From Xestospongia muta (taxonomy: Eukaryota; Porifera; Demospongiae; Haplosclerida; Petrosiidae), in contig OY848928.1 of the NCBI GenBank assembly GCA_963693285.1, positions 1,612,501 to 1,676,500 of the forward strand: a stretch of 64,000 nucleotides of DNA. The letters are read 5' to 3'. Below are positions 1 to 64,000 of this stretch, one piece after another. The notes under the pieces were generated by a model. It ran no database searches, had not been told where the DNA came from, and saw only the letters and a list, made by a program, of their open reading frames with translations. The position numbers and the translations under genes were made by a program. Within the stretch, counting starts at the first letter, position 1. The number at the start of each line of letters is the position of its first letter.

Positions 1-149
1 TATTAATTAAGCAGCTGTTGCAACAGCTACAGGAAGTGCATATTATGATGTTAACAGGAAAAAAACAGTTTCCATTTTTTAATATTGAAATATTTTGTGT
101 GTGCCATTTTGTGGGCAACCCAGCCCCCTTTTATACTGCGCATTTATTT

Positions 150-1860
150 TTTCTTTTCTCTACTATTCATATTATGATGATAAATTATACTGTATTTAGC
201 GAGTAAGTATGAACACATTAGTATTATGTATTGTTTAATTGTGTATTTATTGTAAATCCTTGTTTCTCTTTCTTTACTATGATCATGCTATAATGGTAAC
301 CTACACTGTATTTAGCGAGTAAGTATAAACACATATTAGTATTATGTATTTTTAATATGTAATCATTGTAAATCATTGTTTCTTTCTTTTCTCTAATATG
401 ATCATACTATATGATTGTAACTTGTATTCTACTTATTTAGCGTGTAAGTATTAACACACATTAGTTTATTATAATCTTTAATTATGTATATACAATATTA
501 ATTATTATTTTTCTTTCTTTTCTCTAATATAATCATACTATCATTATGGTAACTTGTGCTTTATTTATTCAGTTGGTAAGTATAACCAAATACATGTTTT
601 TTTTGTCTCTATGTATGTATTTATTGTTTTACTTTCTTTTAATCCTTTACTATGATCATGTTATGATGATAACTTATACATTACTTATTTAGTCGGTAAG
701 TATTATATTTAGCATTATATGTATTTAAATTGTGTGCCTATTATTAATCATTGTTTTATCTATCTATACTATGATCCTGTGATGGTAATTCATATTGTAT
801 TTTTTTGCTTAGTATATAAGCATGAACACATATTAGTATTATGTATTGTTTAATAGTGTATACTCATTATAAATCATTGTTTTTCTTTCTTTTCTCTACT
901 ATGGTGTCATACTATATGATAATACTTTGTACTGTATTTTACATATTTAGCGAGTAAGTATAAACAAACATTAATATTACGCATTGTTTAATTACTGGTA
1001 TCATTACCATTATTAATCATTCCTTTTTCTTTACCTATGATAATAATGTGATAATAACTTGACTCATTCAGTCAGTAAGTATAAACATACATCATTATGT
1101 ATTGTAAATTATGTTAATCATTGTTTTTGTCTCTTCTCTCTACTATGATTACTTTATGATGATACTTGGACTGTATTTTACTAATTTAGCAAGTAAGTAC
1201 ACATATCAGTGTTATATATTGTTTAATTAATCATATGTGTACAGTTATTAAAGATTGATTATAGTTTAATAACCTGGCACACACAGCATTTATACCAGGC
1301 AGTCTTATAATCATTATTGACTAATGGTGTGTGCATATTTGTATATATTATTTTATACGTTATGTCCATTCACTTTGTTCTATCCCTTTTGTTAAAATAT
1401 AAAGCAATGAATAAAAATTAACTGCACATCGCCAACACATTTTCAATTGTAATCTTGTACTTATTTTTACATGATGTTTAATTGTGTATGCATTGTTAAT
1501 GATTTGTTTTCCTTTCTTTCCTCTCTCTTTATGATGATAACCAACACTGTATTCTACCTATTTAGCGAGTAAGTATGAACATAGATTAGTATAATGTATT
1601 GTTTTGTGTACTTATCATAAATCAATATATTTTCTTTCTTTACATATATATGATCATACCATGATGATAACTTATACTTTATTTATTTAGTTGGTAAGTA
1701 TGCAATGCATGCATTAGTATTGTTTTTAGTTTAATGATAACTTATACTTTATTTATAATTACATATTTACTTGGTAAATATATTAGTATTATATGGTATT
1801 TATATAATTGTGCACCAATTACTGTAATCATTGTTTTATCTACTATGATAATAATGTGAT
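150..1860 (+). repeat. Microexon-like tandem repeat array 1 (upstream of gene 1)
   Basis: About 12 diverged units of roughly 105-135 bp. A typical unit ends in TTATTTAG or TTATTCAG, has 3 nt, then GTAAGTAT, an AT-rich stretch with TTAATCATTG, a T/C-rich tract and TATGATCATA. The 3-nt segments in order read CGA, CGA, CGT, TTG, TCG, TAT (donor damaged), CGA, TCA, CAA, CGA, TTG, and a last unit without AG. A non-repeat gap lies at about 1240-1440, with sequence resembling the gap in array 3 near 16000. The array probably continues left of the window, so the first exon of gene 1 is not seen. Each unit has the form intron plus one-codon exon; use in splicing is inference. Confidence 0.85.
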
Positions 1861-2135
1861 GGTCATTGGCATTGTATTCTATTTACTTAACATTCAAGGT
1901 TATTGACATTGCATGAGAGAAATAAACTCTGACATAGAGTATATACACGTCCCAGATACAATGAAAAATATCTTTGTCTCTGTACATCCTGACATTGACA
2001 GTTTTTAATAAATAGTATAAATCTAGCAATTACTTCTTAGCTCACTATGTACATGCTAGTGCATACATGATGATAATTACAATTATAAAATATATTGTAT
2101 TTGGAAAATAGTTATCTCTTATTTCTATTTTATAG

Positions 2136-5100
2136 GCTAAAAGAAGAAATGCTATGGAAGGTAAGGTTCTTTATTATTTAAATATTTGGTAGTCATTCAT
2201 TTGTTACTACAAGTATACCAAATACAAACTGTTTACCTTAGGTATAAATTACATGTACTTATTTGCTGTCAAAAGTGATGAATGAAATCACTTAATTGCC
2301 AACCTATGTGCATAGCAATATATGACCATTACAAGATAGATACAACTATTTGTTATAAATTAATGATCTTTTCTTTTTATTAATTGTATTTGCTCTTATC
2401 TTCCTATTGTTAAATTTATGTTGTTGCTCTTTATTATTTTATAAAATTGTATTTTACTTTGTCTCCCTTATTAAATTACCTGAATGTTAAGTACTTTAAT
2501 CCTATAGATGTTGAATATCGAAAAGCTTTAGCTGAAGGAGAGATGGATATAGCGTATGCCAGACTCATGATCCTAGGAGCAGCTAGTGTTGGAAAGACAA
2601 GTTTCAAGCGATCACTCATGAAAGAACCATATGACCCTAACATTAATAGTACCATTGTCTTTGATGTCCATTCTCTGCGACCAATTGGACGAGAGTGGCA
2701 AATGTTAGGCCATGAAGATGAGGAGAAATGGAAAGAAGTCACAGAAGAAGATGAACTGAATGAAATGGCAGAATTACTGGCTGCTGTACACGAAAACGTA
2801 TCAGGCTTTAATGAGTTTAGTAGCAAAGTAATTGCTGCTACCAAGTTGTTTCCAGATTCTAGTATGCTAAGAACCTCTGCAATATCAATAGAAAAGGTTG
2901 AAAAATTCAAGATATCTCATGTTGAATCAGTTATCACAGAAGCTACTGCTCGTGCTAAATCTATACTCATAAGCTCAGAAAGAAATATCACACCACAACC
3001 ATTTCTTCATATTTGGGATTGTGGAGGTCAGCCTATTTTTCTAGAAATTCTCCCAGCCTTCCTTACCTCTCGTACTATGTTCCTTCTTCTGTATGATGCC
3101 TCTAAAAGTTTTAAGGAAAAGTGGCAGGCTTTACAAATAGTACAAGGAGAGAAAAGGTTTGAAGAAGAAGTTAACATTACAACAATTGATCTCCTTCTCA
3201 ATTGGCTGTCCAATATTCATATAAATCTCACAAAATACGATGAGAAAGGAGCACTCTTAAATTATCCTCGTGTACTATGCATTGGTACACATGGTGACAA
3301 GCTCAAAGCTATGGGTCAAACATATGACCAAAAGATACAAGAAATTGAGTCATATTGCAAAGGAAAACCATTTGAAATTCTTATTGATGGTTTTCACATT
3401 GTTGATAATACCACTGCTGGGAGTGGTAAAAATGAAGATGTCAATTTCTCTAAAGTGCGAAGTGCAATACGTGATTTCACCTACAACAAGCTCATTGTCA
3501 AAACACCAATTAGCTGGGTACTCTTCCGTAAAGTCATTCAAGCTCTCAAAGCAAATGTTATTAGTCTTGAAGAAGCTCATGCCATTGGTATAGCATGTAA
3601 AATACCCAGTGATGTTGTTCCCAAAGTACTTCTTTTCTACCATGACTTAGGAGTCCTCTTGTTCTACCCTCATATTGCTGGTCTAGAAAATGTAGTCATT
3701 CTAAGTCCCAGGTGGCTTATGGAGGCTCTTGGGAAAGTGTTAACACTAAAAGGAAGAGAAGAAGATAAAACACGACTTATGTGGGACCTATTACGTGAGA
3801 AGGGAATACTTGTCCAACCTCTTTATGTAGCTGCCTGGAGAGATATTGAAGGCCTTGATCCAGAGTCATTGATAAACTTATTAGTTTGTTTTCGCCTTGC
3901 TGCTGAAGTGAAGACAGATCAGTTTTATGATCTCAGAGTAAAGCAATACTTCTTACCTTTAGTATTGCCTTCAGTTAAGGAATCATCAGTTTCACCAGGA
4001 TACCGTCAAAGAGCTACCCCTTTGCATCTCACATTTAGAACTGAGTTTGTGCCACCAGGTTTTTTCACTCGTTTTATTACAACAATTGCAGAATCACCAT
4101 TATGTGAAATCAACTTCGATAAAGGAGTATATCGCAATCGAATAAATATTGAATTTGGAGATCCACCAATTGATGAAGTAATTTTCAGTGAGCTACCTCA
4201 TGCTATTCAAGTTGATGTCCATCGATATGCACCTGAAAGTGATGGTCTTCACAAGCTTACTCATATCTGCCAAGAATTGTGCAGTTTTGTTAAGAAAGTA
4301 GCTAAAGAAGTTGACAAATGTTTGTTTGTGAATGAGGGTAATAATAATGACACCGATGACAGAGACATGTCTGGCAGAGTATTCAAAGAAGTTCAATTTG
4401 TATGTGCTGCACCAGAGTGTCAATCTACTTCAGGTTGTCATTATTTAAAGCACAAGAAAGGCCAGACCTGTGATCTATATCTACGTTGTAAAAACAGTGA
4501 TGAGCATCGCGAAGTTTTACCTGAAGAAGGCCTCTGGTTTCCTGACAAAAGCACTGCATTAAAGGTAAGCTTTATTTGTATGTACATAAGGATTTAATAT
4601 TTTTATGATTATAGAAAACAACCATGTTGCAGCAAAAAGAGATGTGGGATATTAGCAAAAAGATTCCAAACCAAGATAAATTATTTGAGCTTGCTGCAAA
4701 TTTAGAAATGACACAAAATCTTAATGTCATTCTTCAAGATCCTTCTAAGCAGAAAAGAGGTGGCTTTGAACTATTGTATGAGTGGGTGAATAATAAAGGA
4801 GGTGTACGTGATAAAATGGTAGAAGTTTTACAAGAAATAGGCCTAGCTGAACTTGCTGAAATGTAAGATATTTTTGTTATAAAAACAATAATAATGAGTT
4901 TTAAATCTAAATAAGGGTGAAGGAAAGTGAGTATGATCCTGAAAAGGTAAGCAATAAGAAGAGTCAAAAAAAGGTTAGTAATAAGATACTTCAGTTTTGT
5001 TTATTAACAGTTAATACACAGGGCCACCAGAAACCATTGGAAAATCCAATTAATATACCTCCAGCATATTTTGAATCTGAAAAATATTTACCACAACTTG

Positions 5101-5884
5101 CTGACATGTAAGATATTTTTGTTATAAAAATAATAACAATGAGTTTTAAATCTATATAAGGGTGAAGGAAAGTGAGTATGATCCTGAGAAGTTAGGCAAT
5201 AAAAGAAATCAACAAAATGTTAGTAATAAGACACTTCAGTTTTCTTTATTAACAGTTAATATACAGGGCCACCAGAAACCATTGGTAAATGCAATTAATA
5301 TACCTCCAGCATGTTTTGAATCTGCCAGCTATGATTCTGCTATCCCTCAATCTCCTGCATCAATAATTACACCTACAACTCCTTTGATATCTGATATTGA
5401 TCTTATAAAATGTACTCGTCATATTCATGGAAATGTATCCCATCTTGCCGGTTATCTTGGTATCAAATCTACAACTTTAGACAAGATTGAACATGACTAC
5501 AGAGAAGCAGAGACACAAGCATATTGGGTATTGAAGAAATGGCAAGAAACTACCTCAAGCAATGCTCATCGAACTAATCTTCATGACTTGCTGCAAGCAT
5601 CAGGATTTTATGAAGCTGCTGAAAGGTATCTTTGGTTATTACACTAGATGTATAATATATTATTATTTTGTGTTAGTTTGATGAATCCCAAGATGCCACC
5701 ACCAAGACACAATCCACCATTAAGTGAAAGTCCACCACCAAGTGAAAGTCCACCACCAAGTGAAAGTCCACCACAATTAAGCGAAAGTCCACTGCCAAGT
5801 GAAAGTCCACTGCCAAGTGAAGCTCCACTGCTAAGTGAAAGTCCACTAAAAAGTACAACTCCAAGGAAATGCTGTGTTCTGTGA
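2136..5884 (+). CDS. Roc-COR GTPase with two Death domains and CaaX tail (gene 1)
   Basis: Exon model: 2136-2160, 2508-4564, 4615-4862, 4916-4973, 5022-5107, 5161-5218, 5267-5625, 5677-5884; all introns GT-AG and phases agree. The 25-nt exon (AKRRNAME) joins in phase 1 to the large exon. That exon has a P-loop GAASVGKTS near 2573-2600, a WDCGGQP switch II near 3014-3034, a THGD motif in the NKxD position near 3285-3297, then a COR-like region (SPRWLMEAL near 3703) and a Cys-rich end (CAAPECQ to RCKNS). There are no leucine-rich repeats. The exon at 4615 and the exon at 5267 each encode a Death-like six-helix domain. The tail is Ser/Pro repeats ending in CCVL, a CaaX box predicting prenylation. 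Family logic (Roc-COR plus Death, as in DAPK1) suggests GTP-controlled signalling at membranes; this is inference. The first exon should lie left of the window. Confidence 0.8.
4864..5291 (+). repeat. Internal duplication creating a chimeric exon in gene 1
   Basis: The stretch from the donor after the first Death exon (4863) through exon 5022-5107 is repeated at 5108-5291. The intron text GTAAGATATTTTTG, the 58-nt exon beginning GGTGAAGGAAAG and the next exon beginning GGCCACCAGAAACC all occur twice. Exon 5022-5107 starts like the paralogues' linker exon (GHQKPLENPINIPP) but ends with KYLPQLADM, the last residues of a Death exon. It is thus a crossover product that keeps reading frame. Confidence 0.75.
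5713..5850 (+). repeat. Ser/Pro coding minisatellite (SESPPP)
   Basis: About seven to eight tandem 18-nt units based on AGTGAAAGTCCACCACCA within the last exon of gene 1. They encode SESPPP-like repeats just before the CaaX box. Paralogues have zero to two such units, so length varies between copies. Likely a flexible spacer between the second Death domain and the prenyl anchor. Confidence 0.85.
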
Positions 5885-7779
5885 TTGAAATATTTTACAG
5901 CTTTGAACTATTAAAAATAGTTCGATTTTTTCTGTTATCAATTAAACTGTATGTATGTTGCTACATTTACAATGTACTTTTGTTATTTGTGATAAAGTAT
6001 ATTTTCTGTAGCTAAACCAGACATTGTTTACTTATAATTTGTTAATATAAAAGATAGTATTTTTGTAATAGTGTGTTGAACTTCCCATCATAATAGAACT
6101 CTTCAGGCTACTCAAAAGTCTAGTATATTACTTTTATACATGCATTTATGGAGTCTCTCTTCATAAGTACATTCCTACTTTTTACTCTCATTACCTTATG
6201 TTTTATATGTATTCATCCTAAGGATGTTTCTCACAAAACTTGTCTACATGTATCTCATTTTGCTCTAAGTTCTTTTGATCATTTCCCCTACAATACAATT
6301 CCATTCTACATATCATAAATATAGATTAAAATGTCAAAACCATCATGAAATGTAGGATAGCAGTACAAAGATCAGAAACAATTGCAAGACCACACAAATA
6401 CAGTAGGAATGATGGTATAAAAATCCTTACATAATAACCACACAGTATAATCTCAATAAATGAAGAGACGTCCACCAAAGAGGGACAATATTCACTAGTG
6501 ACTAGTGAATTAATTCCCCCCAGATATTATTCACTAGTGAATTTATAATATTGGGGGACATTTTAAATCTAGGGAGACGAATTTCACTTGGACAACGTCA
6601 CTCGTATTTATACCTTTGGTGGCTGGACAGTCTGTGTAGTATATAAATGCAGTATGCACGCGTAACTTTGTGCGTATTATAACGTTATCTTCATCTGCTG
6701 ACTAGCTCTAGCTGCTGGATACTATAGAAATACACTACTGCAGCATGTCTCCTAAGTTAAAATCTATGAAGTAACTGTTTTTTGTTAGGTACTGCATATA
6801 GTCTGGCAGAAAGTCATACTTTACTTCATATAGTTAATATTTAGGGTTTAGGAGGTGGAGATCAGTTTAATACACAATATAGTACACATTTCCTGCCGGA
6901 CAAACAGGAACCTCCTATTCCTATATATTATAATTATCCATAATAATCAATAATTATTAAGTCTATATTCTAATACCAATGTCACACTATAATTCTAATT
7001 AAGGACCTTTAAGTTTAAGCTTCATGATTATATTTGCTAGACTATAGTGATGATTTCCAATTAAAGTATGCCATTCAGCACTTATAACATTACTTAAGTT
7101 CCAATATTTAATATGTAGCTTTGTCTTTCTTATCATAATGTATGATGACAAGTATTTAAAAAAGAAGTAATAATTAAATGATTTTTTAAATAACCAAGCA
7201 ATTTTATCACTGACCTCATCATAATGCTAGATTTCTCTTTAGCATACTTCACACATTCTTTAATTATGTTTTTTTATGTCTTTCACAAAGAGAGACAGAT
7301 CATTTATTACTAGAAAGCTAGCCAATTAAGGTATAGCAAAATTTTCACTTTTATAAGGATGACACACACACACACATACATATAGAATCTTCCCAGGACT
7401 TGTGTTTAGGCTTTCCTTGCATAAGTTCACATTATATACAAATACCATATAGCAATATAAAAAGCATATATAGCTTTATGTATTTAAAGAGTGTACTTTA
7501 TTATCTATTTGATAAGGTAATACATTCACTTATCTCATCCTCCATGTAATAATGTGTATAAAACTTTGCACCAGTAGTCAAGGTAAAAGCACTAGTGTCA
7601 ATTGGTTCCATTGCTGGGTAATGTTACAGTTAACATGTTATTATATCTCATTAGTGATAAAACACAATACGTTTTCTATACTGCATAAGATGTTTTACTT
7701 TGGTTTCCTCTCTCGCATTTTTCAATCGTATAAATAAAAAGAAATGGCTATAGTACTGAATTTAATCACACAATAATAT
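5885..7779. other. Intergenic module after gene 1
   Basis: No credible gene. Parts recur after copy 2 (10940-12000) and again at 30770-31660. Examples are a segment with GGGGGACATTTTAAATCT and ACAACGTCACTCGTATTTAT near 6540-6610, GCAGTATGCACGCGTAAC near 6649, and TCTTCCCAGGACTTGTG near 7388. The shared modules show that the duplication unit spans gene plus downstream DNA. Confidence 0.6.
6801..6901. mobile_element. MITE-like inverted-repeat element, family A (diverged)
   Basis: The left end GTCTGGCAGAAAG and the right end TTTCCTGCCGGAC are approximate inverted repeats around an AT-rich core with ACTTTACTTCATATAGTTAAT. It resembles the better-preserved element at 32918-33038. There is no coding capacity. 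Confidence 0.5.
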
Positions 7780-8550
7780 TATATATATTTAATTATGTTA
7801 TCATTATTAATCATTGTTTTCTCTCTTTTATCTACTATGATCATATAATTATGACTTCCTACACTGTTTTCTAATTACTCAGCCAGTAAGTATGAAGACA
7901 CATATGTATTTTGTATTGTGAATCTGTTATTCTCTTATCTACTATGATCATATCATGATGACACATTATTATATATTCTACATTTTAGATAGTACGTATG
8001 AATACTCATTAGTATTATGTATTGGTAAAATTGTGTATTAATCATTGTCTTTCTCTTTTTTATCTATTGTGATCATATTATGATGATAACACTTTTTTAG
8101 AAAGTAAGTATGAAATGCATTAGTATTTGTATTATTAAAAATATGCATCTATTATTAATCATTATTTTTCTCACTTATATCTACTATGATTATACTATGA
8201 TGACATCCTACTCTACATCCCACTTATTCAGCCTGTAAGTATGAACATACATTAGTGTTATTTATTGTTTAATTATGAACCCCAATATCAATCATTTTTC
8301 TCATTTTTATCTACTATACAACCACATTATTATGACATCCTACTCTACATACCACTTGTTAGAAAGTAAACATGAACACACATTAGTATTATGTATTATT
8401 TAATTGTGCATTTATTATTAATCATTGTTTTTCTTTCTTTTATCTACTATGATCTTATTGTTACCACTTCCTACACTGTGTCCTAATTATTCAGTCTGTA
8501 AGTATTAACACACATTAGTATTATGTATTGTTTAATTATAAATGATTATT
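7780..8550 (+). repeat. Microexon-like tandem repeat array 2 (fused to copy 2)
   Basis: Six units of the same repeat as array 1. The 3-nt segments are CCA, ATA (donor GTACGT), AAA, CCT, AAA (donor GTAAAC) and TCT. After the sixth unit the sequence runs directly into the middle of a Roc-COR exon at about 8563, with no 25-nt exon and no P-loop half. The junction lies in AT-rich text (ATGATTATTGATTGATTATC). Confidence 0.85.
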
Positions 8551-8562
8551 GATTGATTATCA

Positions 8563-10694
8563 ATGATTATTGATGGTTTTCACATTGTTGATAATACCAC
8601 TGCTGAAATGGGTGAAAATGTCAATTTCTCTAAAGTGCGAAGTGCAATACATGATTTCACCTACAACAAGCTTATTGTCAAAACACCAATTAGCTGGGTA
8701 CTCTTCCGTAAAGTCATTCAAGCTCTCAAAGCAAATGTTATTAGTCTTGAAGAAGCTCATGCCATTAGTATGGCATGCAAAATACCCAGTGATGTTGTTC
8801 TCAAAAAACTCCTATTTTACCATGACTTAGGAGTGCTCTTGTTCTACCCTCACATCATTGGTCTAGAAAATGTAGTCATTCTCAGTCCCAGATGGTTTGT
8901 GGATGCTCTTGGGAAAGTGTTAACACTAAAAGGAAGAGAAGACCATATAACACAACTTATGTGGGACCTATTACGTGAGAAGGGTATAGTTGTCCAACCT
9001 CTCTATGTAGCTGCCTGGAGAGAAATTGAAGGGATTGATCCAGAGTCATTGATTAATTTGTTGGTTTGCTTTCGACTGCTGCTAAAGTGACGACAGATCT
9101 ATTTTATGATCCCAGTGTAAAGCAATACTTCTTACTTTTAGTATTGCCTTCAGTTAAGGAACCATCAGTTTCACCAGGATACCGTCAAAGAGCTACTCCT
9201 TTGCATCTCACATTTAGAACTGAGTTTGTGCCACCAGGTTTTTTCACTCATTTTATTACGACAATTGCAGAATCATCGTTGTGTGAGATAAACTTCGATA
9301 AAGGTGTATATCGCAATAGAATAAGTATTGAATTTGGAGACCCAACAATTGATGAAGTAATTTTAAGTGAGCTACCTCATGCTATTCAAGTTGATGTCCA
9401 TCGATATGCACCTGAAAGTAATGGTCTTGACAAGCTTACCCATGTATGTCAAGAATTGTGTAGTTTTGTTAAGGAAGTAGCTAAAGAAGTTGACAAATGT
9501 TTGTTTGCAAATGTGGGTAATGATAATGACACCGATGACAGAGACATGTCTGGCAGGGTATTCAGAGAAGTTCGTTTTGTATGTGCTGCACCAGAGTGTC
9601 AGTCTACTTCATGTTGTCATTATTTAAAGCACAAAAAAGGCCAGACCTGTGATCTGTACTTACGTTGTGAAAACAGTGATGAGTATCGTGAAGTTTTACC
9701 TGAAGAAGGCCTCTGGTTTCCTGACAAGAGTACTGCATTAAAGGTCAGTGCTACTTGTATATATATATAACTATAGTCATTTCATAATTATAGAAAACTA
9801 CCTCATTGCAGCAAAAAGAGATGCTAGATATTAGCAAAAAGATTCCAAACCAAGAGAAATTATTTGAGCTTGCTGCATGTTTGGAAATAACACAAAATTT
9901 TAATGTCATTCTTCAAGATCCTTCTAAGCAGAAACGAGCTGGCTTTGAACTATTGTATGAGTGGGTAAATAATAAAGGAGGTGTACGTGATGAAATGGTA
10001 AAAGCTCTACAAGAAATAGATCTACCACAACTTGCTGACATGTAAGATGTTTTGTTATAAGAAACAAAAGTGTTTTATATTTAATTAAGGGTAAAAGAAG
10101 CTGAGTATGATCCTAAGACGTTACGCAAAAAAAGAAGTCAAAAAAAGGTTAGTTCTAAGACACATTAGTAATTTTACTTATATCTTTTAAACAGAGTCAC
10201 CCAAAACCATTGGCTAATTCAATCAATGTACTTCTGGCCAGTTCTGAATCAGCCAGTTCTGAATTTACCAGTTCTGAATCTGCCCCTCAGTCTCCACCCA
10301 CAACCACACCTACCACTACTATAATATCTGATATTGATCTTTTAAGATGTACTCGTCATATTCATGGAAATATATCCATCCTTTCTGGCTCCCTTGGTAT
10401 CTCTTCCAAATCTCTACAGGAGATAAAACACAACTATGAAGAAGTAGAAACACAGGCATATTGGGTATTAAAGAAATGGCAGGAATCTGCTTCAAACAAT
10501 GTTCAACATCAAGATCTTCATGACAAACTGCAGGTTTTAGGATTTGATAATGCTGCTGAAAGGTATCCTTGCTTAATACATACATAATAGTTTTTTTGAT
10601 TTTTATTAGTTTGATGAAATCTGAGCTGTCACCATCAAACTTGAGTCAAAGTTCACCACCTAGTGAAAGACCAAAGAAATGCCTGATTCAGTAA
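8563..10694 (+). pseudogene. 5'-truncated, frameshifted Roc-COR-Death copy (copy 2)
   Basis: Homology to gene 1 starts abruptly at [12 protein letters not shown], so the P-loop, switch II and THGD are absent. The COR part is open to about 9085, where one base is missing (CGACTGCTGCTAAAG against CGCCTTGCTGCTGAAG in paralogues), shifting frame. The rest is readable in the next frame to about 9744. Downstream exons look intact: 9794-10041 (Death), 10090-10147, 10195-10562 (Death), 10610-10694. The last ends in KKCLIQ, a CaaX box whose Gln usually favours farnesylation. Truncation plus frameshift argue for a pseudogene, though the 3' exons could still be spliced to other transcripts. Confidence 0.8.
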
Positions 10695-11304
10695 TCAAAT
10701 ATTCTAGAGGTTAAAATAATTAAAAACAACTCTATATAGATTATAAACCTTTTTTTTCTGAGATTTATTATAATATGTATTGCTACAACTAAATTGACAG
10801 TATCACTTGGAATTATAAGTCAAGATATTTAGAGAAAAGAGCTATGCCATGGTACTATAATGAGTCTTCCATTTAATCTTACTTCGATAATTAATTTAAT
10901 AGTTGTTTGATCACAATTTGCTCAGTGATTTTCATAAAAAAATTGATAGACGATATCCACGGAAAGGGATAAATTTAGCTAGTGGATTATATCCCCTCAG
11001 AACGTTATTCACTAAAGAATTTATAACATCTACGGGGGGAATATTTTAGATCTGGGGGGACGAATTTCACTAGAACAACGTCACTCATATTTATACCTTT
11101 GGTGGCTGGGCAGTCTGGAAGTATAAATGCAGTATGCACGCATGACTTTGTCCGTTATCTTCATCGTCTGGGTGACTAGCTCTAGCTGCTACTGGTAGAT
11201 ACTTAATTACATCTTTTGCTATTCCATATTTGGTAAGTTACTACAGAATTACAGTACTGCTGCATGACTCCTAAATTAAAAACTACGAAGTAACAGTTAT
11301 ATAT

Positions 11305-11403
11305 TAGGTAGCAAGTCATACTTTACTTCATATACTTAGTATTTAAGGTTTAGAAGGTGGGATTCAGTTTAATACACAACAAAGTATACATTTCCTGCTG
11401 GAC
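11305..11403. mobile_element. MITE-like element, family A (diverged)
   Basis: Colinear with 6801-6901: CAAGTCATACTTTACTTCAT on the left, TTTCCTGCTGGAC on the right. It sits at the same place in the duplicated module, so it was copied with the module rather than inserted independently. Confidence 0.45.
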
Positions 11404-12288
11404 AAATACACAATGCCTATACATTATAATGAGTATAAAAATGAATCATCCCAAAATAATTAATAATTAATAGCACTATAGTCTAATAGACTATTGTAAT
11501 GATTTTCCATATAATAAAAGAGTAATGACATAATTATGCTTCATTTGATGATGATTGACTGATCATCGTGGTGATCGAATAATAATAGGGCGAGTTAGGA
11601 AACACTAACACTGTCATTTTTGTTGTTGCTGGCTCATTAAGTATGGTCAAGGAAAATCTAGTGTTATCATGAGCTCACAGATAAAACTGTTTGGTTATTA
11701 GTACTTCTCTCTGAGTAAAATGGCTGTCATTGTACATATGAATAAACAAAGCTACATAATGAAATACACATATAACTGGTATCTAAATGTTTCTTAGTTG
11801 TTAGTATTGACATAATACATGATAGTATACAAATATATTTAAGAAGTTTTTAAACTACCTATGTTTGTAGTTCAATTTGAAATATTCAATGTCTGTCACA
11901 AAAAGGGACAGATCATTTATGACCCACTAGTGTGTAGGCAATAGTTATATAAAGATCAGTATGTAAAGATCAGACATAGGCTCTTTCCAGGACTTGCTTT
12001 GACTTCACTTTGCACTATTTACATTACATGGAATAGTCTAATTTTAGTAAGTAACCATTTATGACTATTTGGCTGCCACAACGTCCATATATTGCTTGCT
12101 ACACAGGAATAAGATTTGGCATAGGTATCATACTACGCAACAAAGTATGGACTTCCTACTAGGCAAATTAAATAACAATCTCTGTTTTTCTATTCTTTAC
12201 TTGACCTATAGCTATATAGTAATGTAAAAGGCATTTAAAAGGCATATAGGTTAAATGTAATTGAATAATTACACTTCATATCTATTTG

Positions 12289-12500
12289 GTGAGGGAGTAT
12301 ATCCTTATCACATCTTTGGTTTGTTCATGTCATAATTTTACATTCATGACAGCTATGACAAGAAATCTATGAGTCAGTAGCTCTGATTATAGTATACCCT
12401 TATCACATCTTTGGTACAATCATGTGTCATAATTTTACTCATGACAGAATTGATAGCTATGACAGGAATCTATGGGGGTAGTAGCTTTGATTATAGTAGA
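12289..12500. repeat. Roughly 90-bp tandem repeat, two copies
   Basis: Two copies of a unit containing CTTATCACATCTTTGGT, GTCATAATTTTAC and CTATGACA followed by GTAGCT. Related copies occur at 31785-31900 and 32262-32440. Non-coding. Confidence 0.6.
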
Positions 12501-13381
12501 ATGACTTAGTTGAAAGGTATACACTGGGGGATCTAGGGGGATGCCTAGGGTGCACGGGCATCTCATCTTTTATTCTCTAATAATATTCATGATCAATCAT
12601 TCAAGTCACATTCTGTAGTAAAATTATTACTTTAAATATATTCATAGCAAATCTTGCAACCACACCTTACATAGCTATACCTTGATGACTTTACTGTCTC
12701 GTGATTAAAAGAGTGTGTCTATGAATAATAAGTACATGAATTTTTATTAGGCTTGAAATTTTTGCCACGTGCTTCATCCACGGTCTGTGCACCCTTATAT
12801 CTACACTCTTGATCCGCCGGTGGTATATATGATTCATATATACAAATTGTTCATATTTGATCAGGTATTAACAACTTGTATGTATGAATCATGTTTCCTC
12901 CTTATGCTGTGCATACAGTCACAACTATATAGCATATTTAAAGAACATAACTAACTTAAAGAAACAATTTAGTGCTTCAGTGGTTATTATGGAGCACATG
13001 GTATGTTCAGTGTCCATATATGTTTTTATTCTGTTATTGTATGCCAATTACGGCCAAAAAGTAACATCATCTTTTAAGCAGATACTGTCATTATATTACT
13101 CAGACTAATCTGAATCACTGTGTGCTTTCTTTTTACAACACTTTTTATTATAAAAAGGCTAAAATACTAAAACAAAGATTGAAGTAATTCCTTATGAGAA
13201 ATTATACACATAACTTTATATGAAGTGTTATCACTTATGAAATATCAATAACATTACCATTGCAACTACAAGACCGAGAGTTCTTTGGCTAGACTCTAGT
13301 CTTTGCTCACTTTTTACCAATTCATTTCTCAGTATTATTTGTAGCAGTTGTTATTGTGACTTTTATCATTTATAGCAGTAT

Positions 13382-13408
13382 ATGGCTCAAAATCAAGATC
13401 AAGCCTCT
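13382..13408 (+). CDS. First coding exon of gene 3 (MAQNQDQAS)
   Basis: ATG followed by eight codons and a perfect GTAAGT donor at 13409. The exon is 27 nt, so it ends in phase 0. The matching exon of gene 5 at 34755-34790 (MAQKQDQDPNSL, donor GTGAGT) and the conserved upstream flank support it as a real start exon. The next exon with clear homology is 16783-16807, which also begins in phase 0. Array 3 lies between them. Confidence 0.65.
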
Positions 13409-16069
13409 GTAAGTCTTTCTTCAATTAAAATTATCATCACATGTACAAATCACTAATAGTTATAGGTTGTTATAAACGTTTATAGTTTTGGATGATTTCT
13501 TACAGAAAAGCATGTTTCTTCATGATAATATTGAAAAGTAATCTATAACTATTCCAGTACAATCAATATTCATTTAGTATGATATAAAATATCAGATTGT
13601 TCTTTGGCTAGTTTTTAGTCCACTCCATTGTTTTAAAAAAGTTTTCTTAGTTTTTGTACGTAGCAACTAAGTTTTCTTTTCTACTATTTTAACTTTTAGA
13701 CAACATTTGATATGTTATAAGCATGTTAATTAGCATTGTATGATAATACTACCAAATTCTGAATTTAAAAGGTGAAAAAAATTTCTTGTCAACCATAGTA
13801 GACACAGATTCTATATGAGTGTACACATGCAATAATTTAAGCTTGCAAGAAATCCATTGTGTTTTACTTATTAATAAGATCACCCTCCAATATTGCCCTC
13901 AGTCAATATCATTTAAATGTTTCCTCAGTGACAATGTTTATATATATAACACATAGACAATTTACAAGTATTACATATTATATATTGAAAATTGTTTTTC
14001 TCTTCTATCTGCTATGATCATAATATAATGACATTTTACACTGTGTACTACATTTTAGGATGTAAATATGAACACGCATTAGTATTATGTACTATTTTAA
14101 TTATGTGTTCTTTATTAATTATTGCTTTCTTTTTGTATGCACTATGATCATATTGCGATAACATATGATATGTCCTACTTACATATTCAGCCAGTAAGTA
14201 CAATAATACATTAATATTGTGTATTGTTTAATTGTGTATTTTTTCTCTCTTTTATTTTTATGATCACATTATGATAACAACCTATACTATATCCCATTTA
14301 TTTAGTATATACATATGAACACACATTAGTATTATCACCATTATGTGCTTTATAATTGAGTATCCAATATTAATTATATATTTTCTCTCTTTTATCAAAT
14401 ATGATCACATAATGATGATAATTAGCAAATACGTATGAATGCACATTAGTTTAATATAATCTTTAATTGTGTATATTAGTTATTAATCATTGTTTTTCTT
14501 TGCTTTCTCTACTATGAACATGCATTGATGATAACTTATATTGTACTTTACTTATTTAGCGAGTAAGTATATACACACATTAGTTTAATGTAATTTTTAA
14601 TTATGCATACAAATTTAATTCTTAATACTTGTTTTTCTTTCTTTACTATGATCAAACTATGATGATAACTTATATCATTTTTTACTTATTTAGCGAGTAA
14701 GTATAAATACACATTAGTTTTATGTAATAATTAATTATGTATACAAGTTAATAATCATTGTTTTTCTTTCTTTATTATGATCATACTATGGTTATAACAT
14801 ATATTGTGTTTTACTGATATAGCGAGTAAGTATGAACACACACTACTTTAATCTAATATTTAATTATGTACACAAATTATTAATCATTCTTTTTCTTTCT
14901 TACTATGATCACACTGTCATGGTAACTCATATTTTATTTATTCAGTTGGTAAGTATAAACACACATTAGTTTATTGTGTCTGTATATTTATTAATTGTTT
15001 TTTCTTTCTTTTAATTCTCTACAATGATCATATCATGATGTTATTTTATATTTTAATTATTCAGTCGGTAAGTGTTATATATAGCATTAATATATTAATT
15101 GTGTACTTGTTATTAATCATTGTTTTTTGTCTCTTCTCTACATACTATGGTGGTAACTGATACTTAAATTATACATATATTTTTAGACGGTAAGTACATT
15201 AGCATTATTTAGTTAAATTGTGTATTCATAATTATTGTTTTATCTCATTCTATATGATGATCCTGTAATGGTAATTCACATTGTATTTTTTCTTATTTAG
15301 GTACCAGCGGTAAGTATGAATATACATTAGTATCATGTATTGTATAATTGTGTATATCCATTATTAATATTGTTTTTTCTCTCTTTTGTCTACATACTAT
15401 GGTGGTAACATGTATATATTTTTAGTCGGTAAGTACAATAATATTGTTTATTTTAATTATATACCTATTATTAATCATAATTTTGTCTCTTCCTATACAA
15501 TGACCCTGCAATGGTAATTCACATTCTATTTTCTTCTTATTCAGGTGCTAGTGGTAAGTATGAATATACATTAGTATTATGTATTGTTTAGTTGTGTATA
15601 TCCATTATTAATTATTGTCTTTCTCTCTTTTCTCTACTATGACAACATTATGATCATACTATATGATGATAAATACTTTATATTCTATTTAACTTATTTA
15701 GCAAGTAAGTATGAACACACATTGATATTATTTATTGTTTAATTACTGGTAAAATTACCATTATTAATCATTCCTTTTTTTACCTATGATAATACTGTGA
15801 TAATAACTTGATTTATTCAGTTAATAAGTATAAACACACACTATTATGTATTGTGAATTATGTTAATCATTGTTTTTGTCTCCTCTCTCTACTATGATTA
15901 CATTATGATGATACTTGGACTGAATTTTATTTACTTAGCGAGTAAGTACACATATTAGTGTTATATATTGTTTAATTAATCATATGTATACAGTTATTAA
16001 ACATTGATCATTACTTTTATTGCCTGACACAGGCAAAATACATGCCAGACTGTCTTATAATTGTATTAT

Positions 16070-16160
<91 letters not shown>

Positions 16161-19100
16161 TGTATGTATGTATGTATGCATGTATGTATGTATGTATGTA
16201 TATTATATCCATTTGCTTCATTTATCCTTTTGTTAAATTGAAAGTGATGGATATAATTAAACTGTGCATCACAGAATCACATGGTATGACAATAAGGTGT
16301 GAATAATTGTGATTCATAGCTTCTTATTAGCTTTCTTCTCTTACTATGAATATCTCAGCCATTCTATAGTCTTCTATGGACACTACAGCTAATGTCCAAT
16401 CTTTATAGCTTTATTCAACATTTTACAGTGATGTCAGTATCATTCAAAGCAATTATAAAATGACTTTTTCAGATGTATTCTTGTTCTACTATGACCATAC
16501 TATCTACACTGTATCCTATTTATTCAGCCTATAAGTATGAACACATATTAGAAACATGTTCCTTTAATGTGTGTTCATTGTTAATCATTGTTTGCATGAG
16601 AGGAATACCTATGACATAGAGTATATTTAATGATATAATGCATATCCCAGATACACTATATCATATTGTATGTTGTGTCAATTCATTTTATAGTCTATAC
16701 AACTGACACTCACACTTTTTAATGCTATTGTGTAAATGATCATAATAATGATTATCATCTATCTTTTATTTCTATTTTATAGACTAAGAGAATAAGTGCT
16801 GAAGAAGGTAGGGTACTTCATTAATTAAATATTTTGTAGTTATTCAATTATTATTGTAAAAGTGCACCAGCGACAGGCTGTTTACCTTAGAAATAATATG
16901 TATATATCTCTTTGCGTCAAAAGTGATGAAGGAAATTATTTAATTGCCTACCTTTATCCATTGCAATATATGACCATTACATGATAAACACAACTGATTG
17001 TGGTTCAAACTAATAATATAATTATGATTTTGTTGCATTTTTCTTACTTTATAAAATTGTATTTTGCTTTATCTTCCCTTAACATAACTGAATATTAATT
17101 ATACTTTTATAGATGCTGCTTACAAAAAAGCTCTAGCTGAAGGAGAGATGGATGTAGCATATGCCAGACTTATGTTTCTAGGAGCTGCAAGTGTTGGAAA
17201 GACAAGCCTCAAACGATCACTCATGAAAGAGCCTTATAACCCTAGTATTAGCAGCACCATTGTTTCTGATGTTCAAACTCTGAGACCAATTGGACGAGAG
17301 TGGCAAAAGATAGAACATGAAGATGAGGAGAAATGGAGAGAAGTCACAGAAGAAGATGAGCTGAATGAGATGGCAGAATTACTGGCTGCTGTATATGAGA
17401 AGAAATCTAGTTTAAATGACTTTAATAGCAAAGTGATTGCTGCTACCAAGTTGTTTCCAGATTCACATCATGTGTTAAAAACCACATCGATATCAAAGGA
17501 AAAGGTTGAAGAATTTGAGAGATCTTATGTTCAATCTTTTTTCACAAAAGCTACTGCTCGTGCTAGATCAATATCCAATAGATCAGCAAGAAATATTATA
17601 CCACAACCATTTCTTCATATTTGGGATTATGGAGGTCAGCCTATTTTTCTAGAAATTCTCCCAGCCTTTCTTACCTCTCGTACTATGTTCCTTCTCTTAT
17701 ATGATGCCTCTAAGAGTTTTGAGGAAAAGTGGCAGGCTGTACAGACAGTACAAGGAGAGAGAAGGGTTGAAGAAGAAGTTGGCATTACCACAATTGATCT
17801 CCTTCTCAATTGGTTGTCCAATATTCATATTCATCTTGCAAAGTACGATGAGAAAGGAGCACTCTTAAATTATCCTCGTGTACTATGCATTGGTACACAT
17901 GGTGACAAGCTCAAAGCTATGGGCCAAACATATGACCAAAAGATACAAGAAATTGAGTCATATTGCAAAGGAAAACCATTTGAAGTTCTTATTGATGGTT
18001 TTCACATTGTTGATAATACCACTGCTGGGAGTGGTGAAAGTGAAGATGTCAGTTTCTCTAAAGTGCGAAGTGCAATACGTGATTTCACCTACAACAAGCT
18101 CATTGTCAAAACACCAATTAGCTGGGTACTCTTTCGTAAAGTCATTCAAGCTCTCAAAGCAAATGTTATTAGTCTTGAAGAAGCTCATGCCATTGGTATA
18201 GCATGCAAAATACCCAGTGATGTTGTTCCTAAAGTACTCCTTTTTTACCATGACTTAGGAGTGCTCTTGTTCTACCCTCATATTGTTGGTCTAGAAAATG
18301 TAATCATTCTTAGTCCCAAATGGTTTGTAAATGTTTTTGGGAAGGTGTTAACACTAAAAGGAAGAGAAGACCACAAAACTCGACTCATGTGGGATCTATT
18401 ACGCAACAAGGGTATACTCGTCCAACCTCTCTATGTAGCTGCCTGGAGAGACATTGAATTTCTTGATCCAGAGTCATTGATTAATTTATTGGTTTGCTTT
18501 CGTCTTGCTGCTGAAGTGAAGACAGATCAATTTTATGATCCCAGTGTAAAGCAATACTTCTTACCATTAGTGTTGCCTTCAGCCAAGAAAGCATCATTTT
18601 CCCCAGGTTATCGTCAAAGAGCAACACCATTGCATCTCATCTTTAGAACTGATTTTGTGCCACCAGGTTTTTTTACTCGTTTTATTACGACAATTGCAGA
18701 GTCACCATTATGTGAGATCAACTTCAGTAAAGGAGTATATCGCAATCAAATAAATATTGAGTATGGAAATCCATCAATTGATGAAGTAATTTTAAGTGAG
18801 CTACCTCATGCTATTCAAGTTGATGTTCGTCGATATGCACCCGAAAGTGACAGTCTTGACAAGTTTACTCATATCTGTCAACAATTATGTAGCTTTGTTA
18901 CAGAAGTAGCTAAAGATGTTGACAAGTGTCTGTTTGCAAATGTGGATAGTGATAATGATATTGATGACAATGACATGTCTGGCAAAGTATTCAAAGAAAT
19001 TCGATTTGTATGTGCTGCACCAGAGTGTCAGTCTACTTCAGGTTGTCATTATTTAAAACACAAGAAAGGCCATACCTGTGATCTATATTTCCGTTGTGAA

Positions 19101-22100
19101 AACAGTGATGAGTATCGCAACGTTTTAGATGAAGAAGGCCTCTGGTTTCCAGACAAGACCACTGCATTGAAGGTGATTACTATTTACACACATATAAGTA
19201 AATAATATTGTTATGATTATAGAAAGCCATGTTGCTGGAAAAAGAGATGCTAGATATTAGTAAAAAGATTCCAAATCAAGAGAAATTATATGAACTTGCT
19301 GCACATTTGGAAATGACACAAACTTTTAACGTCATTCTTCAAGATCCTTCTAAGAAGAAACGAGCTGGCTTTGAACTATTGTATGAGTGGGTAAATAATA
19401 AAGGAGGTGTACGTGATGAATTGGTAGAAGTTCTACAAAAAATAGATCTACCTCAACTTGCTGAAATGTAAGATATTTTGTTATCTTGCATCTTCTTGCA
19501 AACAATAATGTTATATTTTTAGGGTGGAGGTAGCTGAATATGATTATGGTAAATTAAAAAGCAAACAAAAGTCAAAATGGGTAAGTATTTAATGTTATAG
19601 TGAACTATGCTTTTATAGTATTTATATTTTATAGAGTGAAAAGACATCATCAACAAATCTTGTCAACATAATAACACAACCAGCCAAGTCAAAGTCCTCA
19701 CAAAAAGAGGTTCAATTAGATCAACAGTAAGAAAATGTATAATAATAATTTTAAGTGCATCTCTGTGTGTATCAGGATAAGTATACAAAATGCTGGAAGT
19801 CTACCTAATGAATCAGTAAACAACACAGAAAGTCAGGTTAGAATTAGTAAAGAAGCATCATGTGATTACAGTAACATTTATATATTAAAACAGGCTTCAA
19901 CATCTGTTGCCAGATTCCAGCCAAAGTTATCACAAACTCCACACATAATCACTCCGTTGATGGCAGCAGTGAGTGACCTAACTAAGGAAACTGATTTAAG
20001 TAAGACGACTGTGTATTATTGCTATTTCTTTTTAATTCACAAAAACTACCTGCGGCTCTGATAAAACTTTTTCAACAAAATTGTCTATTTGTATGCTTTG
20101 TATTCATTAATTTTTGTATATTATTATGATCACTTAGCTATAGTAATAACAGATCTTATGATAATAAATCATAATGTCATTGAACAAGTTTATAGAAAGT
20201 AATATGATAACATTTTTGATCATTATTTCATAGGCTCACAGCAAACAAATAAGATGAAAGTTGTGTCTACCAATGTCACTAAGATACCAAATAACAGTGA
20301 GTAACTGTCTTTTATATGTTTATAAAACTTCATTAGTTTGTTATTAAAGTGTGATTCAATACTATATAGTAATTGTTTTTTATATTTTTCTATATAGCAA
20401 TATATTTAATTGTTTTTATAGAAACTACACAGCAGACTCTAGAAGCAGAGAGAAAAATAAGCAAAATGAAAACAGTTGAAATAGAGAAACTGAAAGGTAT
20501 AGAAGTTTTTTAACATATATATGAAGCAATTCATGTATGACAACCTTTTGGTTTATAGATACTGAGAAAGAGTTACGTTCTATATTAAGAGAAAAAGATC
20601 AAGAGATAGAGATGCTAAAGGAAAGAGTGGGTATGTGCCAGTTTATTATAAATAATCACTCACTCAGTAATACAGTACACATACATGTGATTAATTTTTA
20701 ATTACAGAGACAAAATAAACTTCTTATTATTTGTTTTTTATCAGGCCTGATTATATATGCCATCATAATTAATTACTTTCTTATATATTTTTTGGATAGA
20801 ATCATTTCAAGTTGCAAGAAAAAGTGTGAGCATACAAACAGAATCAATTGATCTGTCAGTACATAAACAGGATGTTTCTGTGCAATTTAATTATCTCATC
20901 CCATCAAATGGTACTGCTATTTTATAGCTAATCCTCTTTGAATTGAATCCTCTTTATAGATACTCTCAAGGGTGTGTGTATTGGAGAAGAGAAGATGTTC
21001 CTTATTCAAGGAGACTCTATTCAGTTCTTCAACTGGGAAAAATATGGATTGAGAATTACTGTTCCTGAAGGGACTTTGTCTCCAACAGACACCAGTGAAG
21101 TTGTTGTGAGAGCTCTTGTTGGTGGACAGTTTCAATTACCTGAAAACACAGAATTAATTAGTGCTGTCTATGCGATATCTCTCTCTAAACCACTACTCAA
21201 GCCAGTTAAATTAGAGATACAACACTGTGCAGACCTAGTCACTCAAGATCATACCAGTTATTTGAGTTTTGCTACAGCTTCTGTTAATACTAGACTCCCT
21301 TATCAGTTCCAGTTTGAAGAAGGAGGACAATTTCACCCTGGTGATCACTATGGCAGCATCTGTCTTTCACATTTCTCTTTTAAGGCTATTATCAAATTTA
21401 TCAAGAAATTGCTGGGATATCCTTCAAGCAGTGGATCATCTTCTGATGATGAATCACTCTATGTAGATGCTCCTGAACCACCTACTCAAGATCATGGGAG
21501 TAGAGTTAGTCTAGGAAAAGGTATGCTAAATACAAAAAATGCTGTTTCACATATTTTCTCATAGTAAACAATACACCAGTAATGAGTTCTGATATCAGAG
21601 CCACAGACAGAACAAAATCATTGACATCCTCTTCATCAACTGATGATAAGCTCAACTCTGTAGACACATCTACATTTAGTTTAGACCATAGTCCACAACT
21701 TCCTAACTCATCAACTCTACCAAGTGAACAGTCACAGATAAAAAGTAAACAACCTGTTTAATAATGTTGATGCAAATATTCCTCTGCAGATGTGTCTGTT
21801 GTTAACAAACCATTTCCTGATAACAAGTATGTAGCTCAGACAGTATATGAGGTTAAATGTCATGGTACTAAATGGTTAATGCATTTCATGGTTGCTAAAC
21901 ACCTCAATGCTTTACTAGAAGTAAGTAAACCACTAATAGAGTTGTGTAATATAATATAATATATGTATAGTATATGAAGAAGTCTCTTCCTTCTGATGTT
22001 GACAAAGATATTTGCTTATCCTTCACATTTGAAGATGATGGCTACATTGAATTAAATCTGAAAGGAGAGCAAGAGCGTCCTATTAATGGATGGAATATTG

Positions 22101-23037
22101 ATCCTCACCTAGACCCAGTGGTATGTAGGATACTATAGATCTGCATGTGTGGATGGATAATTTTTACAGGTATTATATAAAAGTGATGTGGACATGTTTG
22201 GTTCTGAAGATCCTCCATCATGTGCTTCTATACTGATCACAGTGTCTGCTAAACAGGAGCCTGATACAGTGGCTGGAATAAAATATTGTGTACCACTGAA
22301 AGGAATTAAACCTTATAACAGGAAGATATATATTGTACGATCTCTTGGTGATAATAGTAATAGTAAGTACTGATGTACATACATATTATGGTATTTATTA
22401 ATGTTCTTTTAAGGAGTGTCAAGAGCAGCATCAACTACATCTAATGAAAGTGTATCTACTACTGGAGATTTAGGTATAATACTGTATATAGTATAATGTT
22501 GATACTAACCTCTGTCATTTTGATATTTATATATTATGCTCCTTAGAACATGAAGTAGTTGTACATAGTGACCTGTTTATAATTGTGATTAGTAAAGACT
22601 CTGCTCATTTTCATTGTTCCATTCTATTATGTGACTATATACTATAGATGGTTATGATAATCTGAATGCTGAATGTGCTAGAAGGGCTTTAGTTCAATGT
22701 ACTGATATCATTATTGAATCAACTATTGATCCCTTTGTTCTGGCAAGGAGAGTCTATTCAAAAGAAATCATTCCTGAAGATGTTTATAAAAGAGTGAGAG
22801 ACAAGCACACTAGAGATTCAAGTGAGACCCGTCTGGAAGAGATTCTTGATTGTCTGAAAAGTCGTATTGAGCCTAACAGTAACATTTTAAAGATTTTTGT
22901 GGATATTTTGAGACATTTAAGTCAAAATGACTTAGCTGATAATATTGTAGCAAAATATAAAGGTCAGTGTAAAATATATCTTAGTAAGTGTAAATAATTA
23001 ATCTTCACTTTCTGTTCCAGAATTAGCAGAATGCTAG
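13382..23037 (+). CDS. Roc-COR-Death-coiled coil-ZU5-CARD-like protein (gene 3)
   Basis: Proposed exons: 13382-13408, [array 3 microexons], 16783-16807, 17113-19172, 19223-19467, 19523-19580, 19635-19726, 19776-19835, 19894-19999, 20234-20296, 20422-20496, 20559-20630, 20800-20910, 20960-21520, 21565-21744, 21790-21920, 21971-22120, 22170-22362, 22414-22473, 22648-22972, 23021-23037. Phases agree at all junctions. Domains in order: Roc GTPase ([20 protein letters not shown]), COR-like, Cys-rich segment, Death-like, a Glu/Lys coiled coil (20422-20630), ZU5 (20960-21400; [20 protein letters not shown]), an unclassified domain (21800-22350), and a CARD-like helical domain (22648-23037; [20 protein letters not shown]). 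The large exon's donor is GTGATT, weaker than in paralogues. ZU5 with Death/CARD modules occurs in PIDD- and UNC5-type proteins, so a signalling-scaffold role is likely but inferred. Confidence 0.75.
13950..16560 (+). repeat. Microexon-like tandem repeat array 3 (intron 1 of gene 3)
   Basis: About 17 units. Segments between AG and GT in order: GAT (GTAAAT), CCA, TAT (damaged), CAA (damaged), CGA, CGA, CGA, TTG, TCG, ACG, GTACCAGCG (9 nt, 15301-15309), TCG, GTGCTAGTG (9 nt, 15545-15553), CAA, TTA (damaged), CGA, CCT (damaged). Order and content partly match array 1 (CGA CGA CG. TTG TCG ... CAA), so the array predates duplication of the genes. Both longer segments are multiples of three and have no in-frame stop. 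It lies between two phase-0 exon ends of gene 3. Confidence 0.85.
16071..16202. repeat. TA and TATG microsatellite
   Basis: A run of about 24 TA dinucleotides followed by about 20 TATG tetranucleotides with one CATG interruption, inside intron 1 of gene 3. Open frames of Tyr/Ile or Met/Cys/Val across it are artefacts of the repeat. Confidence 0.95.
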
Positions 23038-23900
23038 AGACAAATAGTACATGGATGTTTTCTTAAAGAAGATATCTTTGCCAAAATGTAGTAGTAATAT
23101 GGAAAATTAATTCACATAGTAGTATATTAATAATAATCATGATGTGACTAATATAAAATATTAAATGTTTTCTTTGATTAGTCTTTCTTTGCTGCTCTAT
23201 TCTTTAACTACCTTTTTCTTATTATTTGTAACAATTAAGTTTCTTTCTGTTATTGAAACCATCTAATATGAGAAAAGCATATCATTTAGTCTTATATAAT
23301 AATAGCCAAGCATTATATTCATCCATCAAAATTCACCACATTTGAAAACTTGACTGATCAAATTGTTTCATATAAGTTAAATAAATCACCATGACATCTT
23401 TTTTGAGATATCCTACTGATTTATTTGCACTCTGTAGTAACTGCTTTTACTCAGGTGATGATTCTTAACATGTTTTGGAACAGGTATCTGACAATACTAT
23501 AGTCATTATTAATTTATTTCACAATTAAAATATACCAAAGTCAGACACAACAATATATTAAAATGTGAAGGTGGATGTATATACATAGTATGTAGTCTGA
23601 AACAGTTGTAAATTTTTTTGACAGTTGATTAAAGCAATATCAAGACAATAGGCTAGGTTATGATATGCTTTTCTCGTGTTGTATGGTTTCATAACAGAAA
23701 AACTGTTAGAAATAATGTAAAAATTATGAAAGAATGCTTTGGAAATACCAATCATATTTTAATACTATTATAACAACTACACAAGTCTGATAGTATTAAA
23801 ATTAACTTTGTAGTAAGCAGTATATAATAAAGTTAGAGTAGAAAATCAATCTGTAAAGTCAAAATCAAGATAATACAATCATTGTAAGTGTATTCAACAA
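23038..23900. other. Intergenic, duplicated elsewhere in the window
   Basis: No gene seen. About 23096-23520 resembles 35305-35590 (GGAAAATTAATTCACA, ATTCATCCATCAAAATTCACC). About 23552-23890 resembles 33855-34190 (AAGGTGGATGTATATACATA). The two blocks are in opposite order in the two places, so the copies were rearranged. Confidence 0.6.
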
Positions 23901-23904
23901 TAGA

Positions 23905-24210
23905 TCACAGTTTGTGTCAAGCAAGTTTGCTTGTTTTATACAAAAGAATGGTATTAAGCACCTTTGTTCTGCTCACTATCACTCTGGTACTATTGATATT
24001 GTTGAGAGCTTAGTTCAAACATTAAGAAAGCTATATCTAACAGGAGGAAGGAGACAGACCAGAGCAGCAGATATACTGTCTAACTTTCTCATGAAATCAG
24101 ATCTACACCTCCAGCTGTAGCTCCATGTGAGTTAATGTTGGCCATACATAATATGCTGGATTTACCAAAGCTAAGTATGTCTACTGAAGTAAGTAATAAG
24201 AAGTTATACA
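23905..24210 (+). mobile_element. Ty3/gypsy-type integrase fragment (relic)
   Basis: The frame from 23914 reads SSKFACFIQKNGIKHLCSAH then YHSG...VESLVQTLRKLY. This matches the end of a retroelement integrase core (F..F....GI.H..SA.YH....G..E..VQT). A frame change near 24090 is needed to continue into RSTPPAVAPCELML, the usual next segment. There is no reverse transcriptase, gag or long terminal repeat that I can define nearby, so it is a small decayed piece. Confidence 0.75.
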
Positions 24211-24738
24211 AAAGAACTATCATGACAAGAAGTCTTAGAGCTGAACCATGGACGTTAAGCAGTCAGATGATATCTGTGCTAATCAAATGGACAAGAGCAA
24301 GTAACTAGCCAATTCTACTATAATATTGAAAATAGTGCTTTCTCTCTCAGAACCAATCGTTATCCTCAATGAACTTGTAGACCTCACAACCAATATATCG
24401 ACATGCAGATACCTCAATAATAACAATGTGTTATATATTGTCATGATTGTGTATGTGGGTTTGTTTTTCACATATTCGATTGATTATAGACAAGACATTA
24501 GTCCTCATCGTACCTCAGAATAATTGTGTAATCTGTGTTATTAATAATCTTTGAGAATCCATATTAAGACAAACTTTAGATATTGCACTCTAGGTTTCTA
24601 ATTTGACTAGTTGTAATGAAAGACTCAACCTCAGCTCTATTTAAACAATTTTAACATAATCATAATTATGATTTTCATTATAATTGCAACTTGCAACTTA
24701 TACTGTTAAAATAGCTAACTCTTGTTTCTATTTTATAG

Positions 24739-27700
24739 GCTAAATAAAGTCAGTGCTGTGGAAGGTAAGATTATTAATTTTTCGGTAGTTGTTCATTAAT
24801 CCTCACCACTCTCAGTGTGGGTTGGAATTATAACAACAATTAGCATTGTGTATTGCTCTAAGTCAGCAACTACAGAGTCTACAGTCACAAATATTGACGG
24901 GGAAATTGTAAAACTTCAACATTATAAATTTGTTCTAGCTACAAAACTGTCAAATGGATAGAAAGCTAAAAGTCATAAAGATCTTTTAAAGCACAGGCAG
25001 GATGGAAGAGTTGATCGCTTAGATGTTACAATGTATGATGTTGTTCTTTCTTTTTTTATGAAACTGATTTGCTATGCCTTCTGTTAAAATAACCAAATAT
25101 TATTTATAATTTTTATGGTGGACTCAATTGATGTATTAGGTATAATTGTATAATAAGTGTTTAGTGTTATGTTGAGATAGGATTGTCTCATAATTATTTA
25201 ATTGTTAAATAGTTGTTATTTACACAATTTTTGTGGTATTAAAACGTGGTAATTGTGACAATGGATATTTCTTAGTTCTTGGTGTTACTTTTTCATTTAC
25301 ACTTGTTATATGTCTTGTATACTATTTAAAACCTTTTCTTTTTGTAATAAAACAGTCTTTTTGTGATTTTAAAACTACCCTGTCAACTTGGTGACCAGAC
25401 GTGTTTGCGAGCATCTTCTATACAATTCTTCACAATTTTATAGATGTTGCATACCGAAAAGTTCTAGCTGAAGGAGAGATGGATTCTCTAACTGAAGGAG
25501 AGATTGATGTAGCATATGCCAGACTTATGTTTCTAGGAGCAGCTGGTGTTGGAAAGTCAATCTTCAAGTGATCACTCATGAAAGAACCTTGGAACCCTCA
25601 CATTAACAGCACCATTATCTCTGATGTTCATTCTCTGAGACCAATTGGACGAGATTGGCAAACATTAGGTCATAAAGATGAGGAGAAATGGAGAGAAGTC
25701 ACAGAAGAAGATGAGCTGAATGAAATGGCAGAATTACTGGCTGCTGTACATCAGAACAGAAGTAGTTTGAATGAGTTCAGTAGCAAAGTAATTGCTGCTA
25801 CCAAGTTGTTTCCAGATTCTCACATGCTAGAAAGCACTTCAATTTCAGAAGAAAAGGTCAAAGAAATTGAGAAATCTCGTGTTCAATCTATGAGTTCAGC
25901 AAGTAATATTAAACAACAACCATTTCTTCATGTTTGGGATTGTGGGGGTCAGCCTAGTTTTTTAGAAATTCTTCCAGCCTTCCTTACCTCTCGTACTATG
26001 TTCTTTCTCCTGTATGATGCCTCTAAGAGTTTTGAGGAAAAGTGGCAGTCTATACAGACAGTACAAGGAGAGAGAAAGGTTGAAGAAGAAGTTAGCATTA
26101 CCACAGTTGATCTCCTTCTCAATTGGCTGTCCAATATTCATATTCATCTCATAAAATATGATGAAAAGAGAGCACTCTTAAATTATCCTCGTGTACTATG
26201 CATTGGTACACATGGTGACAAGCTCAAAGCTATGGGTCAAACATATGACCAAAGATAAAAGAAATTGAGTCATATTGCAAAGATAAACAATTTGAAATTC
26301 TTATTGATGGTTTTCACATTGTTGATAATACTACTGCTGGGAGTGGTGAAGGTGAAGATGTTGCTTTCTCTAAAGTACTCCAAAGTACTCCTTTTTTACC
26401 ATGACTTAGGAGTGCTCTTGTTCTACCCTCATATTGCTGGTCTAGAAAATGTAGTGATTCTCAGTCCCAGATGGTTTGTGATGCTCTTAGGAAGGTGTTA
26501 ACGCTAAAAGGAAGAGAAGACCATAAAACACGACTTATGTGGAACATATTACGTGAGAAGGGAATACTTCTCCAACCTCTCTATGTAGCTGCCTGGAGAG
26601 ACATTGAATGTCTTGATCCAGAGTCATTGATTAGTTTATTGGTTCGCTTTCGCCTTGCTGCTGAAGTGAAGACAGATCAATTTTATGATCCCAGTGTAAA
26701 GCAATACTTCTTACCATTAGTGTTGCCTTCAGCCATGAAAGCATCATTTTTCCCAGGTTATCGTCAAAGAGCAACACCATTGCATCTCATATTTAGAACT
26801 GAGTTTGTACCACCAGGTTTTTTCACTCGTTTTATTACGACAATTGCAGAATCATCGTTATGTGACATCAACTTTGATAAAGGTGTATATTGCAATCGAA
26901 TAAATATTGAATTTGGAGACCCACCAATTGATGAAGTAATTTTAAGTGAGCTACCTCATGCTATTCAAGTTGATGTCCATCGATATGCACCTGAAAGTGA
27001 CAGTCTTGACAAATTTACTTTTGTCTGCCAAAAATTGTGTAGTTTTGTTAAGGAAGTAGCTAAAGAAGTTGACAAATGTCTGTTTGCCAGTGAAGGTATA
27101 GATACTGATACTGATGACAATGATGAATCTGGTAAAGTATTTAAAGAAGTTCGATTTGTATGTGCTGCAGCAGAATGTCAGTCTACTTCAGATTTTCATT
27201 ATTTAAAGCACAAGAAAGGTCAGACCTGTGATGTATATCTCCGTTGCAAAAACAGTGATAAACTCTGTAATGTAAAGTTTTACCTGAAGAAGGCTTTTGG
27301 TTTCCTGACAAGAGCACTGCATTGAAGGTGAACATTACTTGTATATAATTATATAAAAAAATTATATGAAATTTTTATGATTATAGAAAACCACCACATT
27401 GCAACAAAAAGAGATGTGGGATATTAGCAAAAGGATTTCAGACCAAGAGAAATTATTTGAGCTTGCTGCAAATTTAGAAATGACACAAAATCTTAATGTC
27501 ATTCTTCAAGATCCTTCTAAGCAGAAATGAGCTGGCTTTGAACTATTGTGTGAGTGGGTAAATAATAAAGGAGGTGTACGTGATGAAATGGTAGAAGTTC
27601 TACAAGAAATAAATCTACCACAACTTGCTGACATGTAAGATGTTTTGTTATAACAAACAATAATTATATGTTTTAAATTTAATTAAGGGTAAAGGAAGCT

Positions 27701-28229
27701 GAGTATGATTCTGAGAACTTAGGCAATAAGTCAAGTCAACAAAAGGTTAGTACTAAGACACATCAATTTTCTTTACTTGTAGTTACTACTATACAGGGTC
27801 ATCAAAAACAATTGGTAAATCCAATCAATATACCATCTGCCAGTTCTGTCCCTCAGTCTCCACCCACAATCACACCTACAACTATTATATCTGATGTTGA
27901 TCTTTTAAGATGTACTCGTCATGTTCGTGGAAATATATCCATTCTTGCTGGCTCCATTGGTATTACTTCTGCAGATCTACAGGAGATACAACGTGACTAT
28001 AAAGAGGTAGAGACGCAAGCTTATTGGGTATTAAAGAAGTGGCATGCAACTGTTTCAAGCAATGTTCAGCACAAAGATCTTCATGACAAACTGCACGTTT
28101 TAGGATTTAGTAAGGCTGCTAAAAGGTATCATTGTTTATACATGAACAATAAAATTATTATTTATTATCTATAGTTTGATGAATCCTGACATGCCTCCTC
28201 CACTGCCACGTAAATGTGTTGTTATGTGA
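24739..28229 (+). pseudogene. Multiply disabled Roc-COR-Death copy (copy 4)
   Basis: The exon equivalent to the 25-nt exon is 26 nt (24739-24764) with an in-frame TAA. The large exon begins at 25444 and has GAAGVGKS, but a CGA codon has become TGA at 25569-25571. One A is lost near 26252 (frameshift). Roughly 195 nt are deleted near 26370 (between FSK and VLLFYH), and another base is lost near 26480. A further shift lies near 27270, and CGA to TGA recurs near 27528 in the Death exon. Later exons (27687 on, 27798-28125, last exon to 28229) are open and end in PRKCVVM, a CaaX box. No microexon array or MAQ exon precedes it. Confidence 0.9.
24790..25430. other. Unexplained insertion in the intron of copy 4
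   Basis: The intron between the short exon and the large exon is about 680 nt here against about 350 nt (gene 1) and 300 nt (gene 3). The extra DNA has an internal TATTTAAAACC, then AATAAAACAG, then TTGGTGACCAGACGTG about 45-60 nt later, which could be the right end of a solo LTR with a primer-binding-like site. I found no matching left end, so this is only a suggestion. Confidence 0.25.
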
Positions 28230-28599
28230 ATATAGCTCTAACACATCATTTGAAGTTCAGTAGCATACATTGACTATATAACTAATGTAATCTGCTAATA
28301 CTAGTCTTGTCTACAAAAGATTGTTGCTAATTATTATAATTGAATATTTGTGGTAACTATTAAGATTAATTTATATATTTAAGCAAGTTAGACAAATAAT
28401 GACCTTTTTAATCAATTTACTGCAAAAACTATAAATGTATGTACTTAGACATCAAAATTGAAGTACTTAATGAATCAGTTTAAAAATCTACAAAAGGGCT
28501 CCATATCATACAATGACTTTTCACAACATTTGCTGTAACTACCATGTATTTAAATGGTATTATACCAATAATTGTCTACTAATTCTCAAACATCAAAGT

Positions 28600-28920
28600 T
28601 AGCTACAACAATTCAGTTGATCAAGTCAAAAAAATTGCTATATAAAACCTAAAGATAAAACTTCAAAGTAACAGTGTTGATTTAAGCTTAAGCGTTTATT
28701 TTTCAAGATGTAAATGACAATTCTGCTAGTTGTGTATGGTCTGAAAATCATGGGAGGGCAGTAAATTATAGAGATATCTATTGTTGTCATCACATAAGTA
28801 TATTTTGATTCTGACGTATGTCATGGAGAGATTACCTATGCTTGTGATATATGTAGAAAACTAGTCTTCCCACTGTCTTTAAAGATTACAAACCTAATTA
28901 TGAAAATCAATTAATACTAT
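28600..28920 (+). pseudogene. Decayed TIR-domain exon inside the GTPase cluster
   Basis: The DNA aligns by eye with the TIR exons at 49205 and 53624: AGTTAGCTACAACAATTCAG for the start, GTATGGTCTGAAAATC near 28735, CATGGAGAGATTACCTATGC near 28821 and AAACCTAATTATGAAAATCA near 28890. Frame is lost throughout. It shows that a TIR gene once stood between GTPase copies. Confidence 0.7.
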
Positions 28921-30770
28921 ACAAGTTGTGTCCCTTTGTGTTTTGGACTATATGATTAGTATTAAGTAATTATATTTCACCTTTAGTTAGTGATTGTAGG
29001 TCACAAGTGTTTAAGTTACAAGATGTTGGTCACTTTCTATTTCTACCTTTTTTCCTTGGTTTTTATGTTGTATAGACAACATAGATTACTGTATCAAATT
29101 TTGGTGTAATAATCATCAAGGATATTACATGCTTTTAATATTTATTGTTAGTTATTTCTGTAACTATACTGCATTGAAAATATCTTAAGCTCCAAAATAC
29201 TCAACTGGATTGCACTAGTATCATTTTATTATGGAGATACAATGGAGAATCCAAGTTATTCCCTGCCTCCAACTCAATCCCTTTCAACCCGTCATGTAAC
29301 GAGATTATAATGAAAAATCACTTTATAAAAATAAGATGCGTGTCATCCAAGTGTTCCATAGTAGCTGCCCAATTGCAATCATTCATTTATTTTGGTACTA
29401 TAACAATATAGATGGTACTAGAACAATATCATATATAGAACATTGAAAGACTAATTGTGTATGTTATACTTTAATAAACAGCATATAAATTTTGGGATAT
29501 ATTGGTTGAATTTGTCTTTGACAAGAAGGTGGTGTGTGACAATTCAGTTCATAAGTTCAATATACTTTTGATTCCACTTGAATTTATATGTTTCAATTAA
29601 ATCACAAATAAAAGCTGGTCTGATTGACAACAAAAGTCTAACAGATGAATCCAACACTGATCCATCAAAAGCTACAATAAAGGTATTTTATAAAGGAGTT
29701 AGTGATGCAAGTGATGCTCTCTAATTGTTATACTCAACAGAAATGGTACAAGCAAATCATTAGAGTGAATCAAATTAGTTGTTTTGATGAGCAAGACTTA
29801 AACAGGAAAGAGTGCCTAAAGACCATATTAGTGATTGTAGAAAAGTATCTGTGACAGTATGTTTGTTGGCTGTTCAATGTGTAGGATAAAACATCACACA
29901 GTGACACACACAAAGGAATCAACTGATTAAATTCAGTACTACAACGATTTCTTCTTTATCAGTACATTGAGAAATATGAAGAGGAAACCGAAGTAAAATC
30001 GTTTTATGCAAAGTTGAAAACATATTGTGTTTTGTGATTACTTAGATATAATTACATATTAACTGAACAATTACCAAGCAATGGAAACATTTGACACTAG
30101 TGGTTTTACCTTGACTATTGATACAAGCTTTTGTACACATTATTGTTGTGGTATAATACCCATACTGTGTAGCTATTATCACAATGGACTGTTTTTGCAT
30201 TGCATCATGTCAATTGTAATTCTAGACTCTAATTGCATCATGTGAAAACAACAATTGCAAAAATGAGATTGTAACTTGATAAAGGTAGTTTAAATATTAA
30301 AAGAAACTAAATAGGATGATATTCCATCATGTACATTATACATTATTCAGTATTACAGCCACTGGATGTCTAGTCCACTGACGTATTGATCTGTATTATA
30401 TTTGTGATCTGCATCAACGTTTTTTGCTATATAGAAAGAAAACTTTTGAATTTCAGCTGTTTCAGTTTATGATCAGGTTTATTTAGCTATTACATACATT
30501 ATAGTAGACGTAACTCAGCTGTTACATATACACAGACTAAATACTGTAATCCTCACACATGGGCACATAAATCAGAACATTCTATAAATTTGCATGGTTT
30601 ATTTTATAGATTATATTGAGTATTGTCAAATTATAAATTAGCAGAATGTACAAGGATTTATACATAGCTACAGCATCTTTAGCTATATTAATGAATGAAT
30701 AGAATTGGATCTAAGATTTCAATCAATTCTCTACTCTCTAGTAGGTGTAGTACAGGCTTTATTCTAGTTA
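28921..30770. other. Unannotated stretch
   Basis: AT-rich DNA without a convincing open frame, RNA gene or recognisable element. A few short codon-like runs near 29560-29860 do not join into a model. Confidence 0.5.
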
Positions 30771-32440
30771 TTAAATTCAGTATATATGCACGTGACTTTC
30801 TTCATTGCGTATGCTATTGGTATCTCCATCGCTGAGTGATTCTGCGAGTTTCAACTCCTCATTTGCAAGTTCTGTTAGTATCCTGTAGTTGGTACGTTAC
30901 TACTGAATTACAAGTTCTTCAGTATAACTTCTAAATTAAAAGTATATAATATACGACGTATCTTTAGCTCCAGGTGTACGTAGCTGGCAGAAAACGCCGT
31001 ACGTTTATGTGAAATTAATACAGTTAGGTTCCAGGGTTTCAGGTTTGGGTCTGGGAAGTAGTACCAATTTTACAATATGGTATGACCTTCTCTGCTGTCT
31101 GCCTATACTCAGTGAACAATGTGTGTGAATCAACCAAAAATAATTATTATATATAATTAATAATTTTAAAAGCTATTATAGTGTCTATGATACCAGTTAC
31201 AGAATACCATACATTTAATGCAAAATTAAGACAGGTTAAAGGTTTAAGCATTGTTGTCTGTTAATCTATAGGCTATAGTATGTAATGGTTTTCCATGTTG
31301 TGTTCAGCACTTAATGTTGCTAATATTATTTGAAAGTGATATATACAAACATGTCTATACAAATCCAGCTATAGCAGAGAGTCCAATCTATATCTTGTAT
31401 AATATACAAATGTAGACCTCTTAAGCAATGAAATATGGACTTCAATGTCTGGACATCTAGACACTTTCAACATTTCGAGTTAGAAATTTCTAAACCACTT
31501 AAATTTGTAGTTGAATTTTAAATATTTTGTGTCTGTCACAAAGTTGTCATTTATGACCCAGTATTGTGAAGCAACAGTTATATAAATATCAGACATAGGG
31601 TCTTCCCAGGACTTGTGCGGGTTTTCCTTTACATAATTTACAATTTATAGAGTAATGTAATTTTAACAAGTGAGTATTTATGTCTGGCATGAAGTCCATA
31701 CATTGCTAGCAAATTATTGTTAATGTTAAGGATTTAGACAGTGGTATCACACATGACAACTATGACAGGAATTTACGAGAACAATAGCTTTGATTATAGT
31801 ATACCCTTATCACATCTTTGGTTTGGTTATATGTCATAATTTTACTCATTATAGTTATGATAGAACTCTATGGGGACAGCTGGTTTGGTTAAAGTAGAGT
31901 GACTTGGTTGAAATCTAGTGTTTTGCATTGCTTATAAGAGCAATCTCTACATAAGTAACAGCAGTTAAAGCAACCAAATTGTACAGCAATTTCTGTACAG
32001 CAGTTCAATCTCTTTATTCTACTTAACCTATAGCATTATAAAGGCGTAGATCATGTTTATTTCATGCACAAAATTATCACGTTTTAAATTTATACAGAGG
32101 TTAATTTCAGAAAGCTACAAGTCCACCTTGTTAAAAAAGCATACATTAAATATTCATACATTAATTTTCACAACTTGTTAAATTAAACAACTGCAAAATT
32201 AACACGATTTATAATATCGTAATGTAATATAAAGATTGTACGTTGTGATATATTTGATAAGGGAGTGCACTCCCTTATCTAATCTTCCATGTCATAATTT
32301 TACTCATGATAACTATGACAGGAAGTCTATTGGGACAGTAGCTTTGACTACATAATAACCTTATCACATGTTTAGTTTGTTCATGTCATAATTTTACTCA
32401 CAGCAACTATGATAGCCAGGAAATCCAATGTGAAAGTAGC
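30771..32440. repeat. Third copy of the intergenic module
   Basis: Diverged repeat of the modules at 6480-7540 and 10940-12480: GGCAGAAAACGCCG near 30985 (MITE family A), ATATCAGACATAGGGTCTTC near 31588, and copies of the 90-bp CTTATCACATCTTTGGTT unit near 31800 and 32270. Non-coding. Confidence 0.55.
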
Positions 32441-32448
32441 TATAACTA

Positions 32449-32691
32449 CACTGTAAAAATTGATTTGTTGATTTAACTAATATATTGTTATACAGGTTGC
32501 ATGTAGCAAACTTAATATAATGTGAAAGTAAACATAACACTGTTTTTATTACTGATGTACTAATAGCTACATAAACAATAGTAAATTAGTAATCAAAACA
32601 AGGTTATGTCTATTTTCACATCATATTAGATTACTACCTGCAACCTGTATAACAATACATTGGTTAAATCAACAAATCAATTTTTACAGTG
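32449..32691. mobile_element. MITE with about 85-bp terminal inverted repeats, family B
   Basis: The left end CACTGTAAAAATTGATTTG is mirrored at the right as CAAATCAATTTTTACAGTG. Inverted homology continues for about 85 bp (for example TATACAGGTTGCATGTAG against CTACCTGCAACCTGTATA). The total is 243 bp with no coding capacity. I cannot define a clear target-site duplication. Confidence 0.85.
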
Positions 32692-32917
32692 TTTATAGTC
32701 AAATGACTTGGTCAAAAGTTAGCACTTACAGGGGAGTAGGAACCAAGGGGCCAAGTCAGTTCTTTCTGAGAAAAAAGATTCTTGTATATTCTGTATTTAC
32801 CATGTTATAACTGCTCACACACAAAAGAAAGAACCGAGGTTAGGACAAATACATATGTCTGTACAAACTCTCTACATAAGTATCCAGTTTGTTATCAGTA
32901 TTATATGCTTTTTTACA

Positions 32918-33038
32918 GTCCTGGCAGAAAACACAATACTTATGTGAAATTAATACTATACTTTACTTTCTAAACCATAATCCTCAGAACCTAAATGCAT
33001 TAATTTCACATTAAAGTATGGCTTTTTTCTATCAGGAC
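32918..33038. mobile_element. MITE, family A (best-preserved copy)
   Basis: It begins GTCCTGGCAGAAAA and ends TTTTTTCTATCAGGAC. The arms include GTGAAATTAATAC on the left and GCATTAATTTCAC with TTAAAGTATGG on the right. About 121 bp, no coding capacity. Diverged relatives lie at 6801, 11305, 30983, 54098 and 58574. Confidence 0.75.
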
Positions 33039-34754
33039 ACTAGCCACAGCATTTATGTAATTGTGAACACTAGTAGTATTTAGCATTCAGTTTATATCAC
33101 AGTAATAGCACTTTTTAAACATTATGTGGTAATTGGTAATAGCAGGAATCTGTTAGATTTTGCCTTGAAGTGAGTCACATGACTGTAGGAACAAACAAAG
33201 CACAAGTCCATAATAGCAATGGCACATGCCCAGTTATAATTTGTAGATATAATAGAATGGGTGTAATTAGGGATAAATTACAGGAATGTCTCTTAAATTA
33301 TTAAATTTCATGAGGCTAAGCTATTCACTTTAAGAAAGTGTAAATTATCCTGAATTTATTTGAATGTATTCTGTTACAAATTTATGATATACTTTGACAA
33401 ACTGTTGATTTAAGAGCAGACAGCTTGACCACAAAGGGGAGACCATATTCACTATCGAACTATTCTTATGTTTAACTTTACACCCACCATGTAATCTCAT
33501 GAGAATGCTATTTCTTCACTAAAGTGTTGAAACAAGAATATAATTAAACAATATTATAATTGAACAAATCATCCTATGATGGTTTAGGAAGATACTAAAC
33601 TAACTTCACACTGAAACATTGACTAGAACTACAATGATTGCATAATTAGCATCAGTGTCTGTTGAATACTATAACTATAGAATGCTAGAAATATAAGTAT
33701 AGAAACAAGTTAATGAGACTGTTTGAGCATTGGTAGTTATACTGATTGTCACAACACTTGTAGTTAGTGTTAATTAACTTCATTGGCTGCTATATGTGTC
33801 ACCATTAATGGATGTGGTTTATTTTCTTTTGTTGCTCTTTAAAGTCATACACAGCAATATATTAAAAATGTAAAGGTGGATGTATATACATAGCAAATGG
33901 TCTGAAACATTTGTAGGAAATTTATTTAACAGTTGATTAAAACAATATAAAGACAAGAGGCTAGTTATGATATATTTTTCTCATATTTGATAGTTTTCAT
34001 AATAGTAAAGAAACTTAACTGTTACAAATGCTTTGGAAATACTAATCATATTTTAATAACATTATAACAACTATACAATACTTATAGTAAGTATTAAAAT
34101 TAACTTTGTAGCAAGCAATATATAGCAATAAAGTTAATGTAGACAATCAATCTGTAAAGTCAAAACAAAGATAATACAATCAGTGTAAATGTATCACAGT
34201 AAAACTATTGAAACAATTCTTGTTTTATGACCAATAACTCAGAATTAAAAGAAAAATAGTAGCTAGCCATTTTAGGAAAGTATACAAAACAGTGTAATTT
34301 AAAGAAAATTAGATATCTACTTTGTAAATTATTTTTTAGACACAAAACTATTGATTTCTACATTATGACATATCTCCTCATGATACTAAAGTTATTATAG
34401 ACAAAACTTTTGAAACCAATGTAATGTAATGATTGTCTGTATACTAATACAATAACAAAATGTATATAAGATGATAGCTCACAAAATGTATGATATAGAA
34501 GTCATTTTTATTGGATTAATATAGAACCATTCGTACATTATGTCTATTTTAGATTAATTTTTCTAAATGAATGCAGACATGACCAGGAGCAAATAATTGC
34601 AAAAAAACATTCTTGTAATCTTTCATATTCTATGTATCTATATATGGCATTACTGTTCTTTGACTAGTCTCTAGTCTTTGCTCCATAAATTTCCTCTATT
34701 ATTATAACATCTGTTATTATAACCTTTATTATTATACAGAATTAGAGTGTAGTT
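33039..34754. other. Intergenic region upstream of gene 5
   Basis: 33855-34190 repeats 23552-23890. 34640-34754 matches 13260-13381 and should hold the promoter and leader of gene 5. The remainder has no recognisable gene. Confidence 0.5.
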
Positions 34755-34790
34755 ATGGCTCAAAAACAAGATCAAGACCCTAACTCTCTT
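34755..34790 (+). CDS. First coding exon of gene 5 (MAQKQDQDPNSL)
   Basis: ATG plus eleven codons and a GTGAGT donor at 34791, in a context homologous to the gene 3 first exon at 13382. It ends in phase 0. The next recognisable non-repeat exon is 43561-43585, so intron 1 would be about 8.8 kb and hold array 4 and a transposon. Confidence 0.6.
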
Positions 34791-37700
34791 GTGAGTCTTT
34801 CTTTAAAGTTATTATCACAAATCACAAATATTTATAAAAAGTTGTATACTCTATTTATGTTCATAATAAACACTAACTCAGTATTATAACTCTGGCTAGG
34901 AATGAACTAGAAATAAATGGTTTACACCATTTGTAATGCCTTGTAAATCTGCAAATTATTAATAAAAATCAGAGTGTTAAAAGTTGCAAACCAAAAGTTC
35001 CATATAAAGTGAATGGGATTCTTTGCACATGACTGACATCACACATAGTTTCATATTATTAACAAATGGCTGTACAAGAATTCTTTAGCTTTAGCAGAAA
35101 AGTTCAGAAACTATTGAATAAAGCTTTAACAATAAAAGTAGGTTAGATCAAGAAGAGACAGCTGCAAGGAACCATGAAAGCTTCAGTATGACTTGCAAAA
35201 AAATTGCAAATATGATGCCACATCTAAGTCTGGTTTATGATGTTGCTTTAATTGAAATTCCACTAAACTATAGTCATTCTCAGAGTATAGACAAAATGTA
35301 GCAATATGGAAAATTAATTCACAAAGCAATATATTAATAATAATTGAAATATAACTACTCTAGTACAATAAAACAATCCAAACATTATATTCATCCATCA
35401 AAATTCACCGTGTTTGTAAATTAAACTTAACCAATTAAATTGCTTCATTGAAGATTAATGCATCAAGACACCTGTTTTGACATGTTTTACTGATTTAATT
35501 GCACTCTATAAAAATGCGTGTTTCTAGTCAATGATCTTTAATGTGTTTTTAGAACAGATATCTGACAATACATTGTTATTACTAGTTTTATTATACAATG
35601 AAATTAGAAACAAAATATACAAAAGAGGTTCTTTATTATGATAGTTGTTACAAGGCAATTACAATTCAAGAATTAACATGTTGAAGTCTTTTGTCTGTGT
35701 GTCAGTCATTTCATTCAAGTCAGCCATAAAGATATTTGACCTACTTGATGAGGTGCAAAATATATGGCTCTTATCCACTGAAAATAACACAAAGATAACA
35801 TGAAGAAAGACTACTATATATATAGATACTATAGAAGTATACAATGATATAGCCCTCTGGCAATATCTTTTACAATGTCCCTTATTGGCAAAGTTGATAA
35901 AATGTATATAGATAACTAATTAATGATGTCATATATTATATATAATTTATAACTCATTATGTACTACTTAATTTGTACACCTATACATCACAAATATATA
36001 TGCTGTTCTGTTTTTCTCTTTCTCTTATTCTTGTCAGGTATTTATGATTTGTTTATTCATTATTAACTTCGCTGTGCTTGGGCACACAGCGAGGCACTGT
36101 AGTCTATCAGTGTCTGTGTCTGTTACCCGGGCAAATGGCTTTGAACTGCTTTAACTTGGCAAACATGGCACTGGTAGCCACCAAACTATAGTGGACGGTA
36201 GCAAAACGTCTGTACTTCTTAAGAATACTGCTAAAAGGAGAAGGAGTGTCAAATGAACAAAAAACTTTAAAAGTCTGAAAACCTTTGGAAAAAGTACAGC
36301 TTTCAATGAAGACTCGAGAATTCAATAAAAACTTCATACAGCTTATGACATTTTCCAACTTTTTAAAGTGAGAATTTTTGCAAAAATACTTCTTTGGAAA
36401 GTTATGACAGTTTTACTAACTTTTGGCAGTTATCTTTTCGATACATTGAGCATGGACTAAAATACTAGCACCATAGCTGTCATTGGAGAATCACTAACTT
36501 TTACTAAGAAGTTGGAAGTGTTGGACTTTTTTGTCAATTAGAATGCAAAGTACCCAGTAGACACGCTAATCAACAAAACTTTTTTCCCTTTGATTGAAGA
36601 GAAATGCTGAGTCATAAATAATCATCTTGCGCATCACATGAAATATCTCTTGCCTATATTTTGTGGTATACGTCTCTTGAGAAGGCTAAAAGAATAAAGA
36701 AATTTGCTTGGTAGTGCCTTATGGTCAATTAGTTTGCAAATTGGCCAGTAAGTTGACAATTGTCAGAGTAAAGCTGAGCCATTAATAATTTACCATACCT
36801 TTAAGCTTGTGGAATGTTAAATGTACAACCACTCTGCACTCTGCAGTCTAGATCTACACTGCCCACCACAGCGAAGTTAAGCACTTTAGTGCATTTCATT
36901 AATCATTGTTTTTCTCTCTTTTATCTACTATGATCATATTATGATGATATCCTACACTGTATCCCTCTTATTTAGGATGTAAGTATGAACACACATTAGT
37001 ACTATGTGTAGTTTAATCGTGTATTTATTATTAATCATTATTTTTCTCTCTTTTATCTATCTGCTATGATCATATTATAACAATTTCCACTGATTCCACT
37101 TATTTAGGATGTAAGTATAAACACACATTAGTATTATGTATTGTTCCATTGTGTGTTCATTATTAATCATTGCTTTTCCTCTTTTATCAACTACGATCAT
37201 ATTATCATAACATCCGACACTGAATCTCTCTTATTCAGTCTGTAAGTATTATTAACACACACTAGTATTATGTATTGTTTAATTGTGTATTCATTATTAA
37301 TGATTGTTTTTCTCTCTTTTATCTACTATTATCATACTATAACAATTTATACTATATTCCACTTATTCAGGATGTAAGTATGAACACATGCTAGTATTAT
37401 GTATTGTTTAATTGTGTATTCATTATTAACGATTGTTTTCTCTCTTTTATCTACTATGATTATATTATGATGAATTCCTATACTGTATTCTACATTTAAG
37501 GAAGTAAGTAAGAACACATGTTAGTATTATGTATTGATTAATTGTGTATTCATTATTAATTATTGTTTCTCTCTTGTTTATGTACTATGATCATATTATG
37601 CTGATATTCTATACTGTATCCTTTTTATTTAGTATGTAAGTATAAACACACATTAGTTTTATGTATTGTTTAATTGTGTATTCATTATTAATCATTGTTT

Positions 37701-40700
37701 ATATCTCTTTTATCTACTATGATTATATTATGATGAATTCCTATACTGTATTCTACATTTAAGGAAGTAAGTAAGAACACATGTTAGTATTATGTATTGA
37801 TTAATTGTGTATTCATTATTAATTATTGTTTCTCTCTTGTTTATGTACTATGATCATATTATGCTGATATTCTATACTGTATCCTTTTTATTTAGTATGT
37901 AAGTATAAACACACATTAGTTTTATGTATTGTTTAATTGTGTATTCATTATTAATCATTGTTTATATCTCTTTTATCTACTATGATGATGTTATGGTGAC
38001 ATCCTACACTGTATGTCTCTTTTATTTAGTGTGTAAGTATAAACACACACATTAGTATTATGTATTTTTTAATTTTATATTCATTATAAATCATTGTTTT
38101 ACTCTCTTGTTTCTACTATGATAATATTATGATGACATCCTACTTGCATCCTTTTTAATCAGACTGTAAGTATTAAAACACATTAGTAAAATGTATTTTT
38201 TAATTTTATATTCATTATTAATCATTGCTTTTTTCTCTTTTATCTATTACAATCATATAATGATAACATCCTACACTGTATCCTTCTTATTCAGCCTGTA
38301 AGTATTAACACACATTGGTATTATGTATTGTTTAATTGTGTTTTCATTATTTATCATTGTTTTTCTCTCTTTTATCAACTATGATCATATAATGATAACA
38401 TCGTACACTGTATCCCAATTTTTTAGATTGTAAGTATTAACACACATTAGCATTATGTATTGTTTAATTATGTATTCATTATTAATCATTGTTTCTCTCT
38501 CGTTTATGTACTATGATCATATTATGATGATTTCCTATACTGTATTCTTCTTATTCAGCTTGTAAGTATAAACACACATTAGTATTATGCATTGTTTAAT
38601 TTTGTATTCATTATTTATCATTGTTTTTCTCTTTTTTATCAACTATGATCATATAATGATAACATCGTACACTGTATCCCAATTTTTTAGATTGTAAGTA
38701 TTAACACACATTAGCATTATGTATTGTTTAATTATGTATTCATTATTAATCATTGTTTCTCTCTCGTTTATGTACTATGATCCTATTATGATGATTTCCT
38801 ATACTGTATTCTTCTTATTCAGCTTGTAAGTATAAACACACATTAGTATTATGCATTGTTTAATTGTGTATTCATTATTTATCATTGTTTTTCTCTCTTT
38901 TATCAACTATGATCATATAATGATAACATCGTACACTGTATCCCAATTTTTTAGATTGTTTAATTATTTATTCATTATTAATCATTGTTTCTCTCTCGTT
39001 TATGTACAATGATCATATTATGATAACATCCTACACTGTATCCTTTTAATTCAGCCTGTAAGTATGAACACACATTAGTATTACGTATTGTTTAATTGTG
39101 TGTTCATTATTAATCATTGTTTTTCTCTCTTTTATGTATATGATCATATTATGATCACAACCTATTCTGTGACCTTATTCAGTCTGTAAGTATTAAAACA
39201 CATTAGTATTTTGTATTGTTTAATTGTGTATTCATTATTAATCATTGCTTTTCTCTTTTATCTATAACAATCATATTATGATAACATCCTACACTGTATC
39301 CTTCTGATTCAGCCTGTAAGCATTATCACACATTAGTATTATATATTGTTTAATTGTGTATTCATTTTTTATCATTGTTTTTTCTCTTTTATCTACTACG
39401 ATCATATTTATGATGACATCCTACACTATATCCCACTGTTTAGGTTGTAAGTATTAACACACATTAGTATTATGCATTGTTTAATTGTGTATTCATTATT
39501 TATCATTGTTTTTCTCTCTTTTATCAACTATGATCATATAATGATAACATTGTACACTGTATCCCAATTTTTTAGATTGTTTAATTATTTATTCATTACT
39601 AATCATTGTTTCTCTGTCGTTTATGTACAATGATCATATTATGATAACATCCTACACTGTATCCTTTAAATTCAGGCTGTAAGTATTAACACACATTAGT
39701 ATTACGTATTGTTTAATTGTGTGTTCATTATTAATCATTATTTTTCTCTCTTTTATGTATATGATCATATTATGATCACAACCTATACTGTGACCTTATT
39801 CAGTCTGTAAGTATTAAAACACATTAGTATTTTGTATTGTTTAATTGTGTATTCATTATTAATCATTGCTTTTCTCTCTTTTATCTATAACAATCATATT
39901 ATGATAACATCCTACACTGTATCCTTCTTATTCAGCCTGTAAGTATTAACACACATTAGTATTATGTATTGTTTAATTGTGTTTTCATTATTTATCATTG
40001 TTTTTCTCTCTTTTATCTACTACAATCATATTTATGATGACATCCTACACTATATCCCACTGTTTAGGTTGTAAGTATTAACACACATTAGTATTATGCA
40101 TTGTTTAATTGTGTTTTCATTATTTATCATTGTTTTTCTCTCTTTTATCAACTATGATCATATAATGATAACATCGTACACTATATCCCACTTTTTTAGG
40201 CTGTAAGTATTAACACACATTAGCATTATGTATTGTTTAATTATGTATTCATTATTAATCATTGTTTCTCTCTCGTTTATGTACAATGATCATATTATGA
40301 TGATTTCCTTTACTGCATTCTTCTTATTCAGCTTGTAAGTATAAACACACATTAGTATTATGCATTGTTTAATTGTGTATTCATTATTTATCATTGTTTT
40401 TCTCTCTTTTATCAACTATGATCATATAATGATAACATCGTACACTGTATCCTTCTTATTCAGCCTGTAAGTATTAACACACATTAGTATTATGTATTGT
40501 TTAATTGTGTTTTCATTATTTATCATTGTTTTTCTCTCTTTTATCAACTATTATCATATTATGATAACATCCTACACTGTATCCTTCTTATTCAGCCTGT
40601 AAGTATTAACGCACATTAGTATTATGTATTGTTTAATTGTGTTTTCATTATTTATCATTGTTTTTCTCTCTTTTATCAACTATGATCATATTATGATAAC

Positions 40701-43700
40701 ATCGTACACTGTATCCTTCTTATTCAGCCTATAAGTATTAACACAAATTAGTATTATGTATTGTTTAATTGTGTTTTCATTATTTATCATTGTTTTTCTC
40801 TCTTTTATCTACTATGATGATGTTATGGTGACATCCTACACTGTGTCTCTTTTATTTAGTGTGTAAGTATAAACACACACATTAGTATTATGTATTGTTT
40901 AATTGTGTATTCATTATTTATCATTGTTTTTTTCTCTTTTATCAACTATGATCATATAATGATAACATCGTACACTGTATCCCAATTTTTTAGATTGTAA
41001 GTATTAACGCACATTAGCATTATGTATTGTTTAATTATGTATTCATTATTAATCATTGTTTTTCTCTCTTTTATCAACTATGATCATATAATGATAACAT
41101 CCTACACTATATCCTTTTTATTCAGCCTGTAAGTATTAACACACACTAGTATTTTGTATTGTTTAATTGTGTATTTATTATTAATCATTGTTTATCTCTC
41201 TTTTATCTACTATGATGATGTTATGGTGACATCCTACACTGTGTCTCTTTTATTTAGTGTGTAAGTATAAACACACACATTAGTATTATGTATTTTTTAA
41301 TTTTATATTCATTATTAATCATTGCTTTTTTCTCTTTTATCTATTACAATCATATAATGATAACATCCTACACTGTATCCTTCTTATTCAGCCTGTAAGC
41401 ATTATCACACATTAGTATTATGTATTGTTTAATTGTGTATTCATTATTAATCATTGTTTTTCTCTCTTTTATCAACTATGATCATATAATGATAACATCG
41501 TACACTATATCCCACTTTTTTAGGCTGTAAGTATTAACACACATTAGCATTATGTATTGTTTAATTATGTATTCATTATTAATCATTGTTTCTCTCTCGT
41601 TTATGTACAATGATCATATTATGATGATTTCCTTTACTGCATTCTTCTTATTCAGCTTGTAAGTATAAACACACATTAGTATTATGCATTGTTTAATTGT
41701 GTATTCATTATTTATCATTGTTTTTCTCTCTTTTATCAACTATGATCATATAATGATAACATCGTACACTGTATCCTTCTTATTCAGCCTGTAAGTATTA
41801 ACACACATTAGTATTATGTATTGTTTAATTGTGTATTCATTATTTATCATTGTTTTTCTCTCTTTTATCAACTATGATCATATATTGATAACATCGTACA
41901 CTATATCCCACTTTTTTAGATTGTAATTATTATCACACATTAGTATTATGTATTTTCTAATTGTGTATTCATTATTAATCATTGTTTTTCTTTCTTTTAC
42001 CTACTATGATCATATTTATGATGACATCCTACACTATATCCCACTGTTTAGGTTGTAAGTATAAACACACATTAGTATTATGCATTGTTTAATTGTGTAT
42101 TCATTATTTATCATTGTTTTTCTCTCTTTTATCAACTATGATCATATAATGATAACATCGTATACTGTATCTCAATTTTTTAGATTGTAAGTATTAACAC
42201 ACATTAGTATTATGTATTGTTTAATTATGTATTCATTATTAATCATTGTTTCTCTCTCGTTTATGTACTATGATCATATTATGATAACATCCTACACTGT
42301 ATCCTCATTCAGCCTGTAAGTATTAACACACATTAGTATTATGTATTGTTTAATTGTGTGTTCATTATTAATCATTGTTTTTCTCTCTTTTATGTATATG
42401 ATTATAACATGATCACAACCTATACTGTGACCTTATTCAGTCTGTAAGTATTAAAACACATTAGTATTTTGTATTGTTTAATTGTGTATTCATTATTAAT
42501 AATTGCTTTTCTCTCTTTTATCTATAACAATCATATTATGATAACATTTTACACTGTATCCTTCTTATTTAGCCTGTAAGTATTAACACACATTAGTATT
42601 ATGTATTGTTTAATTATGTATTCATTATTAATCATTGTTTCTCTCTCGTTTATATACTATGATCATATTATGATGACTTCCTATACTGTATCCTTCTTAT
42701 TTAGGATGTAAGTATGAACACACATTAGTATTATGCATTGTTTAATTGTGTATTCATTATTTATCATTGTTTTTCTCTCTTTTATGTACTATGATCATAT
42801 TATGATAACATCCTACACTGTATCCTCATTCAGCCTGTAAGTATTAACACACATTAGTATTATGTATTGTTTAATTGTGTGTTCATTATTAATCATTGTT
42901 TTTCTCTCTTTTATGTATATGATTATAACATGATCACAACCTATACTGTGACCTTATTCAGTCTGTAAGTATTAAAACACATTAGTATTTTGTATTGTTT
43001 AATTGTGTATTCATTATTAATAATTGCTTTTCTCTCTTTTATCTATAACAATCATATTATGATAACATTTTACACTGTATCCTTCTTATTTAGCCTGTAA
43101 GTATTAACACACATTAGTATTATGTATTGTTTAATTATGTATTCATTATTAATCATTGTTTCTCTCTCGTTTATATACTATGATCATATTATGATGACTT
43201 CCTATACTGTATCCTCCTTATTCAGCCTGTAAGTATTAACACACATTAGTACTATGTATTGTTTAATTGTGTATTTATTATTAATCATTGTTTTTCTCTC
43301 TTATTAACTACTACAATTATAGTATGATGCTTCCTACACTGTAGGAATCTGTACCTTGTGTTATTTGATATTAAGAATTTAAAATGAACTTTACATATTG
43401 CAATTCTAGGTTTCTAATTTGAATACTCATAGTGAAAAACTCAACATCAGATCGTTTAAACAATTCAAGACAATCATAGTTATGGATTTCATTATAATTA
43501 TAAATTATATTAACTTTTAATGTGTTTTAATAATTCCTGTCTCTTGTTTTTATTTTATAGGCTATAAATGTCAGTGTTGTGGAAGGTAAGATTATTTATT
43601 AACTTTTTAGTAGTTATTCATTAAAAATGGCAGTCTGTACAGACAGTACAAGGAGAGAGAAAGTTCGAAGAAGAAATTAGCATTACCACAGTTGATCTCC

Positions 43701-46430
43701 TTCTCAACTGGTTGTCTAATATTCATATTCGTCTTGCAAAGTACGATGAAAAGGGAGCACTCTTAAATTATCCTCGTGTACTATGCATTGGTACACATGG
43801 TGACAAGCTCAAGGAAAAGGGCCAAACATATGACCAAAAGATACAAGAAATTGAGTCATATTGCAAAGGAAAACCATTTGAAGTCCTTATTAATGGTTTT
43901 CACATTGTTGATAATACCACTGCTGGGAGTGGTGAAGGTGAAGATATCAATTTCTCTAAAGTGCGAAGTGCAATACGTGATTTCACCTACAACAAGCTTA
44001 TTGTCAAAACACCAATTAGCTGGGTACTCTTTCGTAAAGTTATTCAAGCTCTCAAAGCAAATGTTATTAGTCTTGAAGAAGCTCATGCCATTGGTATTGC
44101 ATGTAAAATACCGAGTGATGTTGTTCCCAAAGTACTCTTTTTTTACCATGACTTAGGTGTGCTTTTGTTCTACCCTCATATTTCTGGTCTAGAAAATGTA
44201 GTCATTCTCAGTCCAAAATGGTTTGTTGATGTCCTTGGTAGGGTGTTAACACTAAAAGGAAGAGAAAACCATCAAACTCGGCTTATGTGGGACTTATTAC
44301 GTGAGAAGGGAATACTTGTTCAACCTCTCTATGTAGCTGCTTGGAGAGAAGTTGAAGGTCTTGATCCAAAGTCATTGATTAATTTATTGGTTTGCTTTCG
44401 CCTTGCTGCTGAAGTGAAGACAGATCAATTTTATGATCTCAGTGTAAAACAATACTTCTTACCTTTAGTATTGCCTTTAGCTAAGAAAGCATCGGTTTCA
44501 CCAGGATACATTGAAAGAGCTACTCCTTTGCATCTCACATTTAGAACTGAGTTTGTCCCACCAGGTTTTTTTATTCGTTTTATTACAGCAATTGCAGAAT
44601 CACCGTTATGTGAGATCAGCTTTGATAAAGGAGTATATCGCAATCGAATAAATATTGAATTTGGAGACCCAACAATTGATGAAGTAATTTTAAGTGAGCT
44701 ACCTCATGCTATTCAAGTTGATGTCCGTCGATATGCACCTGAAAGTGATGGTCTTGACAAATTTACTAATGTCTGCCAAAAATTGTGTAATTTAGTTAAA
44801 GAAGTAGCTAAAGAAGTTGACAAATGTCTATTTGCCTGTGATGATGTTGCTGGCAATGATGAGTCTGGTAAAGTATTCAAAGAAGTTCGATTTGTATGTG
44901 CTGCACCAGAGTGTCAGTCTACTTCAGGTTGTCATTATTTAAAGCACAAGAAAGGTCAGACTTGTGATCTATATCTACGTTGTAAAAACAGTGATGAGCA
45001 TCGCAAAGTTTTACCTGAAGAAGCCCTCTGGTTTCCTGACAAGAGCACTGTGTTGAATGTAAGTATTAGTATTATTTGTATATACATAAGCATTAAATAT
45101 TTTCATGATTACAGAAAGCAACCACATTGTATCAAAAGGAGCTGCTAGATATTAGCAAAAAGATTTCAAACCAAGAGAAATTATATGAGCTTGCTGCATG
45201 TTTGGAAATGACACAGAATTTTAATGTCATTCTTCAAGATCCTTCTAAGCAGAAACGAGCTGGCTTTGAACTATTGTATGAGTGGGTAAATAATAAAGGA
45301 GGTATACGTGATGAAATGGTAGAAGTTTTACAAGAAATAGATCTACCACAACTTGCTGAAATGTAAGATATTTTATTATGAGAAACAATATTAATGTCTT
45401 TTAAATCAAATTAAGGGTGAAGGAAAGTGAGTATGATCCTGAAAAGTTAGGCAATAAGAAGAGTCAAAAAAAGGTTAGTAGTAAGATAATTCAGTTTGCT
45501 TTACATAACAGTTATTATACAGGATCACCGAAGACCGCTGGTAAATCCAATTAATATACGACCTACAAGTTTTCAATTTGCCAGCTATGATTTTGCTATC
45601 CCTCAGTCTCCTGAATCAATAATCACACCTACAACTTTGATATCTGATATTGATCTTATGCGATGCACTTGTCATATTCATGGCAATGTATCCCTTCTCG
45701 CTGGTTATCTTGGTATCAAATCTGCAACTTTAAAGGAGATTGAGCGTGACTACAGAGAAGTAGAGACACAAGCATATTGGGTACTGAAAAAATGGCAAGA
45801 AAATACCACAAGCAATGGTCATCAAACTAATCTTCATGACATGCTGCAAGTATTAGGATTTCACAAAGCTGCTGAAAGGTACTTTGCTTATTGACAAGAC
45901 ATATAATATGTTATTGTTTTTTATTAGTTTGATAAAACCAGAGCTGCCACTATCAAGTGAAAGTCTGCCACAAAATGAAACTCCACCATCAAGTGAAAGC
46001 CTACCACCAAGTGATATTCCATTGGCAAATACAATTAGTATGCTTCCTGCCAGTTTTGATTCTGGTACCCCTCAATCTCCACCTACAACTACTTTAATAC
46101 GTAATGTTGATCTTTTACGATGTACTCGTCATATTCATGGAAATATATCCATCCTTGCTGGTTCTCTTGGTATTGCTTCTGCAAATTTACAAGAAATTAA
46201 GTGTGAGTATGAAGAAGTAGAGACACAAGCTTATTGGGTACTGAAGAAATGGCAAAAAACCACAAGCAATGCTCATCGAGATGATCTTCATGATGTCCTG
46301 CAAACTTTAGGATTTCACAAAGCCGCTGAAAGGTATCTTTGCTTATTGTATGTATGATATATAATTGTTTTTTATTAGTTTGATAGACCCTGAACTATCA
46401 CCATCAAATGAAAGTCCACCATCAAGTTAA
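34755..46430 (+). CDS. Roc-COR-Death gene with deleted P-loop half (gene 5, possibly a pseudogene)
   Basis: Exons: 34755-34790, [array 4 microexons], 43561-43585 (AINVSVVE), then Roc-COR sequence from about 43628 to 45058, 45115-45362, 45416-45473, 45523-45878, 45928-46332, 46379-46430. The intron after 43585 runs straight into the middle of the large exon at [11 protein letters not shown]. The acceptor, P-loop and switch II are missing. If the AG at 43609-43610 is used, translation meets TAA at 43622. From 43628 the frame is open for about 475 codons with THGD, the COR-like region and Cys motif. Three Death-like domains follow, one more than gene 1. The tail stops at TAA 46428-46430; a CaaX-like sequence lies just beyond with one base missing, so the prenylation site is lost. 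Confidence 0.65.
36067..36876. mobile_element. TTAA-flanked inverted-repeat element next to array 4
   Basis: The left end CTTCGCTGTG follows TTAA at 36063-36066. The right end CACAGCGAAG precedes TTAA at 36877-36880. Length is about 810 bp. A TTAA target duplication is typical of piggyBac-type elements. No transposase is recognisable; the longest open frame (83 aa, - strand) has no known domain. It is probably non-autonomous. It abuts the first unit of array 4. Confidence 0.7.
36890..43345 (+). repeat. Microexon-like tandem repeat array 4 (about 49 units, intron 1 of gene 5)
   Basis: Period about 131 bp. Unit layout: 3 nt, GTAAGTATTAACACACATTA, an AT-rich stretch (GTATTGTTTAATTGTG, TTATTAATCATTG), TTTTTCTCTCTTTTATC, TATGATCATAT, TACACTGTATCC, TTCTTATTCAG. 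The 3-nt segments are GAT, GAT, TCT, GAT, GAA, TAT, GAA, TAT, TGT, ACT, CCT, ATT, CTT, ATT, CTT and so on, then mostly CCT, TCT, GTT, GCT, CTT, ATT, TGT. By eye 45 of 49 keep AG-NNN-GTAAG. Two have lost the donor by deletion (near 38955, 39575), one has ATAAGT (near 40732) and one GTAATT (near 41925). No stop triplet occurs. Every intact segment is exactly 3 nt. Confidence 0.9.
42280..43230 (+). repeat. Higher-order repeat of four units within array 4
   Basis: A block of four units (CCT, TCT, CCT, then GAT or CCT) beginning near 42280 is repeated almost letter for letter about 525 bp later from near 42805, including the unusual TATGATTATAACATGATC and CTATACTGTGACCTTATTC. A two-unit block near 37460-37700 is likewise repeated at about 37735-37975. 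This indicates recent homogenisation by unequal exchange. Confidence 0.8.
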
Positions 46431-48590
46431 AGACCATGGAATGCATTGTTCAATATTTTACAGCTTAGAATGATTTAAAATAGTTCTATATAGATTTTTT
46501 CTGTTATCAAATTAAAACTGTATGTATATTGCTAAACTACATTGGACTCCTGTTATTTGTGATTAAGTATCTTTTCTGTTTCTAAGCCATTTTTAATTAC
46601 TTTTTGTGATCATAAAAATTAGTACTTTTTAATGATTTGTTGAACTTCCCATCATAATATAACTCATTAATATAATTTATTATGGTTATTCAAAGCTTAG
46701 TAAAGTTGACTCCACTTACAGATAAATGCTTTGAAATATTCTTTCTGTACAGGTATTTGGGGAGTCTCTCTACACATTTTACTTTATACTCTAAACAGCA
46801 ACATAAATAATGTTTTATTTATGGATGTTTCTTGCAAAAAATGATGAAATGTAGAATGGCAGTACAAACATCTGAAACAAGACTACATTCATGTATTTGT
46901 GATGAGTATAGGAATGATGGTATAAAAATCCTTATATATCAACCACACAATAGAGTCTCACTGAACATGTATAGGACCTTATATTGTGGCTACTATGCAA
47001 GGATTTTATACTGTCATTCATACTGTACATAGTTTTCTTTGTGCTATCATCCCTGCATTTTAAAATTTTTTACGTAGTTGTTTGTATTACTCTTTTAGAA
47101 AACAACCACTTTTATAGTGGTATTTCTATAGTCTGAATGTATACGTATAAATATATATGTAAATAAGTAACTAGAATAATTGAACCATTAATTTTAGAGT
47201 AAAAAATAAATTAGACTTTACTATCTATATATATTTCATTGAACTAACCAAGCAAATACTTTGAAATACACATCCAATCACAGACCCTGCCTTTTTCTTT
47301 GAGATTACTGGAATGTTTACAATTACGGAAACGTTATCCTCTTCTTATAACAGAAAAATGAAGCTAAAAACACTTGATTAAGATCAGGAACCATTTTCCT
47401 TCTCTTGAACAATAATTTAATCTCGTCCCCAGACTCCCACTGTGATTGGGCATCTGGGGACGAGACTATAATTAAAATTTCTCTCTTAATAAAATGACGT
47501 CTCTCGGGAAGACTACATCCAAGCTGTAAAATAACTACAATCGTTGTTAAAGTACTTGAAATAAAACCTCATATAAAACATAAATTTCTGTATGAAATTA
47601 ATCTTTAAAAGCCTTCTAGTTTTATAGTTACCATGAAGCAAACAGAAGAAAGAAAAAAGAACATTGTGCCATCTCTGCATAGACAATGTTGTCACCTATC
47701 TGATATTCATGATGTAATTAGCCAAAATGTCAATGGATGTCGCTGACATAGTGCAATGATTGGATTATATGACATTTGTGGTATTACCCTGAATACATAC
47801 ATACTCTACTATATATGAATACCCTATAGTTGTATGTGGCTTTGTCTGTCTAGCCTGCTTTTAATGGATGAATCAGTGTGGTCTCTGTAACTATATATCT
47901 CAATATAATATGTACTGTAGATACATATAAAAGTGCAAAAATGACATTTTTGTAAACATAACAATTGGTATATTTTTAATAGTACAAGATAGAAACATAG
48001 GGCCACATGAGTCAAAAGCTACCATACACAGTTTCTCTATGTTAACAGTACACCTGCCCTTTGTTTACAAGATCATAGACACCTTGTGAGAGCAGATCTT
48101 TCATAAATCAGTAGATTGAGACTGACAACTTCATAACTTTTTCGGCAAAAGAATGTACTGCACTGACAATAGTGACATTAGTGACTTTTTAAGTCTATTT
48201 CTTGTACCTCAATCATCATAGTTTTCTAAATTTATTTTTTCTATAGTGATCAGGCCTTTTGAAACCATATACATAATTCAATCAATGTAGTGAAGCTAAG
48301 TCCCATATTATTTTTGACCTACAATTTGTGTGATGATATACAGTAGGTGTGCTAAATAAAGCTAGGTTTATGATTCAGTTATGTTAGATCTATGTCAGTT
48401 TTATAGTTTCGATATGATTAGGTTTGGCAGAAAGAATGATGTCACCTCTGATATTCAGTTGAGTATGTGACTTTTGCAAAACATAATGAAGTTATTAAAA
48501 TGCCAGTAATAATTGAGGCAGGCTCTCGATGGTAAGACTAATGAATCCATACCCATTTATTATGACTGTAAGCAATGCTAACACAAACAG
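46431..48590. other. Intergenic region between the GTPase and TIR clusters
   Basis: No gene recognised. About 47690-48480 resembles 52800-53470, both upstream of TIR genes (for example GCAGATCTTTCATAAATCAG near 48091 against GTGGATCTTTCATAAATTAG near 53165), so this is a duplicated TIR-gene upstream block. Confidence 0.55.
47421..47465. repeat. Short perfect hairpin element
   Basis: TCTCGTCCCCAGA and TCTGGGGACGAGA form a 13-bp perfect inverted repeat around a 19-nt loop. It is unusually GC-rich for the region. Likely a tiny palindromic repeat element; function unknown. Confidence 0.6.
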
Positions 48591-48599
48591 CTATGAATC

Positions 48600-48840
48600 A
48601 AAGCTGTGTAAAACAGCCACAGTCCAGTGAGTGATTACCAAGTTCAGACAAAACAAAACAAAAGAAAGCGTACAACTCTTTGCCTATCAAGCATAAACTA
48701 GAAATTATCGACCTTGTTGAAAATTTACCACCTGACAGGAAAAAGAAAGATATAGCAGCTGAGTTTGGAATCCCTGCTAGCACTTTAAGCAATATCTTGA
48801 AGAGTAAGGAAGCGTTGAGGAGTCACCACAACATTGGAAG
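48600..48840 (+). mobile_element. CENP-B/pogo-type helix-turn-helix fragment (transposase relic)
   Basis: The frame around 48680 reads LPIKHKLEIIDLVEN, then DRKKKDIAAEFGIPASTLSN and ILKSKE. This is the N-terminal DNA-binding domain typical of Tigger/pogo transposases and CENP-B. The reading continues only into unrelated sequence and no DDE core follows, so it is a remnant. Confidence 0.8.
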
Positions 48841-49204
48841 TTTCAATAAGGTTTTAATATTGAACCTCCCTATGATCTACTTGCACATCTGGATAATGCA
48901 AAGTAGAATTAAATACTTTTGGAAAACTCCAAAGCTGAATATATGAAATTCGAAGTAGAATTGGATGTCCACCTTCGGCTTCCGTAGAATTTTCATTTAG
49001 CAACCAAATTTTCTGGTAATTCAAATTTGTTGCTTGGATTTTGAGATTCGAATTATGTGGACTACACTGTACATAAGATTAACGCTCAACACTATATAGT
49101 CTAGCGTAACCAAACCCCCTCATGCAGAGGGAGGGTCTAGCTACGTGAACATTCAACCCTCCAGACCATTATATTCTAATTATCCAATTTTCGGTAATGA
49201 AATA

Positions 49205-52200
49205 ATGAAGATCTTCATTAGCTACAATAGTTCAATTGAGCAAGTCAGTAAGTTTGCTAAAGACCTGAAGACAAAACTTCTTCAAGATGATGGTATTGAT
49301 CAAGCCTTTATTTTTCAAGATGTAGACGACAATCCTATTGGTCATGTATGGTCTGAAAATCTTGGGAAGGCAATAAGTGATTGTGATGTCTTTATTGCTA
49401 TTATCACACAACAGTATCTTGATTCCGACATATGCCATAGAGAGATTTCTTATGCTCGTGACACATGTAGACCTAGAAAACCAGTCTTTCCAATTATCTT
49501 TAAAGATCACCAACTTAATTATAAAGAGGGGGAATATGCTCGTTCTATACACATGATAGTCCAACAAGTAAATTATATAACCTTTAAAACTACAAGTGTG
49601 GAGTGTCCACAATATGGTGATCTTCTAAGGTCAATTAAACAAAAAGCTCTTGGTAAGTGTCTACTAGTAATAACTAACATTGTAATTATTATTTGTAGGA
49701 GGTCAAGGTGGTAACAATGAAACTGACAATGGATCTGTGCCAAGTAAGTGTGTAATGACTATATTATTTCACAAAAGCTCATGTGGCCTCATTATGTAAA
49801 GATAAGCAATTAGTAGGTATACATCGCAAAAAGTCGTATGTCCTTTTAACATATCAATTTGTTATTTCAGATTCAAGTCACTCATTAGTAGTGATGAATA
49901 AGATTGTTTATAGCACTGTACAATTAAGTATCCATAATATGGATTTTAATTAAATGCAATTCCATATGGCTATATAGTTAATGTATGCTAGTACATGAAG
50001 TGTATAAGTATTACATCTGATGATATTTCTTAGTAAGTACTTACTTAGATATAGTTAGTATTAGTATTTCCCAAGTCTGTACATACATATCTCCAAAACT
50101 TAGTAAATGTTCTCAATAACCTGCTAATATATAGTACTATGTGCATAGTCATACTCATTTATGAAACTCATATAACAAATTCATATGTTAAGTGACATAT
50201 TACTTGTAGCAGTGTAGACAAGTAAATTCAATTGAAACTGATACAATACTCATATTATGATCATAATATTCTAAACTTGGTTGCCTTTTGGCAGTGATTC
50301 TGACATGTTTTTTTTCATTTATAATCATAATTTGTTGCATGATGAATAGGATTGTGTAGGATAAAGACTCTTACCAACGAAAAGTTGGAAACAACATCCG
50401 TTCTTTGTTTAAAAAGGAAATGTTGCTTTGTTGACAGTGATTCCCACCCCCTAACCTAAAAATATTATATATCTATAATTAGAACTGCTAATAATATAGT
50501 ACATAATGTATCTAACAATAAAATATTTTAAAATTAAATATATGATATTATATTATTACAATTTCATTTTGCAGACAATCAATCCACCTGCTCCTATATT
50601 AAATGGGCCATCATAATTTTAGGGATTTCAATAGCTATTGGTGTTATAATGCTATTGATAAATCAAAGTAAACTAAAAAAATATGTATACTGTATTGTTT
50701 AAAAATTATCTTAAAGTTATTTTGAAGTGAATTAGAGACACGGAGAGTTCTAGAAACTCAGTTAATGGAATTTTTTGTTTCCTTGAGCACCAATAAGTAA
50801 CAACAGACCTAGTGGCCATTGTTAACACACTCAGCTTTGATTTTATTCATTCCATTTGATAACTGAGAATGTAAATTAAAATGAGTCATCATTGAGCATA
50901 CACTCATGTCACATTGTCCAATTAATCATATAGACATAACTGGCACACAAATCATATAGCTCCAAAATACATGAACTATTTTGTTTCATCTTAGGACCTC
51001 CTCACAATGAATCATCTGTTACTGTGACTATACCATCATCACATAGCAGTTCTTTGTTAAATTCAACAATTATTATCACTTCACCTCATGTTCCTCTGTC
51101 ACAAACGACATCAAAACCATGCAGTGAGTATAGTAAATTTTAAGTACTGTAATTACCTTAAGAAATGACTATTACACTGGTAACAACCAGGAGACTTTAT
51201 TAATATATTGCCTACAGTTCAACTAGAAGATGCAATACAATTAATACAACATGCCTTGCAAAATGACTACAAAAACAATCTTTCTCTTAAGTCAGATTCT
51301 TTCAGTAGCCTGTCAACTAAACAGCCATATCAAAAACAATATTTCTTTTATTACTATATCATTTACGGCTATTGTCATAGATGGTACAGTAAAAGGAAGG
51401 CATTGGATATACAGAATCTGGTGATATCAAGTAACAGCATTTTGCAATGTACTATGAGATGAACTATTTATGAATTATATGCTATAGCTAGCCAATAAAA
51501 GATCTCTGCTTGAATTCCAGAAATAAACTTTAATTAAACAGAGCCAGAAGCAAAATAGCAAAAAAAACCCTTCAAAATGACACCTATCATAGTTCCTCCC
51601 ATTGGTTGCCATGTGCCTCAGCAGTTAAAGTACATGTAATTCAATTTCATCCATCACTTTCGATTGTTGCATACAACAATATAATAAAATTAAAAAGAAA
51701 AAGAAACTAAAGGACATACAATCATAGATACCATGTTGTCAAAGCAATTATAGGACTGTATTGTACTCAGAACATGCCAGGTAGTAAAAATAATTGAGGT
51801 GCTAAGAGAAGATTGAATGTTTTTGTTAATGTAATTACTGGTCACAAATACCATTTTTTCTAGTGATATTTGTTTCCAACTCTTTCATTTATTCATTTAC
51901 CTAATGCTATTACTATATGAAGCCATACACAGAAAAACATTTTGGTTGTGGGGTCTGAGAAGCATTACTAAATGTGACATAGATAGATAGATAGATAGAT
52001 AGTTATTTTTCCTCTGCAACCATAACAATGATTAAAACTTACAATTAGTAGTAGTTTGACACATAATTAACCATTCAAGTTACCAGTAGTTATATATATT
52101 CTCTTGAATTATAGACTCACATCCTAAATCTTCTCGTGAACTTGCCATTGCTCTAAAGGACCTTGTTCAGTGGGAGATCTTTGGTATTTATATTGGTATT

Positions 52201-52386
52201 AAACGTCAGGAAATTGAGATAATTCATAGAGAGTGCAGGGACGATGGAGTGAGTAATTGCAAGATTAGATTGTATGGCAATTGGTTGGACTCTGACACTA
52301 ACGCGACATGGCAGAAAGTCATTGATGCTTTAAAACAAATGAATATGAATGCTATGGCAAGAGATATAGAAAAGATATATTGTTGA
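49205..52386 (+). CDS. TIR - transmembrane - Death domain protein (gene 6)
   Basis: Exons: 49205-49652, 49699-49743, 50575-50667, 50995-51123, 52115-52386; phase 1 at every junction. The start is the ATG at 49205 because the paralogues start at exactly MKIFISYN. The TIR domain fills exon 1 (KIFISYNSS, FQDVDDNPIG, FIAIITQQYLDSDICHREI). Exon 3 encodes one hydrophobic helix of about 20 residues (WAIIILGISIAIGVIMLLI). Exon 4 is Ser/Thr-rich. The last exon encodes a Death-like domain (LVQWEIFGIYIGIKRQEIEI, W.KVIDALK) ending YC and TGA. An alternative exon at 51218 would run open to a TGA at 51462. With a single helix, TIR and Death would lie on opposite sides of a membrane unless splicing alters this. 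Confidence 0.75.
51979..52002. repeat. GATA microsatellite
   Basis: About six tandem ATAG units in the last intron of gene 6. Confidence 0.9.
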
Positions 52387-53623
52387 AATGTAATAATTTT
52401 TTATATATGAACTGAAAAGATTATGATGTATTTTTTGTGACATTGATTAATGTTTTGTAATATAATAGTTTATAATAGTTTTCTTCTTTTTTCCAACATT
52501 CCTTGTTCGTGTATGAAGCTATATTTTTGCTAGTCTTCCCTAATGGCCTCACATGTAGTGACTTGCATCCATTTATAGTTTTAATTTATGCTTTAATAGC
52601 CATATTTTATAGTAAAGTACCAAAACAACACCAAAATAGTGAGAGTGTGTTATGCACTTGTAATAACAGTTATGATTACAAAACCACTGAAGCATATTTA
52701 TTATTATATGTACTATGTCAGGTACAGGCTACAATGATATGTTGATGTATCATATCTGCTTCATTGTCAGTTAACTATATTGGTCATATATTCACTCGAG
52801 TATGCTCTTAATGACAACAATCTCACATGCTACTCTCAAGGATGTCTGCTAACATAGAGCAATGGAGTAATATATGACGTGTGTGTGGTTTTACAAAATT
52901 GACTCTTACAAACTACTTGTTCTACTATAAATGAATATATAGCTTTTGTCAATTTGGCCAGTTTTTTGACAGAAAGAATGTGGTCTCCACATGACTGAAT
53001 TCGAATAGTGAGGAGCTAATGAGCTCCTGCTCATTGTAAATCTATCATGCTTTCTGCAATTGCATGTGAAAATAATAAATCCAAAAAATGAAATCATTGC
53101 AAATATGACAAAATGTTCTTTTAATATAGCATATAACTATATAGCAACTTTCACATTGTGAGAGTGGATCTTTCATAAATTAGTTATATTGAGACCAGCA
53201 ACTTTCTAACTTTATGTGCAAAACTGCTGTTGTTTCGACATAGACAGTAATTGCTACTGATTTCTACTTAGTTATCATATTTTTGAATTCATTCTCTTTC
53301 CTGTAGCAACTAAATACTTTTCTCTTGAACAATATATATAACTGAGACAATTAATATGGAACTATCATTAATTTTTATTAATCAAATTAGCAGTCAATTT
53401 GTATGATGATATAAACATGTTAAAACTATTTATTGTTTAGAATAATAAGTTAATTGTTACATCTGTATCAGTTTTGTAAAATGATTAACTCTTACGTCTA
53501 AGGTCAATCAATCGCGAGTACGTCGTGCTTTAAATAAGAATAAGGTTAAAATTAGCGAAGGGGCTGTCCTTGAATAATTGTCTCTCAAATTATATCAAAC
53601 TTTAGCAGCAGTTTTGTTTTATA
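52387..53623. other. Intergenic region between genes 6 and 7
   Basis: No gene recognised. About 52800-53470 is homologous to the block upstream of gene 6 and probably carries the promoter of gene 7. Confidence 0.5.
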
Positions 53624-54556
53624 ATGAAGATCTTCATTAGCTACAATAGTTCAGATGAGCAAGTCAACAAGTTTGCTAAAGATCTGAAGACAAAACTTCA
53701 AGATGACGGTATTGACCATGCCTTTAATTTTCAAGATGAAAGAGACAATCCTATTGGTCGTATATGGACTGAAAATCTTGCCAGCACAATACATGGTTGT
53801 GATATCTTTATTGCTATTATCACACAACAGTATCTCAATTCTGACATATGTCATAGAGAGATTTCTTATGCTCGTGATACATGTAGAAAACCAGTTTTTC
53901 CAATTATCTTTAAAGATCGCAAGCCTAATTATGAAGTGGGTCGATATGCTCGTTCTATACACATGATAGTTCAACAAGTAAATTATATAACCTTTGAAAC
54001 TACAAGTGTGGACTGTCCACAATATGGTGACCTCCTAAGGTCACTCAAGTCTGGTAAGTCGTTTATAGAAGGCATAGAGTGCCAGTAATAGAACACTGTA
54101 CATTAATGTGAATTAAATACTATACCTTAGACCCTAAACTTTAAACAATAGATTCTAAATGTACTAATTTTTCATTAAAGTATGGTGTTCCATTACCAGG
54201 ACTCTACGTACTTTCTTTTAAGTAATGTCTAAGAGTATAGCTCAATGAATTTAATGAAAACAGATCATATAATCTGTTTTTAATTTCACATACAGGCCAG
54301 GAAGTACATATTATATTGGAATGTCATATTATATATACAGTGTAAATATACAGTCAGCAAGTTGTGATTAATGTACATACTCATATTTATTATCATCTCA
54401 TGAATATTGTTTGTAGACAATCCCTCATCCTCTAACATTGGAAGAGCTAAGTTAATAATAATTGCTCTAATTGTAGCAATTATTGCTGTTGTTGTTGCTT
54501 ATTTATGGCAAAATCAAGGTAAACAGAACTAATATATATATTATATATATATATAA

Positions 54557-54588
<32 letters not shown>

Positions 54589-56300
54589 TGTGTTATTTAA
54601 TTTATATTTTATAGGGAATCTGTCATATTCTCACTTTATTGTACTCACTTTGTTAATCATTTGTGGGATAATTGCTGCTATTTTTATATTTTATTACTCA
54701 CGACAAAGTAAGGAAATAGATTACTTGATTTTATTGAATTGTCATTGTTTGACAATTATAAATAATATAATATTTATTGTAGAACCATCTCCACCTCCTA
54801 CTCTACCTCCTGGACCAGCTGAATCAACTGGTAGGTAGGATAATAAAATCAATATTTGGCTAACTATTGTTTAAGGACAGCATTGGGGCTTAATGGATGA
54901 AACGTATAATTTTCTAGACATTTTTGATTAAACTTTTACAATTAATGTTAAAATTTGACAGTGTTCATTAACAAATGAAAATTTGACTGGTTAATTTGAC
55001 AATTTTATAAATATACCAAATCACTAATCTTCCCATTGTTTAATGTGATTCTCTTTCATATTATGACCAATTTAATATATTTATCAAATGTTACCATTAT
55101 TTATACAAATGATATAGAAATGTCAGAATATTAAGTACTTTTAAATATTCTCTAGGTTCATCTACTACTACACCCAGCATGTCAACCTCAAAAGGTTAAC
55201 AATTATTATTAGACAAATTGTGTTATTGATTCTCTAGTTTTGCATGATGTTAACAGTTAATGAGAAACATGAAATATCTATCTACCAATTAAGTTCAGAT
55301 AATTATGAACAGGAGGTATATATTTTATTGATAGATAACTCATGTGTTTCTCATTAACATCAAAGACAATTATTTAGATTGCTGCTGAGTCACTACACTT
55401 GACTGCTATGACTGGGTTGACCCTGTGGCTCAAAATTCTTTTTTTATTACGCATAATATAATAATGATCAGTCATTACTGAATTTATAGTTTGGACGAGT
55501 TTTCTGTACAATACACATGTTTCTATAACAACACATTGATGCTGGCTTATCTAACTGTTTCAACGTGGCATAACAATAAATGTTTCAAGTATTAACCGGC
55601 ACCAATATAATGGCATTAAAGCCTTATTTTAGCCACAGGTAGTAACATTTATATATACATTCAGTATGCTAAATGGATATCAACAGTTTTTTTAACTGTA
55701 TAAACAGTACAACACTTCTGGTTGTGCTCTAATTTATGCTATTGTAAAAAGGTCTTATCAATATATGCATACACTTTGATCAAGTCTTGTGTCAATTACT
55801 ATATAAATTTTTTTTAGATGTCTTAAAGGAGGCTCCTAAACCAGGTGAATTACTTGATTTATTAGCTGATGTTGATGCTCAATGGTATAAAATTGGTTTG
55901 GTTTTAAAAATTCCTACAAATGATTTGCAAAACATTCCACAACAACTTCAGTTAGGTGGTGGTGGTGGTACCAACCTGAGTCTGGTGATAGATGAATGGA
56001 TAAGACGTGATGATGATGAATCCCCAATCACCTGGGAGACAGTGATTTCTGCCTTTGAGGGCCCAGTGTTAAAAAATCGGAAAAAAGCTAATGAAATACG
56101 TCAACATCTGGGTCTTCCTAAAGGTAAGTAAAGTCTCTATTAAATTACTTACTTAAGAATATAAACTATCATATAAGCTAGACTAATATCATATTTTTTA
56201 TGATTGAGTAACGACACTTTTCTATATAGTAAAGATTTATGATTTCATGATTTTATTCACAGATCATAACTTTTTAATTATAGGTACAGGTCGTCAATAA
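53624..56300 (+). CDS. TIR - double transmembrane - Death domain protein (gene 7)
   Basis: Exons: 53624-54053, 54417-54518, 54615-54707, 54783-54830, 55156-55194, 55818-56123, 56284-56300; all phase 1. Exon 1 is a TIR domain close to that of gene 6. Exon 2 gives a hydrophobic helix (LIIIALIVAIIAVVVAYLW) and exon 3 a second (FIVLTLLIICGIIAAIFIFY). Two helices would form a hairpin returning the chain to the cytoplasm. Exons 4 and 5 are Pro- and Ser/Thr-rich. Exon 6 is a Death-like domain (LLADVDAQWYKIGLVLKIP, TWETVISAFEGP). The last exon adds only GTGRQ. The donor after exon 5 is GTTAAC, a weak site. Confidence 0.8.
54098..54202. mobile_element. MITE family A, partial, in intron 1 of gene 7
   Basis: It contains ATTAATGTGAATTAAATAC on the left and TTTTTCATTAAAGTATGG with CATTACCAGGAC on the right, as in 32918-33038. 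The left terminus is worn. Confidence 0.5.
54535..54590. repeat. TA-rich simple repeat
   Basis: Nearly pure TATA tract in the intron between the two transmembrane exons of gene 7. Confidence 0.9.
55256..55358. mobile_element. Small palindromic MITE-like element, family C
   Basis: GTTAATGAGAAACATG on the left and CATGTGTTTCTCATTAAC on the right are inverted repeats separated by about 70 nt of AT-rich DNA. It lies in the intron before the Death exon of gene 7. Confidence 0.65.
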
Positions 56301-56389
56301 GCACACAGATTTCCCTTTGTCCTTTGTAGTGTATCCAAAGAACAAGTTAAATTGCACTTTCTTATGATTACAACCAACAATTTTTGTTA

Positions 56390-57480
56390 ATTATTTAGTA
56401 ACTTCTTTAAGTCAATTTAATTTTAATTTAAGGCAGTACTTCAATGATTCATATTCTAAAGTTGAAGTGGTACTATATACACATAATGTGTACATGGCCT
56501 CATGCACTGGTACTACATATAAGATATGTAGTACATGTTAATATCTTAATTGGGACACCTGCTTACTCTATGAATTTTGGCTATCCAAACTGAAGGTGGT
56601 CCTAGATTGTAATCTAATAATTTGAGGTGGTACTAGACAAATGCCATCAGTCATAGAGGTGGTTCTATCATTCATGATTTATTGAATATTCGTTTGAACA
56701 ATAGTCCATTCAGCTCTCACAATAAATATCTTCATCAGTTACAGTGAAATTGAAGAAGTCAATCGGTTTGTTGCAGAGCTAAAAGAGAAACTTGAGGAAG
56801 TGCTTGAAGTTGAGCGAGTCTTTAATTTTCAATGTCCTACAGACAATCCTGCTGGGACTGATTGGACCAAAAACATTGCTAGAAAAATAAATGACTGTGA
56901 TGCTTTCTTTGCTGTTATAACACAGTACAACTAACAATTTTTGTTAATTAATTAGTAACTTCTTTAAGTCAATTTAATTTTAATTTTAAGGCAGTACTTC
57001 AATGAATTGTATTCCAAAGTTGAAGTGGTACTATATACACATGTGTTCATGACCTCCACTGGTACTACATATATGATATGTAGTACATGTTAATATCTTA
57101 ATCGGGACACCTGCTTATTCTATAAATTTTGGCTTTGCAAACTGAAGGTGGTCCTAGATTGTAATCTAATAATCTGAGGTTGTTCTAGAGAAACCCCATC
57201 AGTCATAGAGGTGGTTTTATCATTCACCATTTATTGAATATTAGTTTGAACAATAGTCCATTCAGCTCTCATCATGAAGATCTTCATCAGCTATAACAGT
57301 GCAATTAAAGAAGTCAATCAGTTTGTTGCAGTGCTAAAAGAGAAACTCGAGGAACAGATTGTAGTTGAGCAAGTCTTTATATTTCAATGTCCAAAAGAAA
57401 ATCCTGCTGGTGCTGTATGGACTGAAAATCTTGCCAAAAAAATAAAGGATTGTGACGCCTTTATTGCTGTTATAACCCAG
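56390..57480 (+). repeat. Tandem duplication of about 545 bp containing a TIR 5' part
   Basis: The stretch beginning near 56370 (ACAATTTTTGTTAATTA) and running into a TIR exon is repeated from about 56930. Shared marks are GGCAGTACTTCAATGA, GTGGTACTATATACACA and GAATATTxGTTTGAACAATA. The first copy ends inside its TIR sequence at 56934, where the second copy begins. Confidence 0.8.
56722..56934 (+). pseudogene. Truncated TIR exon (start codon lost)
   Basis: It aligns with the first 70 codons of gene 8. The start codon is ATA instead of ATG. The frame is open through FISYSEIEEVNRFVAEL and DCDAFFAVITQ, then ends after YN at a TAA formed by the duplication junction. Probably non-functional. Confidence 0.8.
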
Positions 57481-58036
57481 CAGTATCTTGATTCTAAAAT
57501 ATGCCACCAAGAAATTACTTTTGCAGATAAGAAAGAAAAGGATATCATCCCAATCACCTTTAAAGACCACGAACTGAATTATGAGGAAAGTAGCTATGGT
57601 GCATCTATAGAAGTGATAGTTACAACAGTTAATTACATATGCTTTGAAACTACAACAGTGGAAGATTCTGAATATAGGAGACTCATTCAAGGACTTAGGA
57701 AAGTATATGCCAGTAAGTCACTCAAATAGCATAATTGTTAATCAGTACAATTTGTTGTTACTCCTAGGAGCTCAACCTAGAGATAGCAGTGGATCAGCAT
57801 CAGGTATATAATTGTACATGTCATCACTTAATGTCATTTAATTACAACTGATGATAGGACCTGCAGCTAAAAAAAGCAAAATATCTGCATCAGGTATTTA
57901 ATTTTTGTCTTTATGTTTTTTAAATTAAGTACTTGTAGGAACTACAGCTCCAAGTAAGGACAAAGAATCAACATCTCTACCAGGTATACTAAATAGGTTA
58001 TAATCCTAATACAGTTATAAATCACTTTATTTACTG

Positions 58037-58077
<41 letters not shown>

Positions 58078-59225
58078 CAATCTTTTGTTTATTGGTTTGG
58101 AAATGGAACATTGCCATGTTATGCATGACAGCACATTGAAGGATTCGAAAATTGAAATTGAATCAGTGTAGATAATTCACCACAAATTTAGCATAGCTTA
58201 CATATAACAATTTATAGCCTTAATATAGATTTATGTTATTATCTATCTATTATCAGACCGCTCTGTTTTAAAGAAAGTTCCATCTCAATTCGATTTAACT
58301 AACCTATTAGCTGACATCAACCACAAGTGGTATGAGATTGGTTTGGCATTAGGGGTCGAATCAAATGTTTTGGAAAAAATATCAAAACGTTCTCAATACA
58401 CTGAAGAAGTCAAACTCTCTCAAATGATCACAGAATGGAAAACTTCTAGGTGTTCTCCTGTAACATGGGCAACATTGATCTCTGCCATTGAAGGTCCAAT
58501 ACTTAATAATAAGAGCAAAGCTGATGAGATACGTGAACACCTTGCTAAAGGCAAGTACATTTTAAATAACTCTGTCTCGGCAGGAAAAATCATACTTTAA
58601 TGTGAAATTAATACGTTTAGATTCCAAGGTTTAGGGTTGAGGGTCTACAATATATATAGTAATCATTTCCACATTGAAGCATTGGGTTTTCTGCAATACT
58701 GTAAATACAGCCTTTAAATGATTGGCATAAATCTTAGCTGCTATAAAAATACCAGTTATATACATTCTTGGTTTTAATACAGATACAATTTTATTATTGC
58801 ATGTTACTTTAACCACCAATGGCAATGAAGTTGTTAATCTTAATTACAAATGTTAAGATGATGGATGTGACTGATAATGCTCAAAGCGCTTCTTGCTAGC
58901 TTGCTTCTAAATTTCCAGCATTCTATAGCTATAATTTCCCATTGACACTGCTAATTATGCAATCTTCATAGCTCTAGTCATTGTACTGGTTTCACTGTGA
59001 CGTCAGTATCTTACAAAACAGTTACAGGATATTTTCAATTACAACTTTATTTATATAAATATATATAGTTGAAGGATTGCAATCGACCTTGAGTTAGGGT
59101 TGCTAGTCTTATAATTGGCAGTGATATGTTAGGTCCATTCACTTAATACACCTTGCACAATTTACAAATATGAGGCATTACTAAATTTCTCTTATTTGTA
59201 TACTTCTCTACATGCAGATCAGTAA
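57274..59225 (+). CDS. Soluble TIR - Death domain protein (gene 8)
   Basis: Exons: 57274-57712, 57768-57803, 57858-57893, 57939-57983, 58257-58550, and probably 59218-59225. Exon 1 is a TIR domain (KIFISYNSA, FIAVITQQYLDSKICHQEIT). Three tiny exons of 36, 36 and 45 nt in the same phase resemble each other and encode a Ser/Pro-rich linker. The second contains PAAKKSK, reminiscent of a nuclear localisation signal. No membrane helix is seen, unlike genes 6 and 7. The exon at 58257 is a Death-like domain (LLADINHKWYEIGLALGVE, TWATLISAIEGP). The last donor appears to be GC (AAAG then GCAAGT). Splicing to 59218 would add DQ and stop, as gene 7 ends GTGRQ; read-through would stop at 58600 inside a MITE. 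Confidence 0.75.
58038..58072. repeat. AT microsatellite
   Basis: About 16 AT dinucleotides in the intron before the Death exon of gene 8. Confidence 0.9.
58574..58650. mobile_element. MITE family A, left part
   Basis: CTCGGCAGGAAAAATCATAC and TTTAATGTGAAATTAATAC match the arms of the element at 32918. It supplies the stop codon if the last intron of gene 8 is retained. Confidence 0.5.
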
Positions 59226-59494
59226 AGACAGGGATTCTGTCCATTCAAGTAGTCCATGAACAAGCAATAATTAATTACTATTGAAGTGTTTATGTAATTT
59301 CTGTTATGTAATTTCTTTTTAGGCTTATAAAGGAATAAAATGCCAATTTCAAATATAAACTAAAATTAACAAGACAATAATTTCAGACCCAATTTTTTGT
59401 TATTTAATGTTATTATTATAAAATTATTTAGAAATTAATATAGGAATAAAATGTTCATTTATAAAATAATAATAAACTAGACAACTAATTGTTA

Positions 59495-62400
59495 TTATTT
59501 CCTTTTTAATTGTTGTGCTAAGTTTATAGCATGTGTTATTTCTTGTTTAAAATCTTTATTTTGTGTATGAATTGTATATGCTCTACTTTGTCCAACTTCA
59601 TCATATACAAAGAAGAATCTTGTCACAACATGATCAGCAATAGAACACACCCAAATGTCACCACTTTTTCTAAGTTCTTTACTAGTTACCACTAGAAAAA
59701 GAGAAGATTGTAATGAAAAATACAAATTACGAGAACTAAGTTTCATACATTTTAGCACTTGTAGGTCAATAAATTACCAGTCTATATAGTTCTGTCATGC
59801 TTGTAATTAATTGACCAATCAGATATCTCCAAGTGTCGTTAATAAATAACTTATCAAGCTTCATGGAGACACTAAATATTAACTTTAATTCTAATTAATG
59901 CACTAATGGATAACCACAAGGAAGCCAACACAAGAACACTTGATTCTGACCTTTCCAGATAAAGCATAAAGGAGAAACTAATCACTAGCTAATAAACTAT
60001 TTAGTACAACCTATTACTGGCTGAAGCCAGTGATAAATCTTAATACAGTTTATTAAATGGATTATCAAACCTCGTGCCTATATGGAACATGATTTGGTAA
60101 ATCCAGTAACAAACCACACCGAGGTTATATCCTATATAACATACCTTCACACAGAGCTATACAAATTAGACCCACTTTTCCTGCCAATGTTTCTCTTTCC
60201 TTTGGTTTAGTGCTCTGTAACGACACATTACATAACTCATACAATACATAATATATTATACATGTATCATCAATATCATATGATACAGTAAATGTATTAA
60301 TGACGTACTTACTTTAGGAGTGCCATAAAAATGTGATCTGTTACTATAACCAAATGATGTTCCAGCATTTGGACTCAGATATATACCATTGCCATATGCT
60401 GCACCATGAAGCTATAAAAATTAAATAATACATATTACTATAGTATTTAGATAAGACACTTTCACTAAAAGCCAGATGCCCATACCGAAAGCCAGATACC
60501 CATACTATCATTTTCAATTTTCCTTTAATAAAATTTCTTTAATATTATGTTTTCTTTGTCTTCTAGAGGTTACAATGTACAAACCTGAAATTTTGTGCCT
60601 GAGGCATTTATTAGACCTTTTCTCATGATAGAGTGCCAATTTTCAATACTAGATCCACTACAAAGCAATATTACATCATAATGACATCACATGATGAGAA
60701 AGAGAACTTACTGAAAAGCAAATGTACTTCCATGTTTCTTTTTAGCTGCTTGAAATGCTGCCTCTTTAGCAGGTGGACTACTGATGAGTAGAAATTGATA
60801 TTTCGTCCCCATTGATGAAAGTTGCTAGAGAATAATAAATATACCAATACTATTGACCAACCCACTAACTCTGTCTTCAGGAATCATCACTATATATGCT
60901 CTGTTAGTAGCTACAACCCTATAAAATGCACAATAAGTATATGTTTGTCATCACAAATAAAATATTTGTATTAAACTATAGTCTATATTTGTAGTATTGT
61001 ATTACAATCCTATACTAGTCTATATTATAGTATTGTAGTGTAGTCTTATACTACCCTATATTGTATTACAGTGCTATACTAGTCCTTATTTGTAGTATTG
61101 TAGTACAATCTTATACTAGTCTATATTATAGTATTGTAGTATAGTCCTATACTAACCTATATTATATAACAGTGCTATACTAGTAGTATTGTAGTATAGT
61201 CTTATTCTAACTTATATTGTATTACAGTGCTATACTAGTCTATATTGTAGTATTGTCATATAATGCTATACTAGTCTTCTATATTGTAGTACAGTGGTAT
61301 ACTAGTCTATATTATAGTATTGTAGTACAGTGGTATACTAGTCTATATTATAGTATTGTAGTACAGTGTTATACTAGTCTATATTATAGTTTTGGTTTCT
61401 TACCATTGCATTAGAGGAAAGGCTAGTCTATGATGTTCATCTAGTACTGCTTTTAAACTCTGATGAGTACAACGTCCTCTCTAATAACAATAATAATGAT
61501 AACAAAATTAATAGGGACATCCCCAAAGTATGGTCATGATTACCAATAGTTCTTCTCTTCCAGCAATAATAGCTTTCATAATAGTTACAACTTGTTCATA
61601 ATTTTTATGCTAAATAATTGAAATAAATATATATCTCTCTCCCTCCATCAATGCATCTATCCACATTATATTCTATTAGTATTACACACACACGCACATA
61701 CACACACATATATATATAATGTTTAGATAGTGATAATAGTAACTATAACAACTGAATTTATCATATGAAAACTGCTGGCTATGTCATGTGGATACTTCGA
61801 TCATTAAGCCAATGGTTAAGCTATCTTTCTTGCACAAAGACTATCCAGGTTCAAATCCCGGGTGATCATTCCCTCATCCACCGACACAATCCAGCTTTTT
61901 TATTTCAAAATTACTATTCACTTACATTTTTCTTGTACTAAAGACATTATACTTTCAACTTTATATATTATAGAAAACATTTGTATATACCAAATAGTGT
62001 CATTACATATTGAAATCTTTGAAACAATTATTATTGAAAATATTACAATAGGATTTGTAATGCATCATAGAGACCTACTAATAATCCAACCATCTATCCA
62101 TTAATAATCTAACCATCCATCCATTAATAATCCAACCATCTATCCATTAATAACTCAACCATCCATCCATTAATAATCCAACCATCCATCCATTAATAAT
62201 CTAACCATCCATTCATCTTACAGCAGGATCCATAGCAAGTCTGTGAGGATTAGCTGGATCAACAATAGATGGATAAGGATCTAAGATGATAGAGGCTCGA
62301 CTGCTAATAGCAGCTGCATTACACATTGCTATCATTAAATCTACCACCTGTTAAATAGTAAGCACTGTAATTATCACATGACTATCACATGACATCTTAC

Positions 62401-63835
62401 GTTAGCATCTGCAGCGACACTCTCAGCAGCATCGGCCATGACACCAAGTGTTTGGAATGCAAATACACAGAGCTCTCTTGTACAAACACAAGGCTGAGAG
62501 AGAGAGAGAGAGAAAGAATATTATCGTACACACACAATATAGCCTCACTCGTAGTAATCCTGTTTCCAAGACATGTCTTTCATCACAGATAACACAGAAC
62601 TCACTCAAAGAAGGGATCCTATTCAATGCATATTTCATCACCTTTAAGAGCAATATCATATATGTAGTATATACAGTGTGTCTGATATGAATACCTGAGC
62701 TAAATAGCCATTCTCGAGTGAAGGAGGCTGTTTGACATACTAAGAAAATCAACAATGTTCAATTATTAGTAATACATATATAGAGATATGTACTAACCTC
62801 TAAACTGTTGTCAAGTACCAAACCAGCTCTTGCTCCTTGAGAATCTTGTCTTCTTAGTTTAACAGGAGGACTCCTATATCACATGAAAATCACATGACAT
62901 GGCATACAGACTAGGGCAATCAAGTGATAACTAAAATATATATAAATAGCAAACAACAGGGTGCACTTATCACATATACATCACTAACCCTTGAGGAAAA
63001 TCCTTTGATTTTGTTTTCTTAGTCAAAAAACCTTGCATTTCTTTAACTTCATCATCCAACAGCTCTCCAGTAGTCAGTAAATGAACTGCTTTCTGTAAGT
63101 TTTGTTCACACATTTCTAATGCTTGTTCAGCAGACAACAAGGGAAACCCCATATCTACAAGTGTCTGTAGAGATCGTGGATGACCTTGAGATATGGAGGG
63201 TGGAGTATTAGTGGGTGTGGTTGCAGTTTCATGAGTTACTCCTTCACTAGTTCTTTCAGCTGGTTGAAGAAAAGGGTAAAATTTAGTGTTTGCCATAGAC
63301 TTAATTCACAGATACTCTACATATTCATTCCTCACACTCTACACTTATCATTATCATATAATGTTATCTAAATTGCTCATTTACATAACTTCTAGATCAT
63401 CACTCATTCCCATACATCAATTCTGATACAATCATTCCTATAAGCTCATTCCTATATATCCATTCTCATACATTCATGCTATCATATACTTACAACATTG
63501 TTCTAAGTGATAATTCGATGTTGACTTCCAATGGTTAGAAACAAAAGTCTCCACAATCCTAATGACAACAATATAAAAATGACTATACTAAAACTACTCA
63601 CTTTTGTATTTGTGCTCCAAGACCAAACTTTCTTTTTTCTTTACTATTTGGTGAGCCTTGATAGACATCAATTTTTGGCTCAGGACCGTCTAAATATTTT
63701 CTGGCACTATGAAAATGAAGTTGTAAAACAACAGGCACTTCGACGTTGACTCCCCAAGCTGAAGCAGTGTGAACATCAAGGAATCCCATGTCAATGTACA
63801 TAAGAATATCTATTTCATTGATACCAGCAAAAACC
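59495..63835 (-). CDS. PARP6/8: PARP6/PARP8-type mono-ADP-ribosyltransferase, 5' end outside window
   Basis: Sixteen exons on the - strand: 63602-63835, 63494-63558, 62989-63259, 62798-62873, 62695-62739, 62549-62641, 62401-62493, 62222-62347, 61544-61609, 61404-61480, 60870-60918, 60712-60824, 60585-60657, 60313-60411, 60145-60214, 59495-59691. All phases join. In order: an N-terminal region with FLDVHTASAW and LDGPEPKIDVYQ, a UBA-like segment (LVDMGFPLLSAEQALEM), a Cys-rich segment (FCVICDERHVLETGLL then CVCTRELCVF), a helical part, and the ART domain. The ART domain has FAFHGSSIENWHSI (His), GNGIYLSP (Tyr) and TRFFFVYDEVGQ, where the catalytic Glu of poly-ADP-ribosylating PARPs is not present. 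That fits mono-ADP-ribosylation. The acceptor of exon 62989-63259 was set at 63259 because this keeps phase; an upstream ATG at 63296 is not needed. The stop is TAA at 59495-59497. Confidence 0.9.
60990..61395. repeat. Intronic minisatellite in the PARP gene
   Basis: Irregular tandem units of about 35-60 bp made of ACTAGTCTATATT, ATAGTATTGTAGTA and CAGTGxTATACT. It fills most of the intron between exons 61404-61480 and 60870-60918. Confidence 0.85.
61798..61868 (+). tRNA. tRNA-like sequence, anticodon TGC (possibly tRNA-Ala relic)
   Basis: The sequence folds as a cloverleaf. Acceptor strands are 61798-61804 and 61862-61868 with one mismatch and one G-U. T8 and A9 are present, and the D arm has AGC/GCT. 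The anticodon stem is TCTTT/AAAGA around CTTGCAC, giving TGC at 61831-61833. The T arm is CCAGG TTCAAAT CCCGG with one A-C mismatch. The B box GGTTCAAATCC is canonical; the A box is weak and the G3-U70 pair of tRNA-Ala is absent. It lies antisense in a PARP intron. It may be a decayed tRNA or a tRNA-derived SINE head. Confidence 0.45.
62085..62215. repeat. Roughly 28-bp minisatellite in a PARP intron
   Basis: Five or so units of AATCCAACCATCCATCCATT then AATA with small changes. Non-coding. Confidence 0.85.
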
Positions 63836-64000
63836 CTAAATAAACATAGCAACAAATATAATGAGTGTATTACTATATTAAAATTAATTTGAGGTTATTT
63901 TTACAGACAATAAACTTAGCCTTTAGATGTGATAGGATGATATCACTGCACTGTATTAAGACATAGGACAAACACAATAGCCTGATACCGTAATACAGAA
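63836..64000. other. Intron or 5' part of the PARP gene
   Basis: No further exon with clear homology is seen before the window ends. The acceptor at 63836-63837 (- strand TTTATTTAG) implies more coding exons to the right. Confidence 0.5.

Follow-up and report, generated by a model that had tools for sequence, protein, structure and literature searches.

An array of tandem units that makes up the bulk of intron 1 of a ROCO gene in the sponge Xestospongia muta consists, very probably, of genuine spliceosomal exons of a single codon each. As judged from sequence comparison with paralogs, these microexons are probably spliced stepwise into an N-terminal linker. The array lies in a window of 64,000 nucleotides, the whole stretch of DNA that was analysed, and its host, here called gene D, is a truncated ROCO (Roc-COR) gene belonging to a tandem cluster on C12. 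Measured against the Roc-COR exon of gene C, another member of the cluster, that of gene D lacks about 203 residues at its start, the P-loop included, and COR-A is the only Roc-COR domain found in gene D at the profile cut-offs. Its features are as follows:

34740..34790, + strand: exon 1 of gene D; an acceptor (..tacag) ends at 34739, the start codon is at 34755, and 12 codons end in phase 0 before gtgagt
36898..43343, + strand: array of gene D; 49 units of about 132 bp, each an intron plus a 3-nt exon, 43 of the 49 with AG-NNN-GTAAGT
43561..43585, + strand: exon 2 of gene D; 25 nt, phase 0 in, phase 1 out
43625..45058, + strand: truncated Roc-COR exon of gene D; open frame, COR-A present, donor GTAAGT at 45059

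The first-pass annotation had described about 49 tandem intron-plus-codon units of 131 bp, each ending in an acceptor, three bases and a near-perfect donor, between exons at 34755-34790 and 43561-43585. The array itself is confirmed by TRF, which finds 48.5 copies with a period of 132 as well as higher-order repeats within the array; the tandem regularity stands, while most spacings (27 of 45) are 132 bp rather than 131. Both flanking exons proved to be well placed and are in phase 0 on the side facing the array. The word "each" was a slight overstatement, since the donor is altered or lost in 6 of the 49 units: it reads GTAAGC in two (39313, 41392), ATAAGT in one (40728) and GTAATT in one (41920, read from the sequence and outside the pattern that gave the triplets), and is deleted in two (38953, 39574). 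Two of the 43 AG-NNN-GTAAGT units have a TTTAAG acceptor (37501, 37764), and 41 units match YAG-NNN-GTAAGT. The triplets preceding a GT donor (n=45) read DDSDEYEYCTPILILPSPVASPVALPPCIPCPALPVIPSPDPSPP.

The spacer between acceptor and donor is fixed at 3 nt, on one strand. A stretch of 251.5 kb of the C12 cluster contains 208 YAG-NNN-GTAAGT sites on the gene strand and 0 on the opposite strand; the other spacers from 0 to 12 give 1-7 sites each on the gene strand. Left-flank matches (n=242) are followed in 204 cases by YAG, 3 nt and GT[AG]AG, in none by another length, and in 38 by neither. Two-flank models, trained on units from the whole-unit model, pair 177 units, of which 151 are strict; 21 of the 26 others retain AG and 3 nt, with the acceptor or donor altered. 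Across 258 matches, AG is conserved at 100 and 99%, GTAAGT at 95-100%, and the triplet at 46, 37 and 58%. A chance origin of the YAG-NNN-GTAAGT sites was rejected, as the window holds 65, all on the + strand, and shuffles expect 1.32 (largest 5). Also rejected was a zero-nucleotide recursive site, as a ratchet point is defined: spacer 0 is found once on the gene strand of the C12 cluster, against 208 for spacer 3.

The array could also be viewed as a recursive-splicing ratchet for the removal of a long intron, its codons being a harmless by-product or skipped, and this we consider unlikely. Near-adjacent acceptors and donors do look like ratchet points, stepwise removal is mechanically likely, and the available part of PMC8605326 reports recursive sites in long introns of flies; the points described there, however, have juxtaposed acceptor and donor and lie mostly in long introns, whereas the gap here is 3 nt. 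The earlier suggestion of a ratchet solely for long-intron removal is disfavoured because the length of the intron comes mostly from the array itself; moreover, genes with only 3-10 strict units exist.

Three further arrays of like kind, unreported in the first-pass annotation, lie in the window upstream of paralogous genes (about 146-1700, 7880-8510 and 13990-15950). The features of these genes, A, B and C, are:

146..1702, + strand: array of gene A; 10 strict microexons, RRRLSRSQRL
2136..2160, + strand: exon 2 of gene A; 25 nt, phase 0 in, phase 1 out
2508..4564, + strand: Roc-COR exon of gene A; unbroken across the compared part, no internal stop, open frame of 727 aa
7880..8503, + strand: array of gene B; 4 strict microexons plus altered-donor units
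13382..13408, + strand: exon 1 of gene C; 27 nt coding, phase 0
13988..15947, + strand: array of gene C; 10 strict 3-nt microexons and two of 9 nt, plus altered-donor units
15301..15309, + strand: 9-nt microexon variant of gene C; between AG and GTAAGT, in frame, with a related copy at C12:1597045
15545..15553, + strand: second 9-nt microexon variant of gene C
16783..16807, + strand: exon 2 of gene C; 25 nt
17113..19172, + strand: Roc-COR exon of gene C; unbroken across the compared part, entry phase 1

Exon 1 of gene A falls outside the window, at C12:1610628, 1.9 kb upstream, and the Roc-COR exon of gene B (from 8557) is broken. Genes A and C belong to the ROCO family, with Roc at 42.8 and 45.8 bits and COR-A at 50.9 and 47.4 bits (curated cut-offs, 27 and 35.3 bits); the gene family probably comprises sponge cell-death or immune genes. 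An open Roc-COR exon is present in 9 cluster relatives; among the intact genes are those at C12:1544724, 1559392, 1578814, 1615007 (gene A) and 1629612 (gene C). First exons of the ATGGC[TC]CA type precede 6 arrays in the C12 cluster, a seventh match having been excluded for its in-frame stop and lack of a donor, and their coding lengths to the first GT donor (36, 36 with donor GTTAGT, 18, 21, 27 and 36 nt) are all multiples of 3. In a broken copy on C4 the first exon measures 35 nt. The 25-nt exon 2 was recovered in 4 of 9 intact cluster genes, the other 5 being unmatched by the search motif. Strict microexons number from 3 to 41 per gene, linker composition is widely different between paralogs, and the length exceptions among C12 array exons are three related 9-nt exons.

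The triplets share their frame with the neighbouring exons: they sit between phase-0 exons, exon 1 being in phase 0 in the 6 cluster genes and in a relative on C10, and exon 2 is entered in phase 0 wherever it was found. In this frame, stops number 0 of 219 codons in C12, 0 of 27 in C10 and 0 of 15 in C11 (0 of 261 in total); the two shifted frames in C12 contain 3 of 206 and 16 of 206. On its own, stop-codon avoidance is suggestive and makes a weak proof. In a tree-based test 7.4 stops were expected and 0 were seen in 224 units, with 1 inferred at an inner node, and in the control, of the 35 other three-column windows for which 3 or more were expected, 2 likewise showed none. An earlier form of the test gave 10.7 expected, with inferred intermediate steps crossing 2.65 stops on average.

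Rates of change were obtained from a tree of the 224 units, built without the core columns, on which changes were compared with a composition-corrected expectation. The core AG/GTAAGT changes at approximately 0.18 of the expectation, or of the intron rate, with ratios of 0 and 0.03 for AG and 0.07-0.45 for donor positions +1 to +6; together with a GATAA excess in C10 (below), this places the splice signals under selection. Past the donor, the ratios are 0.36 at +7, 0.78 at +8 and 1.83 at +9. Pairing with U1 ends about where the conservation of the array fades (+7 to +9). The triplet positions show ratios of 2.53, 3.05 and 2.47, all above each of the 125 intron columns compared (median 0.96, maximum 1.89), from which the Y of YAG (2.13) was excluded because both C and T are permitted there. 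Arrays of intact genes have retained their signals no better than those of broken genes in terms of splice dinucleotides (156 of 162 versus 58 of 62); for the whole AG plus GTAAGT the figures are 146 of 162 versus 51 of 62. The case for positive selection from nearest-pair comparison is weakened by a leave-out pairing control, since intron columns intervene there between the two fast exon positions, of which position 1 ranks first and position 2 fourth (local) or third (global).

These rates bear on a constructive neutral origin, which accepts the same anatomy and denies it a function: the microexons would be real and spliced, merely tolerated in a linker without sequence requirement, and unequal crossing-over would gain or lose whole intron-plus-codon units with the frame never broken. 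We give this origin, and the route by which it would proceed, a little less than an even chance. The range of strict copies per gene, the diversity of linkers among paralogs and the higher-order repeats are all in keeping with it, as is the small triplet excess in a recent gene duplication, where the core changed at 0 of 160 positions, the triplets at 4 of 60 (all amino-acid changing) and the rest at 162 of 4254. Only under broad constraint on the introns, however, would neutral drift account for triplet columns that change at 2.5-3 times the composition expectation and outpace every one of the 125 intron columns compared.

ROCO relatives on C10 and C11 carry arrays in the equivalent intron, again with exons of 3 nt. 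The C10 relative has 23 strict sites at spacer 3, none at 0-2 or 4-10, and one each at 11, 12 and 14; its 27 stop-free codons have phase-consistent exons on either side, with 15 nt of exon 1 coding. The C11 relative has 13 strict sites at spacer 3 and 0 at other spacers from 0 to 15, in the intron preceding exon 2 and the Roc exon. An acceptor and a donor consensus thus surround a very short exon in C12 (208 YAG-NNN-GTAAGT sites), C10 (23) and C11 (13). Beyond the splice signals, the C10 array is little like the C12 units, and its introns score at most 41 bits against the unit model and barely align. GATAA occurs at -18 to -50 in 11 of 27 C10 introns versus 0.4 in shuffles; TAAY, a looser version of the branch motif, is barely enriched (16 of 27 versus 12.8).

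It had also been proposed that the array is a satellite spreading with its splice sites. An intronic satellite whose splice-like motifs are shared by descent and were never exons appears improbable to us. Tandem arrays do self-expand, and AG-4-GTAAGT satellites exist in this genome on C13, C15 and C9, showing that such motifs can travel on satellites. The paralog comparison and the C10 array nonetheless disfavour this origin: slow change is concentrated on AG and GTAAGTA, with the codon between them being the fastest part; on three chromosomes the arrays occupy intron 1 of ROCO genes, in the orientation of the gene and next to exons of matching frame; and in C10 little besides the splice signals remains similar.

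Genome-wide, three 3-nt sites in a row were counted 276 + 692 times (forward + reverse), against 62 + 66 in a backwards control. The counts were 39 + 40 for three 4-nt sites (control 234 + 647), 14 + 10 for 3-nt sites with shorter gaps (65 + 88) and 92 + 27 for 3-nt sites with GTAAGTA (53 + 57), the controls for these three patterns exceeding, equalling or resembling the forward counts. Because satellites contribute, such totals are unfit as evidence, and the places alone are useful. A GTAAGTG-type array lies at C1:7.15-7.26 Mb; the nearest NACHT place among the matches listed is 43 kb away, which gives no tie between the two. GTDB contigs yielded no arrays (54 stretches, one match apiece), and none of the 120 homologous proteins listed of 657 extends over the N-terminal linker.

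The donors of exons 1 and 2 (e.g. gtgagt, gtaaga, gtaggg) are further from GTAAGT than those of the arrays. This would suit a set of decoy splice sites that sequesters splicing factors or slows intron 1, lowering expression without exon inclusion; such an arrangement is highly unlikely, as it leaves the exact 3-nt spacer, the frame and the fast codon positions unexplained.

Taken together, the slow splice letters, the fast exon letters, the spacer of 3, the frame and the C10 and C11 relatives support well the ladder of one-codon microexons first proposed for gene D. We infer the usage of the exons, the splicing order and the function of the linker from this anatomy. Each unit of about 130 nt would comprise one entire short intron and, downstream of it, a 3-nt exon. 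Exon 1 would join a 3-nt exon, and the joined exon would then offer that exon's GTAAGTAT donor, which would rely mainly on its intron side for pairing with U1, the exon side having to stay variable. The next intron would be removed and the cycle repeated, with one codon gained per step, until exon 2 is joined. The resulting ROCO protein is predicted to carry an N-terminal linker, placed after the residues of the first exon and before the Roc GTPase domain, that may reach dozens of residues. Since any subset of microexons is in frame, skipping would yield many linkers per gene, and the combinatorial one-residue insertion raised in the first-pass annotation is allowed by the anatomy. A stronger proposal, which we advance tentatively and hold to be somewhat improbable, is that the array generates diversity: each pre-mRNA would take a different in-frame subset, producing a large repertoire of N-terminal linkers from one ROCO gene, and selection for diversity would speed the codon letters past the introns.

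If the triplets reach the mRNA, they are extreme both in exon shortness and in exon number per coding length, with a linker reaching about 45 residues at most and needing equally many introns to encode it. The arrays would test the spliceosome on dozens of serial 3-nt exons, at which acceptor and donor complexes are unable to sit adjacent, and would give a sponge family with domains reminiscent of genes of innate immunity and death signalling a way to diversify its peptides. As ordinary annotation and read aligners tend to miss such short exons, similar arrays may hide elsewhere; literature searches found no precedent for an array of dozens of one-codon exons.

Exons of the Dscam array are much longer than one codon. 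Drosophila Dscam and other tandem exon arrays, as described in the excerpts available, resemble the sponge arrays in having duplicated exons able to multiply isoforms; Dscam is spliced in a mutually exclusive manner, whereas any number of the sponge's one-codon exons could be joined in frame. Were the arrays to generate diversity, they would be a one-codon-at-a-time counterpart of Dscam in the cell-death or immune genes of an early animal. One-codon exons also occur in the animal mRNAs of Ncam and troponin T, but singly and not arrayed, according to the available part of PMC8042270. Recursive ratchet points share the close acceptor and strong donor and the stepwise removal, but have a zero-length or cryptic exon, mostly in long introns with few sites per intron, in the available part of PMC8605326. 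The closest layout is that of the Schistosoma mansoni MEGs, for which the available part of PMC10526429 gives exons of 6-81 bp in the text (3-81 in the abstract), mostly of 15 bp, 10 to 20 exons per gene, introns of 0.1-5 kb, alternatively spliced central exons and secreted proteins. As in the sponge, that part of the source describes very short exons in rows, mostly multiples of 3, in clustered families. Unlike the MEGs described there, the sponge arrays have exons nearly all of 3 nt, their units are mutual tandem copies and the gene is Roc-COR, so that the likeness is one of layout and not of family membership.

Gene D carries its tandem array in the intron that follows its start-codon exon, upstream of a Roc-COR (ROCO) exon from which approximately the first 203 residues are absent in this copy. 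We counted 49 units, in agreement with the estimate of the first-pass annotation; the tandem repetition it described is present, with a period of 132 bp instead of 131. The arrangement AG-NNN-GTAAGT, which it had attributed to each unit, is found in 43 of the 49, with a YAG acceptor in 41 of those. The other six have an altered donor (GTAAGC in two, ATAAGT in one, GTAATT in one) or have lost it by deletion (two). The two exons that it had placed on either side of the array are well positioned, and both are in phase 0 where they face it:

Gene D in the window
ending at 34790, + strand: exon 1, codes MAQKQDQDPNSL, phase 0 at its end
36898-43343, + strand: array of 49 units
43561-43585, + strand: exon 2, 25 nt, starting in phase 0

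The window spans C12:1612501-1676500 in a genome of 158 Mb. Three further arrays are present in it, and the strict motif YAG-NNN-GTAAGT occurs at 65 sites in the window, all on the + strand, versus 1.32 in shuffles.

Gene D is one in a row of paralogs. The 251.5 kb of C12 joined around the window contains nine uninterrupted Roc-COR exons plus several broken ones, and array sites lie in thirteen gene regions.

C12:1521259, 1544724, 1559392, 1578814, 1589645, 1598433, 1615007, 1629612, 1703126: uninterrupted Roc-COR exons

First exons were identified before six arrays (coding 36, 36, 18, 21, 27 and 36 nt, the second with a GTTAGT donor), one extra match being excluded for its in-frame stop. Exon 2, as located by its motif, measures 25 nt every time in four of the nine intact genes, and 25 and 26 nt in two broken ones. 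The named homologous proteins among the 120 listed of 657 are from the sponge Amphimedon queenslandica, with 49% identity at best. The ROCO expansion is very large in this genome: a COR-A search gives at least 150 places, 148 of them above the cut-off among the matches listed, and its clusters include C5:6.28-6.91 Mb and C1:8.19-9.05 Mb. Frames with Death and ZU5 domains lie 3' of the gene A and gene C ROCO exons (window 5150-5647 and 20947-21564), the ZU5 match being barely above its cut-off (21.1 versus 21 bits). Three mutually similar open frames are found at window 49100-49714, 53606-54088 and 57250-57729, the first of which, the one scanned against Pfam, encodes a TIR domain. Two paralogs contain 18-bp repeats with the consensus CCACCACCAAGTGAAAGT (window 5696-5863 and 45942-46021).

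The spacer between acceptor and donor is fixed at three bases. Across the 251.5 kb, YAG-N(k)-GTAAGT with k=3 has 208 occurrences on the gene strand and none on the opposite strand, while every other k from 0 to 12 gives 1-7 and 0-5, respectively. To reduce the selection of sites by their core, models of the left and right flanks were built from units recognized by a whole-unit model. Among 242 left-flank matches, 204 continue into YAG, three bases and GT[AG]AG, none into the same signals at another length, and 38 into neither. Pairing of left and right flanks yields 177 units, 151 of them strict; of the 26 that are not, 21 retain AG plus three bases but have a changed acceptor or donor, and in five the acceptor is lost or unreadable. 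Clear departures from the three-base length are limited to three related exons of 9 nt.

The splice letters also change slowly. All 258 copies recognized by the whole-unit model are on the gene strand, none on the opposite strand, and in them AG is conserved at 100/99% and GTAAGT at 95-100%, versus 46/37/58% for the exon triplet. On a tree of 224 units built without the core and exon columns, after a correction of the counted changes for base composition, the summed rate for AG and GTAAGT is 0.18 of expectation, while triplet positions 1-3 change at 2.53, 3.05 and 2.47 times expectation. Among the 125 intron columns used for comparison, the median is 0.96 and the highest value 1.89. They exclude the Y of YAG, at which both C and T are permitted; its rate is 2.13. 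Pairing with the U1 5' end is expected as far as +8, and conservation on the intron side still holds at +7 (rate 0.36), is weak at +8 (0.78) and is gone at +9 (1.83). On the exon side of the donor, -1 is mostly T, which runs against the donor consensus, whereas on its intron side the match is near perfect. That one side of a donor can compensate for the other has been described (PMC10599564, in excerpt). In a recent duplication (C12:1554900-1559391 versus 1574300-1578813), none of the 160 core sites differs, compared with 4 of 60 triplet sites (all four amino-acid changing) and 162 of 4254 remaining sites. The picture is less clear in a leave-out pairing control, where exon position 1 is the fastest column but some intron columns rank between it and position 2. 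A point against the microexon reading is that the dinucleotides are kept equally well in broken (58/62) and intact genes (156/162).

When the C12 triplets are strung together per gene, 9-nt exons included, the exon-1 frame has 0 stops in 219 codons, versus 3/206 and 16/206 in the shifted frames. On the tree, 7.4 stop-creating changes are expected; the 224 units themselves contain none, and an inner node has one by inference. Nevertheless, 2 of 35 three-column control windows with at least 3 expected also have none, and all 106 windows pooled give 209 stops observed versus 220 expected. An earlier version of the test had 10.7 expected, with a mean of 2.65 as inferred intermediate steps. The stop-free frame, taken on its own, is only suggestive.

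The same design is found elsewhere in the genome. A minus-strand ROCO gene on C10 (76% identity), as read, opens with a first exon of 15 coding nt, followed by 27 three-base exons and then by exons of 39 and 25 nt ahead of the Roc exon; all are phase-consistent, and the 27 triplets contain 0 stops. Strict sites account for 23 of the 27; among the other spacers in the range 0-15, there is a single match at 11, at 12 and at 14 and zero at the rest. Although its introns have diverged (41 bits at most with the unit model), donor, acceptor and a branch-like GATAA motif are still there, GATAA occurring in 11 of 27 introns versus 0.4 in shuffles (the looser TAAY, 16 versus 12.8). A 25-bp satellite, GTAAACAAACAGTAGTATTATATAG, lies within one of these introns (reverse complement of L049, the C10 stretch read, ~8290-8770); at its joints GTAAAC comes immediately after AG, with 0 nt between them.

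A second minus-strand ROCO gene, on C11 (78% identity), is designed as the C10 gene, with 13 strict sites and 0 at other spacers from 0 to 15 on that strand. Its 31-nt exon 2 and the Roc exon are in phase by eye, and its first exon lies beyond the stretch read. Its triplets have 0 stops in 15 codons, a count that leaves out three TAA rows overlapping a donor of the GTAAGTAAGA form and one row within the Roc exon. Inverted repeat ends, GGATAATATATTGTACACACAACTCCATA, in this array (reverse complement of L107, ~420-560), with a related piece in another stretch, L108, suggest a possible small transposon.

Three consecutive GTAAGTA sites were matched 119 times in a genome search, hardly more than the 110 of its backwards control. 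The C12 cluster accounts for 73 of the 100 matches listed, and C11 for 20, which lie 1.5-13.6 kb upstream of its ROCO gene; also listed are 1 on C2, 4 on C5 and 2 on C6, those on C6 being a 45-bp repeat. A short-gap search gave 24 matches versus 153 backwards: three at 0.7-1 kb upstream of the ROCO gene at C1:24901737 and one 4.8 kb upstream of that at C1:24682267, all on the gene's strand, one within the C10 array and 19 in other places. On C4 there are two related pieces of two units each, one of the two units having an intact core; one piece has a 35-nt first exon, out of frame, and the other a stop-bearing ROCO piece 3.4 kb downstream.

Counted over the whole genome, runs of three sites total 276 + 692 at 3 nt (backwards control, 62 + 66) and 39 + 40 at 4 nt (backwards, 234 + 647); such totals are not evidence. 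The first 100 of the 968 places at 3 nt are all at C1:7153164-7264965, minus strand, as GTAAGTG-type units spaced ~135 bp and grouped in sub-blocks that are separated by tens of kilobases. No COR-A match was among those listed there, and the region could be a second one-codon-exon gene family or a satellite. Repeats of AG-4-GTAAGT occur on C13 (both strands) and C15 at ~139-bp spacing, and on C9 too; therefore, a splice-like motif alone proves little, as such motifs can ride on satellites. The evidence for the arrays is their pattern of change, their frame and their place, not the motif by itself.

The anatomy, the frame, the three-base exon length and the slow change of the splice letters are demonstrated here; from them we infer that the microexons are spliced stepwise. 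An acceptor and a donor three bases apart would leave no room for both complexes simultaneously. Steric hindrance has been proposed for larger microexons, and since the downstream intron is frequently removed first in those (PMC10250204, in excerpt), the steps could run in either direction. Removal of one flanking intron would absorb the tiny exon into a long exon, whereupon the process could repeat, and the product would be an N-terminal linker ahead of the Roc domain. Every subset of triplets is in frame; therefore, skipping would cost nothing and could diversify the linker, although constitutive or merely tolerated inclusion is about equally likely. That the array copy from which this finding came belongs to a truncated gene counts against the microexon reading.

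The first-pass annotation knew of no described tandem array of dozens of one-codon exons, and none was among the matches listed in our search of the literature on microexon arrays and one-codon exons, mainly open-access and at the level of titles and abstract openings. Three neighbouring microexons are reported in RPS24 among the matches listed, and the nearest known systems include the micro-exon genes of Schistosoma (PMC10526429), single 3-nt exons (PMC8042270) and recursive splice sites (PMC8605326).
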